From: Candidatus Bathyarchaeota archaeon
GTDB lineage: Archaea > Thermoproteota > Bathyarchaeia > Bathyarchaeales > Bathyarchaeaceae
Assembly: GCA_029882515.1 (NCBI GenBank)
Contig: JAOUKN010000003.1
Location: 1-46,382 of the forward strand
DNA: 46,382 nucleotides
Direction of reading: 5' to 3'
In this document: one piece after another, positions 1 through 46,382 of the stretch
Numbering within the stretch: position 1 is the stretch's first letter
How the letters are laid out: every line of letters starts with the position of its first letter
The notes under the pieces: model-generated
Database searches by the model: none
What the model was told of the DNA's origin: nothing
Seen by the model: the letters and a program-made list of their open reading frames with translations, nothing else
Made by a program: the position numbers and the translations under genes

Positions 1-209
1 CCATAGAGTAGGCCTTGGAGGCTGTGCATGTGGATAGGTTTCAGAGTGATATTGTTGTTGAAATGTATAGGTGCCATAGGCGGACCGTGGAGGTTGAGAA
101 CATCTGAGGCAGGTAGTCCACTGGTGAAGCTGTCAAAGGCAGCTAGAAGTGAGGAAATAATCAGTAGCGCCAAAGCAGTCACTAGTAACTTCTTCTTCAG
201 AACTTGCAT
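1..209 (-). CDS. Secreted protein, N-terminal fragment (runs off left edge)
   Basis: An open frame starts at an ATG at 209-207 and stays open to the window edge (about 69 residues). It begins MQVLKKKLLVTALALLIISS, a basic stretch followed by a hydrophobic core, as in a Sec signal peptide; the mature part starts after about residue 30. A purine-rich ribosome site (GGAG) lies about 13 bases upstream, and a box A-like TTTTTTATAC lies at 263-273. It follows the giant PKD protein on the same strand, so it probably belongs to the same surface-protein cluster. Too little is visible to name a function. Confidence 0.7.
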   Translation of the reverse strand, partial: MQVLKKKLLVTALALLIISSLLAAFDSFTSGLPASDVLNLHGPPMAPIHFNNNITLKPIHMHSLQGLLY

Positions 210-262
210 TGAGTATCTCTTTCTCCTTTCTCGTTCTTTTGACCTAATATGTGCACATTCAA

Positions 263-273
263 GTATAAAAAAC
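263..273 (-). promoter_or_regulatory. Box A (TATA) for the leftmost secreted gene
   Basis: On the minus strand the sequence reads GTTTTTTATAC, about 55 bases before the ATG at 209. Its T run also lies just after the stop of the giant PKD gene and could help end that transcript. Confidence 0.4.
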
Positions 274-318
274 GTTATGGAAGAAACTTACACTCTGACA
301 CATGGGAGTACGTATGCT

Positions 319-3300
319 TTAGGGCAGTTCTTGCCCGAAATTTTGGGCTGCGATTAAGATGTCATCGACCCGTACTTTACCATCGCCATTTACGTCACAA
401 TCAGGATCCCAATTCGGATCACCTGGTTCAGACCCGAACGCAAGAGCGACCGCGAGAATGTCATCTATCCGCACCTTACCATCCCCATTCACGTCTCCCA
501 AGAGTTTTTCGCTAACGGCCACAACGTAGGACACAGTATCGGACTGATCTAGTTCATCAGTGACAGTTAATGCCACTATGTAGTTGCCTGGTTGAACATA
601 TGTATGATTTATTGCGAACACAGAGATCGTGGTTATGTTGCCATCGCCGAAATCCCACATGTACGAAACGATTGGTGGATGATCAGTCCCATTCCACCCA
701 GATGTGGATGTTGATGCATCAAACGTGATCGTTCGGTTAGGATAACAGGGATATGGCCACGTGAAGTCAGCCGTTGGACCACTAAGTGGAAGAATAGATA
801 TTATCTTTGATGCGGTGGACCAGAATCCCCGAGTATCTGTTACGTTCAGAGCTACAGTGTAGTTTCCTTCAGATGCATATGCATAATAGACTACTGGATC
901 CACAACAGTTATTGTTTCACCATCGCCAAAATGCCACGTGTAGTTAGCAATCTCTGCTACAGTTCCTATCGAGTTTGACGCGTCGAACAGGACAGTTTCG
1001 TTCACATATGGATCGGAAGGAGTCCACGAAAAGTCCACATAGGGACCGGTCACAATTACAGAAACCAGTTTTTGTCGGATGTTCCAGAGACCTTGATCAT
1101 TGGTAACATTCAATGCGACAGTGTAATTTGCTGGTGCACCATATTGATGCGTTATGATTGACTCAAATACTGTTGTAGAGTTGCCATCGCCAAAATCCCA
1201 AGTATAATTGACGATAGATCCCGTGGGGTCGTAACTTTCGGAGGCATCAAAAGCGATGACTTCATTTATTTCAGGATATTGTGGCTCCCAAGTGAAATCT
1301 ACGTGGGGTCCCGCTATAACCGTTACTATCTTCGATATTGCATCGGTGTTTTCGTCTAGATCTTCCACAGTGAGAGTTACATTGTACTGTCCAAGGGCAG
1401 TATAAACATGTGTTACAATTGAATCCCAGCCAAGATCGGTCTCACCGTCGCCAAATCTCCAATGATAGACCCAAATTTGACCATCCGGATCGTGGCTTTT
1501 AGAGGCGTTGAAAGTGACTATCCCACCTTTCACCGCGGGGTCGGGAGAGTAGACAAATGCTGCCACAGGTGAAGCTTGTTCAACGGTTATTAGCTCAACA
1601 TTCAAATCAGAGAGCCCCTCACTATCCGTGACCGTCAAGACAGCAGTGTAGTTTCCAGCTTTTGCATACACATGAACTACCATTGATGTCGTAGTGGTCG
1701 TGATGTTGCCATCACCAAAGTCCCATGCGTAGTCTGTGATGGACCCGCCTTGGCCTGGTGTGGATGATGATCCGTCGAAGTTGACAGGCAAACCGGCTGT
1801 GGGGGGCGTTGGAGAGTATTGAAAAGTGGCTGTTGGGTAATCTCGAACTGATACAGTTGTGGATGTTGTGTCTGAGAGGTCTTCACTATCTGAGACAGTT
1901 AGAGTCACCACATAGTCTCCAACCGTCGTGTATAGATAGGTAAGTATTGGGTCGGGGGTATCGACAGGGAGCGATCCATCACCAAAGTCCCAATGGTAGT
2001 TATCAATTGACCCACCGTTAGGAGTTGAAGAAGACGCGTCGAAAGTTACGTCTTCTCCAGCAATTGGATAATCGGGAATACACATGAAGGAAGCTGTAGG
2101 GTATTCTCTAATCCTGACGAATTTGGTCTTTTCGTCTGTGAACCCTTCATTGTCGGTTACAGTCAATATCACAACATACGTCTTCGCAGTCGCGTAAGTA
2201 TGAGTTGTGATTGGGCTTGTTGTCGCCGTTATATTCCCGTCACCAAAATCCCACGTGTAGTTCATAATATAGCCGTTCGGATCATAACTCTCCGAAGCAT
2301 CAAACGTGACCACGTCGCCCACGAGGACGAATCCAGGAGAATACGTGAAAGATGCTACAGGAGCACGGAGAACTGTAATCATCGTTGAGTTGGTGGCATT
2401 TATGCCCTCATTATCGGTAACAGTGAGTGCTACTGAGTAGACGCCATCTGAGACATAAACATGAATTGTTATGGGATCAGTTTCGTTCACGGGTAAAGAG
2501 CCGTCACCAAAATCCCACAAATAGCTGATAATAGAGCCGTCAGGATCGTAACTCGCAGAGGCATTGAATGTGGCAGTATCACCTACATATAGAGTTGCAG
2601 GTGAATAGGTAAAGGAAGATACCGGGGATAATCCAACTCTGATAGTTTGCGATAAAGAATCGCTTAATCCTTCACTATCTGTCACATTAAGAACTACAGT
2701 GTAGTTTCCTTCAGATGAGTAGACATGAGTTAATATCGGGCCGCTTACTGCTGTGATGTTTCCATCTCCAAAGTCCCATTGGTAGCTAGTGATAATTCCG
2801 CCATTTGGAACTGAAGAAGATGCATTGAAAATTATAGATTGGTTCTTGGCTGGGGGGTCAGGTGAATACGTAAAAGCGGCAGTTGGATAGTTTCTCACCA
2901 TCACCACGTCTGTACTATTATTGGTTGCTGAATCGTCATCCGTTATGGTTAGCGTCACCGTGTAGTCTCCTTCTATTGCATACGTATGACTCACTATAGG
3001 TGTGGCTACGGTTGTTGTCGTATTATCTCCGAAATTCCATGCATAGTCTACGACATAGCCATCAAGGTCATAGCTAGCAGAAGCATTGAACGCAACAATC
3101 TCACCGACAATTGGATAGCTAGGAGAGTAGATGAAGGAGGCGCTAGGAGACCGGTTCAAGATTGTCTTAGTTGCCACTGCAGCAACTACAGATCCATCAT
3201 CATCTGTAACTGTCAAAGCAACTGTGTAGTTCCCATCATTAACATAGGCGTGCTCAGCCAAAACGCCTGTAGCATTGGTACCGTCGTTAAAATCCCAGAA

Positions 3301-6300
3301 GCAACTAACAATTACGCCATCTGGATCATAGCTGCCACTGGCGTTAAACGTAATGGACTCTCCAGTGTAGACCGTCTCTGCAGACTCGGTAAACGAAGCA
3401 ACTGGAAACCTGTTCAAGATTGTCTTAGTCGAAGTCGCAGACGAAGTCTCACCTTCATTGTCTGTAACCGTAAGGATAACAGTGTAGATGCCGTCATCAG
3501 CATATGAATGATTCACGGTAACGCCAGTTGCATTAGTGCTATCACCAAAATCCCAGAAATAACTAACAATTACGCCGTTAGGGTCATAGCTCGCAGAGGC
3601 GTTAAAGTAAATAACCTCATCAGTATAGACAATCTCTGCTGACTCAGTGAATAACGCAACGGGAGACGTACTCAAAACTATCTTAGTTGCGCTGACAGAT
3701 GTGGTCGCACCATCATTATCAGTAACGGTTAATGTAACAATGTACGTCCCTTCGTCTATAAATGCATGATCCAAAATGACATTAGAAGCGTTAGTGCCAT
3801 CGCCAAAGTCCCAGAAGTACGTAGCTAGATAGCCATCAGGATCATAACTGGCAGAAGCATCAAAGTGGATAACCTCTTCAGTATAAACCGTCTCTGCAGA
3901 CTCCGTGAAAGACGCAACGGGAGACCTATTCAAAACAGTTTTGGTTGAACTTGCCATGCCCGTTGCGCCATCGTCATCAATCAAGGTTAAGGTGACGAAG
4001 TAGTTCCCGTCATCTATATAGGCGTGTTCAACGATGATATCTGTCGCGTTGGTATCGTCACCGAAATCCCAGAAGTAACTTAGAATAACACCGTCAGAAT
4101 CATAGCTGGTGGAGGCGTCGAAGTGAATTACCACACCGGTGTATACTACTGTTGCAGACTCAGAAAATATAGATACAGGAGATCGGTTCAGGATTGTCTT
4201 GATTGAGGTGGCGGTGGCAGTTGCATCAGCATCATCAGTGACGGTTAGAGTTACAGTGTAGTTTCCATCGTCAGCATATGCATGACCCACACTCAGACCT
4301 GCAGCGTTAGTACCATCGCCGAAATCCCAGAAATAATCAACAATCACACCATCTGGATCATAGCTGCTGCTGGCGTCAAATGAGATCACCATGCCAGTAT
4401 AGGCAGCTGCTGCAGACTCAGTGAATATAGCTACAGGAGATGAGTTCCCAACTATCTTAGTAGCGATAGCTGACGCAGTTGCACCATCATCGTCAGTAAC
4501 CGTCAAGGTGACGATGTAGTTTCCCTTTTCAGCATACGAATGCTCCGTCGTCACGCCCATAGCGTTGATTCCATCACCAAAATCCCAGAAATAACTAACG
4601 ACATAACCATCTGGGTCATAACTTCCAGAAGCATTAAAGTAAATGACCTCACCAGTAAGCACATTTTCCGCAGACTCAGTGAATGAGGCAACAGGAGACC
4701 TGTTCGACACAATCTTAGTAGCGGTAGCCGACGCAGTTGCACCATCATCGTCAGTAACCGTCAAGGTTACCGTGTAGACTCCATCATCTACATAAGCATG
4801 ATCCACGATGGCACCAGTAGAGTTAGTGCTGTCTCCAAAGTCCCAGAGATAACTAATGATATAGTCATCTGGATCGTAGCTGGCAGAGGCATTAAACGTG
4901 ATAATCTCATCCGTTAGCACGGTCTCCGCAGTTTCAGTGAACAGTGCAACCGGTGGCCTATTCAGAACCGTCTTAGTTGAGGTAATGATGCCGGTTGCAC
5001 CATCGTCATCAGTCACAGTTAGGGTAACTGAGTACGTTCCGTCATCAACATAAGAATACTCTACAATCATGCCAGTACTGTTTGTTCCATCACCAAAATC
5101 CCAGAAATAACTAACGATTGTACCATCAGAATCATAACTGGCGCTAGCATTGAATGAAATAATCTCGTTGGTATAAACCGTTTCTGCGGACTCCGTGAAA
5201 GACGCAACGGGAGACCTATTCAAAACCGTCTTAGTAGCACTTGTTGAGGTAGTTACACCGTCGTCGTCAGTAACCGTTAGGATTACTGTATAAGTCCCAT
5301 CGTCTACGTATGCATGATCCACGATGACGCCAGTAGCGTTAGTGCCATCGCCAAAATCCCAGAAGTAACTAACAATGATGCCATCAGAATCGTAACTAGC
5401 TGACGCATTAAAGTAAATAACCTCGCCTGTAAACACCGTGGTCACAGACTCAGTGAACAATGCAACAGGAGACCTATTCAAGACTGTTTTAGTGGCCGAC
5501 GCTGAGACTGACGCTCCATCGTCATCTAGTATGGTTAGTGTGACTGTGTAGACTCCGTCGTCAGCGTACGAACGATCCACGACAACACCAGTGGCGTTAG
5601 TGCCATCGCCAAAATCCCAGAAGTAACTAACTATTGTGCCGTCTAAATCATAGCTATTTGACGCGTTTAATGTGATAACATCGCTTGTGTAGACGGTTTC
5701 CGCAGACTCAGTGAATGAGGCAACAGGAGACCTGTTCAAAACAGTTTTGGTTGAAGTATCCGTGGCAGTTGCATTATCGTCATCAGCAACGGTTAGGGTC
5801 GCCGTATAAATGCCATCGTCGGCAAATGCATGATCCACGATGACGCCAGTAGCGTTAGTGCCATCGCCAAAATCCCAGAAGTAACTAACTATTGCGCCGT
5901 CTGGATCATAACTGGCAGAAGCATCAAAGGAGATGATCTCATTTGTATAGACGGTTTCTGCAGATTCAGCAAATGATGCCACAGGAGACCTGTTTAGGAC
6001 CATCTTGGTCGCACTGGTCGATGCAGTTGCACCGTCGTCGTCTGTCACAGTTAGAGTTGCCGTGTAGACGCCATCACTCACATAAGCATGACCCACAATA
6101 ACACCCGTAGCGTTGGAACCATCGCCAAAATCCCAGAAGTAACTAACAATGGTGCCATCAGAATCGTAACTGGCAGAAGCATCAAAGGAGATAACCTCAT
6201 CAGTAGACAGAGTTGTTGCAGACTCGGTGAACGATGGTACTGGTGACCTGTTTAACACCGTTTTAGTGGATACTGCCGAGGCTGTGGCTCCATCATCATC

Positions 6301-9300
6301 CGTAACCGTCAGCGTCACGTTATATACACCGTCATCCACATACGAGTGAACAACAATCACACTGGTCGCGTTGGTACCGTCACCAAAGTCCCAGAAGTAA
6401 CTAACTATAACACCGTCGAAGTCGTAACTTGCAGATGCATTGAACATGATAGTCTCGCCGGTAAGCACGGTTTCTGCAGATTCAGTAAATGTGGCTACTG
6501 GGGGTGTGATTCCGACCGTCTTGGTGGCGCTGGTCGATGCAGTTGCACCGTCGTCGTCTGTCACAGTTAGAGTTGCCGTGTAGACGCCATCGTCGGCATA
6601 TCCGTGTTCAGTCGTCATCCCTGTGGCGTTGGTGCCGTCACCAAAGTCCCAGAAATAACTAACTACGACACCGTCGGGGTCGTAGCTTTCGGATGCATTA
6701 AAATAGATAACCTCACCGACAAGCATAGTTTCGGTCGACTCTGTGAACGACGCTATTGGAGACCTATTCAAGACAGTCTTAATGACTGACGTTGAGGATG
6801 ATGCACCGTCATCATCGGTCACGGTTAAAGTCACCGTGTAGTCGCCATCATCAGCATACGCATGATCCACAATGACCCCAGTAGTGTTAATGCCATCACC
6901 AAAATCCCAGAAATAACTAACAACTGTACCATCTGGATCGTAACTCGCAGAGGCATTGAAAGCGATAATCTCGGCAGAGTAAACTGTCTCTGCAGTCTCT
7001 GTAAATGATGCAACTGGAGAATTGTTCAAAACTGTCTTAGTTGCGATCGAAGAAGAAGATGCTCCATCATCGTCTGTGACAGTGAGTGTGACTGTGTAAT
7101 TTCCATCTTCAGAATATGTGTGATCTACAATTGTTCCTGTAGCGTTAGTGTTATCACCAAAATCCCAGAATCGACTAGTAATAATGCCGTCAGGATCATA
7201 ACTCGCCGAGGCGTTGAATGAAATAACCTCACCAGTAAACACCGTTTCGGTAGATTCGGTAAACGATGCGACTGGAGGCCTATTCAAAACTGTCTTGGTT
7301 GCTGTGGCGACGCCAGTTGCGCCGTCATCATCTGTCACCGTTAGAGTGATTGTGCAGTTGCCGTTGTTGGCAAAAGAGTGATTCGTAACAATGCCTGTTG
7401 TGTTGGTACCATCGCCGAAATCCCAGAAATAGGTGGCGATCGAACCATCGGGATCATAGCTGGCAGAGGCATTAAACGTGATAACCTCATCCGTGTATAC
7501 GGTTTCCGCGGATTCGGAGAAGGAAGCACTAGGAGCACGATTCAGAACTGTTTTCGTTGTGGTGGCACTGTTAGTTACCCCGTCGTCGTCAGTGACAGTT
7601 AGTATCACCGTATAGTTTCCGTTATCGGTATATGCGTATTCAGCTGTAACGCCAGTAGCGTTAGTGCCATCTCCAAAGTCCCAAAAATAACTAACGAGCA
7701 CACCATCTGAATCATAACTGGCGGAGGCATTGAAGTAGATAAATTCACCCGTATACACTGTCACAGCAGATTCAGTGAATATGGCTACAGGAGGTGTTAC
7801 CTCCACGTTCTTTGTAGCGGTTGCTGAAGTGGTTGCCCCGTCATTGTCGGTAATGGTTAACGTGACCGTGTAAACGCCATTGTCTGCATAGGCGTGCTCA
7901 GTCGTGACATCTGTGGCGTTGGTACCATCACCAAAATCCCAGAAATAACTGACAATAGAGCCATCAGGATCATGACTGACGGAAGCATTGAAGTAGATAA
8001 CTTCATCGACAAGTACTGTTTCGGCAGACTCAGTGAATATAGCTACTGGAGGTCTATTCAAAACTGTCTTAGTTGCGCCAGCTGAGGCAGTTGCGTCATC
8101 ATCATCAGTAACCGTTAGGGTGACAGTATAGGTTCCATCTTCTGAATAAGCGTGATTCACAATTATTCCTGTGGCGTTAGTACTATCCCCAAAATCCCAG
8201 AAATAACTCACAATAGCACCGTCAGGGTCATAGCCGTCCGAAGCGTTGAATGTGATAGTCACACTGGTATAGACGGTTTCTGCAGACTCGGTAAAGAATG
8301 CGACTGGAGGTCTGTTCAATACTTTCTTGGTTGATGTAGCCGTGCCAGCTGCTCCGTCGTCGTCAGTTACCGTCAGTGTGACGACGTAATTTCCGTCGTC
8401 GGTGTATGCGTGTTCCACAGTTACGCCCGTAGCATTAGTTCCATCACCAAAATCCCAGAAATAACCGACAATAACACCGTCTGGATCATGACTCTGCAAT
8501 GCGTCGAAGTAAATAACCTCCCCAGTATACACCACTGATGCAGACTCGGTAAATATGGCTACAGGAGAACGGTTTAAGATCGTCTTTATCGCCGTGGCGG
8601 TATCAATTGCACCATCATTATCGGTTACTGTAAGGGTGACCATGTAGTTTCCGTCATCTGCGTAGGAATGACCTACAGTGATCCCTGTAGCATTTGTGCC
8701 ATCACCAAAATCCCAGAAATAACTAACAACGGTGCCATCTGGATCGTAGCTGGTGCTAGCATCAAATGTGATGGTCACACTTGTATAGACGGTTTCTGCG
8801 GACTCGGTAAAGAATGCGAGAGGTGGTCTGTTTAGGATGGTTTTGATTGAAGATGTTGATGCTAATGCACCATCGTTGTCAGTTATAATTAGTGTCACTG
8901 TGTAATTCCCATCGTCAGCATATGCGTGATCTGTGACTATACTTGTATTGTTAGTGCCATCACCGAAATCCCAGAAATAACTGATGATGATACCATCCAG
9001 ATCGTAGCTCTCGCTAGCGTTGAAGGAAATTGTGTCACCAGTATACACTGTTTCTGCAGACTCAGTGAAGACAGCAATGGGAGGTCTGTTTAGAACCGTC
9101 TTATTGGCGCTAGTCGAATTAGTTGCCCCGTCATCATCAGTAACTGTCAGTATTACTGTGTAATTTCCCTCCTGGGAATATGAATGCTCGGTTGTCACGC
9201 CAGTGGCATTGGTACCATCACCAAAGTCCCACCAATAACTGACAATCGTACCATCGAGATCGTAGCTATCTGAAGCATTGAGATAGATAGTTTCATTGAT

Positions 9301-12300
9301 GTAGACAACCTCCGCTGATTCCGTGAACGTAGCGAGAGGTGGCCGATTTAAGACGGTTTTTATTGCGGTGTCACTATTGGTTGCGCCATCGTCATCCGTC
9401 ACTGTCAGCGTTACCGTGTAAATACCATCATCTACGTAGGCATGATCAACAGTGACTTCAGTAGCGTTGGTGCCGTCACCAAAATCCCAGAAATAACTCA
9501 CAACAGAGCCGTCAAGATCCAAGCTACTGGAAGCATCAAAATGAATTGTCTCACCCGTATATACGGTTTCTGCGGATTCAGTAAACGAAGCTACTGGCGG
9601 TCTGTTTAGCACCGTTTTGGTTGAAGTTGTAGTATCTGTGGTGCCGTCATCATCCGTCACTGTTAAGGTTACGGTATAGTTTCCATCATCGGCATAAGCA
9701 AGATCAACCACGATGCCAGTAGCGTTAGAGCCATCTCCAAAATTCCAGAAGTAGCTGACAATCATACCATCAGGATCATAACTTTGAGAGGCATTGAAGT
9801 GAACAGTTTCTCCAGTGTTTATGGTTTCAGCGGACTCGGTGAAGGATGCCAATGGCGACCGATTCAGAACAAATTTAGTAGCGGATGCGGTATCCGTGGC
9901 GCCATCGTTATCTGTGATAGTTAGGGTCACAGAATAATCACCATCATCCACGTATGAGTATTCGACAATGGCTCCAGTAGCATTGGCGCCATCACCAAAA
10001 TCCCAGAAATAACTCACAATCAAGCCATCTGGATCATAGCTTGAAGAGGCATTGAATGTGATTATCTCTTGCGTAAGCACAGTTTCCGCAGATTCAGTGA
10101 ACAATGCTACTGGATGTCTGTTCAAGATCATCTTAGTCGCCGACACCAAGGCTGTGGCTCCATCGTCATCAGTAACGGTTAGGGTCACTGTGTAGTTTCC
10201 GTCGTCTGCATACGCATGGTTAACGGTAACGTCCGTGGCATTAGCTCCATCTCCCAAATCCCAGAAATAACTAAGAATCATGCCGTCGGGGTCATAGCTA
10301 TCGCTTGCGTTGAACGTAATAGCCTCACTGGTGTAGACGGTTTCAGCTGACTCGGTGAAGGACGCGACAGGAGGTCTGTTTAGAACCGTTTTGGTTGAGG
10401 TTGCAGCATCTGTAGCTCCATCATCATCAGTGACAGTTAGAGTCACTGCATAGATTCCATCATCAGCATACGCATGATCCACAATGATCCCAGTAGCATT
10501 GGCACCATCACCAAAATCCCAGAAATAACTGACTATCGAGCCATCTGAGTCGTAGGAGGCACTAGCGTTGAAGGTGACAGCCTCATTGGTGTAGATGGTC
10601 TCAGCCGACTCGGTAAACGACGCAACAGGAGATCTGTTCAGAACCGTTTTGGCTGCTGTAGCAGTGTCTGTGGCGCCGTCATCATCTGTAACGGTTAGGG
10701 TGACTGTGTAGTATCCATTATCGGCATAAGCATGATTTACAGTAACGCCAGTAGCGTTAGTTTCATCATCGAAGTTCCAGAAGTAACTAACAATAGTACC
10801 ATCTAGGTCATAACTAGCACTAGCGTTAAAGGATACTACCTCATCGGTGTAGACGGTTTCAGCCGACTCCGTGAAGGAAGCAACGGGAGATCTGTTTAGA
10901 ACTGTCTTGACTGAAGTAGCAGTATCAGTTGCGGCTTTGTCATCTGTAACCGTTAGAGTTATGGTATAAATGCCATCATCCACATACGTGCGTTCCACAA
11001 CAATACCAGTTGCGTTGGTGCCGTCGCCAAAATCCCACTCGTAGCTGACGATTATACCATCTGGGTCATAACTGCTACTGGCGTTAAACGTGATAGGCTC
11101 ATTCGTATAGACGGTTTCCACAGACTCAGTAAACGACGCAACAGGAGATTCATTCATGAGAATTGTCTTGGTCGACGATGCCGAATCTGTTGCTCCATCG
11201 TCATCTGTTATGGTTAGGGTCACGGTGAAAGTTCCGTTAGTAGCAAATGCGTGATTTACAGTGATCCCAGTGGCGTTCGCACCATCGCCAAAATCCCAGA
11301 AGTAACTGACAATCATGCCATCTGGGTCATAGCTGTTGGTAGCGTTAAAGGTGATAGGCTCGCCAACATACACGGTTTCCGCAGATTCTGTGAATATGGC
11401 TACTGGAGGTTTGTTTAAGACTGTCTTAGTTGCAGTAGCGAGGCCAGTTGCGCCGTCATTATCGGTAATTGTTAGAGTTACGATGTGAATGCCATCATCC
11501 AGATAAGTGTGATTTACGATAATGCCAGTAGCGTTGGTGCCGTCACCGAAATCCCAGAAATAACCAGCAATCGAACCGTCTAAGTCATAACTAACACTAG
11601 CGTTAAAGGATATCACCTCATCAACGTAGATCGTTTCAGCTGACTCGGTAAACGAAGCAACAGGAGGTCTGTTTAGAACCGTTTTGGTTGAGGTTGCAGC
11701 ATCTGTAGCTCCATCATCATCAGTGACAACTAGTGTCACCGTGTAGTTTCCGTCCTCAGGATAAGAGTGCTCCACAATGATCCCAGTAGCATTGGCACCA
11801 TCACCAAAATCCCAGAAATAACTGACTATCGAGCCATCTGAGTCGTAGGAGGCACTAGCGTTGAAGGTAATAGTCTCACTGGTGTAGATGGTCTCAGCCG
11901 ACTCGGTAAACGACGCAACAGGAGATCTGTTCAGAACCGTTTTGGTTGCTGTGGCGGTTTCTGTGGCGCCGTCATCATCGGTTATAGTAAGAGTTACTGT
12001 ATAATTGCCGTCGTCAACATAAGCATGATCAACCACAACGCCAATAGCGTTGGTGCTGTCACCAAAATCCCAGAAATAACTAACTATTGAACCGTCTGGA
12101 TCCGAGCTACCAGAAGCATCAAAATAAATGGTTTCACCCGTATACACGGTTTCAGCAGACTCGGTAAACGAAGCAACAGGAGGTCTGTTCAGAACCGTTT
12201 TGGTTGAAAATACGATGTTGGTTGCCCCATCATCATCAGTAACAGTCAAGGCAACCGTGTAATTACCATCATCAGCAAATGAGTGATCAGTCGTGACCCC

Positions 12301-14772
12301 AGTGGCGTTGGTACCATCACCAAAATCCCAGAAATAACCAACAATCGAACCATCAGGGTCATGACTATTAGTAGCGTTAAAGGTGATGGTTTCATTGGTG
12401 TAAACAGTCTGAGTCGATTCGGTAAAAGCAGCTATAGGTGGACGGTTTAACACGGTCTTGAACGCTATCGTGCTATCAGTAGCGCCGTCATCATCTGTCA
12501 CAGTAAGAGTTACTACATAATTGCCATTATTAATGTACGAGTGATCAACAGTAACTCCAGTGCCATTGCTTCCATCACCAAAGTCCCAGAAATAACTGAT
12601 AATGCTACCGTCAGGATCGTAACTCGTGGTAGCGTTGAAGTATATAGTCTCACTGGTATAGACGGTTTCCGTTGATTCTGTAAATGAGGCAATGGGGGGT
12701 CTGTTCAGAACGGTCTTACCGGCACTGGTCAAGTTAGTTGCCCCATCGTCATCATTGACTGTGAGGGTTACTGTGTAATTTCCCTCCTGAGGGTAAGAGT
12801 GCTCGGTTGTCACGCCAGTGGTGTTGGTGCCGTCACCGAAATCCCAGAAATAACTAATAATCACACCATCTGGGTCGTAACTTGCAGAGGCGTTGAAGTA
12901 GATGATCTCCTCGGTATAGATAGTTTCCACAGATTCGGTGAAAAACGCTACAGGAGGCCGATTCAACACGGTCTTGGTGGAGGTTGCGGTGTCAGTTGCG
13001 TCGTCGTCATCCGTTACGGTCAAAGCCACCGTATAAGTTCCGTCGTCAACATAAGCATGATCAACCACAACGCCAATAGCATTGATGCCGTCACCAAAAT
13101 CCCAGAGATAGCTATTAATAGTGCCATCGGGGTCATAGCTGTCTGACGCGTCAAAGTAAATGATTTCACCAGTGAGCGCGGTTGTTGCAGACTCGGTGAA
13201 TATGGCTGCTGGTGGCCTATTTAGAACAGATTTGGTGGCTGACGCCAAGTCAGTTGCTTCATCATCATCCGTAATGGTTAGGGTTATCGTGTAGTTTCCA
13301 TCATCAGCATATGAGTGGCCTACAGCTATACTTGTGGCGTTTGTTCCGTCACCAAAGTCCCAATAGTAGCTCACTATTGAACCGTCAAGATCATAGCTGT
13401 CACTTGCGTTGAACGTGATAGGCTCACTTGTATAGACGGTTTCTGCCGATTCAGTGAATGTTGCAATCGGAGGTCTATTAAGCACTGTGATGCCCTTAGA
13501 AGTGATGTCGGATAGTCCGTCGTTATCGGTCACAGTGATTGTAACTGTGTATGTTCCGTCATCAGTGTAGATGTGGGTCGTGATCTCGCCTGTAGCGTTG
13601 GTTCCGTCGCCGAAGTCCCAGAAATAAGTGACGATTGACCCGTCAGGGTCATAGCTGCTCGAAGCATTGAAAGTTACGGTTTCGCTAACATAAGGGTATT
13701 CCGGGGTGCAGGAGAAATTGGCTACCGGTGGTACTCCCCACGTACGTAGAAGCGTGCAATCTATTTCCCATGAATCTTGATAGGTATCCGCTGTTTCGGT
13801 TCCCCCTTTGAATCTTATGGTAAACGTGGAACTAATCAGATAGTCAGTAATTGAAATGTTGTTCCATCCACTTGATAGGTCATTGAACAGGCTTTGCCAC
13901 GTGAAACCGTCCCAAACATCGATTCGAAGATTTTCCGATCCCATAGCTCCTCCGAATATGCAAAGTTGCTCGTTGGTCAGATCGTGCGTTGCATTGGTCC
14001 ATTGAACCTCCAGATCGAGATCATAGTTAGTCATGAAATATGTTACCACAATCTTGACATAATCGCAATAAATTGTGCCTTTGTTAGTCTCATCTTGGAC
14101 AACGAAGTAAAGGTACCCGTTCGCGTTAATGTAATCGGTAATTCCAGTCGTGATGGTTGCCGTAAAGTTTTCGTCTTGTCCTCCTGCGGCGACGGTAGAG
14201 TTTTTGATATCCCAAGCAGAACCTGTAAAGTTCCATAGACGTAGATAAACAGTTGCTCCTGCACCAAGGGGAGACCCTTCGAATAAAAGGTCTAGCTGAG
14301 TAATACTGTTCTCACTGATGGTGAATTTGAAGTTGAAGTATGGTCTTCTGCCTGGAGAGCAAGGGCCAGAGGAATCCCTTACGTCATTGGAGGACTCTAT
14401 CAAGGTGTAGTCTGCTACTTCTGTCTGTCCCGTTATGTCTGGTCCATCAGCGGGTGGAGAACTTGCTTGGCCTTTGTAAGCCCACTTGGTTAAGCCTGCG
14501 CCAGCACTATAATCGTAGGTTGTTTCATCAATACCACCAGTATTTTCTTCGTTTAGAGCGTCATAAATTGAGTCTGGACCGTATTGTTGGTCTGTGAAGT
14601 TTGAGTGTGTGCCCCTGTCGGGGCTAGTGTCCACATCACTTGTGTTGTTATCGACATAATCATACTCGTCTGAAGGATTGGCATAAACAGGGAAAAGTCC
14701 AGCTGCTACGCTAACTGAAACGAGTAATCCTAGCAGAAGAAGGAGAAAGAGCCCTCTTCTTCTCCTACGCAA
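319..14772 (-). CDS. Giant secreted PKD-repeat protein with C-terminal dockerin (4817 aa)
   Basis: A TTG start follows a GGGAG ribosome site. Residues 1-31 form a signal peptide (five arginines, then a leucine core). Residues about 32-344 are non-repetitive and beta-rich, possibly two jelly-roll-like modules. About 51 tandem PKD domains follow. The first 41 are near-uniform units of about 86 residues with the cores SYDPDG, YFWDFGDGTNATG and TVTDDDGAT. The last 10 are more divergent (TYSP-type). The C-terminus (about 4755-4817) is a dockerin-like pair of calcium loops beginning DVNGDGKVRIDD and DVNGDGKVRVDD. There is no C-terminal membrane span, so attachment to the cell probably goes through the dockerin binding a cohesin; two cohesin genes lie a few kilobases upstream. 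PKD domains are Ig-like folds common in archaeal surface proteins. A role as an extended glycosylated stalk or adhesin is inference. The frame is unbroken over 14.4 kb, so it appears functional. Confidence 0.93.
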   Translation of the reverse strand: MRRRRRGLFLLLLLGLLVSVSVAAGLFPVYANPSDEYDYVDNNTSDVDTSPDRGTHSNFTDQQYGPDSIYDALNEENTGGIDETTYDYSAGAGLTKWAYKGQASSPPADGPDITGQTEVADYTLIESSNDVRDSSGPCSPGRRPYFNFKFTISENSITQLDLLFEGSPLGAGATVYLRLWNFTGSAWDIKNSTVAAGGQDENFTATITTGITDYINANGYLYFVVQDETNKGTIYCDYVKIVVTYFMTNYDLDLEVQWTNATHDLTNEQLCIFGGAMGSENLRIDVWDGFTWQSLFNDLSSGWNNISITDYLISSTFTIRFKGGTETADTYQDSWEIDCTLLRTWGVPPVANFSCTPEYPYVSETVTFNASSSYDPDGSIVTYFWDFGDGTNATGEITTHIYTDDGTYTVTITVTDNDGLSDITSKGITVLNRPPIATFTESAETVYTSEPITFNASDSYDLDGSIVSYYWDFGDGTNATSIAVGHSYADDGNYTITLTITDDDEATDLASATKSVLNRPPAAIFTESATTALTGEIIYFDASDSYDPDGTINSYLWDFGDGINAIGVVVDHAYVDDGTYTVALTVTDDDDATDTATSTKTVLNRPPVAFFTESVETIYTEEIIYFNASASYDPDGVIISYFWDFGDGTNTTGVTTEHSYPQEGNYTVTLTVNDDDGATNLTSAGKTVLNRPPIASFTESTETVYTSETIYFNATTSYDPDGSIISYFWDFGDGSNGTGVTVDHSYINNGNYVVTLTVTDDDGATDSTIAFKTVLNRPPIAAFTESTQTVYTNETITFNATNSHDPDGSIVGYFWDFGDGTNATGVTTDHSFADDGNYTVALTVTDDDGATNIVFSTKTVLNRPPVASFTESAETVYTGETIYFDASGSSDPDGSIVSYFWDFGDSTNAIGVVVDHAYVDDGNYTVTLTITDDDGATETATATKTVLNRSPVASFTESAETIYTSETITFNASASYDSDGSIVSYFWDFGDGANATGIIVEHSYPEDGNYTVTLVVTDDDGATDAATSTKTVLNRPPVASFTESAETIYVDEVISFNASVSYDLDGSIAGYFWDFGDGTNATGIIVNHTYLDDGIHIVTLTITDNDGATGLATATKTVLNKPPVAIFTESAETVYVGEPITFNATNSYDPDGMIVSYFWDFGDGANATGITVNHAFATNGTFTVTLTITDDDGATDSASSTKTILMNESPVASFTESVETVYTNEPITFNASSSYDPDGIIVSYEWDFGDGTNATGIVVERTYVDDGIYTITLTVTDDKAATDTATSVKTVLNRSPVASFTESAETVYTDEVVSFNASASYDLDGTIVSYFWNFDDETNATGVTVNHAYADNGYYTVTLTVTDDDGATDTATAAKTVLNRSPVASFTESAETIYTNEAVTFNASASYDSDGSIVSYFWDFGDGANATGIIVDHAYADDGIYAVTLTVTDDDGATDAATSTKTVLNRPPVASFTESAETVYTSEAITFNASDSYDPDGMILSYFWDLGDGANATDVTVNHAYADDGNYTVTLTVTDDDGATALVSATKMILNRHPVALFTESAETVLTQEIITFNASSSYDPDGLIVSYFWDFGDGANATGAIVEYSYVDDGDYSVTLTITDNDGATDTASATKFVLNRSPLASFTESAETINTGETVHFNASQSYDPDGMIVSYFWNFGDGSNATGIVVDLAYADDGNYTVTLTVTDDDGTTDTTTSTKTVLNRPPVASFTESAETVYTGETIHFDASSSLDLDGSVVSYFWDFGDGTNATEVTVDHAYVDDGIYTVTLTVTDDDGATNSDTAIKTVLNRPPLATFTESAEVVYINETIYLNASDSYDLDGTIVSYWWDFGDGTNATGVTTEHSYSQEGNYTVILTVTDDDGATNSTSANKTVLNRPPIAVFTESAETVYTGDTISFNASESYDLDGIIISYFWDFGDGTNNTSIVTDHAYADDGNYTVTLIITDNDGALASTSSIKTILNRPPLAFFTESAETVYTSVTITFDASTSYDPDGTVVSYFWDFGDGTNATGITVGHSYADDGNYMVTLTVTDNDGAIDTATAIKTILNRSPVAIFTESASVVYTGEVIYFDALQSHDPDGVIVGYFWDFGDGTNATGVTVEHAYTDDGNYVVTLTVTDDDGAAGTATSTKKVLNRPPVAFFTESAETVYTSVTITFNASDGYDPDGAIVSYFWDFGDSTNATGIIVNHAYSEDGTYTVTLTVTDDDDATASAGATKTVLNRPPVAIFTESAETVLVDEVIYFNASVSHDPDGSIVSYFWDFGDGTNATDVTTEHAYADNGVYTVTLTITDNDGATTSATATKNVEVTPPVAIFTESAVTVYTGEFIYFNASASYDSDGVLVSYFWDFGDGTNATGVTAEYAYTDNGNYTVILTVTDDDGVTNSATTTKTVLNRAPSASFSESAETVYTDEVITFNASASYDPDGSIATYFWDFGDGTNTTGIVTNHSFANNGNCTITLTVTDDDGATGVATATKTVLNRPPVASFTESTETVFTGEVISFNASASYDPDGIITSRFWDFGDNTNATGTIVDHTYSEDGNYTVTLTVTDDDGASSSSIATKTVLNNSPVASFTETAETVYSAEIIAFNASASYDPDGTVVSYFWDFGDGINTTGVIVDHAYADDGDYTVTLTVTDDDGASSSTSVIKTVLNRSPIASFTESTETMLVGEVIYFNASESYDPDGVVVSYFWDFGDGTNATGMTTEHGYADDGVYTATLTVTDDDGATASTSATKTVGITPPVATFTESAETVLTGETIMFNASASYDFDGVIVSYFWDFGDGTNATSVIVVHSYVDDGVYNVTLTVTDDDGATASAVSTKTVLNRSPVPSFTESATTLSTDEVISFDASASYDSDGTIVSYFWDFGDGSNATGVIVGHAYVSDGVYTATLTVTDDDGATASTSATKMVLNRSPVASFAESAETVYTNEIISFDASASYDPDGAIVSYFWDFGDGTNATGVIVDHAFADDGIYTATLTVADDDNATATDTSTKTVLNRSPVASFTESAETVYTSDVITLNASNSYDLDGTIVSYFWDFGDGTNATGVVVDRSYADDGVYTVTLTILDDDGASVSASATKTVLNRSPVALFTESVTTVFTGEVIYFNASASYDSDGIIVSYFWDFGDGTNATGVIVDHAYVDDGTYTVILTVTDDDGVTTSTSATKTVLNRSPVASFTESAETVYTNEIISFNASASYDSDGTIVSYFWDFGDGTNSTGMIVEYSYVDDGTYSVTLTVTDDDGATGIITSTKTVLNRPPVALFTETAETVLTDEIITFNASASYDPDDYIISYLWDFGDSTNSTGAIVDHAYVDDGVYTVTLTVTDDDGATASATATKIVSNRSPVASFTESAENVLTGEVIYFNASGSYDPDGYVVSYFWDFGDGINAMGVTTEHSYAEKGNYIVTLTVTDDDGATASAIATKIVGNSSPVAIFTESAAAAYTGMVISFDASSSYDPDGVIVDYFWDFGDGTNAAGLSVGHAYADDGNYTVTLTVTDDADATATATSIKTILNRSPVSIFSESATVVYTGVVIHFDASTSYDSDGVILSYFWDFGDDTNATDIIVEHAYIDDGNYFVTLTLIDDDGATGMASSTKTVLNRSPVASFTESAETVYTEEVIHFDASASYDPDGYLATYFWDFGDGTNASNVILDHAFIDEGTYIVTLTVTDNDGATTSVSATKIVLSTSPVALFTESAEIVYTDEVIYFNASASYDPNGVIVSYFWDFGDSTNATGVTVNHSYADDGIYTVILTVTDNEGETSSATSTKTILNRFPVASFTESAETVYTGESITFNASGSYDPDGVIVSCFWDFNDGTNATGVLAEHAYVNDGNYTVALTVTDDDGSVVAAVATKTILNRSPSASFIYSPSYPIVGEIVAFNASASYDLDGYVVDYAWNFGDNTTTTVATPIVSHTYAIEGDYTVTLTITDDDSATNNSTDVVMVRNYPTAAFTYSPDPPAKNQSIIFNASSSVPNGGIITSYQWDFGDGNITAVSGPILTHVYSSEGNYTVVLNVTDSEGLSDSLSQTIRVGLSPVSSFTYSPATLYVGDTATFNASASYDPDGSIISYLWDFGDGSLPVNETDPITIHVYVSDGVYSVALTVTDNEGINATNSTMITVLRAPVASFTYSPGFVLVGDVVTFDASESYDPNGYIMNYTWDFGDGNITATTSPITTHTYATAKTYVVILTVTDNEGFTDEKTKFVRIREYPTASFMCIPDYPIAGEDVTFDASSSTPNGGSIDNYHWDFGDGSLPVDTPDPILTYLYTTVGDYVVTLTVSDSEDLSDTTSTTVSVRDYPTATFQYSPTPPTAGLPVNFDGSSSTPGQGGSITDYAWDFGDGNITTTTTSMVVHVYAKAGNYTAVLTVTDSEGLSDLNVELITVEQASPVAAFVYSPDPAVKGGIVTFNASKSHDPDGQIWVYHWRFGDGETDLGWDSIVTHVYTALGQYNVTLTVEDLDENTDAISKIVTVIAGPHVDFTWEPQYPEINEVIAFDASESYDPTGSIVNYTWDFGDGNSTTVFESIITHQYGAPANYTVALNVTNDQGLWNIRQKLVSVIVTGPYVDFSWTPSDPYVNETVLFDASNSIGTVAEIANYTWHFGDGETITVVDPVVYYAYASEGNYTVALNVTDTRGFWSTASKIISILPLSGPTADFTWPYPCYPNRTITFDASTSTSGWNGTDHPPIVSYMWDFGDGNITTISVFAINHTYVQPGNYIVALTVTDELDQSDTVSYVVAVSEKLLGDVNGDGKVRIDDILAVALAFGSEPGDPNWDPDCDVNGDGKVRVDDILIAAQNFGQELP
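10367..10575 (-). repeat. Near-identical repeat patch, copy 1 (partner at 11660-11868)
   Basis: Two exact blocks, 69 bp (10367-10435) and 98 bp (10478-10575), recur at the same offset of 1293 bp at 11660-11728 and 11771-11868. The offset equals five PKD units plus one codon. The rest of the array is much more diverged at synonymous sites, so this suggests recent gene conversion or unequal exchange. Confidence 0.75.
11660..11868 (-). repeat. Near-identical repeat patch, copy 2 (partner at 10367-10575)
   Basis: This is the partner of the patch five PKD units away. The similarity continues past 11868 into the next linker (about 11880-11945) with only scattered differences. Confidence 0.75.
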
Positions 14773-14802
14773 ATTTCTCTTCTCCCTTCTCTTTCAGCAC
14801 TG

Positions 14803-14811
14803 TATATTTTT
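14803..14811 (-). promoter_or_regulatory. Box A (TATA) for the giant PKD gene
   Basis: The minus strand reads AAAATATAC, 30-39 bases before the TTG start at 14772. This leaves room for a short leader that contains the GGGAG ribosome site. Confidence 0.45.
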
Positions 14812-14989
14812 AGCTGCCCGACTTATTTAACCGTTCAGTATATATCTTCTACATACATTTTGAGATGAAGCAGACTTTAAACGCATATTCTTCATTAAGA
14901 AATACATCCATTGCGAAATATCTCCCAACTCATACGATGCTTGCACATATGATAGTATGCGTAAGAGAAATGAAAGGGGGATACAGTTT

Positions 14990-15751
14990 TTAGTGAAGTG
15001 TTCTTTCAAATAATCTGCGTCTGTACAAGCCTATAGCAACTGTAAGCATGGTAAATAAAAGAAGCATTGATATCCATGTGGAAAATTCTGGAACCCAGCT
15101 ATATCCATTAGAAGACATATCTCCCCACACTGCTGGTTCTGAAATACCGGCCGTGGAAGGCCATGCATACCATCCCATATCAACATCCATATCAACGATT
15201 AGAAACATAACTCCAAGCGTCTTATTTCCGCCAGCAGTCACATCCAACTTTGCATAGGTAATATTGTATTCACACTGCCACGCAGTCGATGTTGAATTAG
15301 CTTTCGCTGTCCAACCACAGACTGTGGTTGGAAACCAACCGCCTGCAGTTACATTGTATTCTTGTGTGGCACCGATACGAGAAATACGAAACCACACGTC
15401 GTCTGTCTGCAATGAGGTGTTCCTATCGTGATCAACATCGAAGATAAGAATACAACAGTCACTATTGTTGAACGTAGAGTCTGGTATGTCAAATCCGGCA
15501 TAGAGGTTAGTACCATCTTGCTTGGCATAGACTGTGCAACTGGCCCCGTCGGTAATTGAAACCGTAATATTACTGGCATCATTCCATTCGCCACTTTCAA
15601 AGGCCCCGTTTAAAGTTGGAGTCAAACCATGCACAGCAACTATGATGTTCTCAGAAGATGCTTCGGTCATAGGAGCGTTAAATGCAATAGCTAACGCAGC
15701 AGCCAAAAGCAGGGCTAACATTTTTTTGGCTATCTTTTTCTTATCATACAA
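14990..15751 (-). CDS. CBM9/DOMON-like secreted protein with PEF-CTERM-like tail (253 aa)
   Basis: The TTG start follows AGGTAGAG, with a strong box A at 15788-15797. Residues 1-31 are a signal peptide. Residues about 40-200 look like a CBM9/DOMON beta-sandwich: the early motif LNGAFESGEWNDAS matches the family's opening (D/N-G-x-x-x-x-x-E-W-x-x-A), and a later FDVDHDRNTSLQTDD resembles its metal loop. The C-terminus carries VPEFSTW (about 220), a hydrophobic span and then YRRR. This is the three-part layout of archaeal PEF-CTERM tails, which are thought to be cut and anchored by an archaeosortase; no archaeosortase gene is in the window. Several NxS/T sequons are present. A sugar- or ligand-binding surface protein is the likely role. 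It is the only protein of the cluster with an obvious C-terminal anchor. Confidence 0.82.
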   Translation of the reverse strand: MYDKKKIAKKMLALLLAAALAIAFNAPMTEASSENIIVAVHGLTPTLNGAFESGEWNDASNITVSITDGASCTVYAKQDGTNLYAGFDIPDSTFNNSDCCILIFDVDHDRNTSLQTDDVWFRISRIGATQEYNVTAGGWFPTTVCGWTAKANSTSTAWQCEYNITYAKLDVTAGGNKTLGVMFLIVDMDVDMGWYAWPSTAGISEPAVWGDMSSNGYSWVPEFSTWISMLLLFTMLTVAIGLYRRRLFERTLH

Positions 15752-15787
15752 TTCTTCTCTACCTAGGTCTGAAAAGTTGCTATGTCA

Positions 15788-15797
15788 TTATATAAAA
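15788..15797 (-). promoter_or_regulatory. Box A (TATA) for the PEF-CTERM gene
   Basis: The minus strand reads TTTTATATAA, a near-consensus archaeal box A, 37-46 bases before the TTG start at 15751. Confidence 0.6.
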
Positions 15798-15837
15798 CAT
15801 GCGCATCTGCAAAAGTGAAGATCATTCAATGCGGTAA

Positions 15838-16824
15838 CTAGCCGCTATAATTGCCAAAGGCTTGCGCCACAATCAGAACATCATCTACGCGGACTTTGCC
15901 GTCACCATTTATGTCAACACTAGGATCCCAGCCTTCGTCACCCTCGTTCATGCCGAAAGCCAAAGCCACAGCCAACACGTCATCTACCCGCACCTTACCG
16001 TCATCGTTCACATCACCGATTAGAATGACTTCAAACGTTGTGCTATTGGTTATGAACAGCATTTGATATTGTGAAACTGCTGAGATGCTGTAGTTGCCCG
16101 TGATCCCTCCTTCAGGGTTCGTACGAAATGTCAGATTGAATTCTCCTGGTGTACTTGTGCCGAAAGATTCTTCGGAGGTATAGGTTTCTCCTCCCCCTCC
16201 ACCAACAATGTTAAATCCAACTGACGCTTCAGGGCAGTAGGCGAATCCGTTTTCGTTCGGCCATCCATACAACGCACTGGTGTATATAAACGCGGGGCCG
16301 AGAGATATGTATTCAGAGATTGGTATAGGCCAGATGAAACGACGTTCCTCTTGTTCTGGTCCTAGCTCTGTTTGGAATAGTTTCTGCGCTATGAAGGGTA
16401 AACCGGTTGAGTCATAAAGATTCAACGTGACCGTCACATTCTCTGAGGTGAGCCCGTTGTTTTTCACGGTTATGTTTATTCCTAGACCTTCGCCTAGTGT
16501 GAAGCTCGATTTGGCGTTTCCAAATCGGTCACATGTGACCAATTCTGGGATCTCAACAACCCATGGACCCACAGGATTGTCCCCTGTCGGCAGGGTCCTT
16601 AATACGAACAGGTTCTCATTTGGATCGTCTATTTGGATTGCTACAAAGCCATCAGTTACAGGTGAACCATCCAGCATTAGGCTTCCATGGACCGAAACGC
16701 TTTCTCCAAGACCGTTTTCCTGGTCAACACTCAAAATGAGTTTCAAGCTCACGGCTTGTACAACTTGGACTGTTACGAGGATGACGAGGATAGTAAGGAA
16801 GGTGAACCACTGTTTCCGAGACAT
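15838..16824 (-). CDS. Secreted beta-sandwich protein with C-terminal dockerin (328 aa)
   Basis: ATG start. Residues 1-26 are a signal peptide. Residues about 27-110 resemble an Ig-like domain (VDQENGLGESVSVHGSLMLD, the style of extracellular 'polysaccharide-deacetylase-linked' or MG-like modules). Residues about 110-170 resemble CARDB (INITVKNNGLTSENVTVTLN). About residues 268-328 are a dockerin-like pair with calcium loops DVNDDGKVRVDD and DINGDGKVRVDD, each followed by an AxAFG-type helix end. A short glycine run (NIVGGGGGETY) separates the middle modules. It lies 97 bp downstream of the cohesin-dockerin gene. It is probably an exported partner docked to a cohesin. I recognise no enzyme motif. 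Confidence 0.85.
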   Translation of the reverse strand: MSRKQWFTFLTILVILVTVQVVQAVSLKLILSVDQENGLGESVSVHGSLMLDGSPVTDGFVAIQIDDPNENLFVLRTLPTGDNPVGPWVVEIPELVTCDRFGNAKSSFTLGEGLGINITVKNNGLTSENVTVTLNLYDSTGLPFIAQKLFQTELGPEQEERRFIWPIPISEYISLGPAFIYTSALYGWPNENGFAYCPEASVGFNIVGGGGGETYTSEESFGTSTPGEFNLTFRTNPEGGITGNYSISAVSQYQMLFITNSTTFEVILIGDVNDDGKVRVDDVLAVALAFGMNEGDEGWDPSVDINGDGKVRVDDVLIVAQAFGNYSG

Positions 16825-16921
16825 TTTGTTCTATCCCGTTTTTATCTATAAAGAAAACTTAAAGATACAAGTATAAACCTTGTGCAGCTGTCTTGTTGCC
16901 ACTTGTCTGAGAAACGGATGG

Positions 16922-17956
16922 TTACGGTGCCCATTCTTTTCCAAACTCCTTAGCGACAGCCAAAACATCGTTTACGCGCACCTTGCCATCCTTGTCTAGG
17001 TCTGTATATGGGTTCCAGTCCGGGTCACCTTCATTGGAGCCGAAGGCTAAGGCCACAACTAGAACATCATCTACGCGGACTTTTCGGTCACCATTTATGT
17101 CTCCGATGATCGTGGCGAAGATTTTGATGTTTCTTGTTGAGTGTTGATAGGTGAACTGTATGAAATCGTGTGTTGCATTCTTAGAGAGGCTATAGGGAGT
17201 CGGAGTGGTGTCTACGAGAACCATTATTGTACTGACGTTTCCGTTGAGGAACGATGTTGGTGTTGCCACAGTTGTCGACCCAACAGTTCCTGTGGTTCCT
17301 GTTGCGTCAAACATAATTTTTTTCGATCCTTGGTCGTAGTTGAACGTTGTGATCGTTGAGTTGCTGAAGATTAGAACATGATAGGTTTCTTGGTTGATTA
17401 TCACCGTAAACAAGTTTTCTTCAAAGCCTTGGTCTGTGACGATTACAATGCCATCCATTCCTTCGAATGGAATGAATTCATAATCTGGCTCCTGAAGATA
17501 GGTGTCGCAGAGTTCGCTGGGACATTCGGGTTCTACTATTTCTAAGCTGCTGATGCCTGGGTCTATGCTGTTGAATTCTACTTGAACTAAATTGCCTGAG
17601 CCATTTACGCCATAGGTTCCATCTAATACACAGAAAACCAGCACGTATCCTTCTGCATTGTCAATTTCAGGTGGAAATAGAATGAAGTAGCTTCCGAAGA
17701 TATTTTCGTCAGGAACTGTAATGTCAGTACAGTTGATTATTGAGGGGTTGAAACCAAGTCGAAGTTGCCATGTATTGAGGTTGGTCACATTGGATACGGT
17801 AACGTTGATTGTGACTGTTTGCCCTATCTGGACATAGCTCTTGTTAGGATTCACGATGATTGCCGTTCCTGCGAGCGGAGAAGCAAAGCGGAAGCTGAGA
17901 AATATTATCGTGGAAGTGACAAGTAATCCTAATAAGATTGTTGCTTTGCGATTCAT
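16922..17956 (-). CDS. Secreted cohesin-plus-dockerin protein (344 aa)
   Basis: ATG start with a purine-rich GAGG upstream. Residues 1-30 are a signal peptide. Residues about 31-180 match a cohesin-like fold: IIVNPNKSYVQIGQTVTINV, NVTNLNTWQLRLGFNPS, then GVNGSGNLVQVEF and a terminal DGIVIV strand, the usual cohesin progression. Residues about 185-275 are another beta module. Residues about 283-344 are a dockerin with loops DINGDRKVRVDD and DLDKDGKVRVND. A protein with both halves of the interaction can act as an adaptor or self-assemble into chains. The cohesin assignment rests on motif pattern only and needs a structure or profile check. Confidence 0.83.
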   Translation of the reverse strand: MNRKATILLGLLVTSTIIFLSFRFASPLAGTAIIVNPNKSYVQIGQTVTINVTVSNVTNLNTWQLRLGFNPSIINCTDITVPDENIFGSYFILFPPEIDNAEGYVLVFCVLDGTYGVNGSGNLVQVEFNSIDPGISSLEIVEPECPSELCDTYLQEPDYEFIPFEGMDGIVIVTDQGFEENLFTVIINQETYHVLIFSNSTITTFNYDQGSKKIMFDATGTTGTVGSTTVATPTSFLNGNVSTIMVLVDTTPTPYSLSKNATHDFIQFTYQHSTRNIKIFATIIGDINGDRKVRVDDVLVVALAFGSNEGDPDWNPYTDLDKDGKVRVNDVLAVAKEFGKEWAP

Positions 17957-18066
17957 GTAAATCCTCTTCTCAAGCTCATTTAGATCTCCGAGACAGTAAA
18001 GGGTTTTGGTTAAGTTACTTTTACCTTCATATTCTTACATGATTCTCTGTATAGAAATTTTCACAA

Positions 18067-18100
18067 AAAAGGAGAGGATGAGATGTGTGCACGTGCACAC
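18067..18100 (-). terminator. Perfect 16-bp palindrome followed by a T run, after the scaffoldin gene
   Basis: GTGTGCACGTGCACAC at 18085-18100 is a perfect palindrome starting 20 bases after the stop of the scaffoldin-like gene. On the minus strand it is followed by a pyrimidine-rich stretch and TTTTTT (18065-18070). This fits a hairpin terminator. A dimeric repressor site for the next gene (start 17956) is the alternative. Confidence 0.45.
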
Positions 18101-18120
18101 GCTTAGTTTACGGTTTTACC

Positions 18121-20436
18121 CTAGTATGGCAGTACGTAGATTGTGGTTGTGTCTTCCGGTCCTGCAGCAGTCCATCCGTCCACATACCAGAAGAGTGGAA
18201 CTGCATGGATTGTTGCTGTGCCAACGAAGACAAACTTGTCAATGTGTAGACTTAGTTCCACCAGGTACTCTTCCGCCGTGCAGAATTCTGCTCCGGTGAC
18301 ATTGAGCATTACTACTCCAAATGCAACTGGCACGTTGAGTTCGTCATGGATGGTTACGCGCATTGCGACGAGATATTGTTGTTGTGCATGGCTGGTGAAG
18401 GTAATACTGATGTCTACCCATTCACAGTGTTCGTAGTAGTACTTGTCAGTTGTAACTTCGACGATGTTTACTAGCCAGTCGTAGTGGAATTCAAGCTCAT
18501 CGTAGATTGATTCGCAGGCGACGTCGACTTCTGCTACAACTCTCCATACTCCGAGTAGGCTTTCAGGATCATCGCAGGGCCACGGTAGTCTGAATGAGAC
18601 GCATGCCACGCCGTCTTCGTCTGTGACGGCTTGCAGCGTTGTCCACATGTTGTCTTGATTATCCCAGACTGTGAAGGTTACTAGTTTTTGCTGTACTGGC
18701 CAGCAGTTGAAGGTTACGTTTGCGCAGAGGATGACCTCTTTTTGTGGCCAGAACATGTCGCTGGGCTGCATTAATCCTTGGCCTCCGTATGGAGCTGGAT
18801 ATTGGGTGTATACGTCGATGATTCGACCCACTTCAAATGAGCCTAGTATTGTATAGGTACCGTCTACGGGGTCTCGATAGCCTATGGGTTCACTCTTCTT
18901 GTCAATCATTAGTATGTCGTACAGGATGAAGTCGCATTCGAAGTCTTCTGGATCGCAACTGACGTCTTGCGCTGTCACTTCAAAGGTGATGATGGCGATT
19001 GTTCCATTTTCTACCGGATCTCCGCCAGCCACAGGATCTGGATAGTATCCTGTTCCGTTTGGCAGGATCAAGTCCATGAGCACGATGTAGTCGCCTTCGT
19101 CAAACGCCTGGAAGATTGTAGGTTGCGGTGCACCGGTTTGCTCGAATTGGGGTAGGTAGTCTCCTTCTTCGATGCTTACTACTTGCATCAAATCGGGACA
19201 ATAGGTTAACCTGAATTCAACTCCTACGAGGTACCAGTTCCAGTGTAGCTCCTTGATGTTCACAGCGATTGTAAATTCTTCGCCGACTGCAGGTGCAGGT
19301 CCCAATGTGGTATCGTTGGGCACCACTTCTAAGTATGGTGGTACGATTGATAGGTACGCAACTACCTGAACCATACCGTCTACAGGTTCACTGTCTATTG
19401 TATATTCATGGTCCCAGACTTCGGTTTCGTCGCAGAATGCTAGTGCAGTTTCGTTGTAGGCTCCTTGTGCCTCTGGTGGGGCGTTTCCTTGTACTAGTAT
19501 TTCGAAGGTGATGGTGGCAACGAGTACAGAGGCTCCTCCGTCTTGTGAGCCAGAGAAGCCGCGAACGGTGGCGTTAACCCAGTCTAAGGTATCATGGCTC
19601 ATGGTGATGCTGTTCGTGCCAGTCCAATCCGCCGTGTTAAGGACTGCTGCTGTAGCGTTGATGAGGGTTGAGTCATAGCTTAGGCAGAAAGTGGCGTTGG
19701 TCATGCCCCAACCGGCGTAGTAGTTGGCAATAACAACGTCAACATCGAAGGTTGTACCAACCCAGTGAGTCCATTGGTCGAAAATGTTTTCGTCGTCGTC
19801 GGTGGTGAACCAACAGGGTGCTGGTGCCGACCACGTGAAATTGTAGTTCGCGTTAATTCCTATCCATCGGTAGTAGACCTGTGCATCGTCTTGGATGTAG
19901 TTATCCTCGCTAGTCGTGATGTCAAGGAGACTGTTAAATTCTTCACCTTTTGTCGGAACCGATACCACTTCGAATTCAAGGTAGGCCACGCTGGATGGGC
20001 AATGGCTTGGACCTGGATACGGACCACTGAAGTACGACTCAGCGAATAGTACGTAGTCGCGAGTGCTATCATATGAGCCGTATGACGGGGATGTAGCGAT
20101 GTGTGTGGTTCCAGCTTTTATGAAGAGTTCGCTTGCGTCGGTGCCTTCATCAATTCCGGAGTACCAGGCGCCATTACATTGTAGGTGGTTCTTGTTGTAT
20201 AACATGTAGAACTGCCATGAAGCAACGCTTACGTTTGAGTTTACGAATACGGTGACATTGAATTTGTAGCCGATGGATGTCGTAGACGTATCGAAGCTGA
20301 TGTTGGCGGGTTCAATCCACAGGGCATTGGCCGGGTGAGTTGTGCTGGGAACATCATATGCAAGGACTGGTAGTACAGAAAGTAGAAGCATTAGAACTGC
20401 CATTGACACTATAATCTTCTTTAGGTTTCTTTTCAA
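18121..20436 (-). CDS. Scaffoldin-like secreted protein with three cohesin-like domains
   Basis: I place the start at a TTG at 20436, giving MKRNLKKIIVSMAVLMLLLS, a clean signal peptide. The frame is open to an ATG at 20460, but that codon sits about where transcription should begin from the box A at 20480-20491, and GGGAG lies 4 bases before the TTG. Numbered from 20460, three cohesin-like beta-sandwiches follow: about 45-200 (SIGYKFNVTVFVNSNVSVAS), 215-375 (VGTTFDVDVVIANYYAGWGM) and 385-545 (VGEEFTIAVNIKELHWNWYL). Each has the hydrophobic strand order of cohesins and ends with a GxV-type strand. Residues about 550-779 hold two Ig/MG-like domains. There is no dockerin and no C-terminal anchor. 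Three cohesins could hold three dockerin proteins, and four dockerin proteins are encoded nearby. The cohesin calls are by pattern and may be a divergent subfamily. Confidence 0.82.
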   Translation of the reverse strand: MKRNLKKIIVSMAVLMLLLSVLPVLAYDVPSTTHPANALWIEPANISFDTSTTSIGYKFNVTVFVNSNVSVASWQFYMLYNKNHLQCNGAWYSGIDEGTDASELFIKAGTTHIATSPSYGSYDSTRDYVLFAESYFSGPYPGPSHCPSSVAYLEFEVVSVPTKGEEFNSLLDITTSEDNYIQDDAQVYYRWIGINANYNFTWSAPAPCWFTTDDDENIFDQWTHWVGTTFDVDVVIANYYAGWGMTNATFCLSYDSTLINATAAVLNTADWTGTNSITMSHDTLDWVNATVRGFSGSQDGGASVLVATITFEILVQGNAPPEAQGAYNETALAFCDETEVWDHEYTIDSEPVDGMVQVVAYLSIVPPYLEVVPNDTTLGPAPAVGEEFTIAVNIKELHWNWYLVGVEFRLTYCPDLMQVVSIEEGDYLPQFEQTGAPQPTIFQAFDEGDYIVLMDLILPNGTGYYPDPVAGGDPVENGTIAIITFEVTAQDVSCDPEDFECDFILYDILMIDKKSEPIGYRDPVDGTYTILGSFEVGRIIDVYTQYPAPYGGQGLMQPSDMFWPQKEVILCANVTFNCWPVQQKLVTFTVWDNQDNMWTTLQAVTDEDGVACVSFRLPWPCDDPESLLGVWRVVAEVDVACESIYDELEFHYDWLVNIVEVTTDKYYYEHCEWVDISITFTSHAQQQYLVAMRVTIHDELNVPVAFGVVMLNVTGAEFCTAEEYLVELSLHIDKFVFVGTATIHAVPLFWYVDGWTAAGPEDTTTIYVLPY

Positions 20437-20479
20437 TATTCTCCCTTCTCTTTTCAACATGTATCTGATGAACTCTGCG

Positions 20480-20491
20480 GATTTAAGTATT
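20480..20491 (-). promoter_or_regulatory. Box A (TATA) for the scaffoldin-like gene
   Basis: The minus strand reads AATACTTAAATC. Transcription about 25 bases downstream would start near 20457, so the TTG at 20436 with its GGGAG fits as the start codon better than the ATG at 20460. Confidence 0.45.
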
Positions 20492-20646
20492 ACGGAAGTA
20501 TCTTCTATCTCCTAGACGTGTACATCAGCACTCCTTGTTCGATCTGGCTTCACACATTCTCTCAAAATTATCAAAATGAAAAGTAGACAATATTTCGTAA
20601 GGAGAGAATATAAAAAGGGGGGGAAGGGGTTGTTTCAGTTTTTCGT

Positions 20647-23145
20647 TTATGGCCAGCCGAAGTTGAGGGCGACAGCCAGAATGTCGTCGACTCGGATTTT
20701 GAAGTCGCCGTTGACGTCGCATCGTGGATCCCATCGCAAGAAGGCGACAAGGGGATCGGAACCGAAGGCGAGGGCAGCGGCTAAGACGTCGTCCACACGA
20801 ACTTTGTCGTCGATGTTGATGTCTTCGGGGATGGTGGCGTGGATGGTGTGCGTATACGTGTCCACGAGCAGCGTACCTTGCCAAACTTCCACGGTGATCT
20901 CTACGGTTCCTGCGCAGAGGGGATAGATGGTGTAGGGGCCGAGTTTCGCCCAGTCAAACACGTTGACTTGGGTGTCGTTTTCGACATGCTTTACTACGCC
21001 GTCTTCTTTGATCACTACGTCCACAGTCTTGTTGGCGAGTTCGCCGTCGACTTTGTAGCCATAGTTCGTAACCAAGACGTTGTATTCCACGGGATCTTCA
21101 ACGCAATCTGTCTCGTTCACGAAAGCAATGTAGGGTGCATCAACAACCGCCTTGATGGGGCCGTCCACCCAGTAAACGTCGCTTGAGTGGACTTCGCCGA
21201 TTCGGGTGGCGTCATCGTAGTAGTCGTAGACGAAGGCGCCAGCACCGACGTTGGCGGTTTGTGGGGCGTTGCTGTCACGTGGCGGCAGACCGGCATCCGG
21301 CCAAGCAGCGTAGTAGTCGAGGTACTGTGGGCGCACGGATGTGTACCAGAGTTCTTTGGCTTTGGCGGTCCAGTCTTGGTAATCCCACGCATCGGGGACC
21401 ATGGCGTCAAACGCGATTTTCTGTTCGTCGGGATTAACTGAGGATTGTTCAGCCATTTCGTCGAGGATGTAGTAGATGTGCTTCGGGAAGTAGGACGCGA
21501 TTTGTGGATAGTCTTCGTACCAGAGGCTGGTCGCATTGAAGTAGGTGATGAACTCGTAGGGACCTTTGGCTTCCGTGTAAACGACAGTTTTCCACGTGCT
21601 CTCGTATCTGCCAACCTCCCATTTCTTGAGCATGTTGAAGGCGAATTGGCAGTCGTCGGCCGTGAACTGGAAGGTTTTGCCGCCTGCACCGGTGTCCTGC
21701 CAGTAGACATCGTTTCGGAGGTAGTAGGTGACTTTCATGCCGTCCGGTATGTTCAACGCTGCCGATACGTCAGCGTTAACCGTGCTGTTGACGGCTTCAA
21801 TTTTGGATTTGTATGCTATCCAAGGTAAGTCGGTGCTGGGAACTGGTGGCGAAAACATCATTAATGGTTCGTGGAGTCCGTCTAAGAGCAACCATCCATA
21901 TAAGGTATTGTCGGTCCATGGGCTCAGTGTGTCAGGTTCGTCTCCCATGGCGCGTCGTATTAAGCCTTCGTAGGGCGGATTGTTATATACAGTGCCTGGA
22001 CCCCAGTGGACGCTTCGCCAGTTCAGGTAGCATTGGTCCGCGCCTGGACCCGGTGAGCCGATGAAGTTATCGAGGTCGGGATCCCACGTAGTAATACCTT
22101 GACCCGTGGTGACGGGGAAGAGGGGCATCCAGTCACTGACGAAGAGGCGTTGCATCTCCCAAACGGCGTCCAGCACAGTAGCTTCATCCAGATTGTACAT
22201 CATCGTCTCCAAGAGGTCATCCATTGTATCGTTGACGAAGCCACCAAAGTTCCATTGCCATGGACCGATGGTGCTTGAATGGTAATTGTCAAAACACCAG
22301 TCCGGAGTTAGTCCCAAACCAGTCAATCCGATGCCAATAAAGTCGAAGTCATGGAAATCCATTAGCTCGTAGACTAAGGTCATGAACTCTCGATCGGTCA
22401 AGATGAAGTTAGGACCGTTCGTGGCGCCTTTACTGTCAAAGAAGGCGTTCACTTGGCCAACGAATTGTTGGAGGATGTATTCCCATGAGAGGGTGCCCGT
22501 GCTGTACACGACTTCGAGGTCTCGTACGCGGCTGCCGTCAGGGTTAAGCAGATAACCCGCATCGTCGCCAGCCCCTAAGGTGTAATCGGCATCCATCAGA
22601 ATCTGCCAGGCGGTATCGTTGTCAGTGTCCGGCATGACGTCCACATTGTTGCACCAGCCGCCTTGAGCGGGCATTATCGCGGATCCTAGGGCGACGGTGA
22701 GGGAGTTCTGGTAGTACTCGTAGATGGCGTCAGCTTTGTCATCCATACCCCACACGTAGGATAGCGCCACTCTAAAGCGGCTATCGTTGAGGGGCTTACA
22801 CGTTTCTCCCGGCGTCCTTCCGGCAGGTCCACCGACCACGTGTGCACAGTATTCATCTCGGTTTTGTACTGCCATAAATCCAAAGGCAGATATAGGATCA
22901 AACGTCATGTTGTATCCCGCCGCGACACAAGCATCGATGAGTTCAGTGGTTCCCGGACCAGGCCTCATGTCAATTTCGTGGTCAACCAACAAGGCAGCGT
23001 TCATCTGTGCGGTGTCATCGTACACCTTGTACTGGATCTTTTGAATGTGCGGAAACGGATCGTTAATGTTGGTTGTCGCAGATACGCTTAAGAGCAATAT
23101 AAGAGCAAACAGCGTAGCAATTACAATAGGTTTTTTCGAAAGCAA
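20647..23145 (-). CDS. Oligopeptide ABC transporter binding protein, apparently circularly permuted, with C-terminal dockerin
   Basis: Family 5 (DppA/OppA) extracellular solute-binding protein. I place the start at a TTG at 23145 (MLSKKPIVIATLFALILL), preceded by AGGAGAAAGGAG; the frame is open to a TTG at 23178 but the box A at 23190-23202 favours the inner start. Numbered from 23178, residues 45-390 resemble the C-terminal half of the family: IQYKVYDDTAQMNAALLVD (usually mid-protein), then PLNDSRFRVALSYVWGMD. Residues 402-675 resemble the N-terminal half: YEGLIRRAMGDEPDTLSPW, MKVTYYLRNDVYW, FTADDCQFAF, and last VGAGAFVYDYY with DVYWVDGP, which normally sits just before the segment that here comes first. 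Residues about 680-782 are CARDB-like; 785-843 are a dockerin (loops DINIDDKVRVDD, DVNGDFKIRVDD). It is divergent from the permease-ATPase operon and surely feeds it. Confidence 0.9.
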   Translation of the reverse strand: MLSKKPIVIATLFALILLLSVSATTNINDPFPHIQKIQYKVYDDTAQMNAALLVDHEIDMRPGPGTTELIDACVAAGYNMTFDPISAFGFMAVQNRDEYCAHVVGGPAGRTPGETCKPLNDSRFRVALSYVWGMDDKADAIYEYYQNSLTVALGSAIMPAQGGWCNNVDVMPDTDNDTAWQILMDADYTLGAGDDAGYLLNPDGSRVRDLEVVYSTGTLSWEYILQQFVGQVNAFFDSKGATNGPNFILTDREFMTLVYELMDFHDFDFIGIGLTGLGLTPDWCFDNYHSSTIGPWQWNFGGFVNDTMDDLLETMMYNLDEATVLDAVWEMQRLFVSDWMPLFPVTTGQGITTWDPDLDNFIGSPGPGADQCYLNWRSVHWGPGTVYNNPPYEGLIRRAMGDEPDTLSPWTDNTLYGWLLLDGLHEPLMMFSPPVPSTDLPWIAYKSKIEAVNSTVNADVSAALNIPDGMKVTYYLRNDVYWQDTGAGGKTFQFTADDCQFAFNMLKKWEVGRYESTWKTVVYTEAKGPYEFITYFNATSLWYEDYPQIASYFPKHIYYILDEMAEQSSVNPDEQKIAFDAMVPDAWDYQDWTAKAKELWYTSVRPQYLDYYAAWPDAGLPPRDSNAPQTANVGAGAFVYDYYDDATRIGEVHSSDVYWVDGPIKAVVDAPYIAFVNETDCVEDPVEYNVLVTNYGYKVDGELANKTVDVVIKEDGVVKHVENDTQVNVFDWAKLGPYTIYPLCAGTVEITVEVWQGTLLVDTYTHTIHATIPEDINIDDKVRVDDVLAAALAFGSDPLVAFLRWDPRCDVNGDFKIRVDDILAVALNFGWP

Positions 23146-23189
23146 ATACTCCTTTCTCCTATTTTTTCTATACTGCAAGAATATTGAGG

Positions 23190-23202
23190 GAGCTTAAAAG
23201 GC
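23190..23202 (-). promoter_or_regulatory. Box A (TATA) for the dockerin-SBP gene
   Basis: The minus strand contains CTTTTAAGCT. Its expected start point near 23170 leaves the TTG at 23145 with its AGGAG sites inside the leader. Confidence 0.35.
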
Positions 23203-23273
23203 TTATGGAGGATTTTTACATTTTTTATTCAAGCTCAGATGTTAAAGACTAGCATTACGAAGACCCCATTAGA

Positions 23274-23310
23274 CTTAAATATTCAAGAGGCCTCATCAAA
23301 TTGAGGAGGT
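23274..23310 (+). promoter_or_regulatory. Box A and strong ribosome site for the transporter operon
   Basis: CTTAAATATT at 23274-23283 fits box A. GAGGAGGT at 23303-23310 ends three bases before the ATG of the first permease. Only 168 bp separate the two start codons used here, so the binding protein and transporter are probably co-regulated from this divergent region. Confidence 0.5.
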
Positions 23311-23313
23311 TTT

Positions 23314-24318
23314 ATGGGATTCAGAGGTTATTTCTTAAACAGGATAGCAATAGCAGTAGCAGTCCTCTTCATCGTATTAGTATTGAACTTCTTGATTTTC
23401 CGTGTGTTCAGCCCCTATGATCCCACTGATATGATAATAGACCCAGATTTCGAGCAAGCAACGAAGGATAGGCTCAGAGCTGAATGGGGATTGGATCGCC
23501 CTCTTTTTCCCGATCAATTCGTCTTGTACCTGAAAAATCTGCTCACCTGGAACTATGGGCGGCAATTTGACCAATCAAAAAGTCTTATAGCACCGCAGAT
23601 GGCTTGGCGCCTCCGAAACACACTTTTGCTTCTTGGAACAGCAACGATAGGAGTCATACTCGTAGGAATCCCGCTCGGAATCTTGGCAGGGTCAAGAAGA
23701 GGAAGCAAAACAGACATAACGATCATAGGCGCAGGGCTCTTTACATGGGGTGTTCCAACCTTTTTCGTTCAACTGATTTGGTTGTTCGTCTTTTCTGCGA
23801 CCTGGAACTCCGTTTTTGGGGCGCCACTTATCCCTAGAAGTGGAGTCGTCGGCTTGCCTCCACCAGAAGGACTACTTGAAACATTAAAGGATGTTGCATG
23901 GCATGCAATTTCTCCCATATGTACCTTGATCATTGCAGGTTTTGGATCCTGGGCATTGTACACTAGAAACATGATGGTCGATGCGCTCACAGAAGACTAT
24001 ATTCAGACGGCTCGTGCTAAAGGAGTGAAGGGCAGAGATGTGTTGTTTCGGCATGCCTTTCGAAGCATACTTCCCCCTGTCGCCACTATGGTGGCTTTGG
24101 CGATTCCGGGAATAGTCACGGGTGCCATAATAACTGAGAGTCTGTTCGGTTGGCCAGGGATTGGAGCATGGTACATAAATGCTCTGATGAACCGCAATCA
24201 TCCAGTGGCTCAAGCAGTCCTCTACAACTATGCAGTTTTGATGATAGGGGCCAACCTTGTCACAGATCTGCTTTATGGGTTCCTAGATCCTAGAATACGT
24301 GTAGGCCAAAGAAGGTAA
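23314..24318 (+). CDS. dppB: Peptide ABC transporter permease, DppB-type (334 aa)
   Basis: This is the first of the two membrane subunits that form the peptide channel. It has an N-terminal span (about 8-30) typical of DppB, a loop with FSPYDPTDMI, then further spans. The EAA-type coupling motif for the ATPases is seen in YIQTARAKGVKGRDVLFRHA, and the C-terminus has the usual FGWPGIGAWYINALMNRN and a DPRIRVG ending. Length is normal for DppB. ATG start with GAGGAGGT. The next gene begins 16 bases after its stop. Confidence 0.93.
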   Translation: MGFRGYFLNRIAIAVAVLFIVLVLNFLIFRVFSPYDPTDMIIDPDFEQATKDRLRAEWGLDRPLFPDQFVLYLKNLLTWNYGRQFDQSKSLIAPQMAWRLRNTLLLLGTATIGVILVGIPLGILAGSRRGSKTDITIIGAGLFTWGVPTFFVQLIWLFVFSATWNSVFGAPLIPRSGVVGLPPPEGLLETLKDVAWHAISPICTLIIAGFGSWALYTRNMMVDALTEDYIQTARAKGVKGRDVLFRHAFRSILPPVATMVALAIPGIVTGAIITESLFGWPGIGAWYINALMNRNHPVAQAVLYNYAVLMIGANLVTDLLYGFLDPRIRVGQRR

Positions 24319-24333
24319 AGGAGGCTCAACAGA

Positions 24334-25854
24334 GTGGCCCTGTTTCGCAAGGAAAAAAGAACAATATACGTGAGAAAGATCAAGAATTTTTGGGAAGAGT
24401 TCAGTCACAACAGAATCGGTCTTGCCGGTATTGGTATCTTAATATTCTACGTAATGGTAGCTGTCTTCACTCCCTATATTTCTCCGATGAGACCCACAAG
24501 CCAAGAGTATAATCCTCCTCGCTCGGCTGCGATGTATGCAATGCCCGAATGGGTGCGTATCTTCCCTCAGTTTCAGGATTTACCTCCGTCTTTTGAGGTC
24601 CGATTATTAGAGAACGTGACGCTAGTGAACTCGACCGTAACTGACCGTGCAACACTCCAATTTGACAAAGAAGCGCTCAACATTACTTTCCATGCAGACG
24701 CTGAGGAAGAGGAAGGAAGCATTCTTCTTCATCTGACTGCATTTAGTTACGTCTATGCTCCTCCATCGGACTTCAAGCTCACAACGGTCTACTACGAAAC
24801 AGGTAACCAAATACGGTATGAAATAGACTTGTTCTTGACGACTGATCAACAAAATGATATATGGGACGAATGGCTGGAAGATCCAACAAGAGCTGTCTTA
24901 TATACTAATGACAGAAAAGTGACTCGCTACCCAAGTGTTGACAAAAAGATTAGAAGAAGCTTGTATGCTGGGTTAATGAATGAACAGCTGTTCGCTTGGC
25001 AATACCCGAATGACGCCGTACAATACGCATTTCTCCATCCGTCAGAGATGCTACTCTCCAAAAAAGGAAGTTACGACTTCTATCTTGAGATAAAATTCAA
25101 CTCGCTTGCGTCTACTTCAACATGTAACATACATATTGACACTGCTGAAGTCAAGTTCTTTGGTGATGTTTGGGGATTATTAGGAAGTGACAGAGTTGGT
25201 CACGACGTTTGGGCACAACTAATTTATGGAGTTAGAATCTCCTTGATCGTTGGATCTCTTGCAGCGGTTCTCTCATCAGTCCTTGGGATTTCGTTCGGAG
25301 TGATAGCAGGATATTCTGGAGGGAGAACCGATCAAATAATAATGCGAGGTGTAGACGTGCTTCTCTGCTTACCAGTACTTCCTATCTTGCTTATATTATC
25401 GTCATACTGGAGCTTCAACGTGTATTACGTTATCCTTCTTATAGCCATTTTTGGATGGCAAGGTTTATCAAGAATAGTCAGATCCAAAGTTCTCTCCCTT
25501 AAAGAAGTGCCTTTCATAGAAAGTGCAAGAGCTGCGGGCGCAACCTCAGGATACATTATGACGCGCCACATTATACCAAATGTCCTCCCAGTAGTTATGG
25601 CAGCCATGGTTCTCGCTGTACCCGGCGCTATTCTAACCGAAGCCGCGTTAAGCTTTCTAGGATTCGGGGATCCCTCCGTGCCAACTTGGGGAAGAATGCT
25701 CTACCGATCCCGAACGCAAGGAGGTTTTGAGAGTTTAGCTTGGTGGTACGTCATACCGCCTGGGCTTGCAATCACCTTCTTATGTTTGGCTTTTGTGTTC
25801 ATTGGACATGCCTTAGACGAAATCGTGAACCCGAGACTTAGGAGACGACGCTAA
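24334..25854 (+). CDS. dppC: Peptide ABC transporter permease, DppC-type, with a large extracellular insertion (506 aa)
   Basis: GTG start with AAAGGAGG overlapping the end of the previous gene. Residues about 30-50 form the first span, ending TPYISP. From about 280 the protein is a standard DppC: LLGSDRVGHDVWAQLIYGVR (family form LGTDxxGRD), the EAA-loop ESARAAGATSGYIMTRHIIP, and LTEAALSFLGFGDPSVPTWG. DppC is normally about 300 residues. Here about 210 extra residues (66-278), with alternating beta-type hydrophobicity and two NxT sequons, sit between the first span and the core, on the outer face. They may touch the dockerin-bearing binding protein, which is inference. Its stop codon is directly adjacent to the next ATG. 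Confidence 0.93.
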   Translation: MALFRKEKRTIYVRKIKNFWEEFSHNRIGLAGIGILIFYVMVAVFTPYISPMRPTSQEYNPPRSAAMYAMPEWVRIFPQFQDLPPSFEVRLLENVTLVNSTVTDRATLQFDKEALNITFHADAEEEEGSILLHLTAFSYVYAPPSDFKLTTVYYETGNQIRYEIDLFLTTDQQNDIWDEWLEDPTRAVLYTNDRKVTRYPSVDKKIRRSLYAGLMNEQLFAWQYPNDAVQYAFLHPSEMLLSKKGSYDFYLEIKFNSLASTSTCNIHIDTAEVKFFGDVWGLLGSDRVGHDVWAQLIYGVRISLIVGSLAAVLSSVLGISFGVIAGYSGGRTDQIIMRGVDVLLCLPVLPILLILSSYWSFNVYYVILLIAIFGWQGLSRIVRSKVLSLKEVPFIESARAAGATSGYIMTRHIIPNVLPVVMAAMVLAVPGAILTEAALSFLGFGDPSVPTWGRMLYRSRTQGGFESLAWWYVIPPGLAITFLCLAFVFIGHALDEIVNPRLRRRR

Positions 25855-26817
25855 ATGACGCTTCTCAAAGTTGAGAACTTGACCATGTACTGGGAAGTAT
25901 TACGAGGATACGTTAAGGCAGTAGACGACGTCAGCTTTAGCCTTGAAAAGGGACATTCTCTTGGACTCGCTGGCGAATCCGGATGCGGAAAAACAAGTAC
26001 TGCCTTGGCAATTCTAAGACTGTTGCCATATAATGGGCGGATAATGGGTGGAAACATCATCTTCAACGGAGAAGAACTGCTACAAATGAATGACCAAAGG
26101 TTTCAGAAGGAAATTCGATGGAAAAAAATGTCTGTAATTTTTCAGGGAGCCATGAATGCGTTACATCCAATTCAAAGAATTGGAGACCAGATAACTGAAG
26201 CTATTCTTCTCCATGAGAACATAAGCAAGAAGGAAGCAGTGGACAGAGCTAGTAAGCTACTCGATCTGGTTGGAATCGGAGCGGAGAGAATCGATCGATA
26301 CCCCCATGAACTCAGCGGAGGACTAAAACAACGAACTGTAATTGCCATGGCCCTAGCATGTAATCCTGACCTTATCTTCGCAGACGAACCGACAACCGCA
26401 TTAGACGTCATTGTTCAAGCCCAAGTGCTAAAAGTGATCAAGGAACTCCAGCATAAATTGAATCTCTCTATGATCATGATTTCACATGACCTCGCCATGA
26501 TCGCTGAAACCTGCGATGAGATCGCAATTATGTATGCAGGAAAAATAGTGGAATACGGAGATGTCACAACCATCTACAAAAAGCCGTTGCACCCCTACAC
26601 ACAGAAACTCATAAAAGCCTTCCCCAGTGTCATAGGACCCAAAACGGAACTCGCAACCATACATGGATTTCCACCCGACCTGCTGAAGCCTCCACCAGGA
26701 TGCAGATTCCATCCAAGATGCCCATACGCCATGGAAATTTGTAGAAAGAAAGACCCGCAATCAGCAAAAGTAGATGGCAAATATCATTCAGTAGCCTGTT
26801 ACCTAATTGGAGACTAG
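25855..26817 (+). CDS. dppD: Peptide ABC transporter ATPase, DppD-type (320 aa)
   Basis: This is a cytoplasmic ATPase that drives peptide import. Motifs in order: Walker A GESGCGKTS (about 41-49), the Q-loop in VIFQGAMNALHP, signature LSGGLKQR (a variant of LSGGMRQR), Walker B LIFADEPTTALD, and the switch histidine in MISHDLAM. The C-terminus has the family's oligo-HPY extension, with GCRFHPRCPYAMEICRKK and a late VACYL; these four cysteines match the pattern reported to bind an iron-sulfur cluster in some DppD/DppF proteins. The ATG abuts the previous TAA, so translation is probably coupled. Confidence 0.95.
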   Translation: MTLLKVENLTMYWEVLRGYVKAVDDVSFSLEKGHSLGLAGESGCGKTSTALAILRLLPYNGRIMGGNIIFNGEELLQMNDQRFQKEIRWKKMSVIFQGAMNALHPIQRIGDQITEAILLHENISKKEAVDRASKLLDLVGIGAERIDRYPHELSGGLKQRTVIAMALACNPDLIFADEPTTALDVIVQAQVLKVIKELQHKLNLSMIMISHDLAMIAETCDEIAIMYAGKIVEYGDVTTIYKKPLHPYTQKLIKAFPSVIGPKTELATIHGFPPDLLKPPPGCRFHPRCPYAMEICRKKDPQSAKVDGKYHSVACYLIGD

Positions 26818-26822
26818 AACTC

Positions 26823-27815
26823 ATGGAAGAAAGCGTTGTAGAAATTCACGATCTGAAAAAATATTTTCCTATAAAGTTAGGTTTCCTCAAGAGTTTAACA
26901 ATTAAGTTAGTTCCAGAGATCCGTGCTGTTGACGGCGTAAGCTTCAAAATAGCCCCTCGGGAAGTTTTTGGTCTCGCTGGAGAAAGTGGCTGCGGAAAAA
27001 CAACTACCGGGAGATGCATACTCAGGCTAATTGAACCCACAAACGGTAAAATCTTGTTTAAAGGGACAGATTTAACGGCTCTTGCTTCAGACAGAATGAC
27101 CAAACTCCGAAGGAAAATGCAGATTATATTTCAGGACCCCTACGAATCTTTGAACCCACGAATGAGCGTATATGACATCATAGCAGAGCCGTTAACTATC
27201 CAAGGAATCGCGACAAGTGCAGATCAAATCACAAAGCTGGTAAGTACTGCTTTGGAGGAATTGGATCTCAATCCACCAGAGGAATTCATGTACAGATTTC
27301 CCCACGAGCTCAGCGGTGGTCAAAGGCAAAGAGTGGCCATAGCAAGAGCCTTCGTACTTAAGCCCGAGTTCATTGTTGCCGACGAACCCGTATCTATGCT
27401 TGACGCTTCCATTAGATCCGAAGTTCTAAATCTCATATTAGGCCTGATAGAGGAAACCCAGTGCGCATTTCTTTACATCACGCACGACATCGCACTGACA
27501 CGGCACATTTGTAATCGCATTGCAATCATGTATCTAGGAACAATCACGGAGAAAGGACCAACTGAGAAGATGATTCAGAACCCTTTACACCCATATACTG
27601 AAGCGTTAATTGCTGCAGTACCAGTCCCTGATCCAACAGCCCGTAGAACTGAAATTGTAATTAAAGGTGAGGTTCCCAGCCCTATCAACCCACCCCCAGG
27701 ATGCAGATTTCATCCAAGATGTCCATATGCAAAACAAAAATGCCAAGAAGAAGAACCACAACTGGTAAATGCCACAAAAGACAGATATGTCGCATGTCAC
27801 TTCCCACTTGGATAG
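26823..27815 (+). CDS. dppF: Peptide ABC transporter ATPase, DppF-type (330 aa)
   Basis: Second ATPase of the operon, starting five bases after DppD. It has Walker A GESGCGKTT, the Q-loop IIFQDPYESLNPRMSV, which is diagnostic of DppF/OppF, signature LSGGQRQR, Walker B FIVADEPVSMLD, and the switch THDIA. The C-terminal extension again carries four cysteines (GCRFHPRCPYAKQKC and VACHFP). It ends the operon; the next gene converges from the other strand. Confidence 0.95.
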   Translation: MEESVVEIHDLKKYFPIKLGFLKSLTIKLVPEIRAVDGVSFKIAPREVFGLAGESGCGKTTTGRCILRLIEPTNGKILFKGTDLTALASDRMTKLRRKMQIIFQDPYESLNPRMSVYDIIAEPLTIQGIATSADQITKLVSTALEELDLNPPEEFMYRFPHELSGGQRQRVAIARAFVLKPEFIVADEPVSMLDASIRSEVLNLILGLIEETQCAFLYITHDIALTRHICNRIAIMYLGTITEKGPTEKMIQNPLHPYTEALIAAVPVPDPTARRTEIVIKGEVPSPINPPPGCRFHPRCPYAKQKCQEEEPQLVNATKDRYVACHFPLG

Positions 27816-27876
27816 AGCTCAAAGCCTACACGTTAATTTCTCACAAAAGTAGACTATTCACAGCTTTGCGAACGTC

Positions 27877-28335
27877 CTAACTCTTGCTAGGTTTATAAAC
27901 AATATAAAGAAAAACTTCCGATAGACTCAGACTTGTTACAAAGCCGTTTACACACATAAACCAGATCGCAGGATCTACAAAACCAAGCGAAATCACCGAT
28001 AGAACTACGATAAGAACAAAGCCGATGACCTGTGCCAATACTCTCCACTTTGGAGGTACTCTCCGAATCGGCTCTACCCTCTTGTTACCCAGATTCTTCC
28101 CGGATTCCGGTCGCCTCTTCAACAGATAACGAAGTTTCAGTTTATACATAACAAACGTCAGCACCATTGCGATACCAAAGTAAGATACTAATAGAATTGG
28201 GTAAACATACAAAATAAGCAAAGACGTTACTGCTGACAGAATACTTATCGCAGTGCACCAATACACTGCAACTTTGCTAAAGGGGTATTCAACACGCTTA
28301 CGAGTCAAAATACACTCACCGACCAGATGACACAC
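27877..28335 (-). CDS. Small membrane protein, four predicted spans (152 aa)
   Basis: Not a family I recognise. Hydrophobic spans lie at about 23-43, 46-64, 103-123 and 126-147, in two hairpins separated by a very basic loop (KLKLRYLLKRRPESGKNLGN) that should be cytoplasmic. The frame opens at a GTG at 28335. A TTG at 28308, giving a start MTRKRVEYPF and preceded by GGTGAG six bases away, is a good alternative. It lies 41 bp after 28377-28865 and may be co-transcribed with it. Confidence 0.6.
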   Translation of the reverse strand: MCHLVGECILTRKRVEYPFSKVAVYWCTAISILSAVTSLLILYVYPILLVSYFGIAMVLTFVMYKLKLRYLLKRRPESGKNLGNKRVEPIRRVPPKWRVLAQVIGFVLIVVLSVISLGFVDPAIWFMCVNGFVTSLSLSEVFLYIVYKPSKS

Positions 28336-28376
28336 GATTGACTTCGAGACTTCCGTGAATTACGTCCATGACGAAA

Positions 28377-28865
28377 CTACGTATCGAAAGTGACCACCTC
28401 AAACAACCTGAGAGTAACTTCACTGGGAAGAGGTGTATCCAAACCTATGGTAACAGACAAGTACAAACTATACGTTCGTCCTTTAGCCACTTCAAGGCCA
28501 TCCGCAGAGATCGCGAAAGTGCCATTCGAGAACGGATGTACCTCGACGGGAATTGCGTGTGGTGGTAACCAATAACCATTGCCTTTCCCGATAACTTTGC
28601 TATTTGTTGCGTTGTATAATTTCTCATTAGCCCATGTAACATAAAAAGCGAATTCAGAAGGGTTATGTATTCGCAGGTTCGTTCTTACGGATATTTTAGT
28701 GTCCGACGTTTGAAACACCTCTAAATCCGAAAGCGAAACCTCCATCGTCCGCGTGGCTGAAGCCACTCCAAAATAGACGTACAATGTGTAGCATGACACA
28801 AGCGCCAATACTGCGGTAGCCGTCACAAAAAGCATTAAAATATTTTTCTGAGCGCTAATAGACAC
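28377..28865 (-). CDS. Membrane-anchored protein with a LEA14/WHy-like beta domain (162 aa)
   Basis: GTG start with GGTGAG just upstream and a box A near 28899-28907. Residues about 8-34 form an N-terminal anchor. The outer part (about 40-160) contains LRIHNPSEFAFYVTWANEKLYN and later strands, which resembles the Ig-like water-stress/LEA14 domain found in many archaeal single-span proteins. No catalytic residues are seen. Function unknown; envelope association is likely. Confidence 0.65.
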   Translation of the reverse strand: MSISAQKNILMLFVTATAVLALVSCYTLYVYFGVASATRTMEVSLSDLEVFQTSDTKISVRTNLRIHNPSEFAFYVTWANEKLYNATNSKVIGKGNGYWLPPHAIPVEVHPFSNGTFAISADGLEVAKGRTYSLYLSVTIGLDTPLPSEVTLRLFEVVTFDT

Positions 28866-28898
28866 GTGCTCACCAACAACCTTATAGTTTTCATCTGT

Positions 28899-28907
28899 AT
28901 TTTATAA
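28899..28907 (-). promoter_or_regulatory. Box A for the LEA14-like gene
   Basis: The minus strand reads TTATAAAAT, about 35-42 bases before the GTG at 28865. Confidence 0.4.
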
Positions 28908-28945
28908 GTTTGTCACATAAATATTGCTGGTCTCAAGGGATAAAC

Positions 28946-29341
28946 ATGTATATTAATCGTTTCCAGATCTTCTTAACACTTGCTTCGATTATAAACTTTC
29001 TCTGTGCTTATTTGTTGTTTTTCGTTTGGGAACAACAGTACGGCTACTTTATCGTCATAGTTTTGGCAAGTTTTATGATAGGAATCGTCATAGGAGACCT
29101 AAGAGAAGCTATCCCCTATACGTTTGTAGCATGGATTACAGGTTCGTTTATATCTGTCGGAATCCTCCTGATACCCGCAGTAGTTTATGGCGCAGAAAGT
29201 TTCCTGCTAGATGCATTCATCCTATCCTACCTCACATATCTGGCAAGATTGGCGTTCTTCGTCTTTCCTCTTAGTTTTGGTGTGACAGCACTTGGGTGTT
29301 ATTTTAGCCGTGGTCGCACGGGTATCATAAAAACGTCTTAA
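28946..29341 (+). CDS. Membrane protein of unknown function, four spans (131 aa)
   Basis: The frame is open from a TTG at 28910, but I place the start at the ATG at 28946 (MYINRFQIFLTLASII). The AT-rich CATAAATATT at 28916-28925 lies at box A distance, so the message may be nearly leaderless. Hydrophobic spans at about 5-27, 32-53, 57-82 and 97-125 cover most of the protein. No family recognised. The last four bases overlap the end of the convergent DNA ligase gene. Confidence 0.6.
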   Translation: MYINRFQIFLTLASIINFLCAYLLFFVWEQQYGYFIVIVLASFMIGIVIGDLREAIPYTFVAWITGSFISVGILLIPAVVYGAESFLLDAFILSYLTYLARLAFFVFPLSFGVTALGCYFSRGRTGIIKTS

Positions 29342-31098
29342 GTAACCTGTGTTTTAGGCTGATTCTTATACAGTTGAATTATTTCATTTACTGTTGTTGC
29401 GTTTTCCGCCGCTTTGTCTGGCCGATAGTTTCCAGTAAAACGCGGAAATCGTATAGCAAGGCCACTTCCTTTTCTTACGGCATCTAGAGCACACGTGTGG
29501 ATCGGGCTTAACGTTATTTCTGCACCTATGGTTTCGACAACAACTCTGGGTTCAAACCACACATCGGCTTCAATGGTTGATAGAACTCTAGGATGCCTAT
29601 GGGGTATTTGATGCTTTTTCATCATTCCTGGAAGCTTTTCAAGATCTTCATCAGTGAACCCAGTTCCACATTTAGTCACTGTTTCAAATATGTCTTCTTT
29701 TGGATTGTATGCAGCTAAGAGTAAGGCGCCGTAAGTTCCTGCTCTTTTGCCCCTTCCATGGAAAGCGCCTACTACTACTAAGTCAACGGTGTCGGTCATT
29801 TCACTTTTGTAGTCACGTTTGTACTTTATCCATTGCCATCCCCGTGCTCCTGCTTGATAAACCGCGTCTTTATTTATTGACTTGCAGATGAGCCCTTCAC
29901 ACCCTTCTTCAACAGCCTTTTCGAAGAACCGTTCAAGTTCATCTAAGTCATCCGTGATAAGGTATTCCGCGAGCCGAACACGATCACCCTTTTCAGTTAT
30001 CTCCTCCAAATAGTTATGTCTAACAGGATATGGTTCTTGGGTTAGGTCTTTTCCGTCAACGTAAAGTGCGTCAAACATGAAGAGGGAAACTGGATTTTCT
30101 TCCATGGCCTTTTGGATGCCATATTTTCGTCTTCGGTGCATGAGTGCTTGGAAGGGTTTTATTTCGCCAGTGTCCGGATCTATGGCAACACATTCTGCTT
30201 CGATGATTGTTTCCTTTGCGTTCACATATTTTCTAACCAGCTCTCTTCCATCTGGATATTGACCAGTGATATCTTCAAGTCGCCGAGAGAAGAGAGTAAC
30301 ATGGTCATCTCGTTTGTGGGCTTGTATTCTCTCGCCATCATATTTGTATTCCGCAATACATTTTCCTCCCAGTTTCTCTAGAATCTCTTGAGGCGAGCCT
30401 AAGCGTTCGGCCAGCATGGGTCTAATAGGATTGCCGACTACAACCTGGAATTTTTTTATGCTGTTTATTCCTTCTTCTGCAACTGTTCTCGCTACGTTGC
30501 CTAAATCGGATGACACATTGTATGCCCGTTCTAGATCCTCTCTTGTTTCTTTTCCTCCACCATATGCTATAGCTAATGCATCAAGGACCGTCATGTCTGC
30601 TATTCCCAGGCGCAAACTTCCTGTCACTGTCCGGATGATATATTTCGCTTCGTTTGGTGTGGCGTTGGCTAATAGTCCAGCTAGATAATTTATTTTTTGA
30701 CCTATGGAGCCTGGACCTGACGCTTGTGCCATTTTGTCGAGATGTTCATAGACGTTTTGAACAGTAAGCGGTTGCTGGAAGAATGTTGTCTGAATTCTTT
30801 TCTTAAGGAACTGCTGGGCAGTCTCACCTAAATCTCCTGTTGTCCGTATATCGTCTTCGATTTTCTTCTCGCTTTGACCTGTTGCTTTGGAAACTGCGCG
30901 GATGGCTAGTTTTTCTGCAATACCAATTTCTATGCCGACAAAATCTGGATATAATTTACCTTGTGTTAGGTATACAACTTTATCTAGGATATCTTTGGGA
31001 GTTTTTCTGAGAAGTTCGACTAGGTAGTCGGTCATTTCAAGTCTTTTCGTTGTAGCTTCAATTTTCTCGTAGGAAACTGCAAGAAGAGAATACCTCAA
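29338..31098 (-). CDS. lig: ATP-dependent DNA ligase (586 aa)
   Basis: Seals nicks in duplex DNA in replication and repair. Domains in order: N-terminal DNA-binding region (about 1-220, with the conserved SLRLGIADMT), adenylation domain starting near 225 with the catalytic lysine K252 in EYKYDGER, then FSRRLEDITGQYPD, ECVAIDPDTG, MFDALYVDGKDL, EGLICKS and WIKYKRDY, followed by an OB-fold ending in AIRFPRFTG. Length and layout match archaeal ligases. TTG start with GGAG about eight bases upstream and a box A TTTTTATAC at 31131-31140. No defect seen. Confidence 0.96.
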   Translation of the reverse strand: MRYSLLAVSYEKIEATTKRLEMTDYLVELLRKTPKDILDKVVYLTQGKLYPDFVGIEIGIAEKLAIRAVSKATGQSEKKIEDDIRTTGDLGETAQQFLKKRIQTTFFQQPLTVQNVYEHLDKMAQASGPGSIGQKINYLAGLLANATPNEAKYIIRTVTGSLRLGIADMTVLDALAIAYGGGKETREDLERAYNVSSDLGNVARTVAEEGINSIKKFQVVVGNPIRPMLAERLGSPQEILEKLGGKCIAEYKYDGERIQAHKRDDHVTLFSRRLEDITGQYPDGRELVRKYVNAKETIIEAECVAIDPDTGEIKPFQALMHRRRKYGIQKAMEENPVSLFMFDALYVDGKDLTQEPYPVRHNYLEEITEKGDRVRLAEYLITDDLDELERFFEKAVEEGCEGLICKSINKDAVYQAGARGWQWIKYKRDYKSEMTDTVDLVVVGAFHGRGKRAGTYGALLLAAYNPKEDIFETVTKCGTGFTDEDLEKLPGMMKKHQIPHRHPRVLSTIEADVWFEPRVVVETIGAEITLSPIHTCALDAVRKGSGLAIRFPRFTGNYRPDKAAENATTVNEIIQLYKNQPKTQVT

Positions 31099-31172
31099 CG
31101 CGACTGCTCCATACTAACAGAAGGTGAGAGGTGTATAAAAAGTTGAATATGAAAGCAGGCTTTTCAAGTGAT

Positions 31173-31490
31173 TCATTCTTTTGTGAGGAGTAGCAATCCA
31201 CAGAGGACATTTAATGCTCCAATGCAGCCTATAATGGCGCTTAATAGAATTTCAAAGCCTTGAAAAGAGAAACTCGTCTCGATAAGAAGATATAAAAAGA
31301 AGAATAAAGCCAAGGCACCGATTCCAGTCATAATCCAACTAAAATATTGTCCTATTCGAGTGGAAACCTTGGAAACAATGTGACTTTCTAGCTCAGTCGT
31401 GTCTTTGAGAAGCTCTTCTTCACGTTTTAAGAAGAAAGTGTCAACCAAAATTTCTTTTGTCTTTTTCTTCTTCTTTTTCCTGTTGGACAT
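31173..31490 (-). CDS. Small membrane protein with a lysine-rich N-terminus
   Basis: The frame opens at a GTG at 31499; I prefer the ATG at 31490 (MSNRKKKKKKTKE). An AT-rich CTTAAATTGC near 31521-31530 suggests a nearly leaderless message. The protein has a poly-lysine start, a charged helical segment (EELLKDTTELESHI), then two hydrophobic spans at about 50-72 and 82-102. Function unknown; the basic tail probably stays in the cytoplasm. It lies downstream of the APC permease on the same strand. Confidence 0.55.
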   Translation of the reverse strand: MSNRKKKKKKTKEILVDTFFLKREEELLKDTTELESHIVSKVSTRIGQYFSWIMTGIGALALFFFLYLLIETSFSFQGFEILLSAIIGCIGALNVLCGLLLLTKE

Positions 31491-31563
31491 TCCACCCACA
31501 AAGAAAGAATTGAAATTCGAGCAATTTAAGAGATTCTCTAGATAGGATAAAGCTTAGCGGTTA

Positions 31564-33039
31564 TCAACGTTCTGATTTCGCGGTGACGTTCAATACTCCT
31601 GCTAGAATGCTGATTGCGCAAATGACAATGAAGCCATAAGAAACTGTGGTTGAGAACTGTGAGGGTACACTTATCGGTAATAGATATCCAGTTGCAAGTA
31701 GATATGCAAAGAGTGCCATGAAGCCTCCGATGCCTAGGCTCATTCCTCCGAAGGCTATACGAATACGTTGGTATCCTATCATTCTTAGATGGTATGTTAA
31801 TACTCCTAAAAGGATAAAGATCAAACCAAGTAAAAGTGCGCTTCGTTCGATGAAAAAAAGCAGTGATATTGAGATGATAAACCCTGCAATGGGAATGTAT
31901 GGATATAAGGGAATCTTAAATGGTCTTTTTAGGTAAGGGCTCTTCGTCCTGAGTCTGATAAGTGCAAGGTTCACAAGGGCGAAACCAAGGATAGATGCAA
32001 ATCCAGCGACGTATCCAATGACTTCTACTACTCCAGTGGCGGCGAATAATATATAGAAGATTGAACCAAAGATGATTGTGATGTGAGGGGTCTTGAAACG
32101 GCTATGCGGTGATAGGAAAAATTTAGGCAAGTAACCATCCCTACTCAAGCCCCTAACAATACTTGATTGAACCATAATCGCTGTACTTAAAGAGGACAGT
32201 GCCGCAACTATGGCTGCGACTGTAAGGATTATGGCTCCGGCTTCTCCAAAAATCTGTTCAGCAGCTAAAGTTAAAGGTGTATATGACCCTTCAATCTTAT
32301 CTAATGGAAGAACGCTTACAGTTACATAAGCTATACCGCAATAAAGCACTATCAAAACCACGGCGGAAATCATTACCGCCCGTGGAATATTCTTTCCAGG
32401 GTCTTTTATTTCAGGACCGCCAGCTGCTATTGCTCGCATTCCTAAAAACATAGTAAAAGTGTAAGCGACAGTTGCAAAAACGCCGGATGCACCGGCAAAT
32501 GTCGATGGATAAGAGAAGCTGAATTCTAACCCATGCAAGAACCCACCAACTATTAGAAGAATGAAGAAAGCTATGAATGCAATCACTATCACAGGTCCAA
32601 TCTGTCCAACTCCTCGGACACTCAAAACAGTAATAACGATAATTATGATTGACGCAATCAAAGGCGTCAACAATGGTATGTCGACTTGAATGAAAAACAA
32701 GATGTTGTAAGCGAAACCTAAAGCTGCGAGTGCTGCACCAAATACGTTAGAAATCCATCTAAACCAGCCAGTTAGGAAGGCTAGAAAACCTCCTAGTGCT
32801 GCTTTAGCATAAGAGTATTCCCCGCCAACTTCAGGGATAGCTGCTCCAAGTTCGGAAAAACTTAGCATGGTTAGCAGATTTATGACGCCACATACGAGAA
32901 GTGCAAAAACTATTGTAGATCCAGCTAGGTACGTTGCGTAGTTGAGGAGCACAAAAATTTCGATACCTATAGCGCCACCTAGTCCTATCATTACTGCCTG
33001 AAAGAGCCCAACTTTCCTCTTTTCTTCCAACTTTTTCAT
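31564..33039 (-). CDS. APC-family amino-acid permease (491 aa)
   Basis: Polytopic importer of amino acids or related amines. The opening span carries the APC signature MIGLGGAIGIEIFVLLNYAT, and the sixth region has PEIKDPGKNIPRA, the conserved IL5-type loop. About twelve to fourteen hydrophobic spans fill the chain, with AAIPEVGGEYSYAKAALG in the region of span 2-3. ATG start, 16 bases after a tiny membrane-protein gene. The substrate cannot be told from sequence alone. Confidence 0.92.
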   Translation of the reverse strand: MKKLEEKRKVGLFQAVMIGLGGAIGIEIFVLLNYATYLAGSTIVFALLVCGVINLLTMLSFSELGAAIPEVGGEYSYAKAALGGFLAFLTGWFRWISNVFGAALAALGFAYNILFFIQVDIPLLTPLIASIIIIVITVLSVRGVGQIGPVIVIAFIAFFILLIVGGFLHGLEFSFSYPSTFAGASGVFATVAYTFTMFLGMRAIAAGGPEIKDPGKNIPRAVMISAVVLIVLYCGIAYVTVSVLPLDKIEGSYTPLTLAAEQIFGEAGAIILTVAAIVAALSSLSTAIMVQSSIVRGLSRDGYLPKFFLSPHSRFKTPHITIIFGSIFYILFAATGVVEVIGYVAGFASILGFALVNLALIRLRTKSPYLKRPFKIPLYPYIPIAGFIISISLLFFIERSALLLGLIFILLGVLTYHLRMIGYQRIRIAFGGMSLGIGGFMALFAYLLATGYLLPISVPSQFSTTVSYGFIVICAISILAGVLNVTAKSER

Positions 33040-33055
33040 AGAACCCCCATCATCG

Positions 33056-33292
33056 TCATTCTAGTAGTTCACGAATAAGAAAGAACCCACTTATTATAAA
33101 GACAAAGCCGAAAACGGAAAGGATCAGCACATAGAGTGCAACATGCTCTGCAGCAATATTTAACCAATTTAGAACATCGAAGAGATTGTAGTAAAGAACA
33201 TAGCAAAAAACAATGGTTAATACACCTATTGCTTCTTGTGTTACACCAATGAACCCTATTAGTAGTTTCCTGCCTTTCATTGAAGAAATCAC
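33056..33292 (-). CDS. Tiny two-span membrane protein upstream of the APC permease (78 aa)
   Basis: GTG start overlaps the stop of the preceding gene (GTGA), a sign of coupled translation. Hydrophobic spans at about 10-35 and 48-73. It ends 16 bases before the APC permease start. An auxiliary subunit role is possible but unproven. Confidence 0.65.
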   Translation of the reverse strand: MISSMKGRKLLIGFIGVTQEAIGVLTIVFCYVLYYNLFDVLNWLNIAAEHVALYVLILSVFGFVFIISGFFLIRELLE

Positions 33293-33510
33293 CGAAGTGC
33301 AAGTATAATTCCTGCTAGCAAGTCACAGGTGCCAATTACTAACAAAGTGAGAATAAAAAACGCTCTAAACTGAGATTCCATAACCATCGTGATATCAAGG
33401 AAGTCAAAAAAAGCGAGGGTAAAGATGCCCATCATAACTATACCCATCATGATTAGCACTCCACCAAACGCTGCCGCGGCTATACCGATTTTTCGTCTGT
33501 TTCCAGTCAA
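33289..33510 (-). CDS. Tiny two-span membrane protein, first gene of the APC cluster (73 aa)
   Basis: Begins MTGNRRKIGIAAAAFGGVLI, with spans at about 8-35 and 48-72. It overlaps the next gene by four bases and is similar in size and topology to it, so the two may be diverged paralogues or partners. No family recognised. Confidence 0.65.
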   Translation of the reverse strand: MTGNRRKIGIAAAAFGGVLIMMGIVMMGIFTLAFFDFLDITMVMESQFRAFFILTLLVIGTCDLLAGIILALR

Positions 33511-33534
33511 TTCTTACATCAACTCTAGCGATTG

Positions 33535-34062
33535 TCACTTACTGTAGGTTTCATAATGAACAAAATCACTTACAGCTCTTTTGAATCGCATTTCGGGTTT
33601 CTCTGCCGAATGCCCAACTGGAATTATGGCAATCGGTCTCACACCCTTAGGAATGTTCAGTATTTTTCTAGCATCATCTTCACGGAATGCGCCCACCCAA
33701 CATGTTCCTAAATTCAAGGCACACGCAGTTAACAGCATGTTTTGAATGGCCGCTGCAGTATCTTGTAAACAGTACAAAGTTGTACCTCGACTACCATATC
33801 CTCGACCTGAGCGCAATTCGTTAGCGCAAACAACAATCAATACTGGAACCTCTTCTAGGAATCTCTGGTTCAAAGCAGCCACGGACAACTTGCGTTTTGT
33901 TCTAGAATCTCTAATGACAATAAATTCCCAAGGTTGCATGTTTCCGGCAGAAGGAGCATGCCTAGCAGCGTCTATTAACTTCTCAATTTCTTCTTTTGAA
34001 ACTTCTTCAGGAGTGAAAGCTCTGATGCTTCTTCTGTTCGTTATTGCCTCAAAGACATCCAA
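33535..34062 (-). CDS. Nitroreductase-family flavoprotein (175 aa)
   Basis: FMN-dependent oxidoreductase of the nitroreductase fold. The FMN-phosphate motif is NRRSIRAFTPEEVS (about 8-21), followed by ARHAPSAGNMQPWEFIV, the FMN ring region, and later CWVGAFREDDARKIL and PVGHSAEKP near the C-terminus. Length (175) is typical of the short archaeal members. TTG start with AAGGAGA seven bases away. The natural substrate is unknown. Confidence 0.9.
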   Translation of the reverse strand: MDVFEAITNRRSIRAFTPEEVSKEEIEKLIDAARHAPSAGNMQPWEFIVIRDSRTKRKLSVAALNQRFLEEVPVLIVVCANELRSGRGYGSRGTTLYCLQDTAAAIQNMLLTACALNLGTCWVGAFREDDARKILNIPKGVRPIAIIPVGHSAEKPEMRFKRAVSDFVHYETYSK

Positions 34063-34088
34063 ATCTCGTCTCTCCTTTTTGCTTTGTG

Positions 34089-34163
34089 TTAGGTTATGTT
34101 GACTGGAAGCTCGCCACCTAAAATCCTACCTAAGTCATCTATCAAAGTCTTTCTAAGTTTCAT
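34089..34163 (-). CDS. Possible 24-residue small ORF upstream of the nitroreductase
   Basis: ATG at 34163 to TAA at 34089, on the nitroreductase strand; an in-frame stop precedes it. The peptide MKLRKTLIDDLGRILGGELP (plus VNIT) reads as an amphipathic helix, and an AT-rich AAAATTATATTAC lies upstream (about 34200-34215). It could be a real small protein, a regulatory leader peptide or chance. Confidence 0.25.
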   Translation of the reverse strand: MKLRKTLIDDLGRILGGELPVNIT

Positions 34164-34298
34164 GCTTTTCCAACTTAGATATCACATATGGTTATTTTGT
34201 AATATAATTTTATGTCACAATAGTGGAGATATCCCCCGCAGACCCTTTTTTCTCAACCAGAAACCGATCGGATTCGGAACAGTTTCCGCGCACATTGT

Positions 34299-34859
34299 TC
34301 AGACAAGAATGGTGAACAAGCTGTTGTCCAGCAGCAAGAGAATCCCCTGAACAATGCATACTAACCCAAGGATTATTGCCACAGGCCTAGAGGCTAAGAG
34401 AGTTCCAATCAGCTTCACCACGTCTTCAACAAACTTGAAGAGCATATACATAAACAATGCTGGGATAAAGAAAAGCAGTAGATAGATCCATGTCGACGAA
34501 ATCCCAAAGATAGTATCTGGTAAAGGATGCAAAAAGAATACGAACCCAACGCACAATCCACCCACTGCAAGACCTACCAAAGCAGCCCAAGGAATATCCT
34601 TCAACGGTTTCAAGAACAAAGCGAAGCCGGTAACAATTAGCAAGAATCGAGTACCAGAATCCCAAGCTTGCACCGACCAAACACTCACTGCTGTCACTAA
34701 TAAGAGGACTCCGACAAAAAATCCAAAGAGTGTCAGAGCCTTTATCAACCCACCGATAGGTTTTCCCATGACTGGTACAGGTCTCACGGATCTTTCCAGC
34801 AGCCAAGAAGCTGCGACCATTCCACCCAAGATTAGAATGAAAGGTGTGTAATCCACCAA
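34299..34859 (-). CDS. Membrane protein, five to six spans (186 aa)
   Basis: TTG start at 34859 with GGGAG about 15 bases upstream. Hydrophobic spans at about 5-20, 39-65, 72-86, 92-112, 120-145 and 160-180. Contains KPIGGLIKALTLFGF and the helical loop KFVEDVVKLIGTLLASRP. No family recognised and no catalytic motif seen. Envelope or transport-related roles are both possible. Confidence 0.65.
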   Translation of the reverse strand: MVDYTPFILILGGMVAASWLLERSVRPVPVMGKPIGGLIKALTLFGFFVGVLLLVTAVSVWSVQAWDSGTRFLLIVTGFALFLKPLKDIPWAALVGLAVGGLCVGFVFFLHPLPDTIFGISSTWIYLLLFFIPALFMYMLFKFVEDVVKLIGTLLASRPVAIILGLVCIVQGILLLLDNSLFTILV

Positions 34860-35032
34860 AAACGTAATGTTCGTACTCCCACAACCTTCACAAATTCTTT
34901 CTTTGCCCTTCTTTCTAACTCATTGCCAACATTCTGCGTGTTTGTGCACTTCACACGTTGTAAGAAGCCATCTTTTTGGCCCGAGAGATGAGGTATCCCC
35001 TTTTTTGTTATTAAAGTGTTTCCAACGCACAC
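34832..35032 (-). pseudogene. Possible remnant of a nuclease-like gene (66 codons)
   Basis: Opens at GTG 35032 and overlaps the start of the membrane-protein gene at 34859. The stretch NVGNELERRAKKEFVKV resembles the first helix of Hjc/PDDEXK-type proteins (pattern G-x-x-x-E-R-x-x-x-x-x-x). After it the frame loses that character (VRTLRFWW) and ends. It could be a decayed fragment or a chance resemblance. Confidence 0.2.
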
Positions 35033-35197
35033 AAACTAGAAATGCGCACGCGGTTTGAATACGTCATCAGATATGACAGCGGCGACAAGATATTCCGCAA
35101 AAGGAAGTACCCGTTGCACCCTAAAGTCAAAAGTTGTAGTTTATAATTTTATATCAAGTCAAATTGTTGACAAGAATAAATATCAAGATCATATTTT
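34860..35197. other. 338-bp stretch with no confident gene
   Basis: Holds two weak candidates described separately: a minus-strand frame at 34832-35032 that looks like a gene remnant, and a plus-strand ORF at 35042-35146. The right end (about 35140-35200) is AT-rich. No RNA gene or repeat was seen. Confidence 0.6.
35042..35146 (+). CDS. Possible leaderless 34-residue ORF
   Basis: ATG at 35042, stop TAA at 35144-35146. A TTATTAAAG element about 25-33 bases upstream would give a leaderless message. The peptide begins MRTRFEYVIRYDSGDKIFRK, basic and strand-like. There is no ribosome site and no known family. Confidence 0.22.
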   Translation: MRTRFEYVIRYDSGDKIFRKRKYPLHPKVKSCSL

Positions 35198-35467
35198 TCA
35201 TTTCTTAATTGTCTTCTGATGTTTCAAACACCATTTCGTCTTAACGAGTTTGCCATTTTCGCTGAAAAATTCACACCCGCATGGCATCTTCAGTACTCGG
35301 GCATCAAGAAGTTCAGGTGATTTGTCCAATACCTTCTCGTCTTGTTTTTCCCAATACATTCGTTTCAGAGCCTTCTCTGCGCATTCAGCATTACAGTAAC
35401 TCCGTCGAGTCGAAGGAAGCTTGGCTCCACAAAATTTACAGCGTCTCTCTTTCAACACAGTCACCAC
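35198..35467 (-). CDS. Small zinc-ribbon protein (89 aa)
   Basis: The N-terminal half has CKFCGAKLPSTRRSYCNAEC, a CxxC...CxxxC zinc site like those of FCS/MYM-type ribbons. The C-terminal half has MPCGCEFF and KWCLKHQ, a second possible metal site. The frame starts at GTG 35467; a TTG four codons in (after GGTGA) is a plausible alternative. It is divergent from alaX across about 130 bp. RNA or DNA binding is a reasonable guess, not shown. Confidence 0.7.
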   Translation of the reverse strand: MVTVLKERRCKFCGAKLPSTRRSYCNAECAEKALKRMYWEKQDEKVLDKSPELLDARVLKMPCGCEFFSENGKLVKTKWCLKHQKTIKK

Positions 35468-35544
35468 TTAACGAAGGATCCCAAGATTCGTCTCTAGCAA
35501 GGTAACTCCTCTTCACTCGAATCTTGTTCATATAATTTGATATA

Positions 35545-35595
35545 TAGTTTTTATACGCTAAAACCTACTAGCGAAAATAGAAATAATTGGGAGCA
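35545..35595 (+). promoter_or_regulatory. Promoter and ribosome site for alaX
   Basis: TTTTTATACGC (about 35548-35560) fits box A, and GGGAG lies about eight bases before the ATG at 35601. AT-rich elements facing the other way (about 35520-35545) may serve the zinc-ribbon gene. Confidence 0.4.
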
Positions 35596-35600
35596 TTAAC

Positions 35601-36356
35601 ATGTCTGAAGAAACTCCGCTTACCCATCTTCTATATTACAAAGATGCTTACCTCAAAGAATTTGACGCCAAAATCTTGAAAATTCAAAACACAAACGAAG
35701 AATACCATATGGTGTTAGATCAAACCGCCTTCTATCCACTAGGAGGAGGCCAACCCGCAGACACTGGCATCATCAAAAAAGAAAAGAGAGAAATCAAGGT
35801 TTCAGATGCTAGGATGCTTAATGGTCGAGTAATCCACATTGCTAAAGAAGTGGTGGGAGAAATCAAGGAAGGAGACCACGTAGAAGGCGTCATTGATTGG
35901 GATCGCAGATACGCCTTGATGCTTAATCACACAGCCGCTCATTTGATGTCGGAAGCTCTCCGAAAAGTAACCGGACTTCCTATGAAGATAGTTGGCTCTG
36001 GAATTGACGCTGAAAAGGTTCGACTAGACTTAGCCTATGATGGCTCCCTAGGGCCAGCATTACCGCAAATCGAAAAAATCGCCAATGACATCATTAGGGA
36101 AAATAGGGCAGTAATTGCAAAAACAATGCCAAGAAAAATAGCTCAAAGATATGTTGAAAAGTTTCATGAAAGCTTGAAGACTCTGCCGCCTCGAGTGCAG
36201 GAAGTTCGAATTGTGGAGATCAAGGATTTACACGCTTGCGCGTGTGGAGGAACTCATCTAAGAAACACTGGAGAGATAGGAGCAATCAAGATTTTGAAAA
36301 GAAGATCCAAAGGTAAAGGTGTCGAAAGAATTGAGTTTTTGGCGCAAAAGTCTTAA
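35601..36356 (+). CDS. alaX: Alanyl-tRNA editing protein AlaX (251 aa)
   Basis: A free-standing relative of the AlaRS editing domain that hydrolyses mischarged Ser- or Gly-tRNA(Ala). It has the N-terminal glycine-rich domain with YPLGGGQPADTG (about 45-56), the first zinc motif NHTAAHL (H110, H114), and the second CACGGTH (C215, H219), completing the H-x3-H...C-x3-H metal site. Presence of the glycine-rich domain without the C-Ala region fits the AlaX-M type. ATG start, own promoter. Confidence 0.93.
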   Translation: MSEETPLTHLLYYKDAYLKEFDAKILKIQNTNEEYHMVLDQTAFYPLGGGQPADTGIIKKEKREIKVSDARMLNGRVIHIAKEVVGEIKEGDHVEGVIDWDRRYALMLNHTAAHLMSEALRKVTGLPMKIVGSGIDAEKVRLDLAYDGSLGPALPQIEKIANDIIRENRAVIAKTMPRKIAQRYVEKFHESLKTLPPRVQEVRIVEIKDLHACACGGTHLRNTGEIGAIKILKRRSKGKGVERIEFLAQKS

Positions 36357-36377
36357 GTCTAGATGATAACAGCTTTT

Positions 36378-36452
36378 ACTGGATGATGAATAAGAGAGTT
36401 AGCAGAGCTGTAGAGCTGTGATAAGAAACTCTCGACGGGCGATCTGACACTA
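36378..36452 (+). ncRNA. Candidate C/D box guide RNA aimed at 16S rRNA C1402
   Basis: Lies in the gap between alaX and purA. Box C ATGATGA is exact at 36383-36389 and box D CTGA at 36444-36447. A degenerate inner pair is present: CTGT (36408-36411) as D' and GTGATAA (36418-36424) as C'. The D guide contains CGACGGGCG (36433-36441), which pairs with CGCCCGUCG of helix 44 in 16S rRNA. Counting five bases up from box D, the base opposite is C1402 (E. coli numbering), which carries a 2'-O-methyl group in bacteria and in the equivalent eukaryotic site. The spacers (18-19 nt) are longer than the usual archaeal 12, and the closing stem is weak. Confidence 0.45.
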
Positions 36453-36496
36453 CTATTTGAGATAGAATATACAAAAAGAGTTATCTACTTCCTTAA

Positions 36497-36531
36497 AATT
36501 TAAATAATTATGCCTATAAACGACTGAGGGA
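36497..36531 (+). promoter_or_regulatory. Promoter and ribosome site for purA
   Basis: AATTTAAATAA at 36497-36507 fits box A; GAGGG at 36526-36530 supports the GTG start at 36538. Confidence 0.4.
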
Positions 36532-36537
36532 AAAGAC

Positions 36538-37542
36538 GTGTCATGCACAGTGGTTGTTTGTGGTTTCTTTGGAGACACCGGCAAAGGAAAAATCATTTCG
36601 TACCTTGCTCCAAGAGATAAAGTTGCTGTCACTGTGAGAGCTGGTGTTGGTCCAAATGCAGGCCATACCGTGGTTCACGAAGGAAGAGAGTATAAGTTGC
36701 GGATGCTTCCCAGTGCCTTTGTCTATGACAGATGTCGCCTGTTGATAGGGCCTGGTGTTCTCATTAATCCCCAAATTCTAGTGAGAGAGGTTCAATTAAC
36801 AAATTCTCAAAATAGGGTTGGTGTTGATCCCCAATGTGCAATTATAGAATCGAAACATATTCAGGTTGACAGAAAGGGAGAACTTGCTGAAAAGATAAAG
36901 ACGACTGGAACTGGCACTGGACCATGTAATGCTGAAAGAGCACTTCGAACAGTCAAACTCGCCCGTGACATGCCTGACCTAAAGAATTATCTGACAGACG
37001 TTCCTCAAGAAGTGAATGAAGCACTCAATGACAGAAAGAATGTGTTGATTGAGGGCACTCAGGGAACATACCTTTCCTTGTATCATGGAACGTATCCCTA
37101 TTGCACATCTAAAGACGTAACAGCCTCAGCCGCGTGTTCAGATGTAGGAATTGGGCCCACGAGAGTTAACGATGTAGTTCTCGTCTTCAAGACTTATACC
37201 ACTCGAGTGGGAGGGGGACCCCTTCCAAACGAACTCTCCCAGGAGGAAGCAGAAAAGAGAGGATGGGCAGAAGTGGCAACGGTGACTGGAAGAATACGAA
37301 GAGCAGCACCCTTTAACTATGACCTAGCAAAAAGAGCGGTTATGCTAAATGGAGCTACACAAGCTGCAGTGACAAAGATCGATATAGTATACCCAGAATG
37401 CAAAGGAGTTCAATCCTATGAAGAACTATCACAACAGGCGAAGACTTTCATTAAAAAAATTGAAAAAGAAATAAAAGTGCCAGTGACATTGATTGGAACA
37501 GGACCGGGCACCTGGGAAATTGTAGATAGGAGAAATGTTTGA
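36538..37542 (+). CDS. purA: Adenylosuccinate synthetase (334 aa, short archaeal form)
   Basis: Joins IMP and aspartate with GTP in the first committed step to AMP. The N-terminus has GFFGDTGKGK in place of the usual QWGDEGKGK, but keeps the general base Asp (D13) and the lysines of the P-loop; NAGHTV keeps the catalytic His (H43). Further motifs: TGTGTGP, EGTQGTYLSLYHGTYP, RVGGGPLPNEL and TKIDIV. At 334 residues it matches the archaeal class that lacks some bacterial segments (bacterial about 430). GTG start. It overlaps the following eL22-like gene by four bases, tying a purine gene to a ribosomal one. Confidence 0.95.
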   Translation: MSCTVVVCGFFGDTGKGKIISYLAPRDKVAVTVRAGVGPNAGHTVVHEGREYKLRMLPSAFVYDRCRLLIGPGVLINPQILVREVQLTNSQNRVGVDPQCAIIESKHIQVDRKGELAEKIKTTGTGTGPCNAERALRTVKLARDMPDLKNYLTDVPQEVNEALNDRKNVLIEGTQGTYLSLYHGTYPYCTSKDVTASAACSDVGIGPTRVNDVVLVFKTYTTRVGGGPLPNELSQEEAEKRGWAEVATVTGRIRRAAPFNYDLAKRAVMLNGATQAAVTKIDIVYPECKGVQSYEELSQQAKTFIKKIEKEIKVPVTLIGTGPGTWEIVDRRNV

Positions 37543-37835
37543 CCATGTCAAAAATTGGAATTGATATATCTGAACTGCGAACAGGAGACGGTGATGAAGT
37601 CATAGAAGCCCTTGCAGAGTTTCTTAGAGACAAAGTGAAAGCCGAAATAGATGTTACAAGTGGCGAGATCATTTTAGAGTATGAGGAAACAAAGGAGGCT
37701 CCATCTAAAGCCCATCTTCGAGTGCTTCTTCGAAAATTCTTACATAAAGAAGAATTGAAAGAATGGTTCCGCGTGATTGCTGGCAAAGAAAAGGCTTTCA
37801 TTATAAAAGAGAAACGAAGAGTCACAGGAGAATAA
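37539..37835 (+). CDS. eL22-like ribosomal protein (98 aa)
   Basis: Small basic protein. Its second half, HLRVLLRKFLHKEELKEWFR (60-79) followed by VIAGKEKAF, lines up with the hallmark of eukaryotic eL22 ([20 protein letters not shown] then VVANSKESY). The N-terminal part also matches in order: a short strand, a helix ending in AEFLRDKVK (eL22 FEQFLQERIK), then IILEYEE at the position of eL22 VTIERSK. It is missing only the acidic and lysine tails of the eukaryotic form. A TTG at 37539 (AGGAG six bases upstream) overlaps the purA stop; an ATG at 37545 is the alternative. eL22 is typical of eukaryotic 60S subunits and has been reported in Asgard archaea. Confidence 0.75.
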   Translation: MTMSKIGIDISELRTGDGDEVIEALAEFLRDKVKAEIDVTSGEIILEYEETKEAPSKAHLRVLLRKFLHKEELKEWFRVIAGKEKAFIIKEKRRVTGE

Positions 37836-37865
37836 TAATATTGGGAACGCAAGATCAACGACAAT

Positions 37866-38240
37866 TTATTGACGCTTTTTCTCAAGAAAATTCTGCACCT
37901 TTAGAAGATGGCCACGGGCTAGCCATATGTTCTTGTGGGCTTCCGGAAGGTTGCCATTCTCAAAATCAGTTTGAGCCTTTTTAAGCAATTCTTGTGTAGA
38001 AGCGATTACGGGTGCAAATTCGAGCCCCTTTGATTTTAGGTTACCTTTCCATGAATGATTTTGATCTTCGTTTTGTCGTAGGATAGAGAAAAGGAAAAGA
38101 GCGTATTCCAGTTCTGCAGATGCTTTCCAAATCTGGTTCTCTAGCGCGTCTCGATTGTTTTCTGCAATGGATTTTTTGGAGTTTTCAAGATGTTTCATCG
38201 TTGATAGAATAGCCTTTGTTATCTTTTTTTCTAGTGCCAT
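37866..38240 (-). CDS. Alpha-helical protein of unknown function (124 aa)
   Basis: ATG start. Nearly all helix: MALEKKITKAILSTMKHLEN, then ASAELEYALFLFSILRQ, and ELLKKAQTDFENGNLPEAHK at the C-terminal side, the last being similar to a TPR-like helical hairpin. No transmembrane span or catalytic motif. It converges on the eL22-like gene with a 30-bp gap. A HEPN-like helical bundle was considered, but no Rx4-6H motif is present. Confidence 0.6.
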   Translation of the reverse strand: MALEKKITKAILSTMKHLENSKKSIAENNRDALENQIWKASAELEYALFLFSILRQNEDQNHSWKGNLKSKGLEFAPVIASTQELLKKAQTDFENGNLPEAHKNIWLARGHLLKVQNFLEKKRQ

Positions 38241-38384
38241 TCTTAATCCCTAATGCCTTGAAATATTAGTGTCACAATGTAGCGAATATACCAAGTCTCT
38301 CTTCTTTTAACAATTTCCTTACTGAGAATCTTCCGTTAATTTTTTCTTTTGCCACGAAATTACTACAAGCAAATGCGATGACCT

Positions 38385-39260
38385 ATGCAAAGACCTATTT
38401 TCACAGTAGTAACAACTGCAAAGAATGAGAAGAACAAAGATGTATTAAGAGAGACTTTTGAGAATTGGGAACGTGCAACTGAGCCATTTGGTAGAAGTGT
38501 TGAGTTCATCGTAGTGGATGCTGGGGGAAATACTGAGCTACCATGGACGGACTTGACAAATATTGTATCCTCTGAAGAATATAAGAGATATAAGGAAGAA
38601 CTTTACCGTTCCAAAATCATCAAACATCAATGGTGGGATTCCCCTTCCATAGGAAGAAATTGTGGTTTCCGATATGCCAACGGCTGGATAGTTGTTTTTC
38701 AAGATATAGACTCCCTTTTCTCTACAGGCACAGATTTCGACTACGAATACGTTACGGAATTGGATGCTTATGATAACTGGTTCGAAGTAATGTATCAGGC
38801 TTTCAAAAGAAAGAATATTGTGGCAGCCACGCCGTCACTAAGACCAAGGGACAGTAGGAAAATCAGCAGACGATTTGCCGCTATGGGCTTAAATACCTTA
38901 ACTCGCATGTCATTAAAACTTCCTTCAATAAGTGTCCACGATACTATTATGGTAGGGGGAAGTGTTCCAGGATGTAGCATAGCCATGTTACGCGAAATCG
39001 CGGCAAAATTGACTGCAGATGGAACTGGACCCTATGATCCTGAACTGGCCATAGGAGAAGATTACAAGTTGTCAAGAAGGTTAGGGATGTGTGGAAAGGT
39101 GTCTTATGAGAAGAAAGCTGGCATATTTGTTAGGACGCTTAGCAGAGTGAGTGGCGGTTTTGATATCACCAAATCTTTAGTTTACGCTCTTAAGTGGGCG
39201 CCACATTATCTGTTTCCTGGACGATACTGCAAATACCAGAAGCACACACTATCAATGTAA
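38385..39260 (+). CDS. Glycosyltransferase, GT-A fold (GT2-like, 291 aa)
   Basis: Starts IFTVVTTAKNEKNKDVLRET, the nucleotide-sugar-binding strand and helix of GT2 enzymes. FIVVDAGGNT (41-50), SIGRNCGFRYANGWIVVF (88-105) and the metal-binding QDIDS (106-110; DxD) follow in the usual order. The region GEDYKLSRRLGMCG (about 225-238) is the acceptor-side ED motif. No transmembrane span is evident until a weak hydrophobic C-terminus, so it is probably cytoplasmic. It could contribute to the N-glycans that the giant PKD protein seems designed to carry, but there is no direct link. Confidence 0.85.
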   Translation: MQRPIFTVVTTAKNEKNKDVLRETFENWERATEPFGRSVEFIVVDAGGNTELPWTDLTNIVSSEEYKRYKEELYRSKIIKHQWWDSPSIGRNCGFRYANGWIVVFQDIDSLFSTGTDFDYEYVTELDAYDNWFEVMYQAFKRKNIVAATPSLRPRDSRKISRRFAAMGLNTLTRMSLKLPSISVHDTIMVGGSVPGCSIAMLREIAAKLTADGTGPYDPELAIGEDYKLSRRLGMCGKVSYEKKAGIFVRTLSRVSGGFDITKSLVYALKWAPHYLFPGRYCKYQKHTLSM

Positions 39261-39277
39261 AAAAGAAAACTTGAATT

Positions 39278-40672
39278 TTAGGCAGCGCGTGTAAGGGTGT
39301 CTGTCAACGGTTTCGCATTTTTTAGGTTGAAAGCATATCTTTCCCAGTCCCATAAGCTTTTGGCATACCTGCCCTTCCCTCTCCGTCTATTGTATACTCT
39401 GCCTGCTGCCAACCATTCACCGTTCGTTCTCACGTTGATAAGCCCATAATTGGTTTTTTCGTATAACTGAATTCCAACATCTTCAGATTTAAAGTCTACA
39501 CCTTTGAAGGTTGCACCGATCTCTGTCGAGAACAGTAGTGGTCTTTCAATTACATTGGGTGCGTAACGCCCTAAGCTGCCCAAGGGGTTGGCTCTTGGAT
39601 GTCCATAATCAGGTTGGTCACCTGAGGAGACGACGGTCACCCAAGGCTGAATGATTCTGAGGAACTCGGTGGTAAAATCCTGGCTTCCATGATGATTTGC
39701 CTTAAAAACGTGTGCAATGGGGGTCTCCTGTTTGCAGTGCTCTAGAAATTGCTTTTCTGCCTTCTCGTTCATATCTCCACACAACAATATTCGTGCCTTG
39801 CCATACTCGAGCAGAACCGCTACAGAGTTTCCGTTTATGGTCTCGCTTGGACGTCCGAATTTCATGAGTTTAGGCGAGTTCTTACTGTCTAGGTTTATGG
39901 GGTTCAGGAAGCTGATTTTCAATGGTTTCTTTTTATCTAAAACAAGCGGTTCTGTGTTCTGGTCCGCTCGAATGCACTTAAAGTCGATATTGCTCTGCAG
40001 TGCCCTATCTCTTGCCTGTGAAACTGCTTCAACCCACTTTTTGTAGGTTCTAGTTAATTCCCCTGCCTTCGGCTCTAAATCCTCTATATCGCTGTATAAT
40101 TCGACGAGCATTTCTTTCCCTTTAACTTTTTCTTCCTTGCCCAGAACTGGTTTTTTCGTACGCTTAGCTATCCCATTGTGATAGATTGCTTTTACTAACA
40201 CATGGTCGTCATTAAGTAATGGGAATAGCCCACCTGTATGATCCGTGTCACCGTGAGTCATAATTACCGCGTCGAAATCTTTGTGATATTTTTTCAAGTT
40301 ATACTTCCATCTTATGAAACTGTAAGCACTTTTGTCTCGTCCCCCATCTATGAGAATCCTTTTGTCGTCTGCTGTCTGGATGAGGATCGAATCTCCTTGA
40401 CCCACATCGATGAAATAGATTTCAAGAATCCTTTCCTCTCCAATTGAATCACTGGGCACATAGCCTTCTCCACCTCGGAACTTTATCTGTGATTCTTGTC
40501 CCTCCGTTCCAAGACACTTTGTCCAGTCGCCTACGAAAAGATTGGCTACAACTTGTCTTTTCTTTCCTTTCTCGGCTTCACCTGTTGAAATATCATAAGC
40601 TTTCGTTACTAACTTTTTTATCCATCGATAGTCTTTTTGTGCATCTTTTGCCTTCTTCAACGATTTAGACAA
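39278..40672 (-). CDS. ComEC-like metallo-beta-lactamase hydrolase, soluble (464 aa)
   Basis: The core starts at about 84 with IYFIDVGQGDSILIQ and IDGG, typical of the ComEC/Rec2 MBL domain. The metal site is THGDTDHTGG (H140, D142, D144, H145); a later KANHHGSQDF and DYGHPR supply further ligands. No membrane spans are present, unlike full ComEC. The first 80 residues (VVANLFVGDW...FRGGEGYV) may form a small SH3-like module. There is a spacer of about 100 residues between the metal motif and the second half. TTG start with GGAG eight bases away, 40 bp after the DUF1508 gene. The family includes nucleases and phosphodiesterases; substrate unknown. Confidence 0.85.
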   Translation of the reverse strand: MSKSLKKAKDAQKDYRWIKKLVTKAYDISTGEAEKGKKRQVVANLFVGDWTKCLGTEGQESQIKFRGGEGYVPSDSIGEERILEIYFIDVGQGDSILIQTADDKRILIDGGRDKSAYSFIRWKYNLKKYHKDFDAVIMTHGDTDHTGGLFPLLNDDHVLVKAIYHNGIAKRTKKPVLGKEEKVKGKEMLVELYSDIEDLEPKAGELTRTYKKWVEAVSQARDRALQSNIDFKCIRADQNTEPLVLDKKKPLKISFLNPINLDSKNSPKLMKFGRPSETINGNSVAVLLEYGKARILLCGDMNEKAEKQFLEHCKQETPIAHVFKANHHGSQDFTTEFLRIIQPWVTVVSSGDQPDYGHPRANPLGSLGRYAPNVIERPLLFSTEIGATFKGVDFKSEDVGIQLYEKTNYGLINVRTNGEWLAAGRVYNRRRGKGRYAKSLWDWERYAFNLKNAKPLTDTLTRAA

Positions 40673-40712
40673 CAGATCAACTCCGAAATTAGAATGAGCC
40701 GGTGTTGGTTGT

Positions 40713-40901
40713 TTATTCCCCTGTGAGGTCTTGGATTATTGCTTTGGGAGCGTTTTCTCTGACAGACGCTATGCCATTTTTGCAGCCATCTTTTGATGTG
40801 TATCCTTCACTCACAGATATTATCTCGCCATTTGGTGCTCTTAACCTAAATCTGTATTCGCCAGCAGTATCTTTGTAAATTTCAAATTGTGCTTCAGGCA
40901 T
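40713..40901 (-). CDS. DUF1508 / YegP-like small protein (62 aa)
   Basis: Start placed at the ATG at 40901; the frame is open three codons further to a GTG. It contains FEIYKDTAGEYRFRLRAPNG and SEGYTSKDGCKNGIASVREN, the two hallmark segments of the DUF1508 (UPF0339) repeat, with a single copy here. It lies upstream of the MBL gene on the same strand and probably forms an operon with it. Its function is not established. Confidence 0.88.
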   Translation of the reverse strand: MPEAQFEIYKDTAGEYRFRLRAPNGEIISVSEGYTSKDGCKNGIASVRENAPKAIIQDLTGE

Positions 40902-40919
40902 GATTCTCACTTCTCACTA

Positions 40920-40941
40920 TTCATTCAACAATTCATTCAAC
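40920..40941 (-). repeat. Short direct repeat upstream of the DUF1508 gene
   Basis: TTCATTCAAC occurs at 40920-40929 and again at 40932-40941, a 12-bp period, between a possible box A (CTTAAATA, minus strand, about 40961-40968) and the ATG at 40901. It could be an operator. Confidence 0.35.
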
Positions 40942-41167
40942 TATCTATTGCTTTTTTTCTTATTTAAGACTTTCAATTCCCAATGGAACTACAGCTACGC
41001 GGGCTTGTACGTTACCTTTCAGGAGAACAGCTTTGGAAAATAGCCAATATATCATCTGATATATCAAAAAGGCTAAGTGTCAGTGAAAATAGTACTTACC
41101 ATAATTACTCTACATGTGTAAAGTATTTATCCTCGCTCTGTGATATATATATTTGTGGTGAGAAAAA

Positions 41168-41662
41168 ATGCCGGAACAGATCGTGAAACAGGAAAGCAAG
41201 AGTTTAAGCCAATTGGCTGCTGACGATGAAAAATTCTATCAGAATACAACCTTCTATTCAAAGAAACACACCTGGGCAAAGGTGACTTCAAACTGGACTA
41301 TACAAGTTGGACTAACTGACTTTGCTATACAACATCTAAAAGCTCTCGCCAAAATCTACACTGATGACGAAAACTCTATTGTCAGGATACTAGAACCATT
41401 CGGAGTTGCTGAAACATGGATGTTCATGTTTGATTTATACTCGCCGGTAGCTGGTCGAATTGTCAAGATTAACAGAGGAGTACTAGAGAATGAAGGAAAG
41501 CTCTTGGCGCCTGATTGTAGAACTTGGTTAATTGAAGTCTCTCCTATAGATCATAATGCTCTCATTGCTGAACTGGGTTTATTGTTGAAAGAAGCTGGAT
41601 ACAAAGAGTATCTTGAGGACGTTAAGAAAAAAATTCTACCCAAACTTGGACATCTCTGTTAG
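41168..41662 (+). CDS. GcvH-like protein lacking the lipoyl lysine (164 aa)
   Basis: Similar to glycine-cleavage H protein: FYSKKHTWAKV (GcvH YTKEHEWVKV), VGLTDFAIQHL (VGITDYAQEQL), and DLYSPVAGRIVKINRGVLEN (DVYAPVSGEIVEVNEALEEN), then WLIEVSP. In GcvH the lipoyl lysine lies in ESVKA, nine residues before the YAPV region; here the same place reads ETWMF, so the lysine is Met85. It also has about 25 extra N-terminal residues and a C-terminal helix with a terminal cysteine. It therefore cannot carry lipoate in the usual way. ATG start with GGTGAG; box A TATATATATTT near 41143-41153. No other glycine-cleavage gene is in view. Confidence 0.8.
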   Translation: MPEQIVKQESKSLSQLAADDEKFYQNTTFYSKKHTWAKVTSNWTIQVGLTDFAIQHLKALAKIYTDDENSIVRILEPFGVAETWMFMFDLYSPVAGRIVKINRGVLENEGKLLAPDCRTWLIEVSPIDHNALIAELGLLLKEAGYKEYLEDVKKKILPKLGHLC

Positions 41663-41715
41663 ATCTTATTGTGAAACTCAATATCTCTCTTTTTTGCGCG
41701 CTCCTTGCTTGTATG

Positions 41716-43806
41716 TTATCTCTCAACAGAGACTTTGCTTACTCCAGCTTCTTTCTCGAATCGTATGACATGTTCTGCTTTTTGGGCAAACGCCTCGTTA
41801 TGTGTGACGGCAATTATTTGTTCGATGGCTTTTAGTCGGGAGATGGCTTCGGCCAGCCGATCGATAGACCCGTCTTCTCTTCCCAGGCTTTCTGTGGGTT
41901 CATCTAAGAGAAGCATGTATAGTCCATGTCCAGTCCTTGACTGCATAATCAGTTGTCCCAAACCTATGCGATATGCGAACGCAAGGAGGGTTCGCTCTCC
42001 GCCAGATAAGTTGGTTACAGTTCGTTCATAGCCTTCTTCGCTCCTGATAGATGGTGTATATGTCTCATCAATGTTCACAAGTAGCAGAGATCCTTCCACG
42101 CCAACGAGTCCATCTAAAATCTGCTGAACCGACCTCTGCAAGTACGTGACAAATTCACTCCTCAACTTCGGCTGGATGCTCCTATAAACTCCACGTATTC
42201 CCTCAATAATCTCAAGAATCTTCTCGATTTTCTTCATTCTCTCGATCTTTTGCTGAGCATGATCCAACCGTTCTCTAATGTTATCAACTCTCAGTGTAAC
42301 GTCTTTCTTCCGAATTGCCATTGATTCCAACCGATTTTTTAGACTAGAGTATTGGTCAAAAGAAGTATCACGAAGTGTTTTCGCGGTTTCAAGCTCTCTA
42401 ATGTCAAATTTGGCGATTTCCTTTCTGGTGAGATCAAGTTGATTCCGAAGCAGTTTCTCATACCGTTGTTTCTCTGCAAACTCCTTTCGAAGTTTGTTTA
42501 ATGATGTGTGTTCCTTCGAGTGCTGGTTTCTGAAATCTTCAATTCGTGGTGTAAGAGACTGCAATCCCGAAAGGGTTGGATTGATAATGCTTTTCAGTCT
42601 TTCTAGTTCATCAAGGTCTCTCTGGAGTTCGATGAGCCTTTTTTCACGTTCGGCATTTTCTTCTTGAAGGCGTTGAAGAAGATTCCTTTTGTATGTGTTT
42701 GGTAGGTTTTGGAGGCATAATGGACACTTGCTTTCTGTTGTTAATGTTGAAAGACGGTCTTGAGAATTTTGCATTTCCTTTTTAGTGGCTTCTTGTTCAC
42801 CCCAAATGTTAGTGGCTTGATATTCAAGTGCTTCGAGATGCTTTCTGATTTCCTCAATTGTTTGATCAGATTGAAGCCCTGCTTTTTCTTGAAGCCCATG
42901 GCGATAAGACTTTTCTTGGCCCTCCAAGGATTTCAGACGGGCCTCCAAATCACTGATAGAGGATTTTTCTTGTTCAATTTCCTCAGACAGTCGGGCGCAT
43001 GTGTCTTCCATATTGACGAGGTCTGCCTGTATCTTAGCTTTTTTCCTTTGCAACTCTTCGGTTTGTCTTCTTAATGCTTCAAGATTTTGCAGACGTGAAG
43101 TTGCTTCTTTCAGGGTTGCCTCAGCTTTTAGAATGTTTGTTTTCAGGTCTTGGATTTCATCTTCCATCAAAGAAAATTCTTCAACTGCATTGTTGTAGTC
43201 TGCTTGCAGTTTTTCGATTCCAACCATGTCAGGGTCTTTTTCTAGGGTTCCCTTTTCGATTCCATAGTCCCTTTGGAAGGTAGCTAGGCTACTCCAAGCA
43301 ACTTCGTAATCTGAAAGACCAAATAGTTGGTCAAATTTCTTCTGTCTTTCACGTGGCGTCATGTCCAGTAGTGTTTTCAAGTGCTCTTGGCGTATCCAAA
43401 CAACTTCACGGAAAATATCTTTGTCAATACCCGTGATTGCCATCAACTGCTCTGAGACTGCTTCACCTTTTGCACTTGCAATCAGCTTGTCTTCCTTGAA
43501 AAGTTTGAGTTGTTCCATGTCTTGGCTAATGCCTTTTTCTCTTCTTTGTAGGCCTCTGTGAATTGTGTAGGTTTTTCCGCCATGAACAAAAATTACGCTC
43601 AACTTGCCAAAATCTTCTCCTTCTCTAAGAAGGTAGTCGTAACTTCTGCCTAACGGATCACCAAAAAGAGCAAAATCAATAGCAAGTAAAACACTCGATT
43701 TTCCACAGCCTACCCCTCCAACTAAACAGTTGAAGCCTTCAGCAAAGGGCACATTACTGTTTGCATGAGAACGAATGTTCTCCAGTTTTACTTCTTTGAT
43801 TCTCAT
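41716..43806 (-). CDS. rad50: DNA double-strand-break repair ATPase Rad50 (696 aa)
   Basis: SMC-like ATPase that works with Mre11 on broken DNA ends. Walker A is GGVGCGKSS (30-38). Long coiled coils run from about 190 to 590, interrupted by the zinc hook CPLC (361-364), which joins two Rad50 molecules. The ABC signature LSGGE lies at 600-604, Walker B MLLLDEP at about 631-637, and the switch THNE near 668. At 696 residues it is shorter than the usual archaeal Rad50 (about 850-1000), so the coiled-coil arms are short. ATG overlaps the Mre11 stop by four bases. Confidence 0.95.
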   Translation of the reverse strand: MRIKEVKLENIRSHANSNVPFAEGFNCLVGGVGCGKSSVLLAIDFALFGDPLGRSYDYLLREGEDFGKLSVIFVHGGKTYTIHRGLQRREKGISQDMEQLKLFKEDKLIASAKGEAVSEQLMAITGIDKDIFREVVWIRQEHLKTLLDMTPRERQKKFDQLFGLSDYEVAWSSLATFQRDYGIEKGTLEKDPDMVGIEKLQADYNNAVEEFSLMEDEIQDLKTNILKAEATLKEATSRLQNLEALRRQTEELQRKKAKIQADLVNMEDTCARLSEEIEQEKSSISDLEARLKSLEGQEKSYRHGLQEKAGLQSDQTIEEIRKHLEALEYQATNIWGEQEATKKEMQNSQDRLSTLTTESKCPLCLQNLPNTYKRNLLQRLQEENAEREKRLIELQRDLDELERLKSIINPTLSGLQSLTPRIEDFRNQHSKEHTSLNKLRKEFAEKQRYEKLLRNQLDLTRKEIAKFDIRELETAKTLRDTSFDQYSSLKNRLESMAIRKKDVTLRVDNIRERLDHAQQKIERMKKIEKILEIIEGIRGVYRSIQPKLRSEFVTYLQRSVQQILDGLVGVEGSLLLVNIDETYTPSIRSEEGYERTVTNLSGGERTLLAFAYRIGLGQLIMQSRTGHGLYMLLLDEPTESLGREDGSIDRLAEAISRLKAIEQIIAVTHNEAFAQKAEHVIRFEKEAGVSKVSVER

Positions 43807-45005
43807 GAAACAAAACCTTCCAGCTCTTTCTTTATCTTGGCTTCATCTTTCTTCACTAATGGCTCGATCATATTGACTGCAAGCTTAGACATCTTTTCAG
43901 CTTCTTCGTGACCATAGCGTTCACGGAAAACTTCAAAAAAGTACTCAAATGCCTTCGTTTTAAGGTCTTTCAACTCGCCTTCAAATATAGAACGGACAAT
44001 CTCCTCTGAAACTTCGGTTTCTCTCAATCTAATAAGCGGACGCACCAAGAGTGCCTTTTCAGCGGCATCTCTAATTTTTCTGAGATCAACCTCTCCTCGC
44101 GTTGCTGAGGTTGGAAGCACCCCGCGAAGTACAGGGATGATTATGGCGCCGTCTTCATCGGCTTCCCTGACTGACTCAACTGCCTTCTCAGTTATTTTTG
44201 CAGGAGTTGAACCAGAATAGTCATGGTCTAAAATAATGAAGTGCCGGGGAGTTTCAAGATTGATGCGATGAAGTTTCGGGACTCCTTTTGCATTCACTTC
44301 TACGTGGAAAAACCCCTTTTTGATGGAGGCGTCTTCATAACTTACTGTTTCGGTACAACCACTGTAGGCAAGGATGCCGTTTTTAAAAGGCATTTTATGG
44401 AGACTGTGAACGTGCCCGCCTGCATAGTAGTCAAAGTCGTCAGGAAGGAGTTCCGGTGTAGCTTCAGCTTCTATTTGAGGTGGCTTTAGGCTAGGAATGT
44501 CCAAGGCCATGTGAAAGACAAAGATGTTGAAGAGAGAAGGGTCTGGAGTGGGTCGATTTTCCCCAAGAAAAGTGGGCAACTGTTCTTCAGTTCTTCTTTT
44601 TGTTCTGAAGTTTGGAACACCATAGACGTAGCAGTTTTTGTTCTGCCAAAAAGCTCCTTTTCTGCGGGGCAAATAGTGAATTAAGCCTGCGCTATCGAGA
44701 GGGTTGAGAATTGTGCCTGTGATTACGTTTGGTGCCGAATCGTGAGAGCCATCCACCGTGAGAACTGGAATCCCAGCGTCTCTCAGGTGCTTAAAATTCG
44801 TTATGGCGTTCTCCAGAGTAATGTTCGAAGGACGAGCTTGCTGAAACAAGTCTCCAGCAATAATCATGAAATCGGGTTTTAACTGCATAGTTTTTTCCAC
44901 AACCTCTTGGAAGACTCTGTTGAAGTCTTCACGGCGTACATCCAGATTATATTGTGCATAACCAAGATGTAAATCGGCTACATGAACAAAACTGAAGGGC
45001 TTCAA
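43803..45005 (-). CDS. mre11: DNA repair nuclease Mre11 (400 aa)
   Basis: Calcineurin-like metallonuclease of the Mre11-Rad50 complex. Metal-site motifs: DLHLG (D11, H13), GDLF (D52), GSHD (H88), FHMALD (H165) and GGHVH (H198, H200). The third motif is normally GNHD, where Asn is a metal ligand; here it is Ser87. A capping domain follows (about 250-340) and the C-terminus is helical and charged, as expected for Rad50 binding. TTG start, with GGTGG about nine bases upstream. The NurA and HerA genes often found with this pair are not in the window. Confidence 0.95.
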   Translation of the reverse strand: MKPFSFVHVADLHLGYAQYNLDVRREDFNRVFQEVVEKTMQLKPDFMIIAGDLFQQARPSNITLENAITNFKHLRDAGIPVLTVDGSHDSAPNVITGTILNPLDSAGLIHYLPRRKGAFWQNKNCYVYGVPNFRTKRRTEEQLPTFLGENRPTPDPSLFNIFVFHMALDIPSLKPPQIEAEATPELLPDDFDYYAGGHVHSLHKMPFKNGILAYSGCTETVSYEDASIKKGFFHVEVNAKGVPKLHRINLETPRHFIILDHDYSGSTPAKITEKAVESVREADEDGAIIIPVLRGVLPTSATRGEVDLRKIRDAAEKALLVRPLIRLRETEVSEEIVRSIFEGELKDLKTKAFEYFFEVFRERYGHEEAEKMSKLAVNMIEPLVKKDEAKIKKELEGFVS

Positions 45006-45151
45006 CCTTTCTGTCCACCTTTTTCAGTCGCTACGAGGTTTGACGTTTAGTAGTTGCGACTACCTTTTAAAAGTATTAGAAATCACTTTCCTTCAAGGCC
45101 AGCTTTCCGGTTAAGCAATTGGAAATCTCAGGTTTCTGCAGGTCCGCTGAT

Positions 45152-46382
45152 TTATTTCATTACGATTCCGTTTTGCATCAGGTCTTCAACAACGTAGTCT
45201 AGACCTAGTTTCCTTAGTTTCTCTGCCTTCGGGACTCCAGTTTTCAGATTCCATTCTCTTTCTATGTAATACTCGTTGAGCATTGGTCCCATTTCAAATA
45301 TCGCTCCTTTTGAGTTGCCGTCTGGAAGCGGCTCTTTCAAGAATCGTTCAGGTAGGTAATCGTCTTTCCTGCGGATTCCTTCTCGAACGACATATGCACG
45401 TTCTATGTTGACTATTCTTTCTCCAATCTCAAACATGAGGTCTTCAGTAAAATGAAATCCTGTTACAGCTTCAGCAATTTCGGCGGCTCGTTTAAAAGGT
45501 AGTAATTCCATGTTTTCAGCTAAGTTTTTGCAGGTCTCTAACGAATCTATTATTGCACACCAGTTTTCAAAATAGCGGACAAGTTTTCCTTTTCCTTTGG
45601 ATGCAAGCCGTAGAGTTGCCTCTGGGACACCGAACATTTCCTTACCTCTTTCTGGATTATCGCTCAATTCTATGAATGGCTCTGATCTCAGGTGGTCAGC
45701 GCCTCTGCTCGAGACTGCGTATCCTAAGCCGTAGCCTTTTAAGCCTCTTGGGTCCGCTTGTATGAGTTCTAAACCTTTTACATGAAACGCGATTTCTTGT
45801 CCTTTTCCGAGTTTTTCTGCTGCCTTTCGAACCCCCTCTGCAAGTAAGTCTCCGAATCCTCTACGATAGGCTATCTTTTCGACTAAAGCGAGGATTGCCT
45901 CTTCGTTTCCCCATGTCAGGTCAAGGCCGTCGGTGTCACTCTTTTTCAGTTCTCCTTTCTCATAAAGCTCCATCGCCCACGCGATGCATTCAGCCGTTGT
46001 TATAGCATCTAAACCCAATCGGTTCGCTAGGTCAACAGCCTTTAAGGCTAAGTCTAGATTTGGGTTACCCACTCTAGCAGTGAAACTGCTTAGGGCTTCA
46101 TATTCGGGGCCTTCCCCATAAAGTCCAGCGTATTCTCCTTTCCTTATTACATAAACTCGGCTACATGGGACTATACAGGAGAAGCAAGACCTGTTTTTTA
46201 CATTGTATTCTCTTGCTAATCTTTCACCGCTTACGTTAGCTGCGTGTTCGAATGTGGCTGAAGTGAAATGTCTGGTAGGTAAAATGCCAAATTTGTCTGC
46301 AAGCATCAAGATTCTGGTTGTTCCCATAATTCTACGGGGCCAATACTGCGGATGAACATAGGTCTCTTCTTTTATTTCGTCA
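45152..46382 (-). CDS. Aldehyde:ferredoxin oxidoreductase, N-terminus beyond the right edge
   Basis: Tungsten enzyme that oxidises aldehydes to acids with ferredoxin, common in peptide-fermenting archaea. The ATG at 46327 is internal: the frame continues upstream to the window edge (DEIKEETYVHPQYWPRRI), so the gene is cut there. About 409 residues are visible. CFSCIVPC supplies three cysteines of the 4Fe-4S cluster, and LETCKNLAE supplies the likely fourth. Conserved family pieces include LYGEGPEYEALSSFTARVGN, ANRLGLDAITT and GLELIQADPRGLKGYGLGYA. The missing part is the first tungstopterin-binding domain. The exact subfamily and substrate are not clear. Confidence 0.92.
   Translation of the reverse strand, partial: DEIKEETYVHPQYWPRRIMGTTRILMLADKFGILPTRHFTSATFEHAANVSGERLAREYNVKNRSCFSCIVPCSRVYVIRKGEYAGLYGEGPEYEALSSFTARVGNPNLDLALKAVDLANRLGLDAITTAECIAWAMELYEKGELKKSDTDGLDLTWGNEEAILALVEKIAYRRGFGDLLAEGVRKAAEKLGKGQEIAFHVKGLELIQADPRGLKGYGLGYAVSSRGADHLRSEPFIELSDNPERGKEMFGVPEATLRLASKGKGKLVRYFENWCAIIDSLETCKNLAENMELLPFKRAAEIAEAVTGFHFTEDLMFEIGERIVNIERAYVVREGIRRKDDYLPERFLKEPLPDGNSKGAIFEMGPMLNEYYIEREWNLKTGVPKAEKLRKLGLDYVVEDLMQNGIVMK

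Follow-up and report, generated by a model that had tools for sequence, protein, structure and literature searches.

The window analyzed here, a stretch of 46,382 nucleotides from a Candidatus Bathyarchaeota genome, very likely holds a real cohesin-dockerin system, and the encoded proteins probably form the core of a secreted, cellulosome-like assembly whose cargo consists of capture and surface proteins rather than cellulases. The preliminary description had reported four dockerin-bearing proteins and four cohesins on one strand. The open reading frames are as it described them, except that the scaffoldin gene ends at 20460 and not at 20436, and profiles built from other genomes place the modules in the named genes (Table 1).

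Table 1. Features of the cohesin-dockerin cluster and of the adjoining transporter genes (E-values are for models built from other genomes unless another search is named).
Feature	Position	Strand	Description	Basis
Giant PKD protein	319..14772	-	Secreted, 4817 aa, about 51 PKD matches, C-terminal dockerin	Pfam
Dockerin of giant PKD protein	334..495	-		Pfam and other-genome HMM, E 1.8e-19
CBM9-like protein	14990..15751	-	C-terminal hydrophobic anchor	Pfam
Beta-sandwich protein	15838..16824	-	Secreted, 328 aa, C-terminal dockerin	Pfam and HMM
Dockerin of beta-sandwich protein	15853..16014	-		Other-genome HMM, E 1.7e-16
Adaptor	16922..17956	-	344 aa; cohesin, Ig-like linker domain, dockerin	
Dockerin of adaptor	16940..17101	-		Other-genome HMM, E 1.6e-19
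Cohesin of adaptor	17429..17869	-	Residues 30-176	Predicted fold and HMM, E 9e-24
Scaffoldin	18121..20460	-	779 aa; signal-like N-terminal helix, three cohesins, conserved C-terminal pair of Ig-like/macroglobulin-like domains	
Scaffoldin C-terminal region	18124..18831	-	Residues 544-779; two Ig-like sandwiches, not cohesin	
Cohesin module 3	18832..19350	-	Residues 371-543	Best PF00963 stretch and predicted fold; HMM, residues 391-540, E 4e-11
Cohesin module 2	19351..19815	-	Residues 216-370	HMM, residues 231-372, E 2e-6
Cohesin module 1	19816..20340	-	Residues 41-215; most divergent	HMM, residues 58-167, E 9e-5
Solute-binding protein (SBP)	20647..23178	-	Family 5 (OppA/DppA type), 843 aa, circular permutation, C-terminal dockerin	PF00496 and split profile searches
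Dockerin of SBP	20656..20823	-	Loops DINIDDKVRVDD and DVNGDFKIRVDD	Other-genome HMM, E 1.7e-13
SBP second half	21109..21960	-	Residues 407-690, matching about 10-210 (N-terminal part) of solved family-5 SBPs	PDB profile search, best E 1.1e-15
SBP first half	21961..23091	-	Residues 30-406, matching about 200-510 (C-terminal part) of solved family-5 SBPs	PDB profile search, best E 7.7e-16
OppB-type permease	23314..24318	+	Divergent from the SBP gene	Homologous relatives are BPD_transp_1
OppC-type permease	24334..25854	+		PF00528 and PF12911
OppD-type ATPase	25855..26817	+		ABC motifs in translation; relatives with ABC_tran and oligo_HPY
OppF-type ATPase	26823..27815	+		Homologous relatives with ABC_tran and oligo_HPY

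The identification of the modules follows from HMMs seeded exclusively with sequences of other genomes (7 for dockerins and 29 for cohesins), which identify, in the open reading frames of the window, four dockerins and four cohesins, no more and no fewer, and match nothing in 20 shuffles of every one of these frames. This choice of seeds kept the test non-circular; the seed alignment of an earlier dockerin model contained sequences of the window, which makes its E-values unfit as proof. Pfam alone is weaker. The cohesin profile PF00963 passes the cut-off in two stretches of the scaffoldin (E 1.4e-11), both the cohesin (E 3.6e-4) and the dockerin of the adaptor fall slightly under it, and the type I dockerin profile PF00404 matches three proteins of the window with E-values of 1e-4 to 1e-5, missing that of the SBP although the other-genome HMM finds it. 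Such scores, at or barely under the cut-off for several modules, are what one might expect of vestigial or plain Ig-like domains with no binding role, a reading that we nevertheless regard as very improbable. The fold matches are specific to cohesins, both calcium-loop and helix repeats are kept with intact loop residues in all four dockerins, the contact positions are uniform within each genome, and orthologues are kept across many genera. When the beta-sandwiches were searched against cohesin families, as the preliminary description had proposed, they matched cohesins, and the outcome that it had named as refuting, a match to generic Ig or CARDB domains in place of any cohesin signal, was not obtained; on the cohesin-specific folds and profiles we reject the reading as vestigial or generic Ig modules.

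The predicted structures show the cohesin fold for module 3 of the scaffoldin and for the adaptor cohesin, while modules 1 and 2 rest on profiles. The scaffoldin was modelled with AlphaFold2 and 13 orthologues (mean pLDDT 80). A Foldseek search with the whole model was uninformative, returning long multi-Ig proteins, and module 3 was resolved by the VIA alignment (residues 373-541), in which it superposes on 6kgc with a Z-score of 16.0 and an rmsd of 2.2 over 137 residues. In profile searches of the PDB, module 2 matches the cohesin 1g1k (E 4.8e-6) and module 1 the type II cohesin 3l8q (E 3.4e-4); profile-profile comparison with module 3 gives 99.7% and 97.8%, respectively. Module 1 is the weakest case. 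We found neither a dockerin nor a C-terminal anchor in this protein. Its C-terminal region matches complement/macroglobulin and GH2 domains by fold, is also present in other proteins of relatives, and holds most of the invariant columns of the orthologue alignment, for which reason it probably has a function of its own.

The best Foldseek matches of the adaptor are the cohesin-X-dockerin structures 3kcp and 4fl4 of Clostridium thermocellum (E 8e-14), and its cohesin superposes on 4uyp with a Z-score of 17.5 and an rmsd of 2.0 over 135 residues; among the matches listed, all 50 are cohesin entries. Orthologues of the adaptor occur at four loci of relatives (L118, L120, L113 and L115). The orthologues of the beta-sandwich protein adjoin the scaffoldin in relatives, several of them with inserted PKD domains. 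The CBM9-like protein has neither cohesin nor dockerin and is only a candidate member of the set.

The SBP gene is adjoined by a complete Opp set of two permeases and two ATPases, which is also complete at L115, L123 and L126. Compared with an ordinary SBP_bac_5 protein (OppA/DppA), both halves match; as the split profile matches have it, they stand in swapped order, with a dockerin added at the C-terminus, and the protein is a circularly permuted SBP5. The permutation had been overlooked in the preliminary description. The permuted order is kept throughout an alignment of eight proteins that come from seven genomes, one of these proteins being cut off by the end of its contig, and 35 of the 162 genomes of the order to which the genome belongs have collinear relatives (threshold 1e-60, some matches partial). 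An initial scan of genome contigs with the SBP alone as query gave no match. One genome, G119, has an unpermuted SBP at the same place. BLAST of the permuted proteins against the unpermuted SBP of L115 aligns mainly the shared dockerin, and it was the split-profile search that settled the permutation. The protein family makes a peptide substrate plausible; sugars, nickel and heme are also among the ligands of SBP5 proteins.

By kinship, the genome is placed in a Bathyarchaeota order, and 49 of the 162 genomes of this order have the scaffoldin (E 1e-10, partial matches counted). This order accounts for 39 of the 40 stronger matches in the class, and the named relatives that bear the scaffoldin are mostly Candidatus Bathyarchaeota. 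In relatives, the scaffoldin occurs together with dockerin-bearing SBP5, Opp genes, the orthologue of the beta-sandwich protein, cohesin-dockerin adaptors and anchored cohesins. About ten other genomes, one of them a record titled as a chromosome (CP070730.1), have the scaffoldin orthologue close to Opp genes, a dockerin-bearing SBP5 or both, the clear loci besides the window being L113/L114, L115, L116, L120, L121, L123, L126, L127, L129 and L132; several other loci of relatives end at a contig edge. There are no Opp genes in the stretches examined at L124, L125, L128 and L131. Four related genomes (G056, G038, G007 and G015) have related proteins with no Opp genes in the examined stretches, some of which stop where the contig does.

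The system extends far beyond the window. We count roughly 27 dockerin segments in the genome. Across it there are 26 matches to PF00404 at E<=1 and 7 to the cohesin profile PF00963, with other cohesins on contigs C216, C191, C63, C21 and C35. The preliminary description of the system as compact therefore has to be abandoned: modules of both kinds are dispersed over many contigs, which rules out a compact local system. Many of the dockerins are carried by NosD-like/beta-helix, PQQ, Kelch and PKD proteins, so that the assembly is not dedicated to peptides. Among ten proteins of the genome that were scanned there was no glycoside hydrolase match, and a single sub-threshold match to Pectinesterase. 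This cargo, most of it made up of such proteins and not of transport proteins, invites the alternative of a protein coat or adhesion matrix for contact between cells or with surfaces, in which the SBP would be one moored protein among others and uptake would not be the purpose; such roles have been proposed for cohesin-dockerin proteins of ANME archaea and partner bacteria in passages of PMC9012536 and PMC10553843. We nonetheless find it somewhat unlikely, given that in about ten other genomes the scaffoldin cluster has an Opp transporter, a dockerin-bearing SBP or both as neighbors and that two further SBPs of this genome (Peripla_BP_6) have dockerins.

No cohesin or dockerin protein within the window has a membrane anchor. 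Anchored cohesins occur on other contigs of the genome and beside the cluster in relatives. Within this genome the nearest are found at L034 on contig C216, where the genes follow the order of locus L122 (an adaptor, an anchored cohesin of 231 aa and a second anchored cohesin). A C-terminal membrane anchor was called in 15 of 37 cohesin-only proteins vs 2 of 70 dockerin-bearing ones (Fisher test, 1e-6). One of the latter two calls is the SBP of the window, where the rule picked the helix of the dockerin, and the corrected count is 1 of 70. The rule is a simple hydrophobicity criterion for a C-terminal segment followed by a basic tail, and its threshold was set after seeing the proteins, which are related, so that the Fisher value is indicative only.

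The dockerins themselves bear the mark of their genome. We computed the mutual information between residue and genome of origin for 72 dockerins of three genomes (G000, G059 and G099): within each genome most dockerins share the residues at contact positions, and these residues differ between genomes. The information peaks at positions 9, 11, 14, 17 and 18 of both repeats (z 9 to 18), is also marked at position 7 in both (z 12 and 6), intermediate at positions 15, 16, 22, 23, 30 and 31, and close to zero at the loop positions 2, 4, 6, 8 and 13. For example, about 17 of the 23 dockerins of G000 read R-V/I-D at positions 9 to 11, and smaller sets from further genomes have other motifs, such as DGK, DLK and NVL. 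In a solved complex of Ruminococcus flavefaciens, the contact residues of the dockerin are Ser-40, Val-43, Met-46 and Gln-47 (PMC5429695), which by our reading correspond to positions 11, 14, 17 and 18 if the numbering of that study is taken as one higher. The permutation shuffles labels and leaves shared ancestry in place, so duplication within genomes contributes to the signal; its concentration at contact positions, repeated in both halves, argues for selection. When 77 cohesins were tested in the same way, no genome-specific signal of comparable size emerged (mean z 1.1, maximum 5.5), and co-evolution of dockerins and cohesins is thus not demonstrated; net charge compared by genome revealed no simple pattern among the cohesins either. 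That one genome has diverse cohesins with no common signature facing uniform dockerins, together with the other cohesins on the five contigs named above, would suit a parts depot, in which the scaffoldin cohesins bind other dockerins (e.g., those of adaptors only) and the SBP and the PKD protein dock on anchored cohesins. This arrangement seems unlikely to us, as uniform dockerins suggest broad interchangeability over private pairs and the conserved gene order suggests joint use.

We therefore favor an assembly built on the scaffoldin, on the grounds of the cohesin identity, the two-loop dockerins, the synteny with Opp, the division of anchors and the genome-specific dockerin residues; the lack of an anchored cohesin in the window, the four relatives without Opp genes and the missing signal on the cohesin side count against it. 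In such an assembly, the calcium-folded dockerins of the SBP, the beta-sandwich protein, the giant PKD protein and the adaptor would plug into the three scaffoldin cohesins, and the complex would be moored to the cell by cohesin-dockerin adaptors and anchored cohesins. In this way the peptide-capture protein could be held in several copies beside the OppBCDF permease, and the giant PKD protein could serve as a long spacer or a tether. A surface scaffold that keeps peptide-capture proteins near the membrane is the most likely reading. It is plausible that these very partners of the window form one complex, a pairing that we infer, and plausible too that its purpose is peptide capture; a surface scaffold of general use, for which uptake is one task among several, fits as well, because many dockerins are carried by beta-helix, PQQ, Kelch and PKD proteins. 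The more specific notion of a cellulosome-type transport machine of Bathyarchaeota, in which a scaffoldin encoded alongside an Opp importer would gather permuted SBPs and other surface proteins by a lineage-private dockerin code, with separate anchoring cohesins, is tentative, and we would put it at somewhat less than even. The earlier idea of a scaffold joined to a capture protein has gained from the conserved synteny with the Opp transporter; it has lost ground from the genome-wide spread of the modules, the window's lack of an anchor and the precedent in ANME archaea.

The closest parallels differ in instructive ways. As in clostridial and ruminococcal cellulosomes, there are a scaffoldin with repeated cohesins (three here), anchored cohesins, two symmetric calcium repeats per dockerin and a cohesin-X-dockerin adaptor, the latter with its best fold match in C. 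thermocellum. In contrast to cellulosomes, the examined dockerin proteins have no cellulase, the cargo being binding, PKD, beta-helix and propeller proteins, and in place of anchors of the SLH or sortase types there are hydrophobic segments at the C-terminus. Archaeoglobus fulgidus has a few isolated cohesin or dockerin modules, whereas here a multi-cohesin scaffold is accompanied by many dockerins; the cohesin fold is the same (2xdh, with Z-scores of 15.5 for module 3 and 16.1 for the adaptor). The cohesin of that species (Bayer 1999 and Haimovitz 2008, as cited in PMC9012536) is, like those here, archaeal and non-cellulosomal. The ANME archaea come closer. Passages of Chadwick et al. 2022 (PMC9012536) report proteins in which as many as five cohesins occur, and OppA/NikA-type proteins that carry dockerins, so that neither multi-cohesin proteins nor dockerin-bearing OppA proteins, both of which we find here, are new to archaea. 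Relative to these passages, our system differs in its lineage, its conserved Opp-linked cluster, a scaffoldin with no dockerin of its own, the permuted SBP and the genome-specific dockerin residues. The openly accessible literature searched yielded no relevant paper on Bathyarchaeia with dockerin or scaffoldin and no description of a permuted SBP5. Over and above that precedent, the present work appears to contribute the lineage, the conserved link to Opp, an architecture in tiers, dockerin residues specific to the genome and a permuted SBP. Should the partners bind, the principle of the cellulosome would reach nutrient capture in an abundant and largely uncultured archaeal group, a defined set of genes would be available whose modules can be expressed and tested one at a time, and archaeal cohesins and dockerins would have a candidate job.

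The family-5 solute-binding protein (SBP) is kept in circularly permuted form, its two halves in swapped order, across genera of the order (table). The equivalent position in the related genome G119 is occupied by an unpermuted family-5 SBP (locus L115, 2263-4500). Two further permuted-SBP matches, in related genomes G059 (C1:1652736-1654598) and G047 (C18:11201-13030), are long frames that each carry one in-frame stop, respectively TGA and TAA.

Elsewhere in the window, the 4817-aa protein encoded at 319-14772 is unusually long, with about 51 PKD matches in an open and clean reading frame. The 251-aa stand-alone protein at 35601-36356, which carries domains of the alanyl-tRNA synthetase and SAD editing types, is likely a trans-editing factor.

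In the same genome, dockerins also occur on two Peripla_BP_6 binding proteins (branched-chain amino acid type). A single dockerin repeat of the GDVNGDGKVRVDDILMVALEFGLG type ends two proteins, one at L052:7482-9116 and the other a cohesin-CARDB protein of this genome, on contig C191 (L035). The latter forms, with a permuted SBP encoded divergently from it, a second cohesin protein and permuted SBP pair.

Permuted SBPs and dockerin-bearing proteins in the window and other loci (L)
Feature	Locus	Coordinates
Permuted family-5 SBP	window	20647-23178
Permuted family-5 SBP	L126	11623-13710
Permuted family-5 SBP	L116	4339-7098
Permuted family-5 SBP	L123	3300-5543
Permuted family-5 SBP	L121	16745-19054
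Permuted family-5 SBP	L132	8997-11042
Permuted family-5 SBP	L120	10863-13337
Permuted SBP, truncated by contig end	L035 (G000:C191)	11707-13341
Cohesin-CARDB-cohesin-CARDB protein, single terminal half-dockerin	L035 (G000:C191)	8800-10875
Peripla_BP_6 protein with dockerin	L039	6560-8695
Peripla_BP_6 protein with dockerin	L053	7641-9260

Follow-up and report, generated by a model that had tools for sequence, protein, structure and literature searches.

The locus and its genes

The window considered here, i.e. the whole analysed stretch of 46,382 nucleotides, comprises positions 1 to 46,382 of contig JAOUKN010000003.1 in the assembly GCA_029882515.1 of a Candidatus Bathyarchaeota archaeon. Near its middle, a gene for a family 5 binding protein (SBP; 843 aa, TTG start, a single open frame without internal stop) lies 135 bp from a divergently transcribed DppB-DppC-DppD-DppF set and next to a gene for a cohesin-domain protein. 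The features are as follows:

18121-20460 (-), secreted cohesin-domain protein, downstream of the SBP (PF00963, E 1.4e-11)
20647-23178 (-), circularly permuted family 5 SBP, type A (ORF, Pfam, local HMM)
23074-23178 (-), signal peptide, residues 1-35: basic residues, then a hydrophobic stretch ...KKPIVIATLFALILLLSVSATT (mean hydropathy 2.4 over 19 aa)
22060-23052 (-), block 1, residues 43-373 (local HMM columns 240-526, Pfam 146-312/313)
21949-22059 (-), junction, residues 374-410, between the two HMM blocks, old C-terminus joined to old N-terminus
21151-21948 (-), block 2, residues 411-676, a homologue of the first ~200 residues in canonical SBP_5 proteins
20839-21150 (-), beta-rich C-terminal extension, residues 677-780, CARDB/Ig-like as judged by eye from sequence alone, no Pfam match
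20650-20838 (-), dockerin-like C-terminal domain, residues 781-843, with two DxNxDxxxxxxD loops
23314-24318 (+), DppB-type permease (BPD_transp_1, E 3.8e-37)
24334-25854 (+), DppC-type permease, 506 aa (OppC_N 17-60, BPD_transp_1 318-504)
24514-25188 (+), extracytoplasmic insertion that separates TM1 of DppC from its permease core (about residues 61-285)
25855-26817 (+), DppD-type ATPase (ABC_tran 6e-25, oligo_HPY 1.5e-21)
26823-27815 (+), DppF-type ATPase (ABC_tran 1e-32, oligo_HPY 3e-22)

The order of the segments

The protein belongs to SBP_bac_5 / cluster C by the curated Pfam cut-off (PF00496, E = 3.9e-15, 56.3 bits versus a cut-off of 32.4), and its N-terminal hydrophobic stretch indicates secretion. 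The Pfam match falls into two stretches, and the collinear N-to-C order of the cluster C fold is lacking, so that the protein is a permuted variant. The best stretch aligns residues 43-243 with profile positions 146-312; in a six-frame search of the genome, the N-terminal stretch corresponds to profile 146-313 (E 5e-9) and the C-terminal one to profile 14-141 (E 1e-4). The same picture is obtained with a local full-length HMM of 545 columns, built from 11 canonical relatives of the class Bathyarchaeia, where residues 43-373 align with columns 240-526 and are followed by residues 411-521 aligning with columns 54-141. Block 1 corresponds by homology to the last ~300 residues of canonical SBP_5 proteins (residues ~209-491 of mature DppA), and block 2, the match of which is weak (12.6 bits with the local HMM, E 1e-4 with Pfam), carries an insertion of ~60 aa at about 580-640 and ends in the motifs VGAGAFVYDYY (644) and DVYW (667).

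When the core is rotated so that block 2 comes first, a single collinear Pfam match over positions 14-312 results, with 68.3 bits as compared to 56.3 bits before rotation. A rotation scan with the local HMM peaks in the region 366-411 at only 4 bits above the native start, which is too weak when taken alone, Pfam giving the clearer gain; the scans of two relatives reach their maximum at the junction, and those of E. coli DppA and of one canonical archaeal SBP at the native start. The first-pass annotation of this DNA had read a swapped order of the family 5 landmarks from the motifs, and both the order and the motifs are borne out by Pfam, the six-frame search and the local HMM blocks; the junction, placed by it near 21975-22011, indeed falls inside the region between the blocks, and the two halves, compared with the SBP_bac_5 profile, show swapped coordinates. 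A phmmer search with the window SBP against PDB yielded only weak matches, to DppA and HbpA. NCBIfam has no model for it, and the 10 models that match one bacterial relative score far under their cut-offs.

When considering such an arrangement, it is important to ask whether the halves of neighbouring normal genes could have been joined in the wrong order in the course of assembly or gene calling. The genome is, after all, in 230 contigs (88% complete). However, a paralogue on an independent contig (C191:26712-28334; the gene runs off the contig end) is 65% identical to the window SBP and has the same block order, no leftover SBP halves adjoin the window gene, and the same order is found in relatives from many independent assemblies, single-contig genomes included. 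We give an artefact of this kind practically no credence, and assembly error as a cause is ruled out by the C191 paralogue together with the dozens of relatives in the same order.

Type A, an old branch of the family

The relatives of the window SBP form a class that we call type A. The 40 proteins classified are all cut at one place, just past the ..GYW motif, at residues ~207/209 of mature E. coli DppA; block 1 starts at HMM columns 227-256 (median 238), block 2 ends at a median of column 239, and the linker between the old termini has a median length of ~25 residues. The cut, called precise in the first-pass annotation, is thereby confirmed, and the same order, which that annotation had proposed to look for in relatives, is present in them; the window SBP shows the type A block order with its cut near column ~238. 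As a control, the other SBPs from the same scan of named genomes were run against the same HMM, and nearly all of these ~70 remaining loci were canonical.

With a profile built from 14 type A proteins, the window SBP is matched right across the junction (E = 7e-57), and many families of the phylum likewise contain matches that span it. Type A members come from Bathyarchaeia (the class of the window), Sulfolobaceae, ammonia-oxidising archaea, Thermofilaceae, Culexmicrobium, Thermoprotei and three bacterial MAGs. In Sulfolobaceae (family f36, assigned through the 7-kDa DNA-binding protein), such matches were found in at least 16 of the 18 sampled genomes. The ammonia oxidisers (families f23 and f52) were assigned through archaeal AmoA, and in the canonical HMM their SBPs show a clear block 1 and a weak block 2. 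At several of their loci (L133, L134, L135, L144, L146), a long type A SBP is encoded and the fetched flanks contain no importer genes. The bacterial cases, namely, Clostridia RSA5, a Synergistaceae MAG and Bacillota AS04akNAM_94, are known from MAG contigs of 53-124 kb and represent minimal cores of ~570 aa. A scan of IMG/VR with one type A protein gave no match; in a plasmid collection scanned with the bacterial member L162, the 15 rows listed all matched in two pieces at less than 32% identity, with no named cultured plasmid-borne type A protein among them.

When 90 re-ordered sequences were placed in a tree, a single branch (SH-aLRT 91) separated all 39 type A rows from the rest, and none of 500 shuffles gave a value as low for the clustering of type A. 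The trees of the separate halves are weaker, with type A within one change in the N-terminal half (no support) and two changes in the C-terminal half; all of these trees were quickly made from divergent sequences. They favour one origin for type A. The permutation is no peculiarity of one genome: type A is an old branch of the family and is widely spread. The first-pass annotation overlooked the age of this clade, as well as the other permutation in three further SBP_5 genes of the same genome and the co-variation of DppC, both considered below.

The C-terminal ends vary within type A: most archaeal members carry a TM anchor, the window SBP a dockerin-like domain, and the bacterial proteins nothing at all. 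Hence, anchoring alone does not explain the permutation.

One fold or two remnants?

Swapped halves could also result from a chance fusion of two incomplete SBP remnants, left by decayed tandem genes, that no longer make up one receptor. The window SBP is, by itself, compatible with such decay inasmuch as it is divergent and has insertions, and its AlphaFold2 (AF2) model, computed for the core from a too shallow alignment of 9 rows, is of low confidence (pLDDT 52.5, pTM 0.50), for which reason the fold search was performed without it. In contrast, the bacterial member L162 is predicted with high confidence as one body (pLDDT 94.5, pTM 0.92), the model being poor only at residues 1-3 and 317-320, the latter within the new linker. 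The alignment used for L162 consisted of 9 type A rows and 45 pairs of canonical halves entered as separate rows, and AF2 may have leaned on its memory of the canonical fold. Decay is also hard to reconcile with a cut and an order that 40 open-frame proteins, from both Archaea and Bacteria and from several classes, have in common, with the intact importer that adjoins the window SBP, and with the frame of the 65%-identical paralogue, which has been kept open too. On these grounds, we reject decayed tandem genes as very improbable.

The claim that the window SBP is one permuted fold is, thus, upheld for its relative L162, as a confidently predicted single body, whereas the window protein's own model stays at low confidence; for the latter, a single fold would follow by homology from the junction-spanning match to the type A profile. 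A Foldseek search with the L162 model against PDB aligned ~290-350 of its 540 residues to family 5 SBPs (query TM ~0.48) and gave no full-length match. Such partial alignments are expected for a permuted fold in a search that follows sequence order, since one half alone can be aligned, and they are a sign that no solved structure has the segment order predicted for type A. The type A profile matched 115 PDB sequences at E <= 0.01; the 60 solved SBP_5 proteins listed among them all aligned in two separate stretches, and none of them aligned across the junction.

The adjoining importer and its unusual DppC

The DppBCDF-type genes at 23314-27815 place the window SBP in the genomic context of an importer, and importer genes adjoin most type A SBPs for which enough flanking sequence is available, most of these SBPs being located directly upstream of DppB-DppC. 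In the window DppC, no Pfam domain is found between OppC_N (17-60) and the permease core (318-504). An extracytoplasmic insertion of ~185 aa in this place is present in all 22 type A loci with a DppC gene beside the SBP and absent from most partners of canonical and type B proteins. The gap between TM1 and the core measures 136-263 aa (median 213) in the 22 type A neighbours, as compared to 20-94 aa in 48 of 50 canonical neighbours (median 24) and 20-46 aa in 9 of 10 type B neighbours (median 25). Three other DppC proteins (L170:9592-12789, L174:9517-11820, L245:2979-4649), which adjoin canonical or type B SBPs, have gaps of 295-795 aa with apparently repeated, propeller-like sequence.

A profile of the insertions from archaeal members and the window, whose DppC is in the aligned set, finds the inserts of bacterial DppC proteins at 3e-35 and 2e-31 and those of Sulfolobaceae weakly, at 2e-11 to 8e-6, with shuffled copies at E > 1; by this comparison of sequences, the type A insertions are homologous to one another. 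The co-variation was recognised in hindsight, and common descent ties the loci together, which makes it one strong association rather than 22 independent ones.

These data bear on yet another reading, whereby the permuted protein is folded but serves as a surface binding or sensor protein, its dockerin tethering it to proteins with cohesin domains and the nearby Dpp genes being mere neighbours. The dockerin-type tail and the cohesin gene downstream fit this reading, as do the location of the window SBP on the strand opposite to DppB and the lack of importer genes in the fetched flanks of several type A genes of the same family (genomes G018 and G007) and of those from the ammonia oxidisers. 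We consider it unlikely, if less so than decay, given that most type A SBPs lie directly upstream of DppB-DppC and that DppC, the window's own included, co-varies with the permutation.

A second permutation in the same genome

The three other SBP_5 genes of the genome are permuted as well, at a different cut, and are denoted type B; all have DppBCDF genes nearby, with an ordinary DppC:

C72:3552-4451 (L010, genome G000), type B SBP_5
C65:4997-5884 (L011, genome G000), type B SBP_5
C155:1982-2968 (L012, genome G000), type B SBP_5

With the type A pair added, five SBP_5 genes were found in this genome, and every one of them is non-canonical. Type B proteins begin with the last ~150 residues (columns ~378-520), followed by columns ~46-372 and, usually, by a TM anchor. 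The two types have in common the SBP_5 family, the genome, the swapped order and the adjacent importer genes, but differ in the position of the cut (DppA mature residues ~341-345 versus ~207/209), in the ordinary DppC of type B and in its TM anchor, which usually comes right past the cut. In the tree, type B does not join type A and lies off its branch; for type B itself, one origin is compatible with the trees (p 0.11).

The cohesin-dockerin surroundings

The dockerin-like tail of the window SBP has no Pfam match of its own; its residues 774-841 are, however, 58% identical to the tail of the ORF 319-14772 (-), which is recognised as Dockerin_1 (1.4e-5). This ORF encodes 4817 aa with about 51 PKD domains and the C-terminal dockerin. 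Cohesin- and dockerin-bearing ORFs cluster beside the SBP (15838-20460, minus strand), and dockerin-like tails close to that of the SBP occur on many contigs of the genome, which suggests a cell-surface cohesin-dockerin system in the host archaeon. The cohesin protein encoded at 18121-20460 is a possible docking partner of the SBP tail.

A probable re-cut cluster C receptor

The explanation that we prefer, with a probability of about 0.88, is that the window SBP, a cluster C protein with a natural circular permutation, acts as the receptor of a DppBCDF-type importer, and that the permutation arose once, with DppC evolving alongside. After the signal peptide, the mature chain would begin at the strand that normally comes after the NPDYW motif and continue through the old C-terminal ~300 residues; a short linker would then lead from the former C-terminus to the former N-terminus and its ~200 residues, with the Ig-like stretch and the dockerin coming last. 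The permuted chain is envisaged to fold into one two-lobed Venus-flytrap that catches its solute outside the cell and, docking on DppBC, hands it over to the divergently transcribed DppBCDF-type importer. The extra ~185-aa extracytoplasmic domain of DppC would be a likely docking or sealing part for such a receptor, and the dockerin tail of the window SBP would anchor it at the surface via cohesin.

The permutation would have arisen once, in the ancestor of type A, a clade now distributed over Thermoproteota and some bacteria. Its presumed route is a tandem duplication with fusion, after which the outer halves were lost. A 2368-aa ORF from Thermoplasmata (L158:121-7224) contains two SBP_5 domains fused head to tail, so that an arrangement of the kind expected for the duplication intermediate does exist in nature.

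As compared to DppA, OppA, NikA and AppA, the well-known members of family 5 / cluster C, type A proteins are homologous in both halves, have the same partner genes and, in the case of the modelled relative, are predicted as one two-lobed body; the difference is that the halves are swapped, with the cut at the place indicated above. In E. coli, a scoop of DppB enters the cleft of DppA, which delivers a dipeptide held by R383 and D436 (precursor numbers; PMC12136057). In type A rows, the Asp of this pair is kept in 5 of 39 and the Arg in 13 of 39, in columns rich in gaps. The window SBP lacks the pair that would define a DppA proper, the D436 position falling into a gappy Gly-Leu region (IGLTGL---GLTPD). 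The rarity of this Asp in type A, and its absence from the window SBP, make a ligand other than a dipeptide likely.

A natural permutation of an ABC-importer SBP is already known, namely, the ligand-binding TpMglB-2 (Tp0684) of Treponema pallidum, described as 'Type Ic / Cluster Bc', where the authors tie the permuted topology to tethered SBPs (PMC4990184). TpMglB-2 resembles type A in being a naturally circularly permuted ABC-importer binding protein but has the Type I / cluster B sugar-binding fold, another cut and other host taxa, with no known change of the permease; all profile and fold matches in the present analysis are to family 5 / cluster C, so that the window SBP does not belong to cluster B. 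TpMglB-2 was the sole natural permuted SBP found in the open-access literature, where no natural permutation of a cluster C SBP came up, and CIRPIN mentions no transporter or SBP case (PMC12667903).

A bolder extension, to which we would grant somewhat less than even odds, is that type A constitutes a separate class of ABC importers, in which receptor and translocator changed together. The receptor would have been re-cut in a single ancient event, and the DppC insertion would be a new module for docking or sealing, able to recognise the permuted receptor and replacing or adding to the scoop seen in E. coli DppB. On this view, type B represents another, independent re-cutting of this receptor in the same organisms.

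Implications

Family 5 binding proteins are among the best-studied importer receptors. The 60 solved relatives listed, out of 115, share one segment order, and type A departs from it. The spread of type A, together with the matching change in the permease, would mean that the interface between receptor and translocator tolerates new termini, which makes type A a natural experiment on the requirements of docking. Profile-based annotation cuts type A proteins into two pieces or overlooks them, so that the uptake of nutrients by globally abundant archaea may be under-annotated.

Follow-up and report, generated by a model that had tools for sequence, protein, structure and literature searches.

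How is an archaeal solute-binding protein (SBP) built, and how might it be held at the cell surface, when its chain ends in a dockerin? The question is raised by a gene in a stretch of 46,382 nucleotides from a Candidatus Bathyarchaeota archaeon, called the window here, which is contig C95 of a source genome of 2.2 Mb in 230 contigs (88% complete). The gene, its neighbours, and the transporter operon that diverges from it are listed in Table 1.

Table 1 Features of the window and their coordinates
Feature	Coordinates	Strand	Basis
4817-aa protein, about 51 PKD stretches and a C-terminal dockerin over the Pfam cut-off	319-14772	minus	
328-aa protein, dockerin at C-terminus	15838-16824	minus	
344-aa cohesin and dockerin protein	16922-17956	minus	
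779-aa exported protein, three cohesin domains (about 19864-20328, 19372-19842, 18856-19335)	18121-20460	minus	
Family-5 SBP ORF, 843 aa, TTG start	20647-23178	minus	
SBP: dockerin, residues 785-841 and two last residues, two complete calcium loops	20650-20826	minus	
SBP: spacer, residues about 674-784, probably beta-rich	20827-21159	minus	Pfam, prediction
SBP: second segment, residues 399-673, N-terminal part of canonical SBP	21160-21984	minus	PF00496, 1dpp
SBP: first segment, residues 37-398, C-terminal part of canonical family-5 SBP	21985-23070	minus	PF00496, canonical model, 1dpp
SBP: N-terminal hydrophobic export segment, residues 1-34, ends SVSA/TTN, predicted cleavage	23077-23178	minus	hydropathy
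OppB-type permease, divergent from SBP gene	23314-24318	plus	
OppC-type permease, ~217-residue insertion after first helix (about 24526-25176)	24334-25854	plus	
OppD, OppF ATPases (25855-26817, 26823-27815)	25855-27815	plus	

Parts of the binding protein

The protein is recognized by PF00496 (SBP_bac_5) at 56.3 bits, above the cut-off of 32.4. Peptide is simply the commonest label of this family, and a peptide ligand is not supported, because SBP_bac_5 also includes nickel and sugar binders. The N-terminus reaches a hydropathy of 2.39 over 19 residues, and the end of this export segment fits the -3,-1 rule of signal peptidase. The spacer in front of the dockerin is beta-rich according to a modest prediction; the first-pass annotation had called it CARDB-like, which Pfam does not bear out, its best match there being TQ at 16.5 bits, under the cut-off. 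An AlphaFold2 model of the whole SBP, made from five sequences, has a pLDDT of 35.7, a confidence at which the bilobed fold is not readable.

The C-terminus of the SBP reads EDINIDDKVRVDDVLAAALAFGSDPLVAFLRWDPRCDVNGDFKIRVDDILAVALNFGWP, in which D1, N3, D5, and D12 are present in both loops, leaving all calcium ligands intact. A local dockerin model, built on nine further dockerin-region stretches of this genome and not on the copy of the window SBP, scores residues 785-841 at 67.8 bits, and the best of 1000 shuffles of the last 70 residues reached 12.1 bits. Pfam PF00404 (Dockerin_1) does not report this copy, even when it is searched alone at E up to 10; its cut-off is passed by dockerins of relatives, for example, L079 (25.5 bits) and the giant PKD protein of the window (25.6 bits), whose dockerin is 58% identical to that of the SBP over 68 residues. 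AlphaFold2 predicted two helices for eight related dockerins, with a pLDDT of 82.7. When this model was compared with the PDB using Foldseek, each of the first 25 matches belonged to a dockerin or cohesin-dockerin entry; the lowest E was 0.0097 (none at E <= 0.001), and 2y3n_B had TM scores of 0.72/0.81. The best of these matches come from type II complexes, and a profile of the eight dockerins finds 2y3n_B at 2.9e-10. On the strength of the score, the ligands, and the fold match, the C-terminus is a genuine two-loop dockerin, as the first-pass annotation had held for residues about 785-843, with putative cohesin binding, and its predicted fold matches that of cellulosomal dockerins. Dockerin sequence and predicted fold are as in the clostridial and Bacteroides type II pairs (2y3n, 2b59, 5k39), whereas the cargo is a transport receptor here and an enzyme or scaffoldin there.

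Segment order and permuted relatives

The alignment of the SBP to its own family falls into two parts in an unusual order. Positions 146-312 of the PF00496 profile match residues 43-243, i.e., the first half of the protein, and positions 14-141 match the second half (window positions 21169-21747). In a local model of canonical Bathyarchaeia SBPs with 535 positions, positions 302-532 align to residues 110-393, and weak matches place 273-339 of 1dpp at residues 127-198 and 58-124 of 1dpp at residues 478-544. Swapping the two segments back turned the PF00496 match of 58.2 bits in two stretches into one of 73.9 bits in a single stretch, continuous over profile positions 14-312. The same reordering in the relative L090 raised the PF00496 score from 169.7 to 182.7 bits and the best match in the PDB from 84.6 to 92.2 bits, with a first stretch of 347 instead of 193 query residues. 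A protein with another cut point (L043, type A), reordered at its own, different cut, went from 193.1 to 205.7 bits. Judging by these alignments, the window SBP is a circular permutant, in which the C-terminal segment precedes the N-terminal one and the canonical order of PF00496 is not kept. Pfam and NCBIfam score permuted SBPs in pieces only, which would conceal the permutation in routine annotation. Neither the permutation nor the position of the dockerin, at the place of the C-terminal helix of relatives, was part of the first-pass annotation.

Two trivial origins of the layout were considered and rejected. An assembly artefact is contradicted by the recurrence of the layout on another contig of the same genome (C191) and in numerous independent genomes, and a tandem duplication with lost ends by the divergent oppB directly upstream, which leaves no space for the missing N-terminal part.

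When a type-B profile (the type of the window SBP) was searched against the PDB, which is the sole control for this layout, all of the best 60 of 116 matches broke at the type-B junction and none had the permuted order. DppA, OppA, and AppA, which are cluster C family-5 SBPs, resemble the window SBP in their PF00496 domain and their cognate OppBCDF genes, and differ from it in that the permuted order is absent from these 60 matches.

Three cut points were distinguished in the numbering of the canonical model: A near 369/374, B near 231-243, and C near 270-283. The window SBP and its relatives have the type-B cut, which we take to correspond to the point at which the chain of DppA crosses from lobe I into lobe III. 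A mixed sample of 105 proteins held 20 of type A, 43 of type B, four labeled B? (L199, L202, L203, and L205, type B by eye, of which the canonical model sees the first segment only), four of type C, and 34 canonical ones; its loci were hand-chosen among the matches listed and its sequences are related to one another, with three genes present twice (L122/L161, L119/L166, and L116/L163), so that the tallies are not random samples and Fisher values overstate independence. L214, which is of type B and interrupted by a stop, was assigned to type A by the sorting rule; it is counted as type B for OppC below.

A search of 250 genomes of the phylum with a type-B model yielded at least 27 matches, in at least 21 genomes, that cover at least 480 of the 525 positions in one stretch, and 14 of the 21 genomes listed with such a near-full match are outside the class of the window. 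Among 20 loci fetched from this phylum list, the canonical model found the type-B order in 14, the first segment only in four, and the canonical order in two. The type-B layout is thus spread across the archaeal phylum, and Bathyarchaeia show two further cut points. Besides the window SBP, the source genome has three strong family-5 SBPs, all of type A and with a membrane helix at the end (L043:1853-3751, L044:3426-5198, L045:4883-6619). A profile search of the contig collection gave six loci, of which one MAG contributed four and the remaining two were weak matches, and no relative of the window SBP was found in viral contigs by scanning or in plasmids by tblastn. The four type-C proteins (L145-L148), which represent the third permutation point, have no C-terminal tail and a hydrophobic N-terminus except in L147, whose called start is far upstream. 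In the SBP of L081, residues about 205-285 form an additional stretch within the first segment, and by eye this stretch resembles a cupredoxin.

Among the matches listed from the open-licence literature, no report of permuted family-5 SBPs was found. A naturally circularly permuted SBP of an ABC importer has been described in Treponema pallidum, TpMglB-2 (Tp0684), and its authors suggested that the permutation may be an adaptation to tethering (PMC4990184). TpMglB-2 is a Type I, cluster B glucose-binding protein and differs from the window SBP in fold class and cut point and in having no dockerin. The reason why an SBP should be permuted was raised for TpMglB-2 and left open (PMC4990184); canonical proteins, three permuted layouts, and two anchor types now provide a natural series in which to ask it.

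The transporter operon and the OppC insertion

The divergent permease-ATPase operon that the first-pass annotation had pointed out was confirmed as OppBCDF (23314-27815), and the same arrangement is found in L082 and L084. In OppC proteins of type-B loci, an insertion of ~200 residues (about 190-420 across the loci) follows the first helix, that of L084 having about double length. This insertion was present at 23 of the 24 type-B loci with a readable OppC, the lone exception being L210, versus none of 22 type-A, type-C, or canonical loci, in a count of hand-chosen loci that leaves out the B? loci and L132, where OppC is cut by the contig end. OppC proteins of L217, L145, L147, and L161 have N-terminal extensions instead. 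The insertion matches no Pfam family. A model of it built without the window, L082, and L084 finds all three, at 8.9e-20, 5.6e-17, and 2.9e-8, respectively; the insertion is homologous among type-B transporters. OppC and the SBP are predicted to meet through this unnamed domain.

A broader evolutionary reading can be proposed, on which we are evenly divided. The type-B systems may form an unrecognized, phylum-wide transporter lineage in which a family-5 SBP was permuted near the lobe crossover, OppC gained a matching extracellular receiver domain, and the freed C-terminus took interchangeable anchors (helix or dockerin); the SBPs of Bathyarchaeia would have undergone at least three separate permutations.

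C-terminal anchors and candidate cohesin partners

The C-terminus was readable in 40 of the 43 type-B proteins. A helix was found in 25 of them, a dockerin in 11, both in none, and neither in four, namely L130 (whose helix falls slightly short of the threshold), L137, L086, and L204. In L088 and L089 the dockerin is internal, not terminal. No dockerin was detected in the 20 type-A, four type-C, and 34 canonical proteins, and the type-A proteins as sorted all have a C-terminal helix. Since helix and dockerin never occur together in the 40 type-B SBPs, the dockerin appears to replace the membrane anchor of the type-B relatives, and the simplest reading is that the task of anchoring passed to it from the C-terminal helix. 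A maximum-likelihood tree was built from 40 type-B cores, with L042, L082, L214, and L137 omitted as truncated or odd. It requires two changes between helix and dockerin, and in it L090 and L091 (the f2 pair) are separate from the remaining nine; its supported branches alone force just one change, and the dockerin may have had a single origin among type-B SBPs.

The SBP could also be membrane-held by its N-terminal helix, if this is not cleaved, and the dockerin would then recruit cohesin-bearing surface proteins to the transporter. The hydrophobicity of its N-terminus would suit such an arrangement, as would that of canonical-layout SBPs of the same class, many of which start with a strongly hydrophobic segment and lack a C-terminal helix. 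However, those permuted relatives that end in a helix start with a similar segment and would have two anchors each, and helix and dockerin are mutually exclusive at the C-terminus, so we regard this possibility as unlikely.

Candidate partners for the dockerin are encoded close by. The three-cohesin protein is the product of the next gene, ~190 bp downstream of the SBP gene; its cohesins were also seeds of our local cohesin model, and Pfam Cohesin recognizes them independently (45.2 bits, three stretches). Measured against known scaffoldins, it has the several cohesins but not the surface anchor or dockerin, as the local model found no dockerin in it and its end, TIYVLPY, has no hydrophobic helix by eye. 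Anchors are seen on other cohesin proteins of the genome: four have an apparent membrane segment (L046:1643-2338, L046:2468-3841, L048:8898-9713, L049:1655-2509), and therefore anchoring scaffolds are available. In the whole genome, Pfam gave seven cohesin matches and, when E values up to 1 were admitted, 26 candidate dockerins (nine over the cut-off). Two Peripla_BP_6 SBPs of this genome carry dockerins as well, one on C228 (L003; 24.1 bits, over the cut-off) and one on C36 (L026), the latter dockerin being 67% identical to that of the window SBP. Contig C191 encodes a truncated paralogue of the window SBP (65% identical, tail unread), one gene away from a protein with two cohesins, CARDB, and a dockerin.

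In the window, C191, L080, L084, and L083 (an SBP tail fragment), the SBP gene has a cohesin gene no more than ~1 kb away, and in L082 the distance is about 7.8 kb. No cohesin gene was found in the fetched flanks of L079, L081, L085, L087, L088, L090, and L091, or at any of 60 control SBP loci (L129-L168 and L199-L218; mostly 3-4 kb flanks), one of which (L151, from genome G051) contains a dockerin ORF at the margin of the fetched stretch, with a cohesin just beyond it, 4-5 kb away from the SBP. Cohesins were present in 61 of the 121 genomes of the order, comprising 7/7 with a confirmed SBP-dockerin versus 54/114 others; the former count omits G053, where the matching ORF is mostly masked and cohesins are likewise present. 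Three more type-B SBPs (G015:C39:18492-20270, G015:C8:62820-64655, G007:C2:56201-57922) have cohesin matches on the same contig within about 1-15 kb.

The relatives without a nearby cohesin gene might suggest that the dockerin is a relic or a calcium-stabilized tail without a partner. The intact ligands of both loops, the cohesins in all seven SBP-dockerin genomes, and the dockerins of the two Peripla_BP_6 SBPs make this hardly credible. The first-pass annotation had itself named loops that lack calcium binding, together with a lack of cohesin partners for the same SBPs elsewhere, as the signs that would speak against its reading; with intact ligands and with cohesins in all seven genomes, this combination was not observed. 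SBP-dockerin fusions, for which it had proposed to search, turned up in 11 type-B SBPs in all, in the two Peripla_BP_6 SBPs, and in reports on ANME archaea, in which dockerin-bearing NikA/OppA-type SBPs are reported to be common and TroA SBPs with dockerins are also known (Chadwick et al. 2022, PMC9012536). As in the window, SBP and dockerin are joined there in an archaeon with cohesin proteins, and because these proteins have already been reported, the fusion is not new in kind. In contrast to the system of the window, the ANME passage mentions neither a permuted order nor an exchange of anchors nor an insertion in OppC (PMC9012536).

Placement on a cohesin scaffold, as first suggested, agrees with the candidate cohesins, including the three-cohesin gene; the purpose given for it, proximity to other exported proteins, is not supported. 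In a cellulosome-like form of that idea, the SBP would be co-assembled with dockerin-bearing enzymes and capture their products at once. The neighbours in the window do include more dockerin proteins and a CBM9-like protein, the recognition positions are nearly identical among the window dockerins, and in L089 a dockerin-bearing subtilase adjoins the SBP. However, no hydrolase was recognized among the eleven scanned window proteins (319 to 31098), so the dockerin-bearing polysaccharide hydrolases of a cellulosome were not found among them, and the other dockerins inspected sit on PKD, NosD, or beta-propeller proteins and on the two Peripla_BP_6 SBPs. We consider this arrangement decidedly improbable.

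The explanation that we favor, and hold to be probable, is that of a permuted SBP of an OppBCDF-type importer that is held at the cell surface by cohesin docking. Its chain would start where a canonical family-5 SBP crosses over from lobe I to lobe III, run to the old C-terminus, resume at the old N-terminus, and stop just before its starting point. Because the SBP is permuted, the C-terminus would emerge elsewhere than in a canonical SBP and would bear the anchor there, as a membrane helix in most relatives and as spacer plus dockerin in the window SBP. Following export, with probable signal cleavage, the SBP would dock, presumably in a calcium-dependent manner, on the adjacent three-cohesin protein or on the membrane-segment cohesins of the genome, and deliver its ligand to the divergently encoded permease, where it may contact the OppC insertion. 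These findings suggest that Bathyarchaeia, most of which have not been cultured, may keep uptake receptors on a surface network of cohesins and dockerins. Two cohesin proteins, L048:8898-9713 and L082:353-1144, have a zinc-ribbon/HTH-like N-terminus, and in that of L048 the membrane segment lies before the cohesin.
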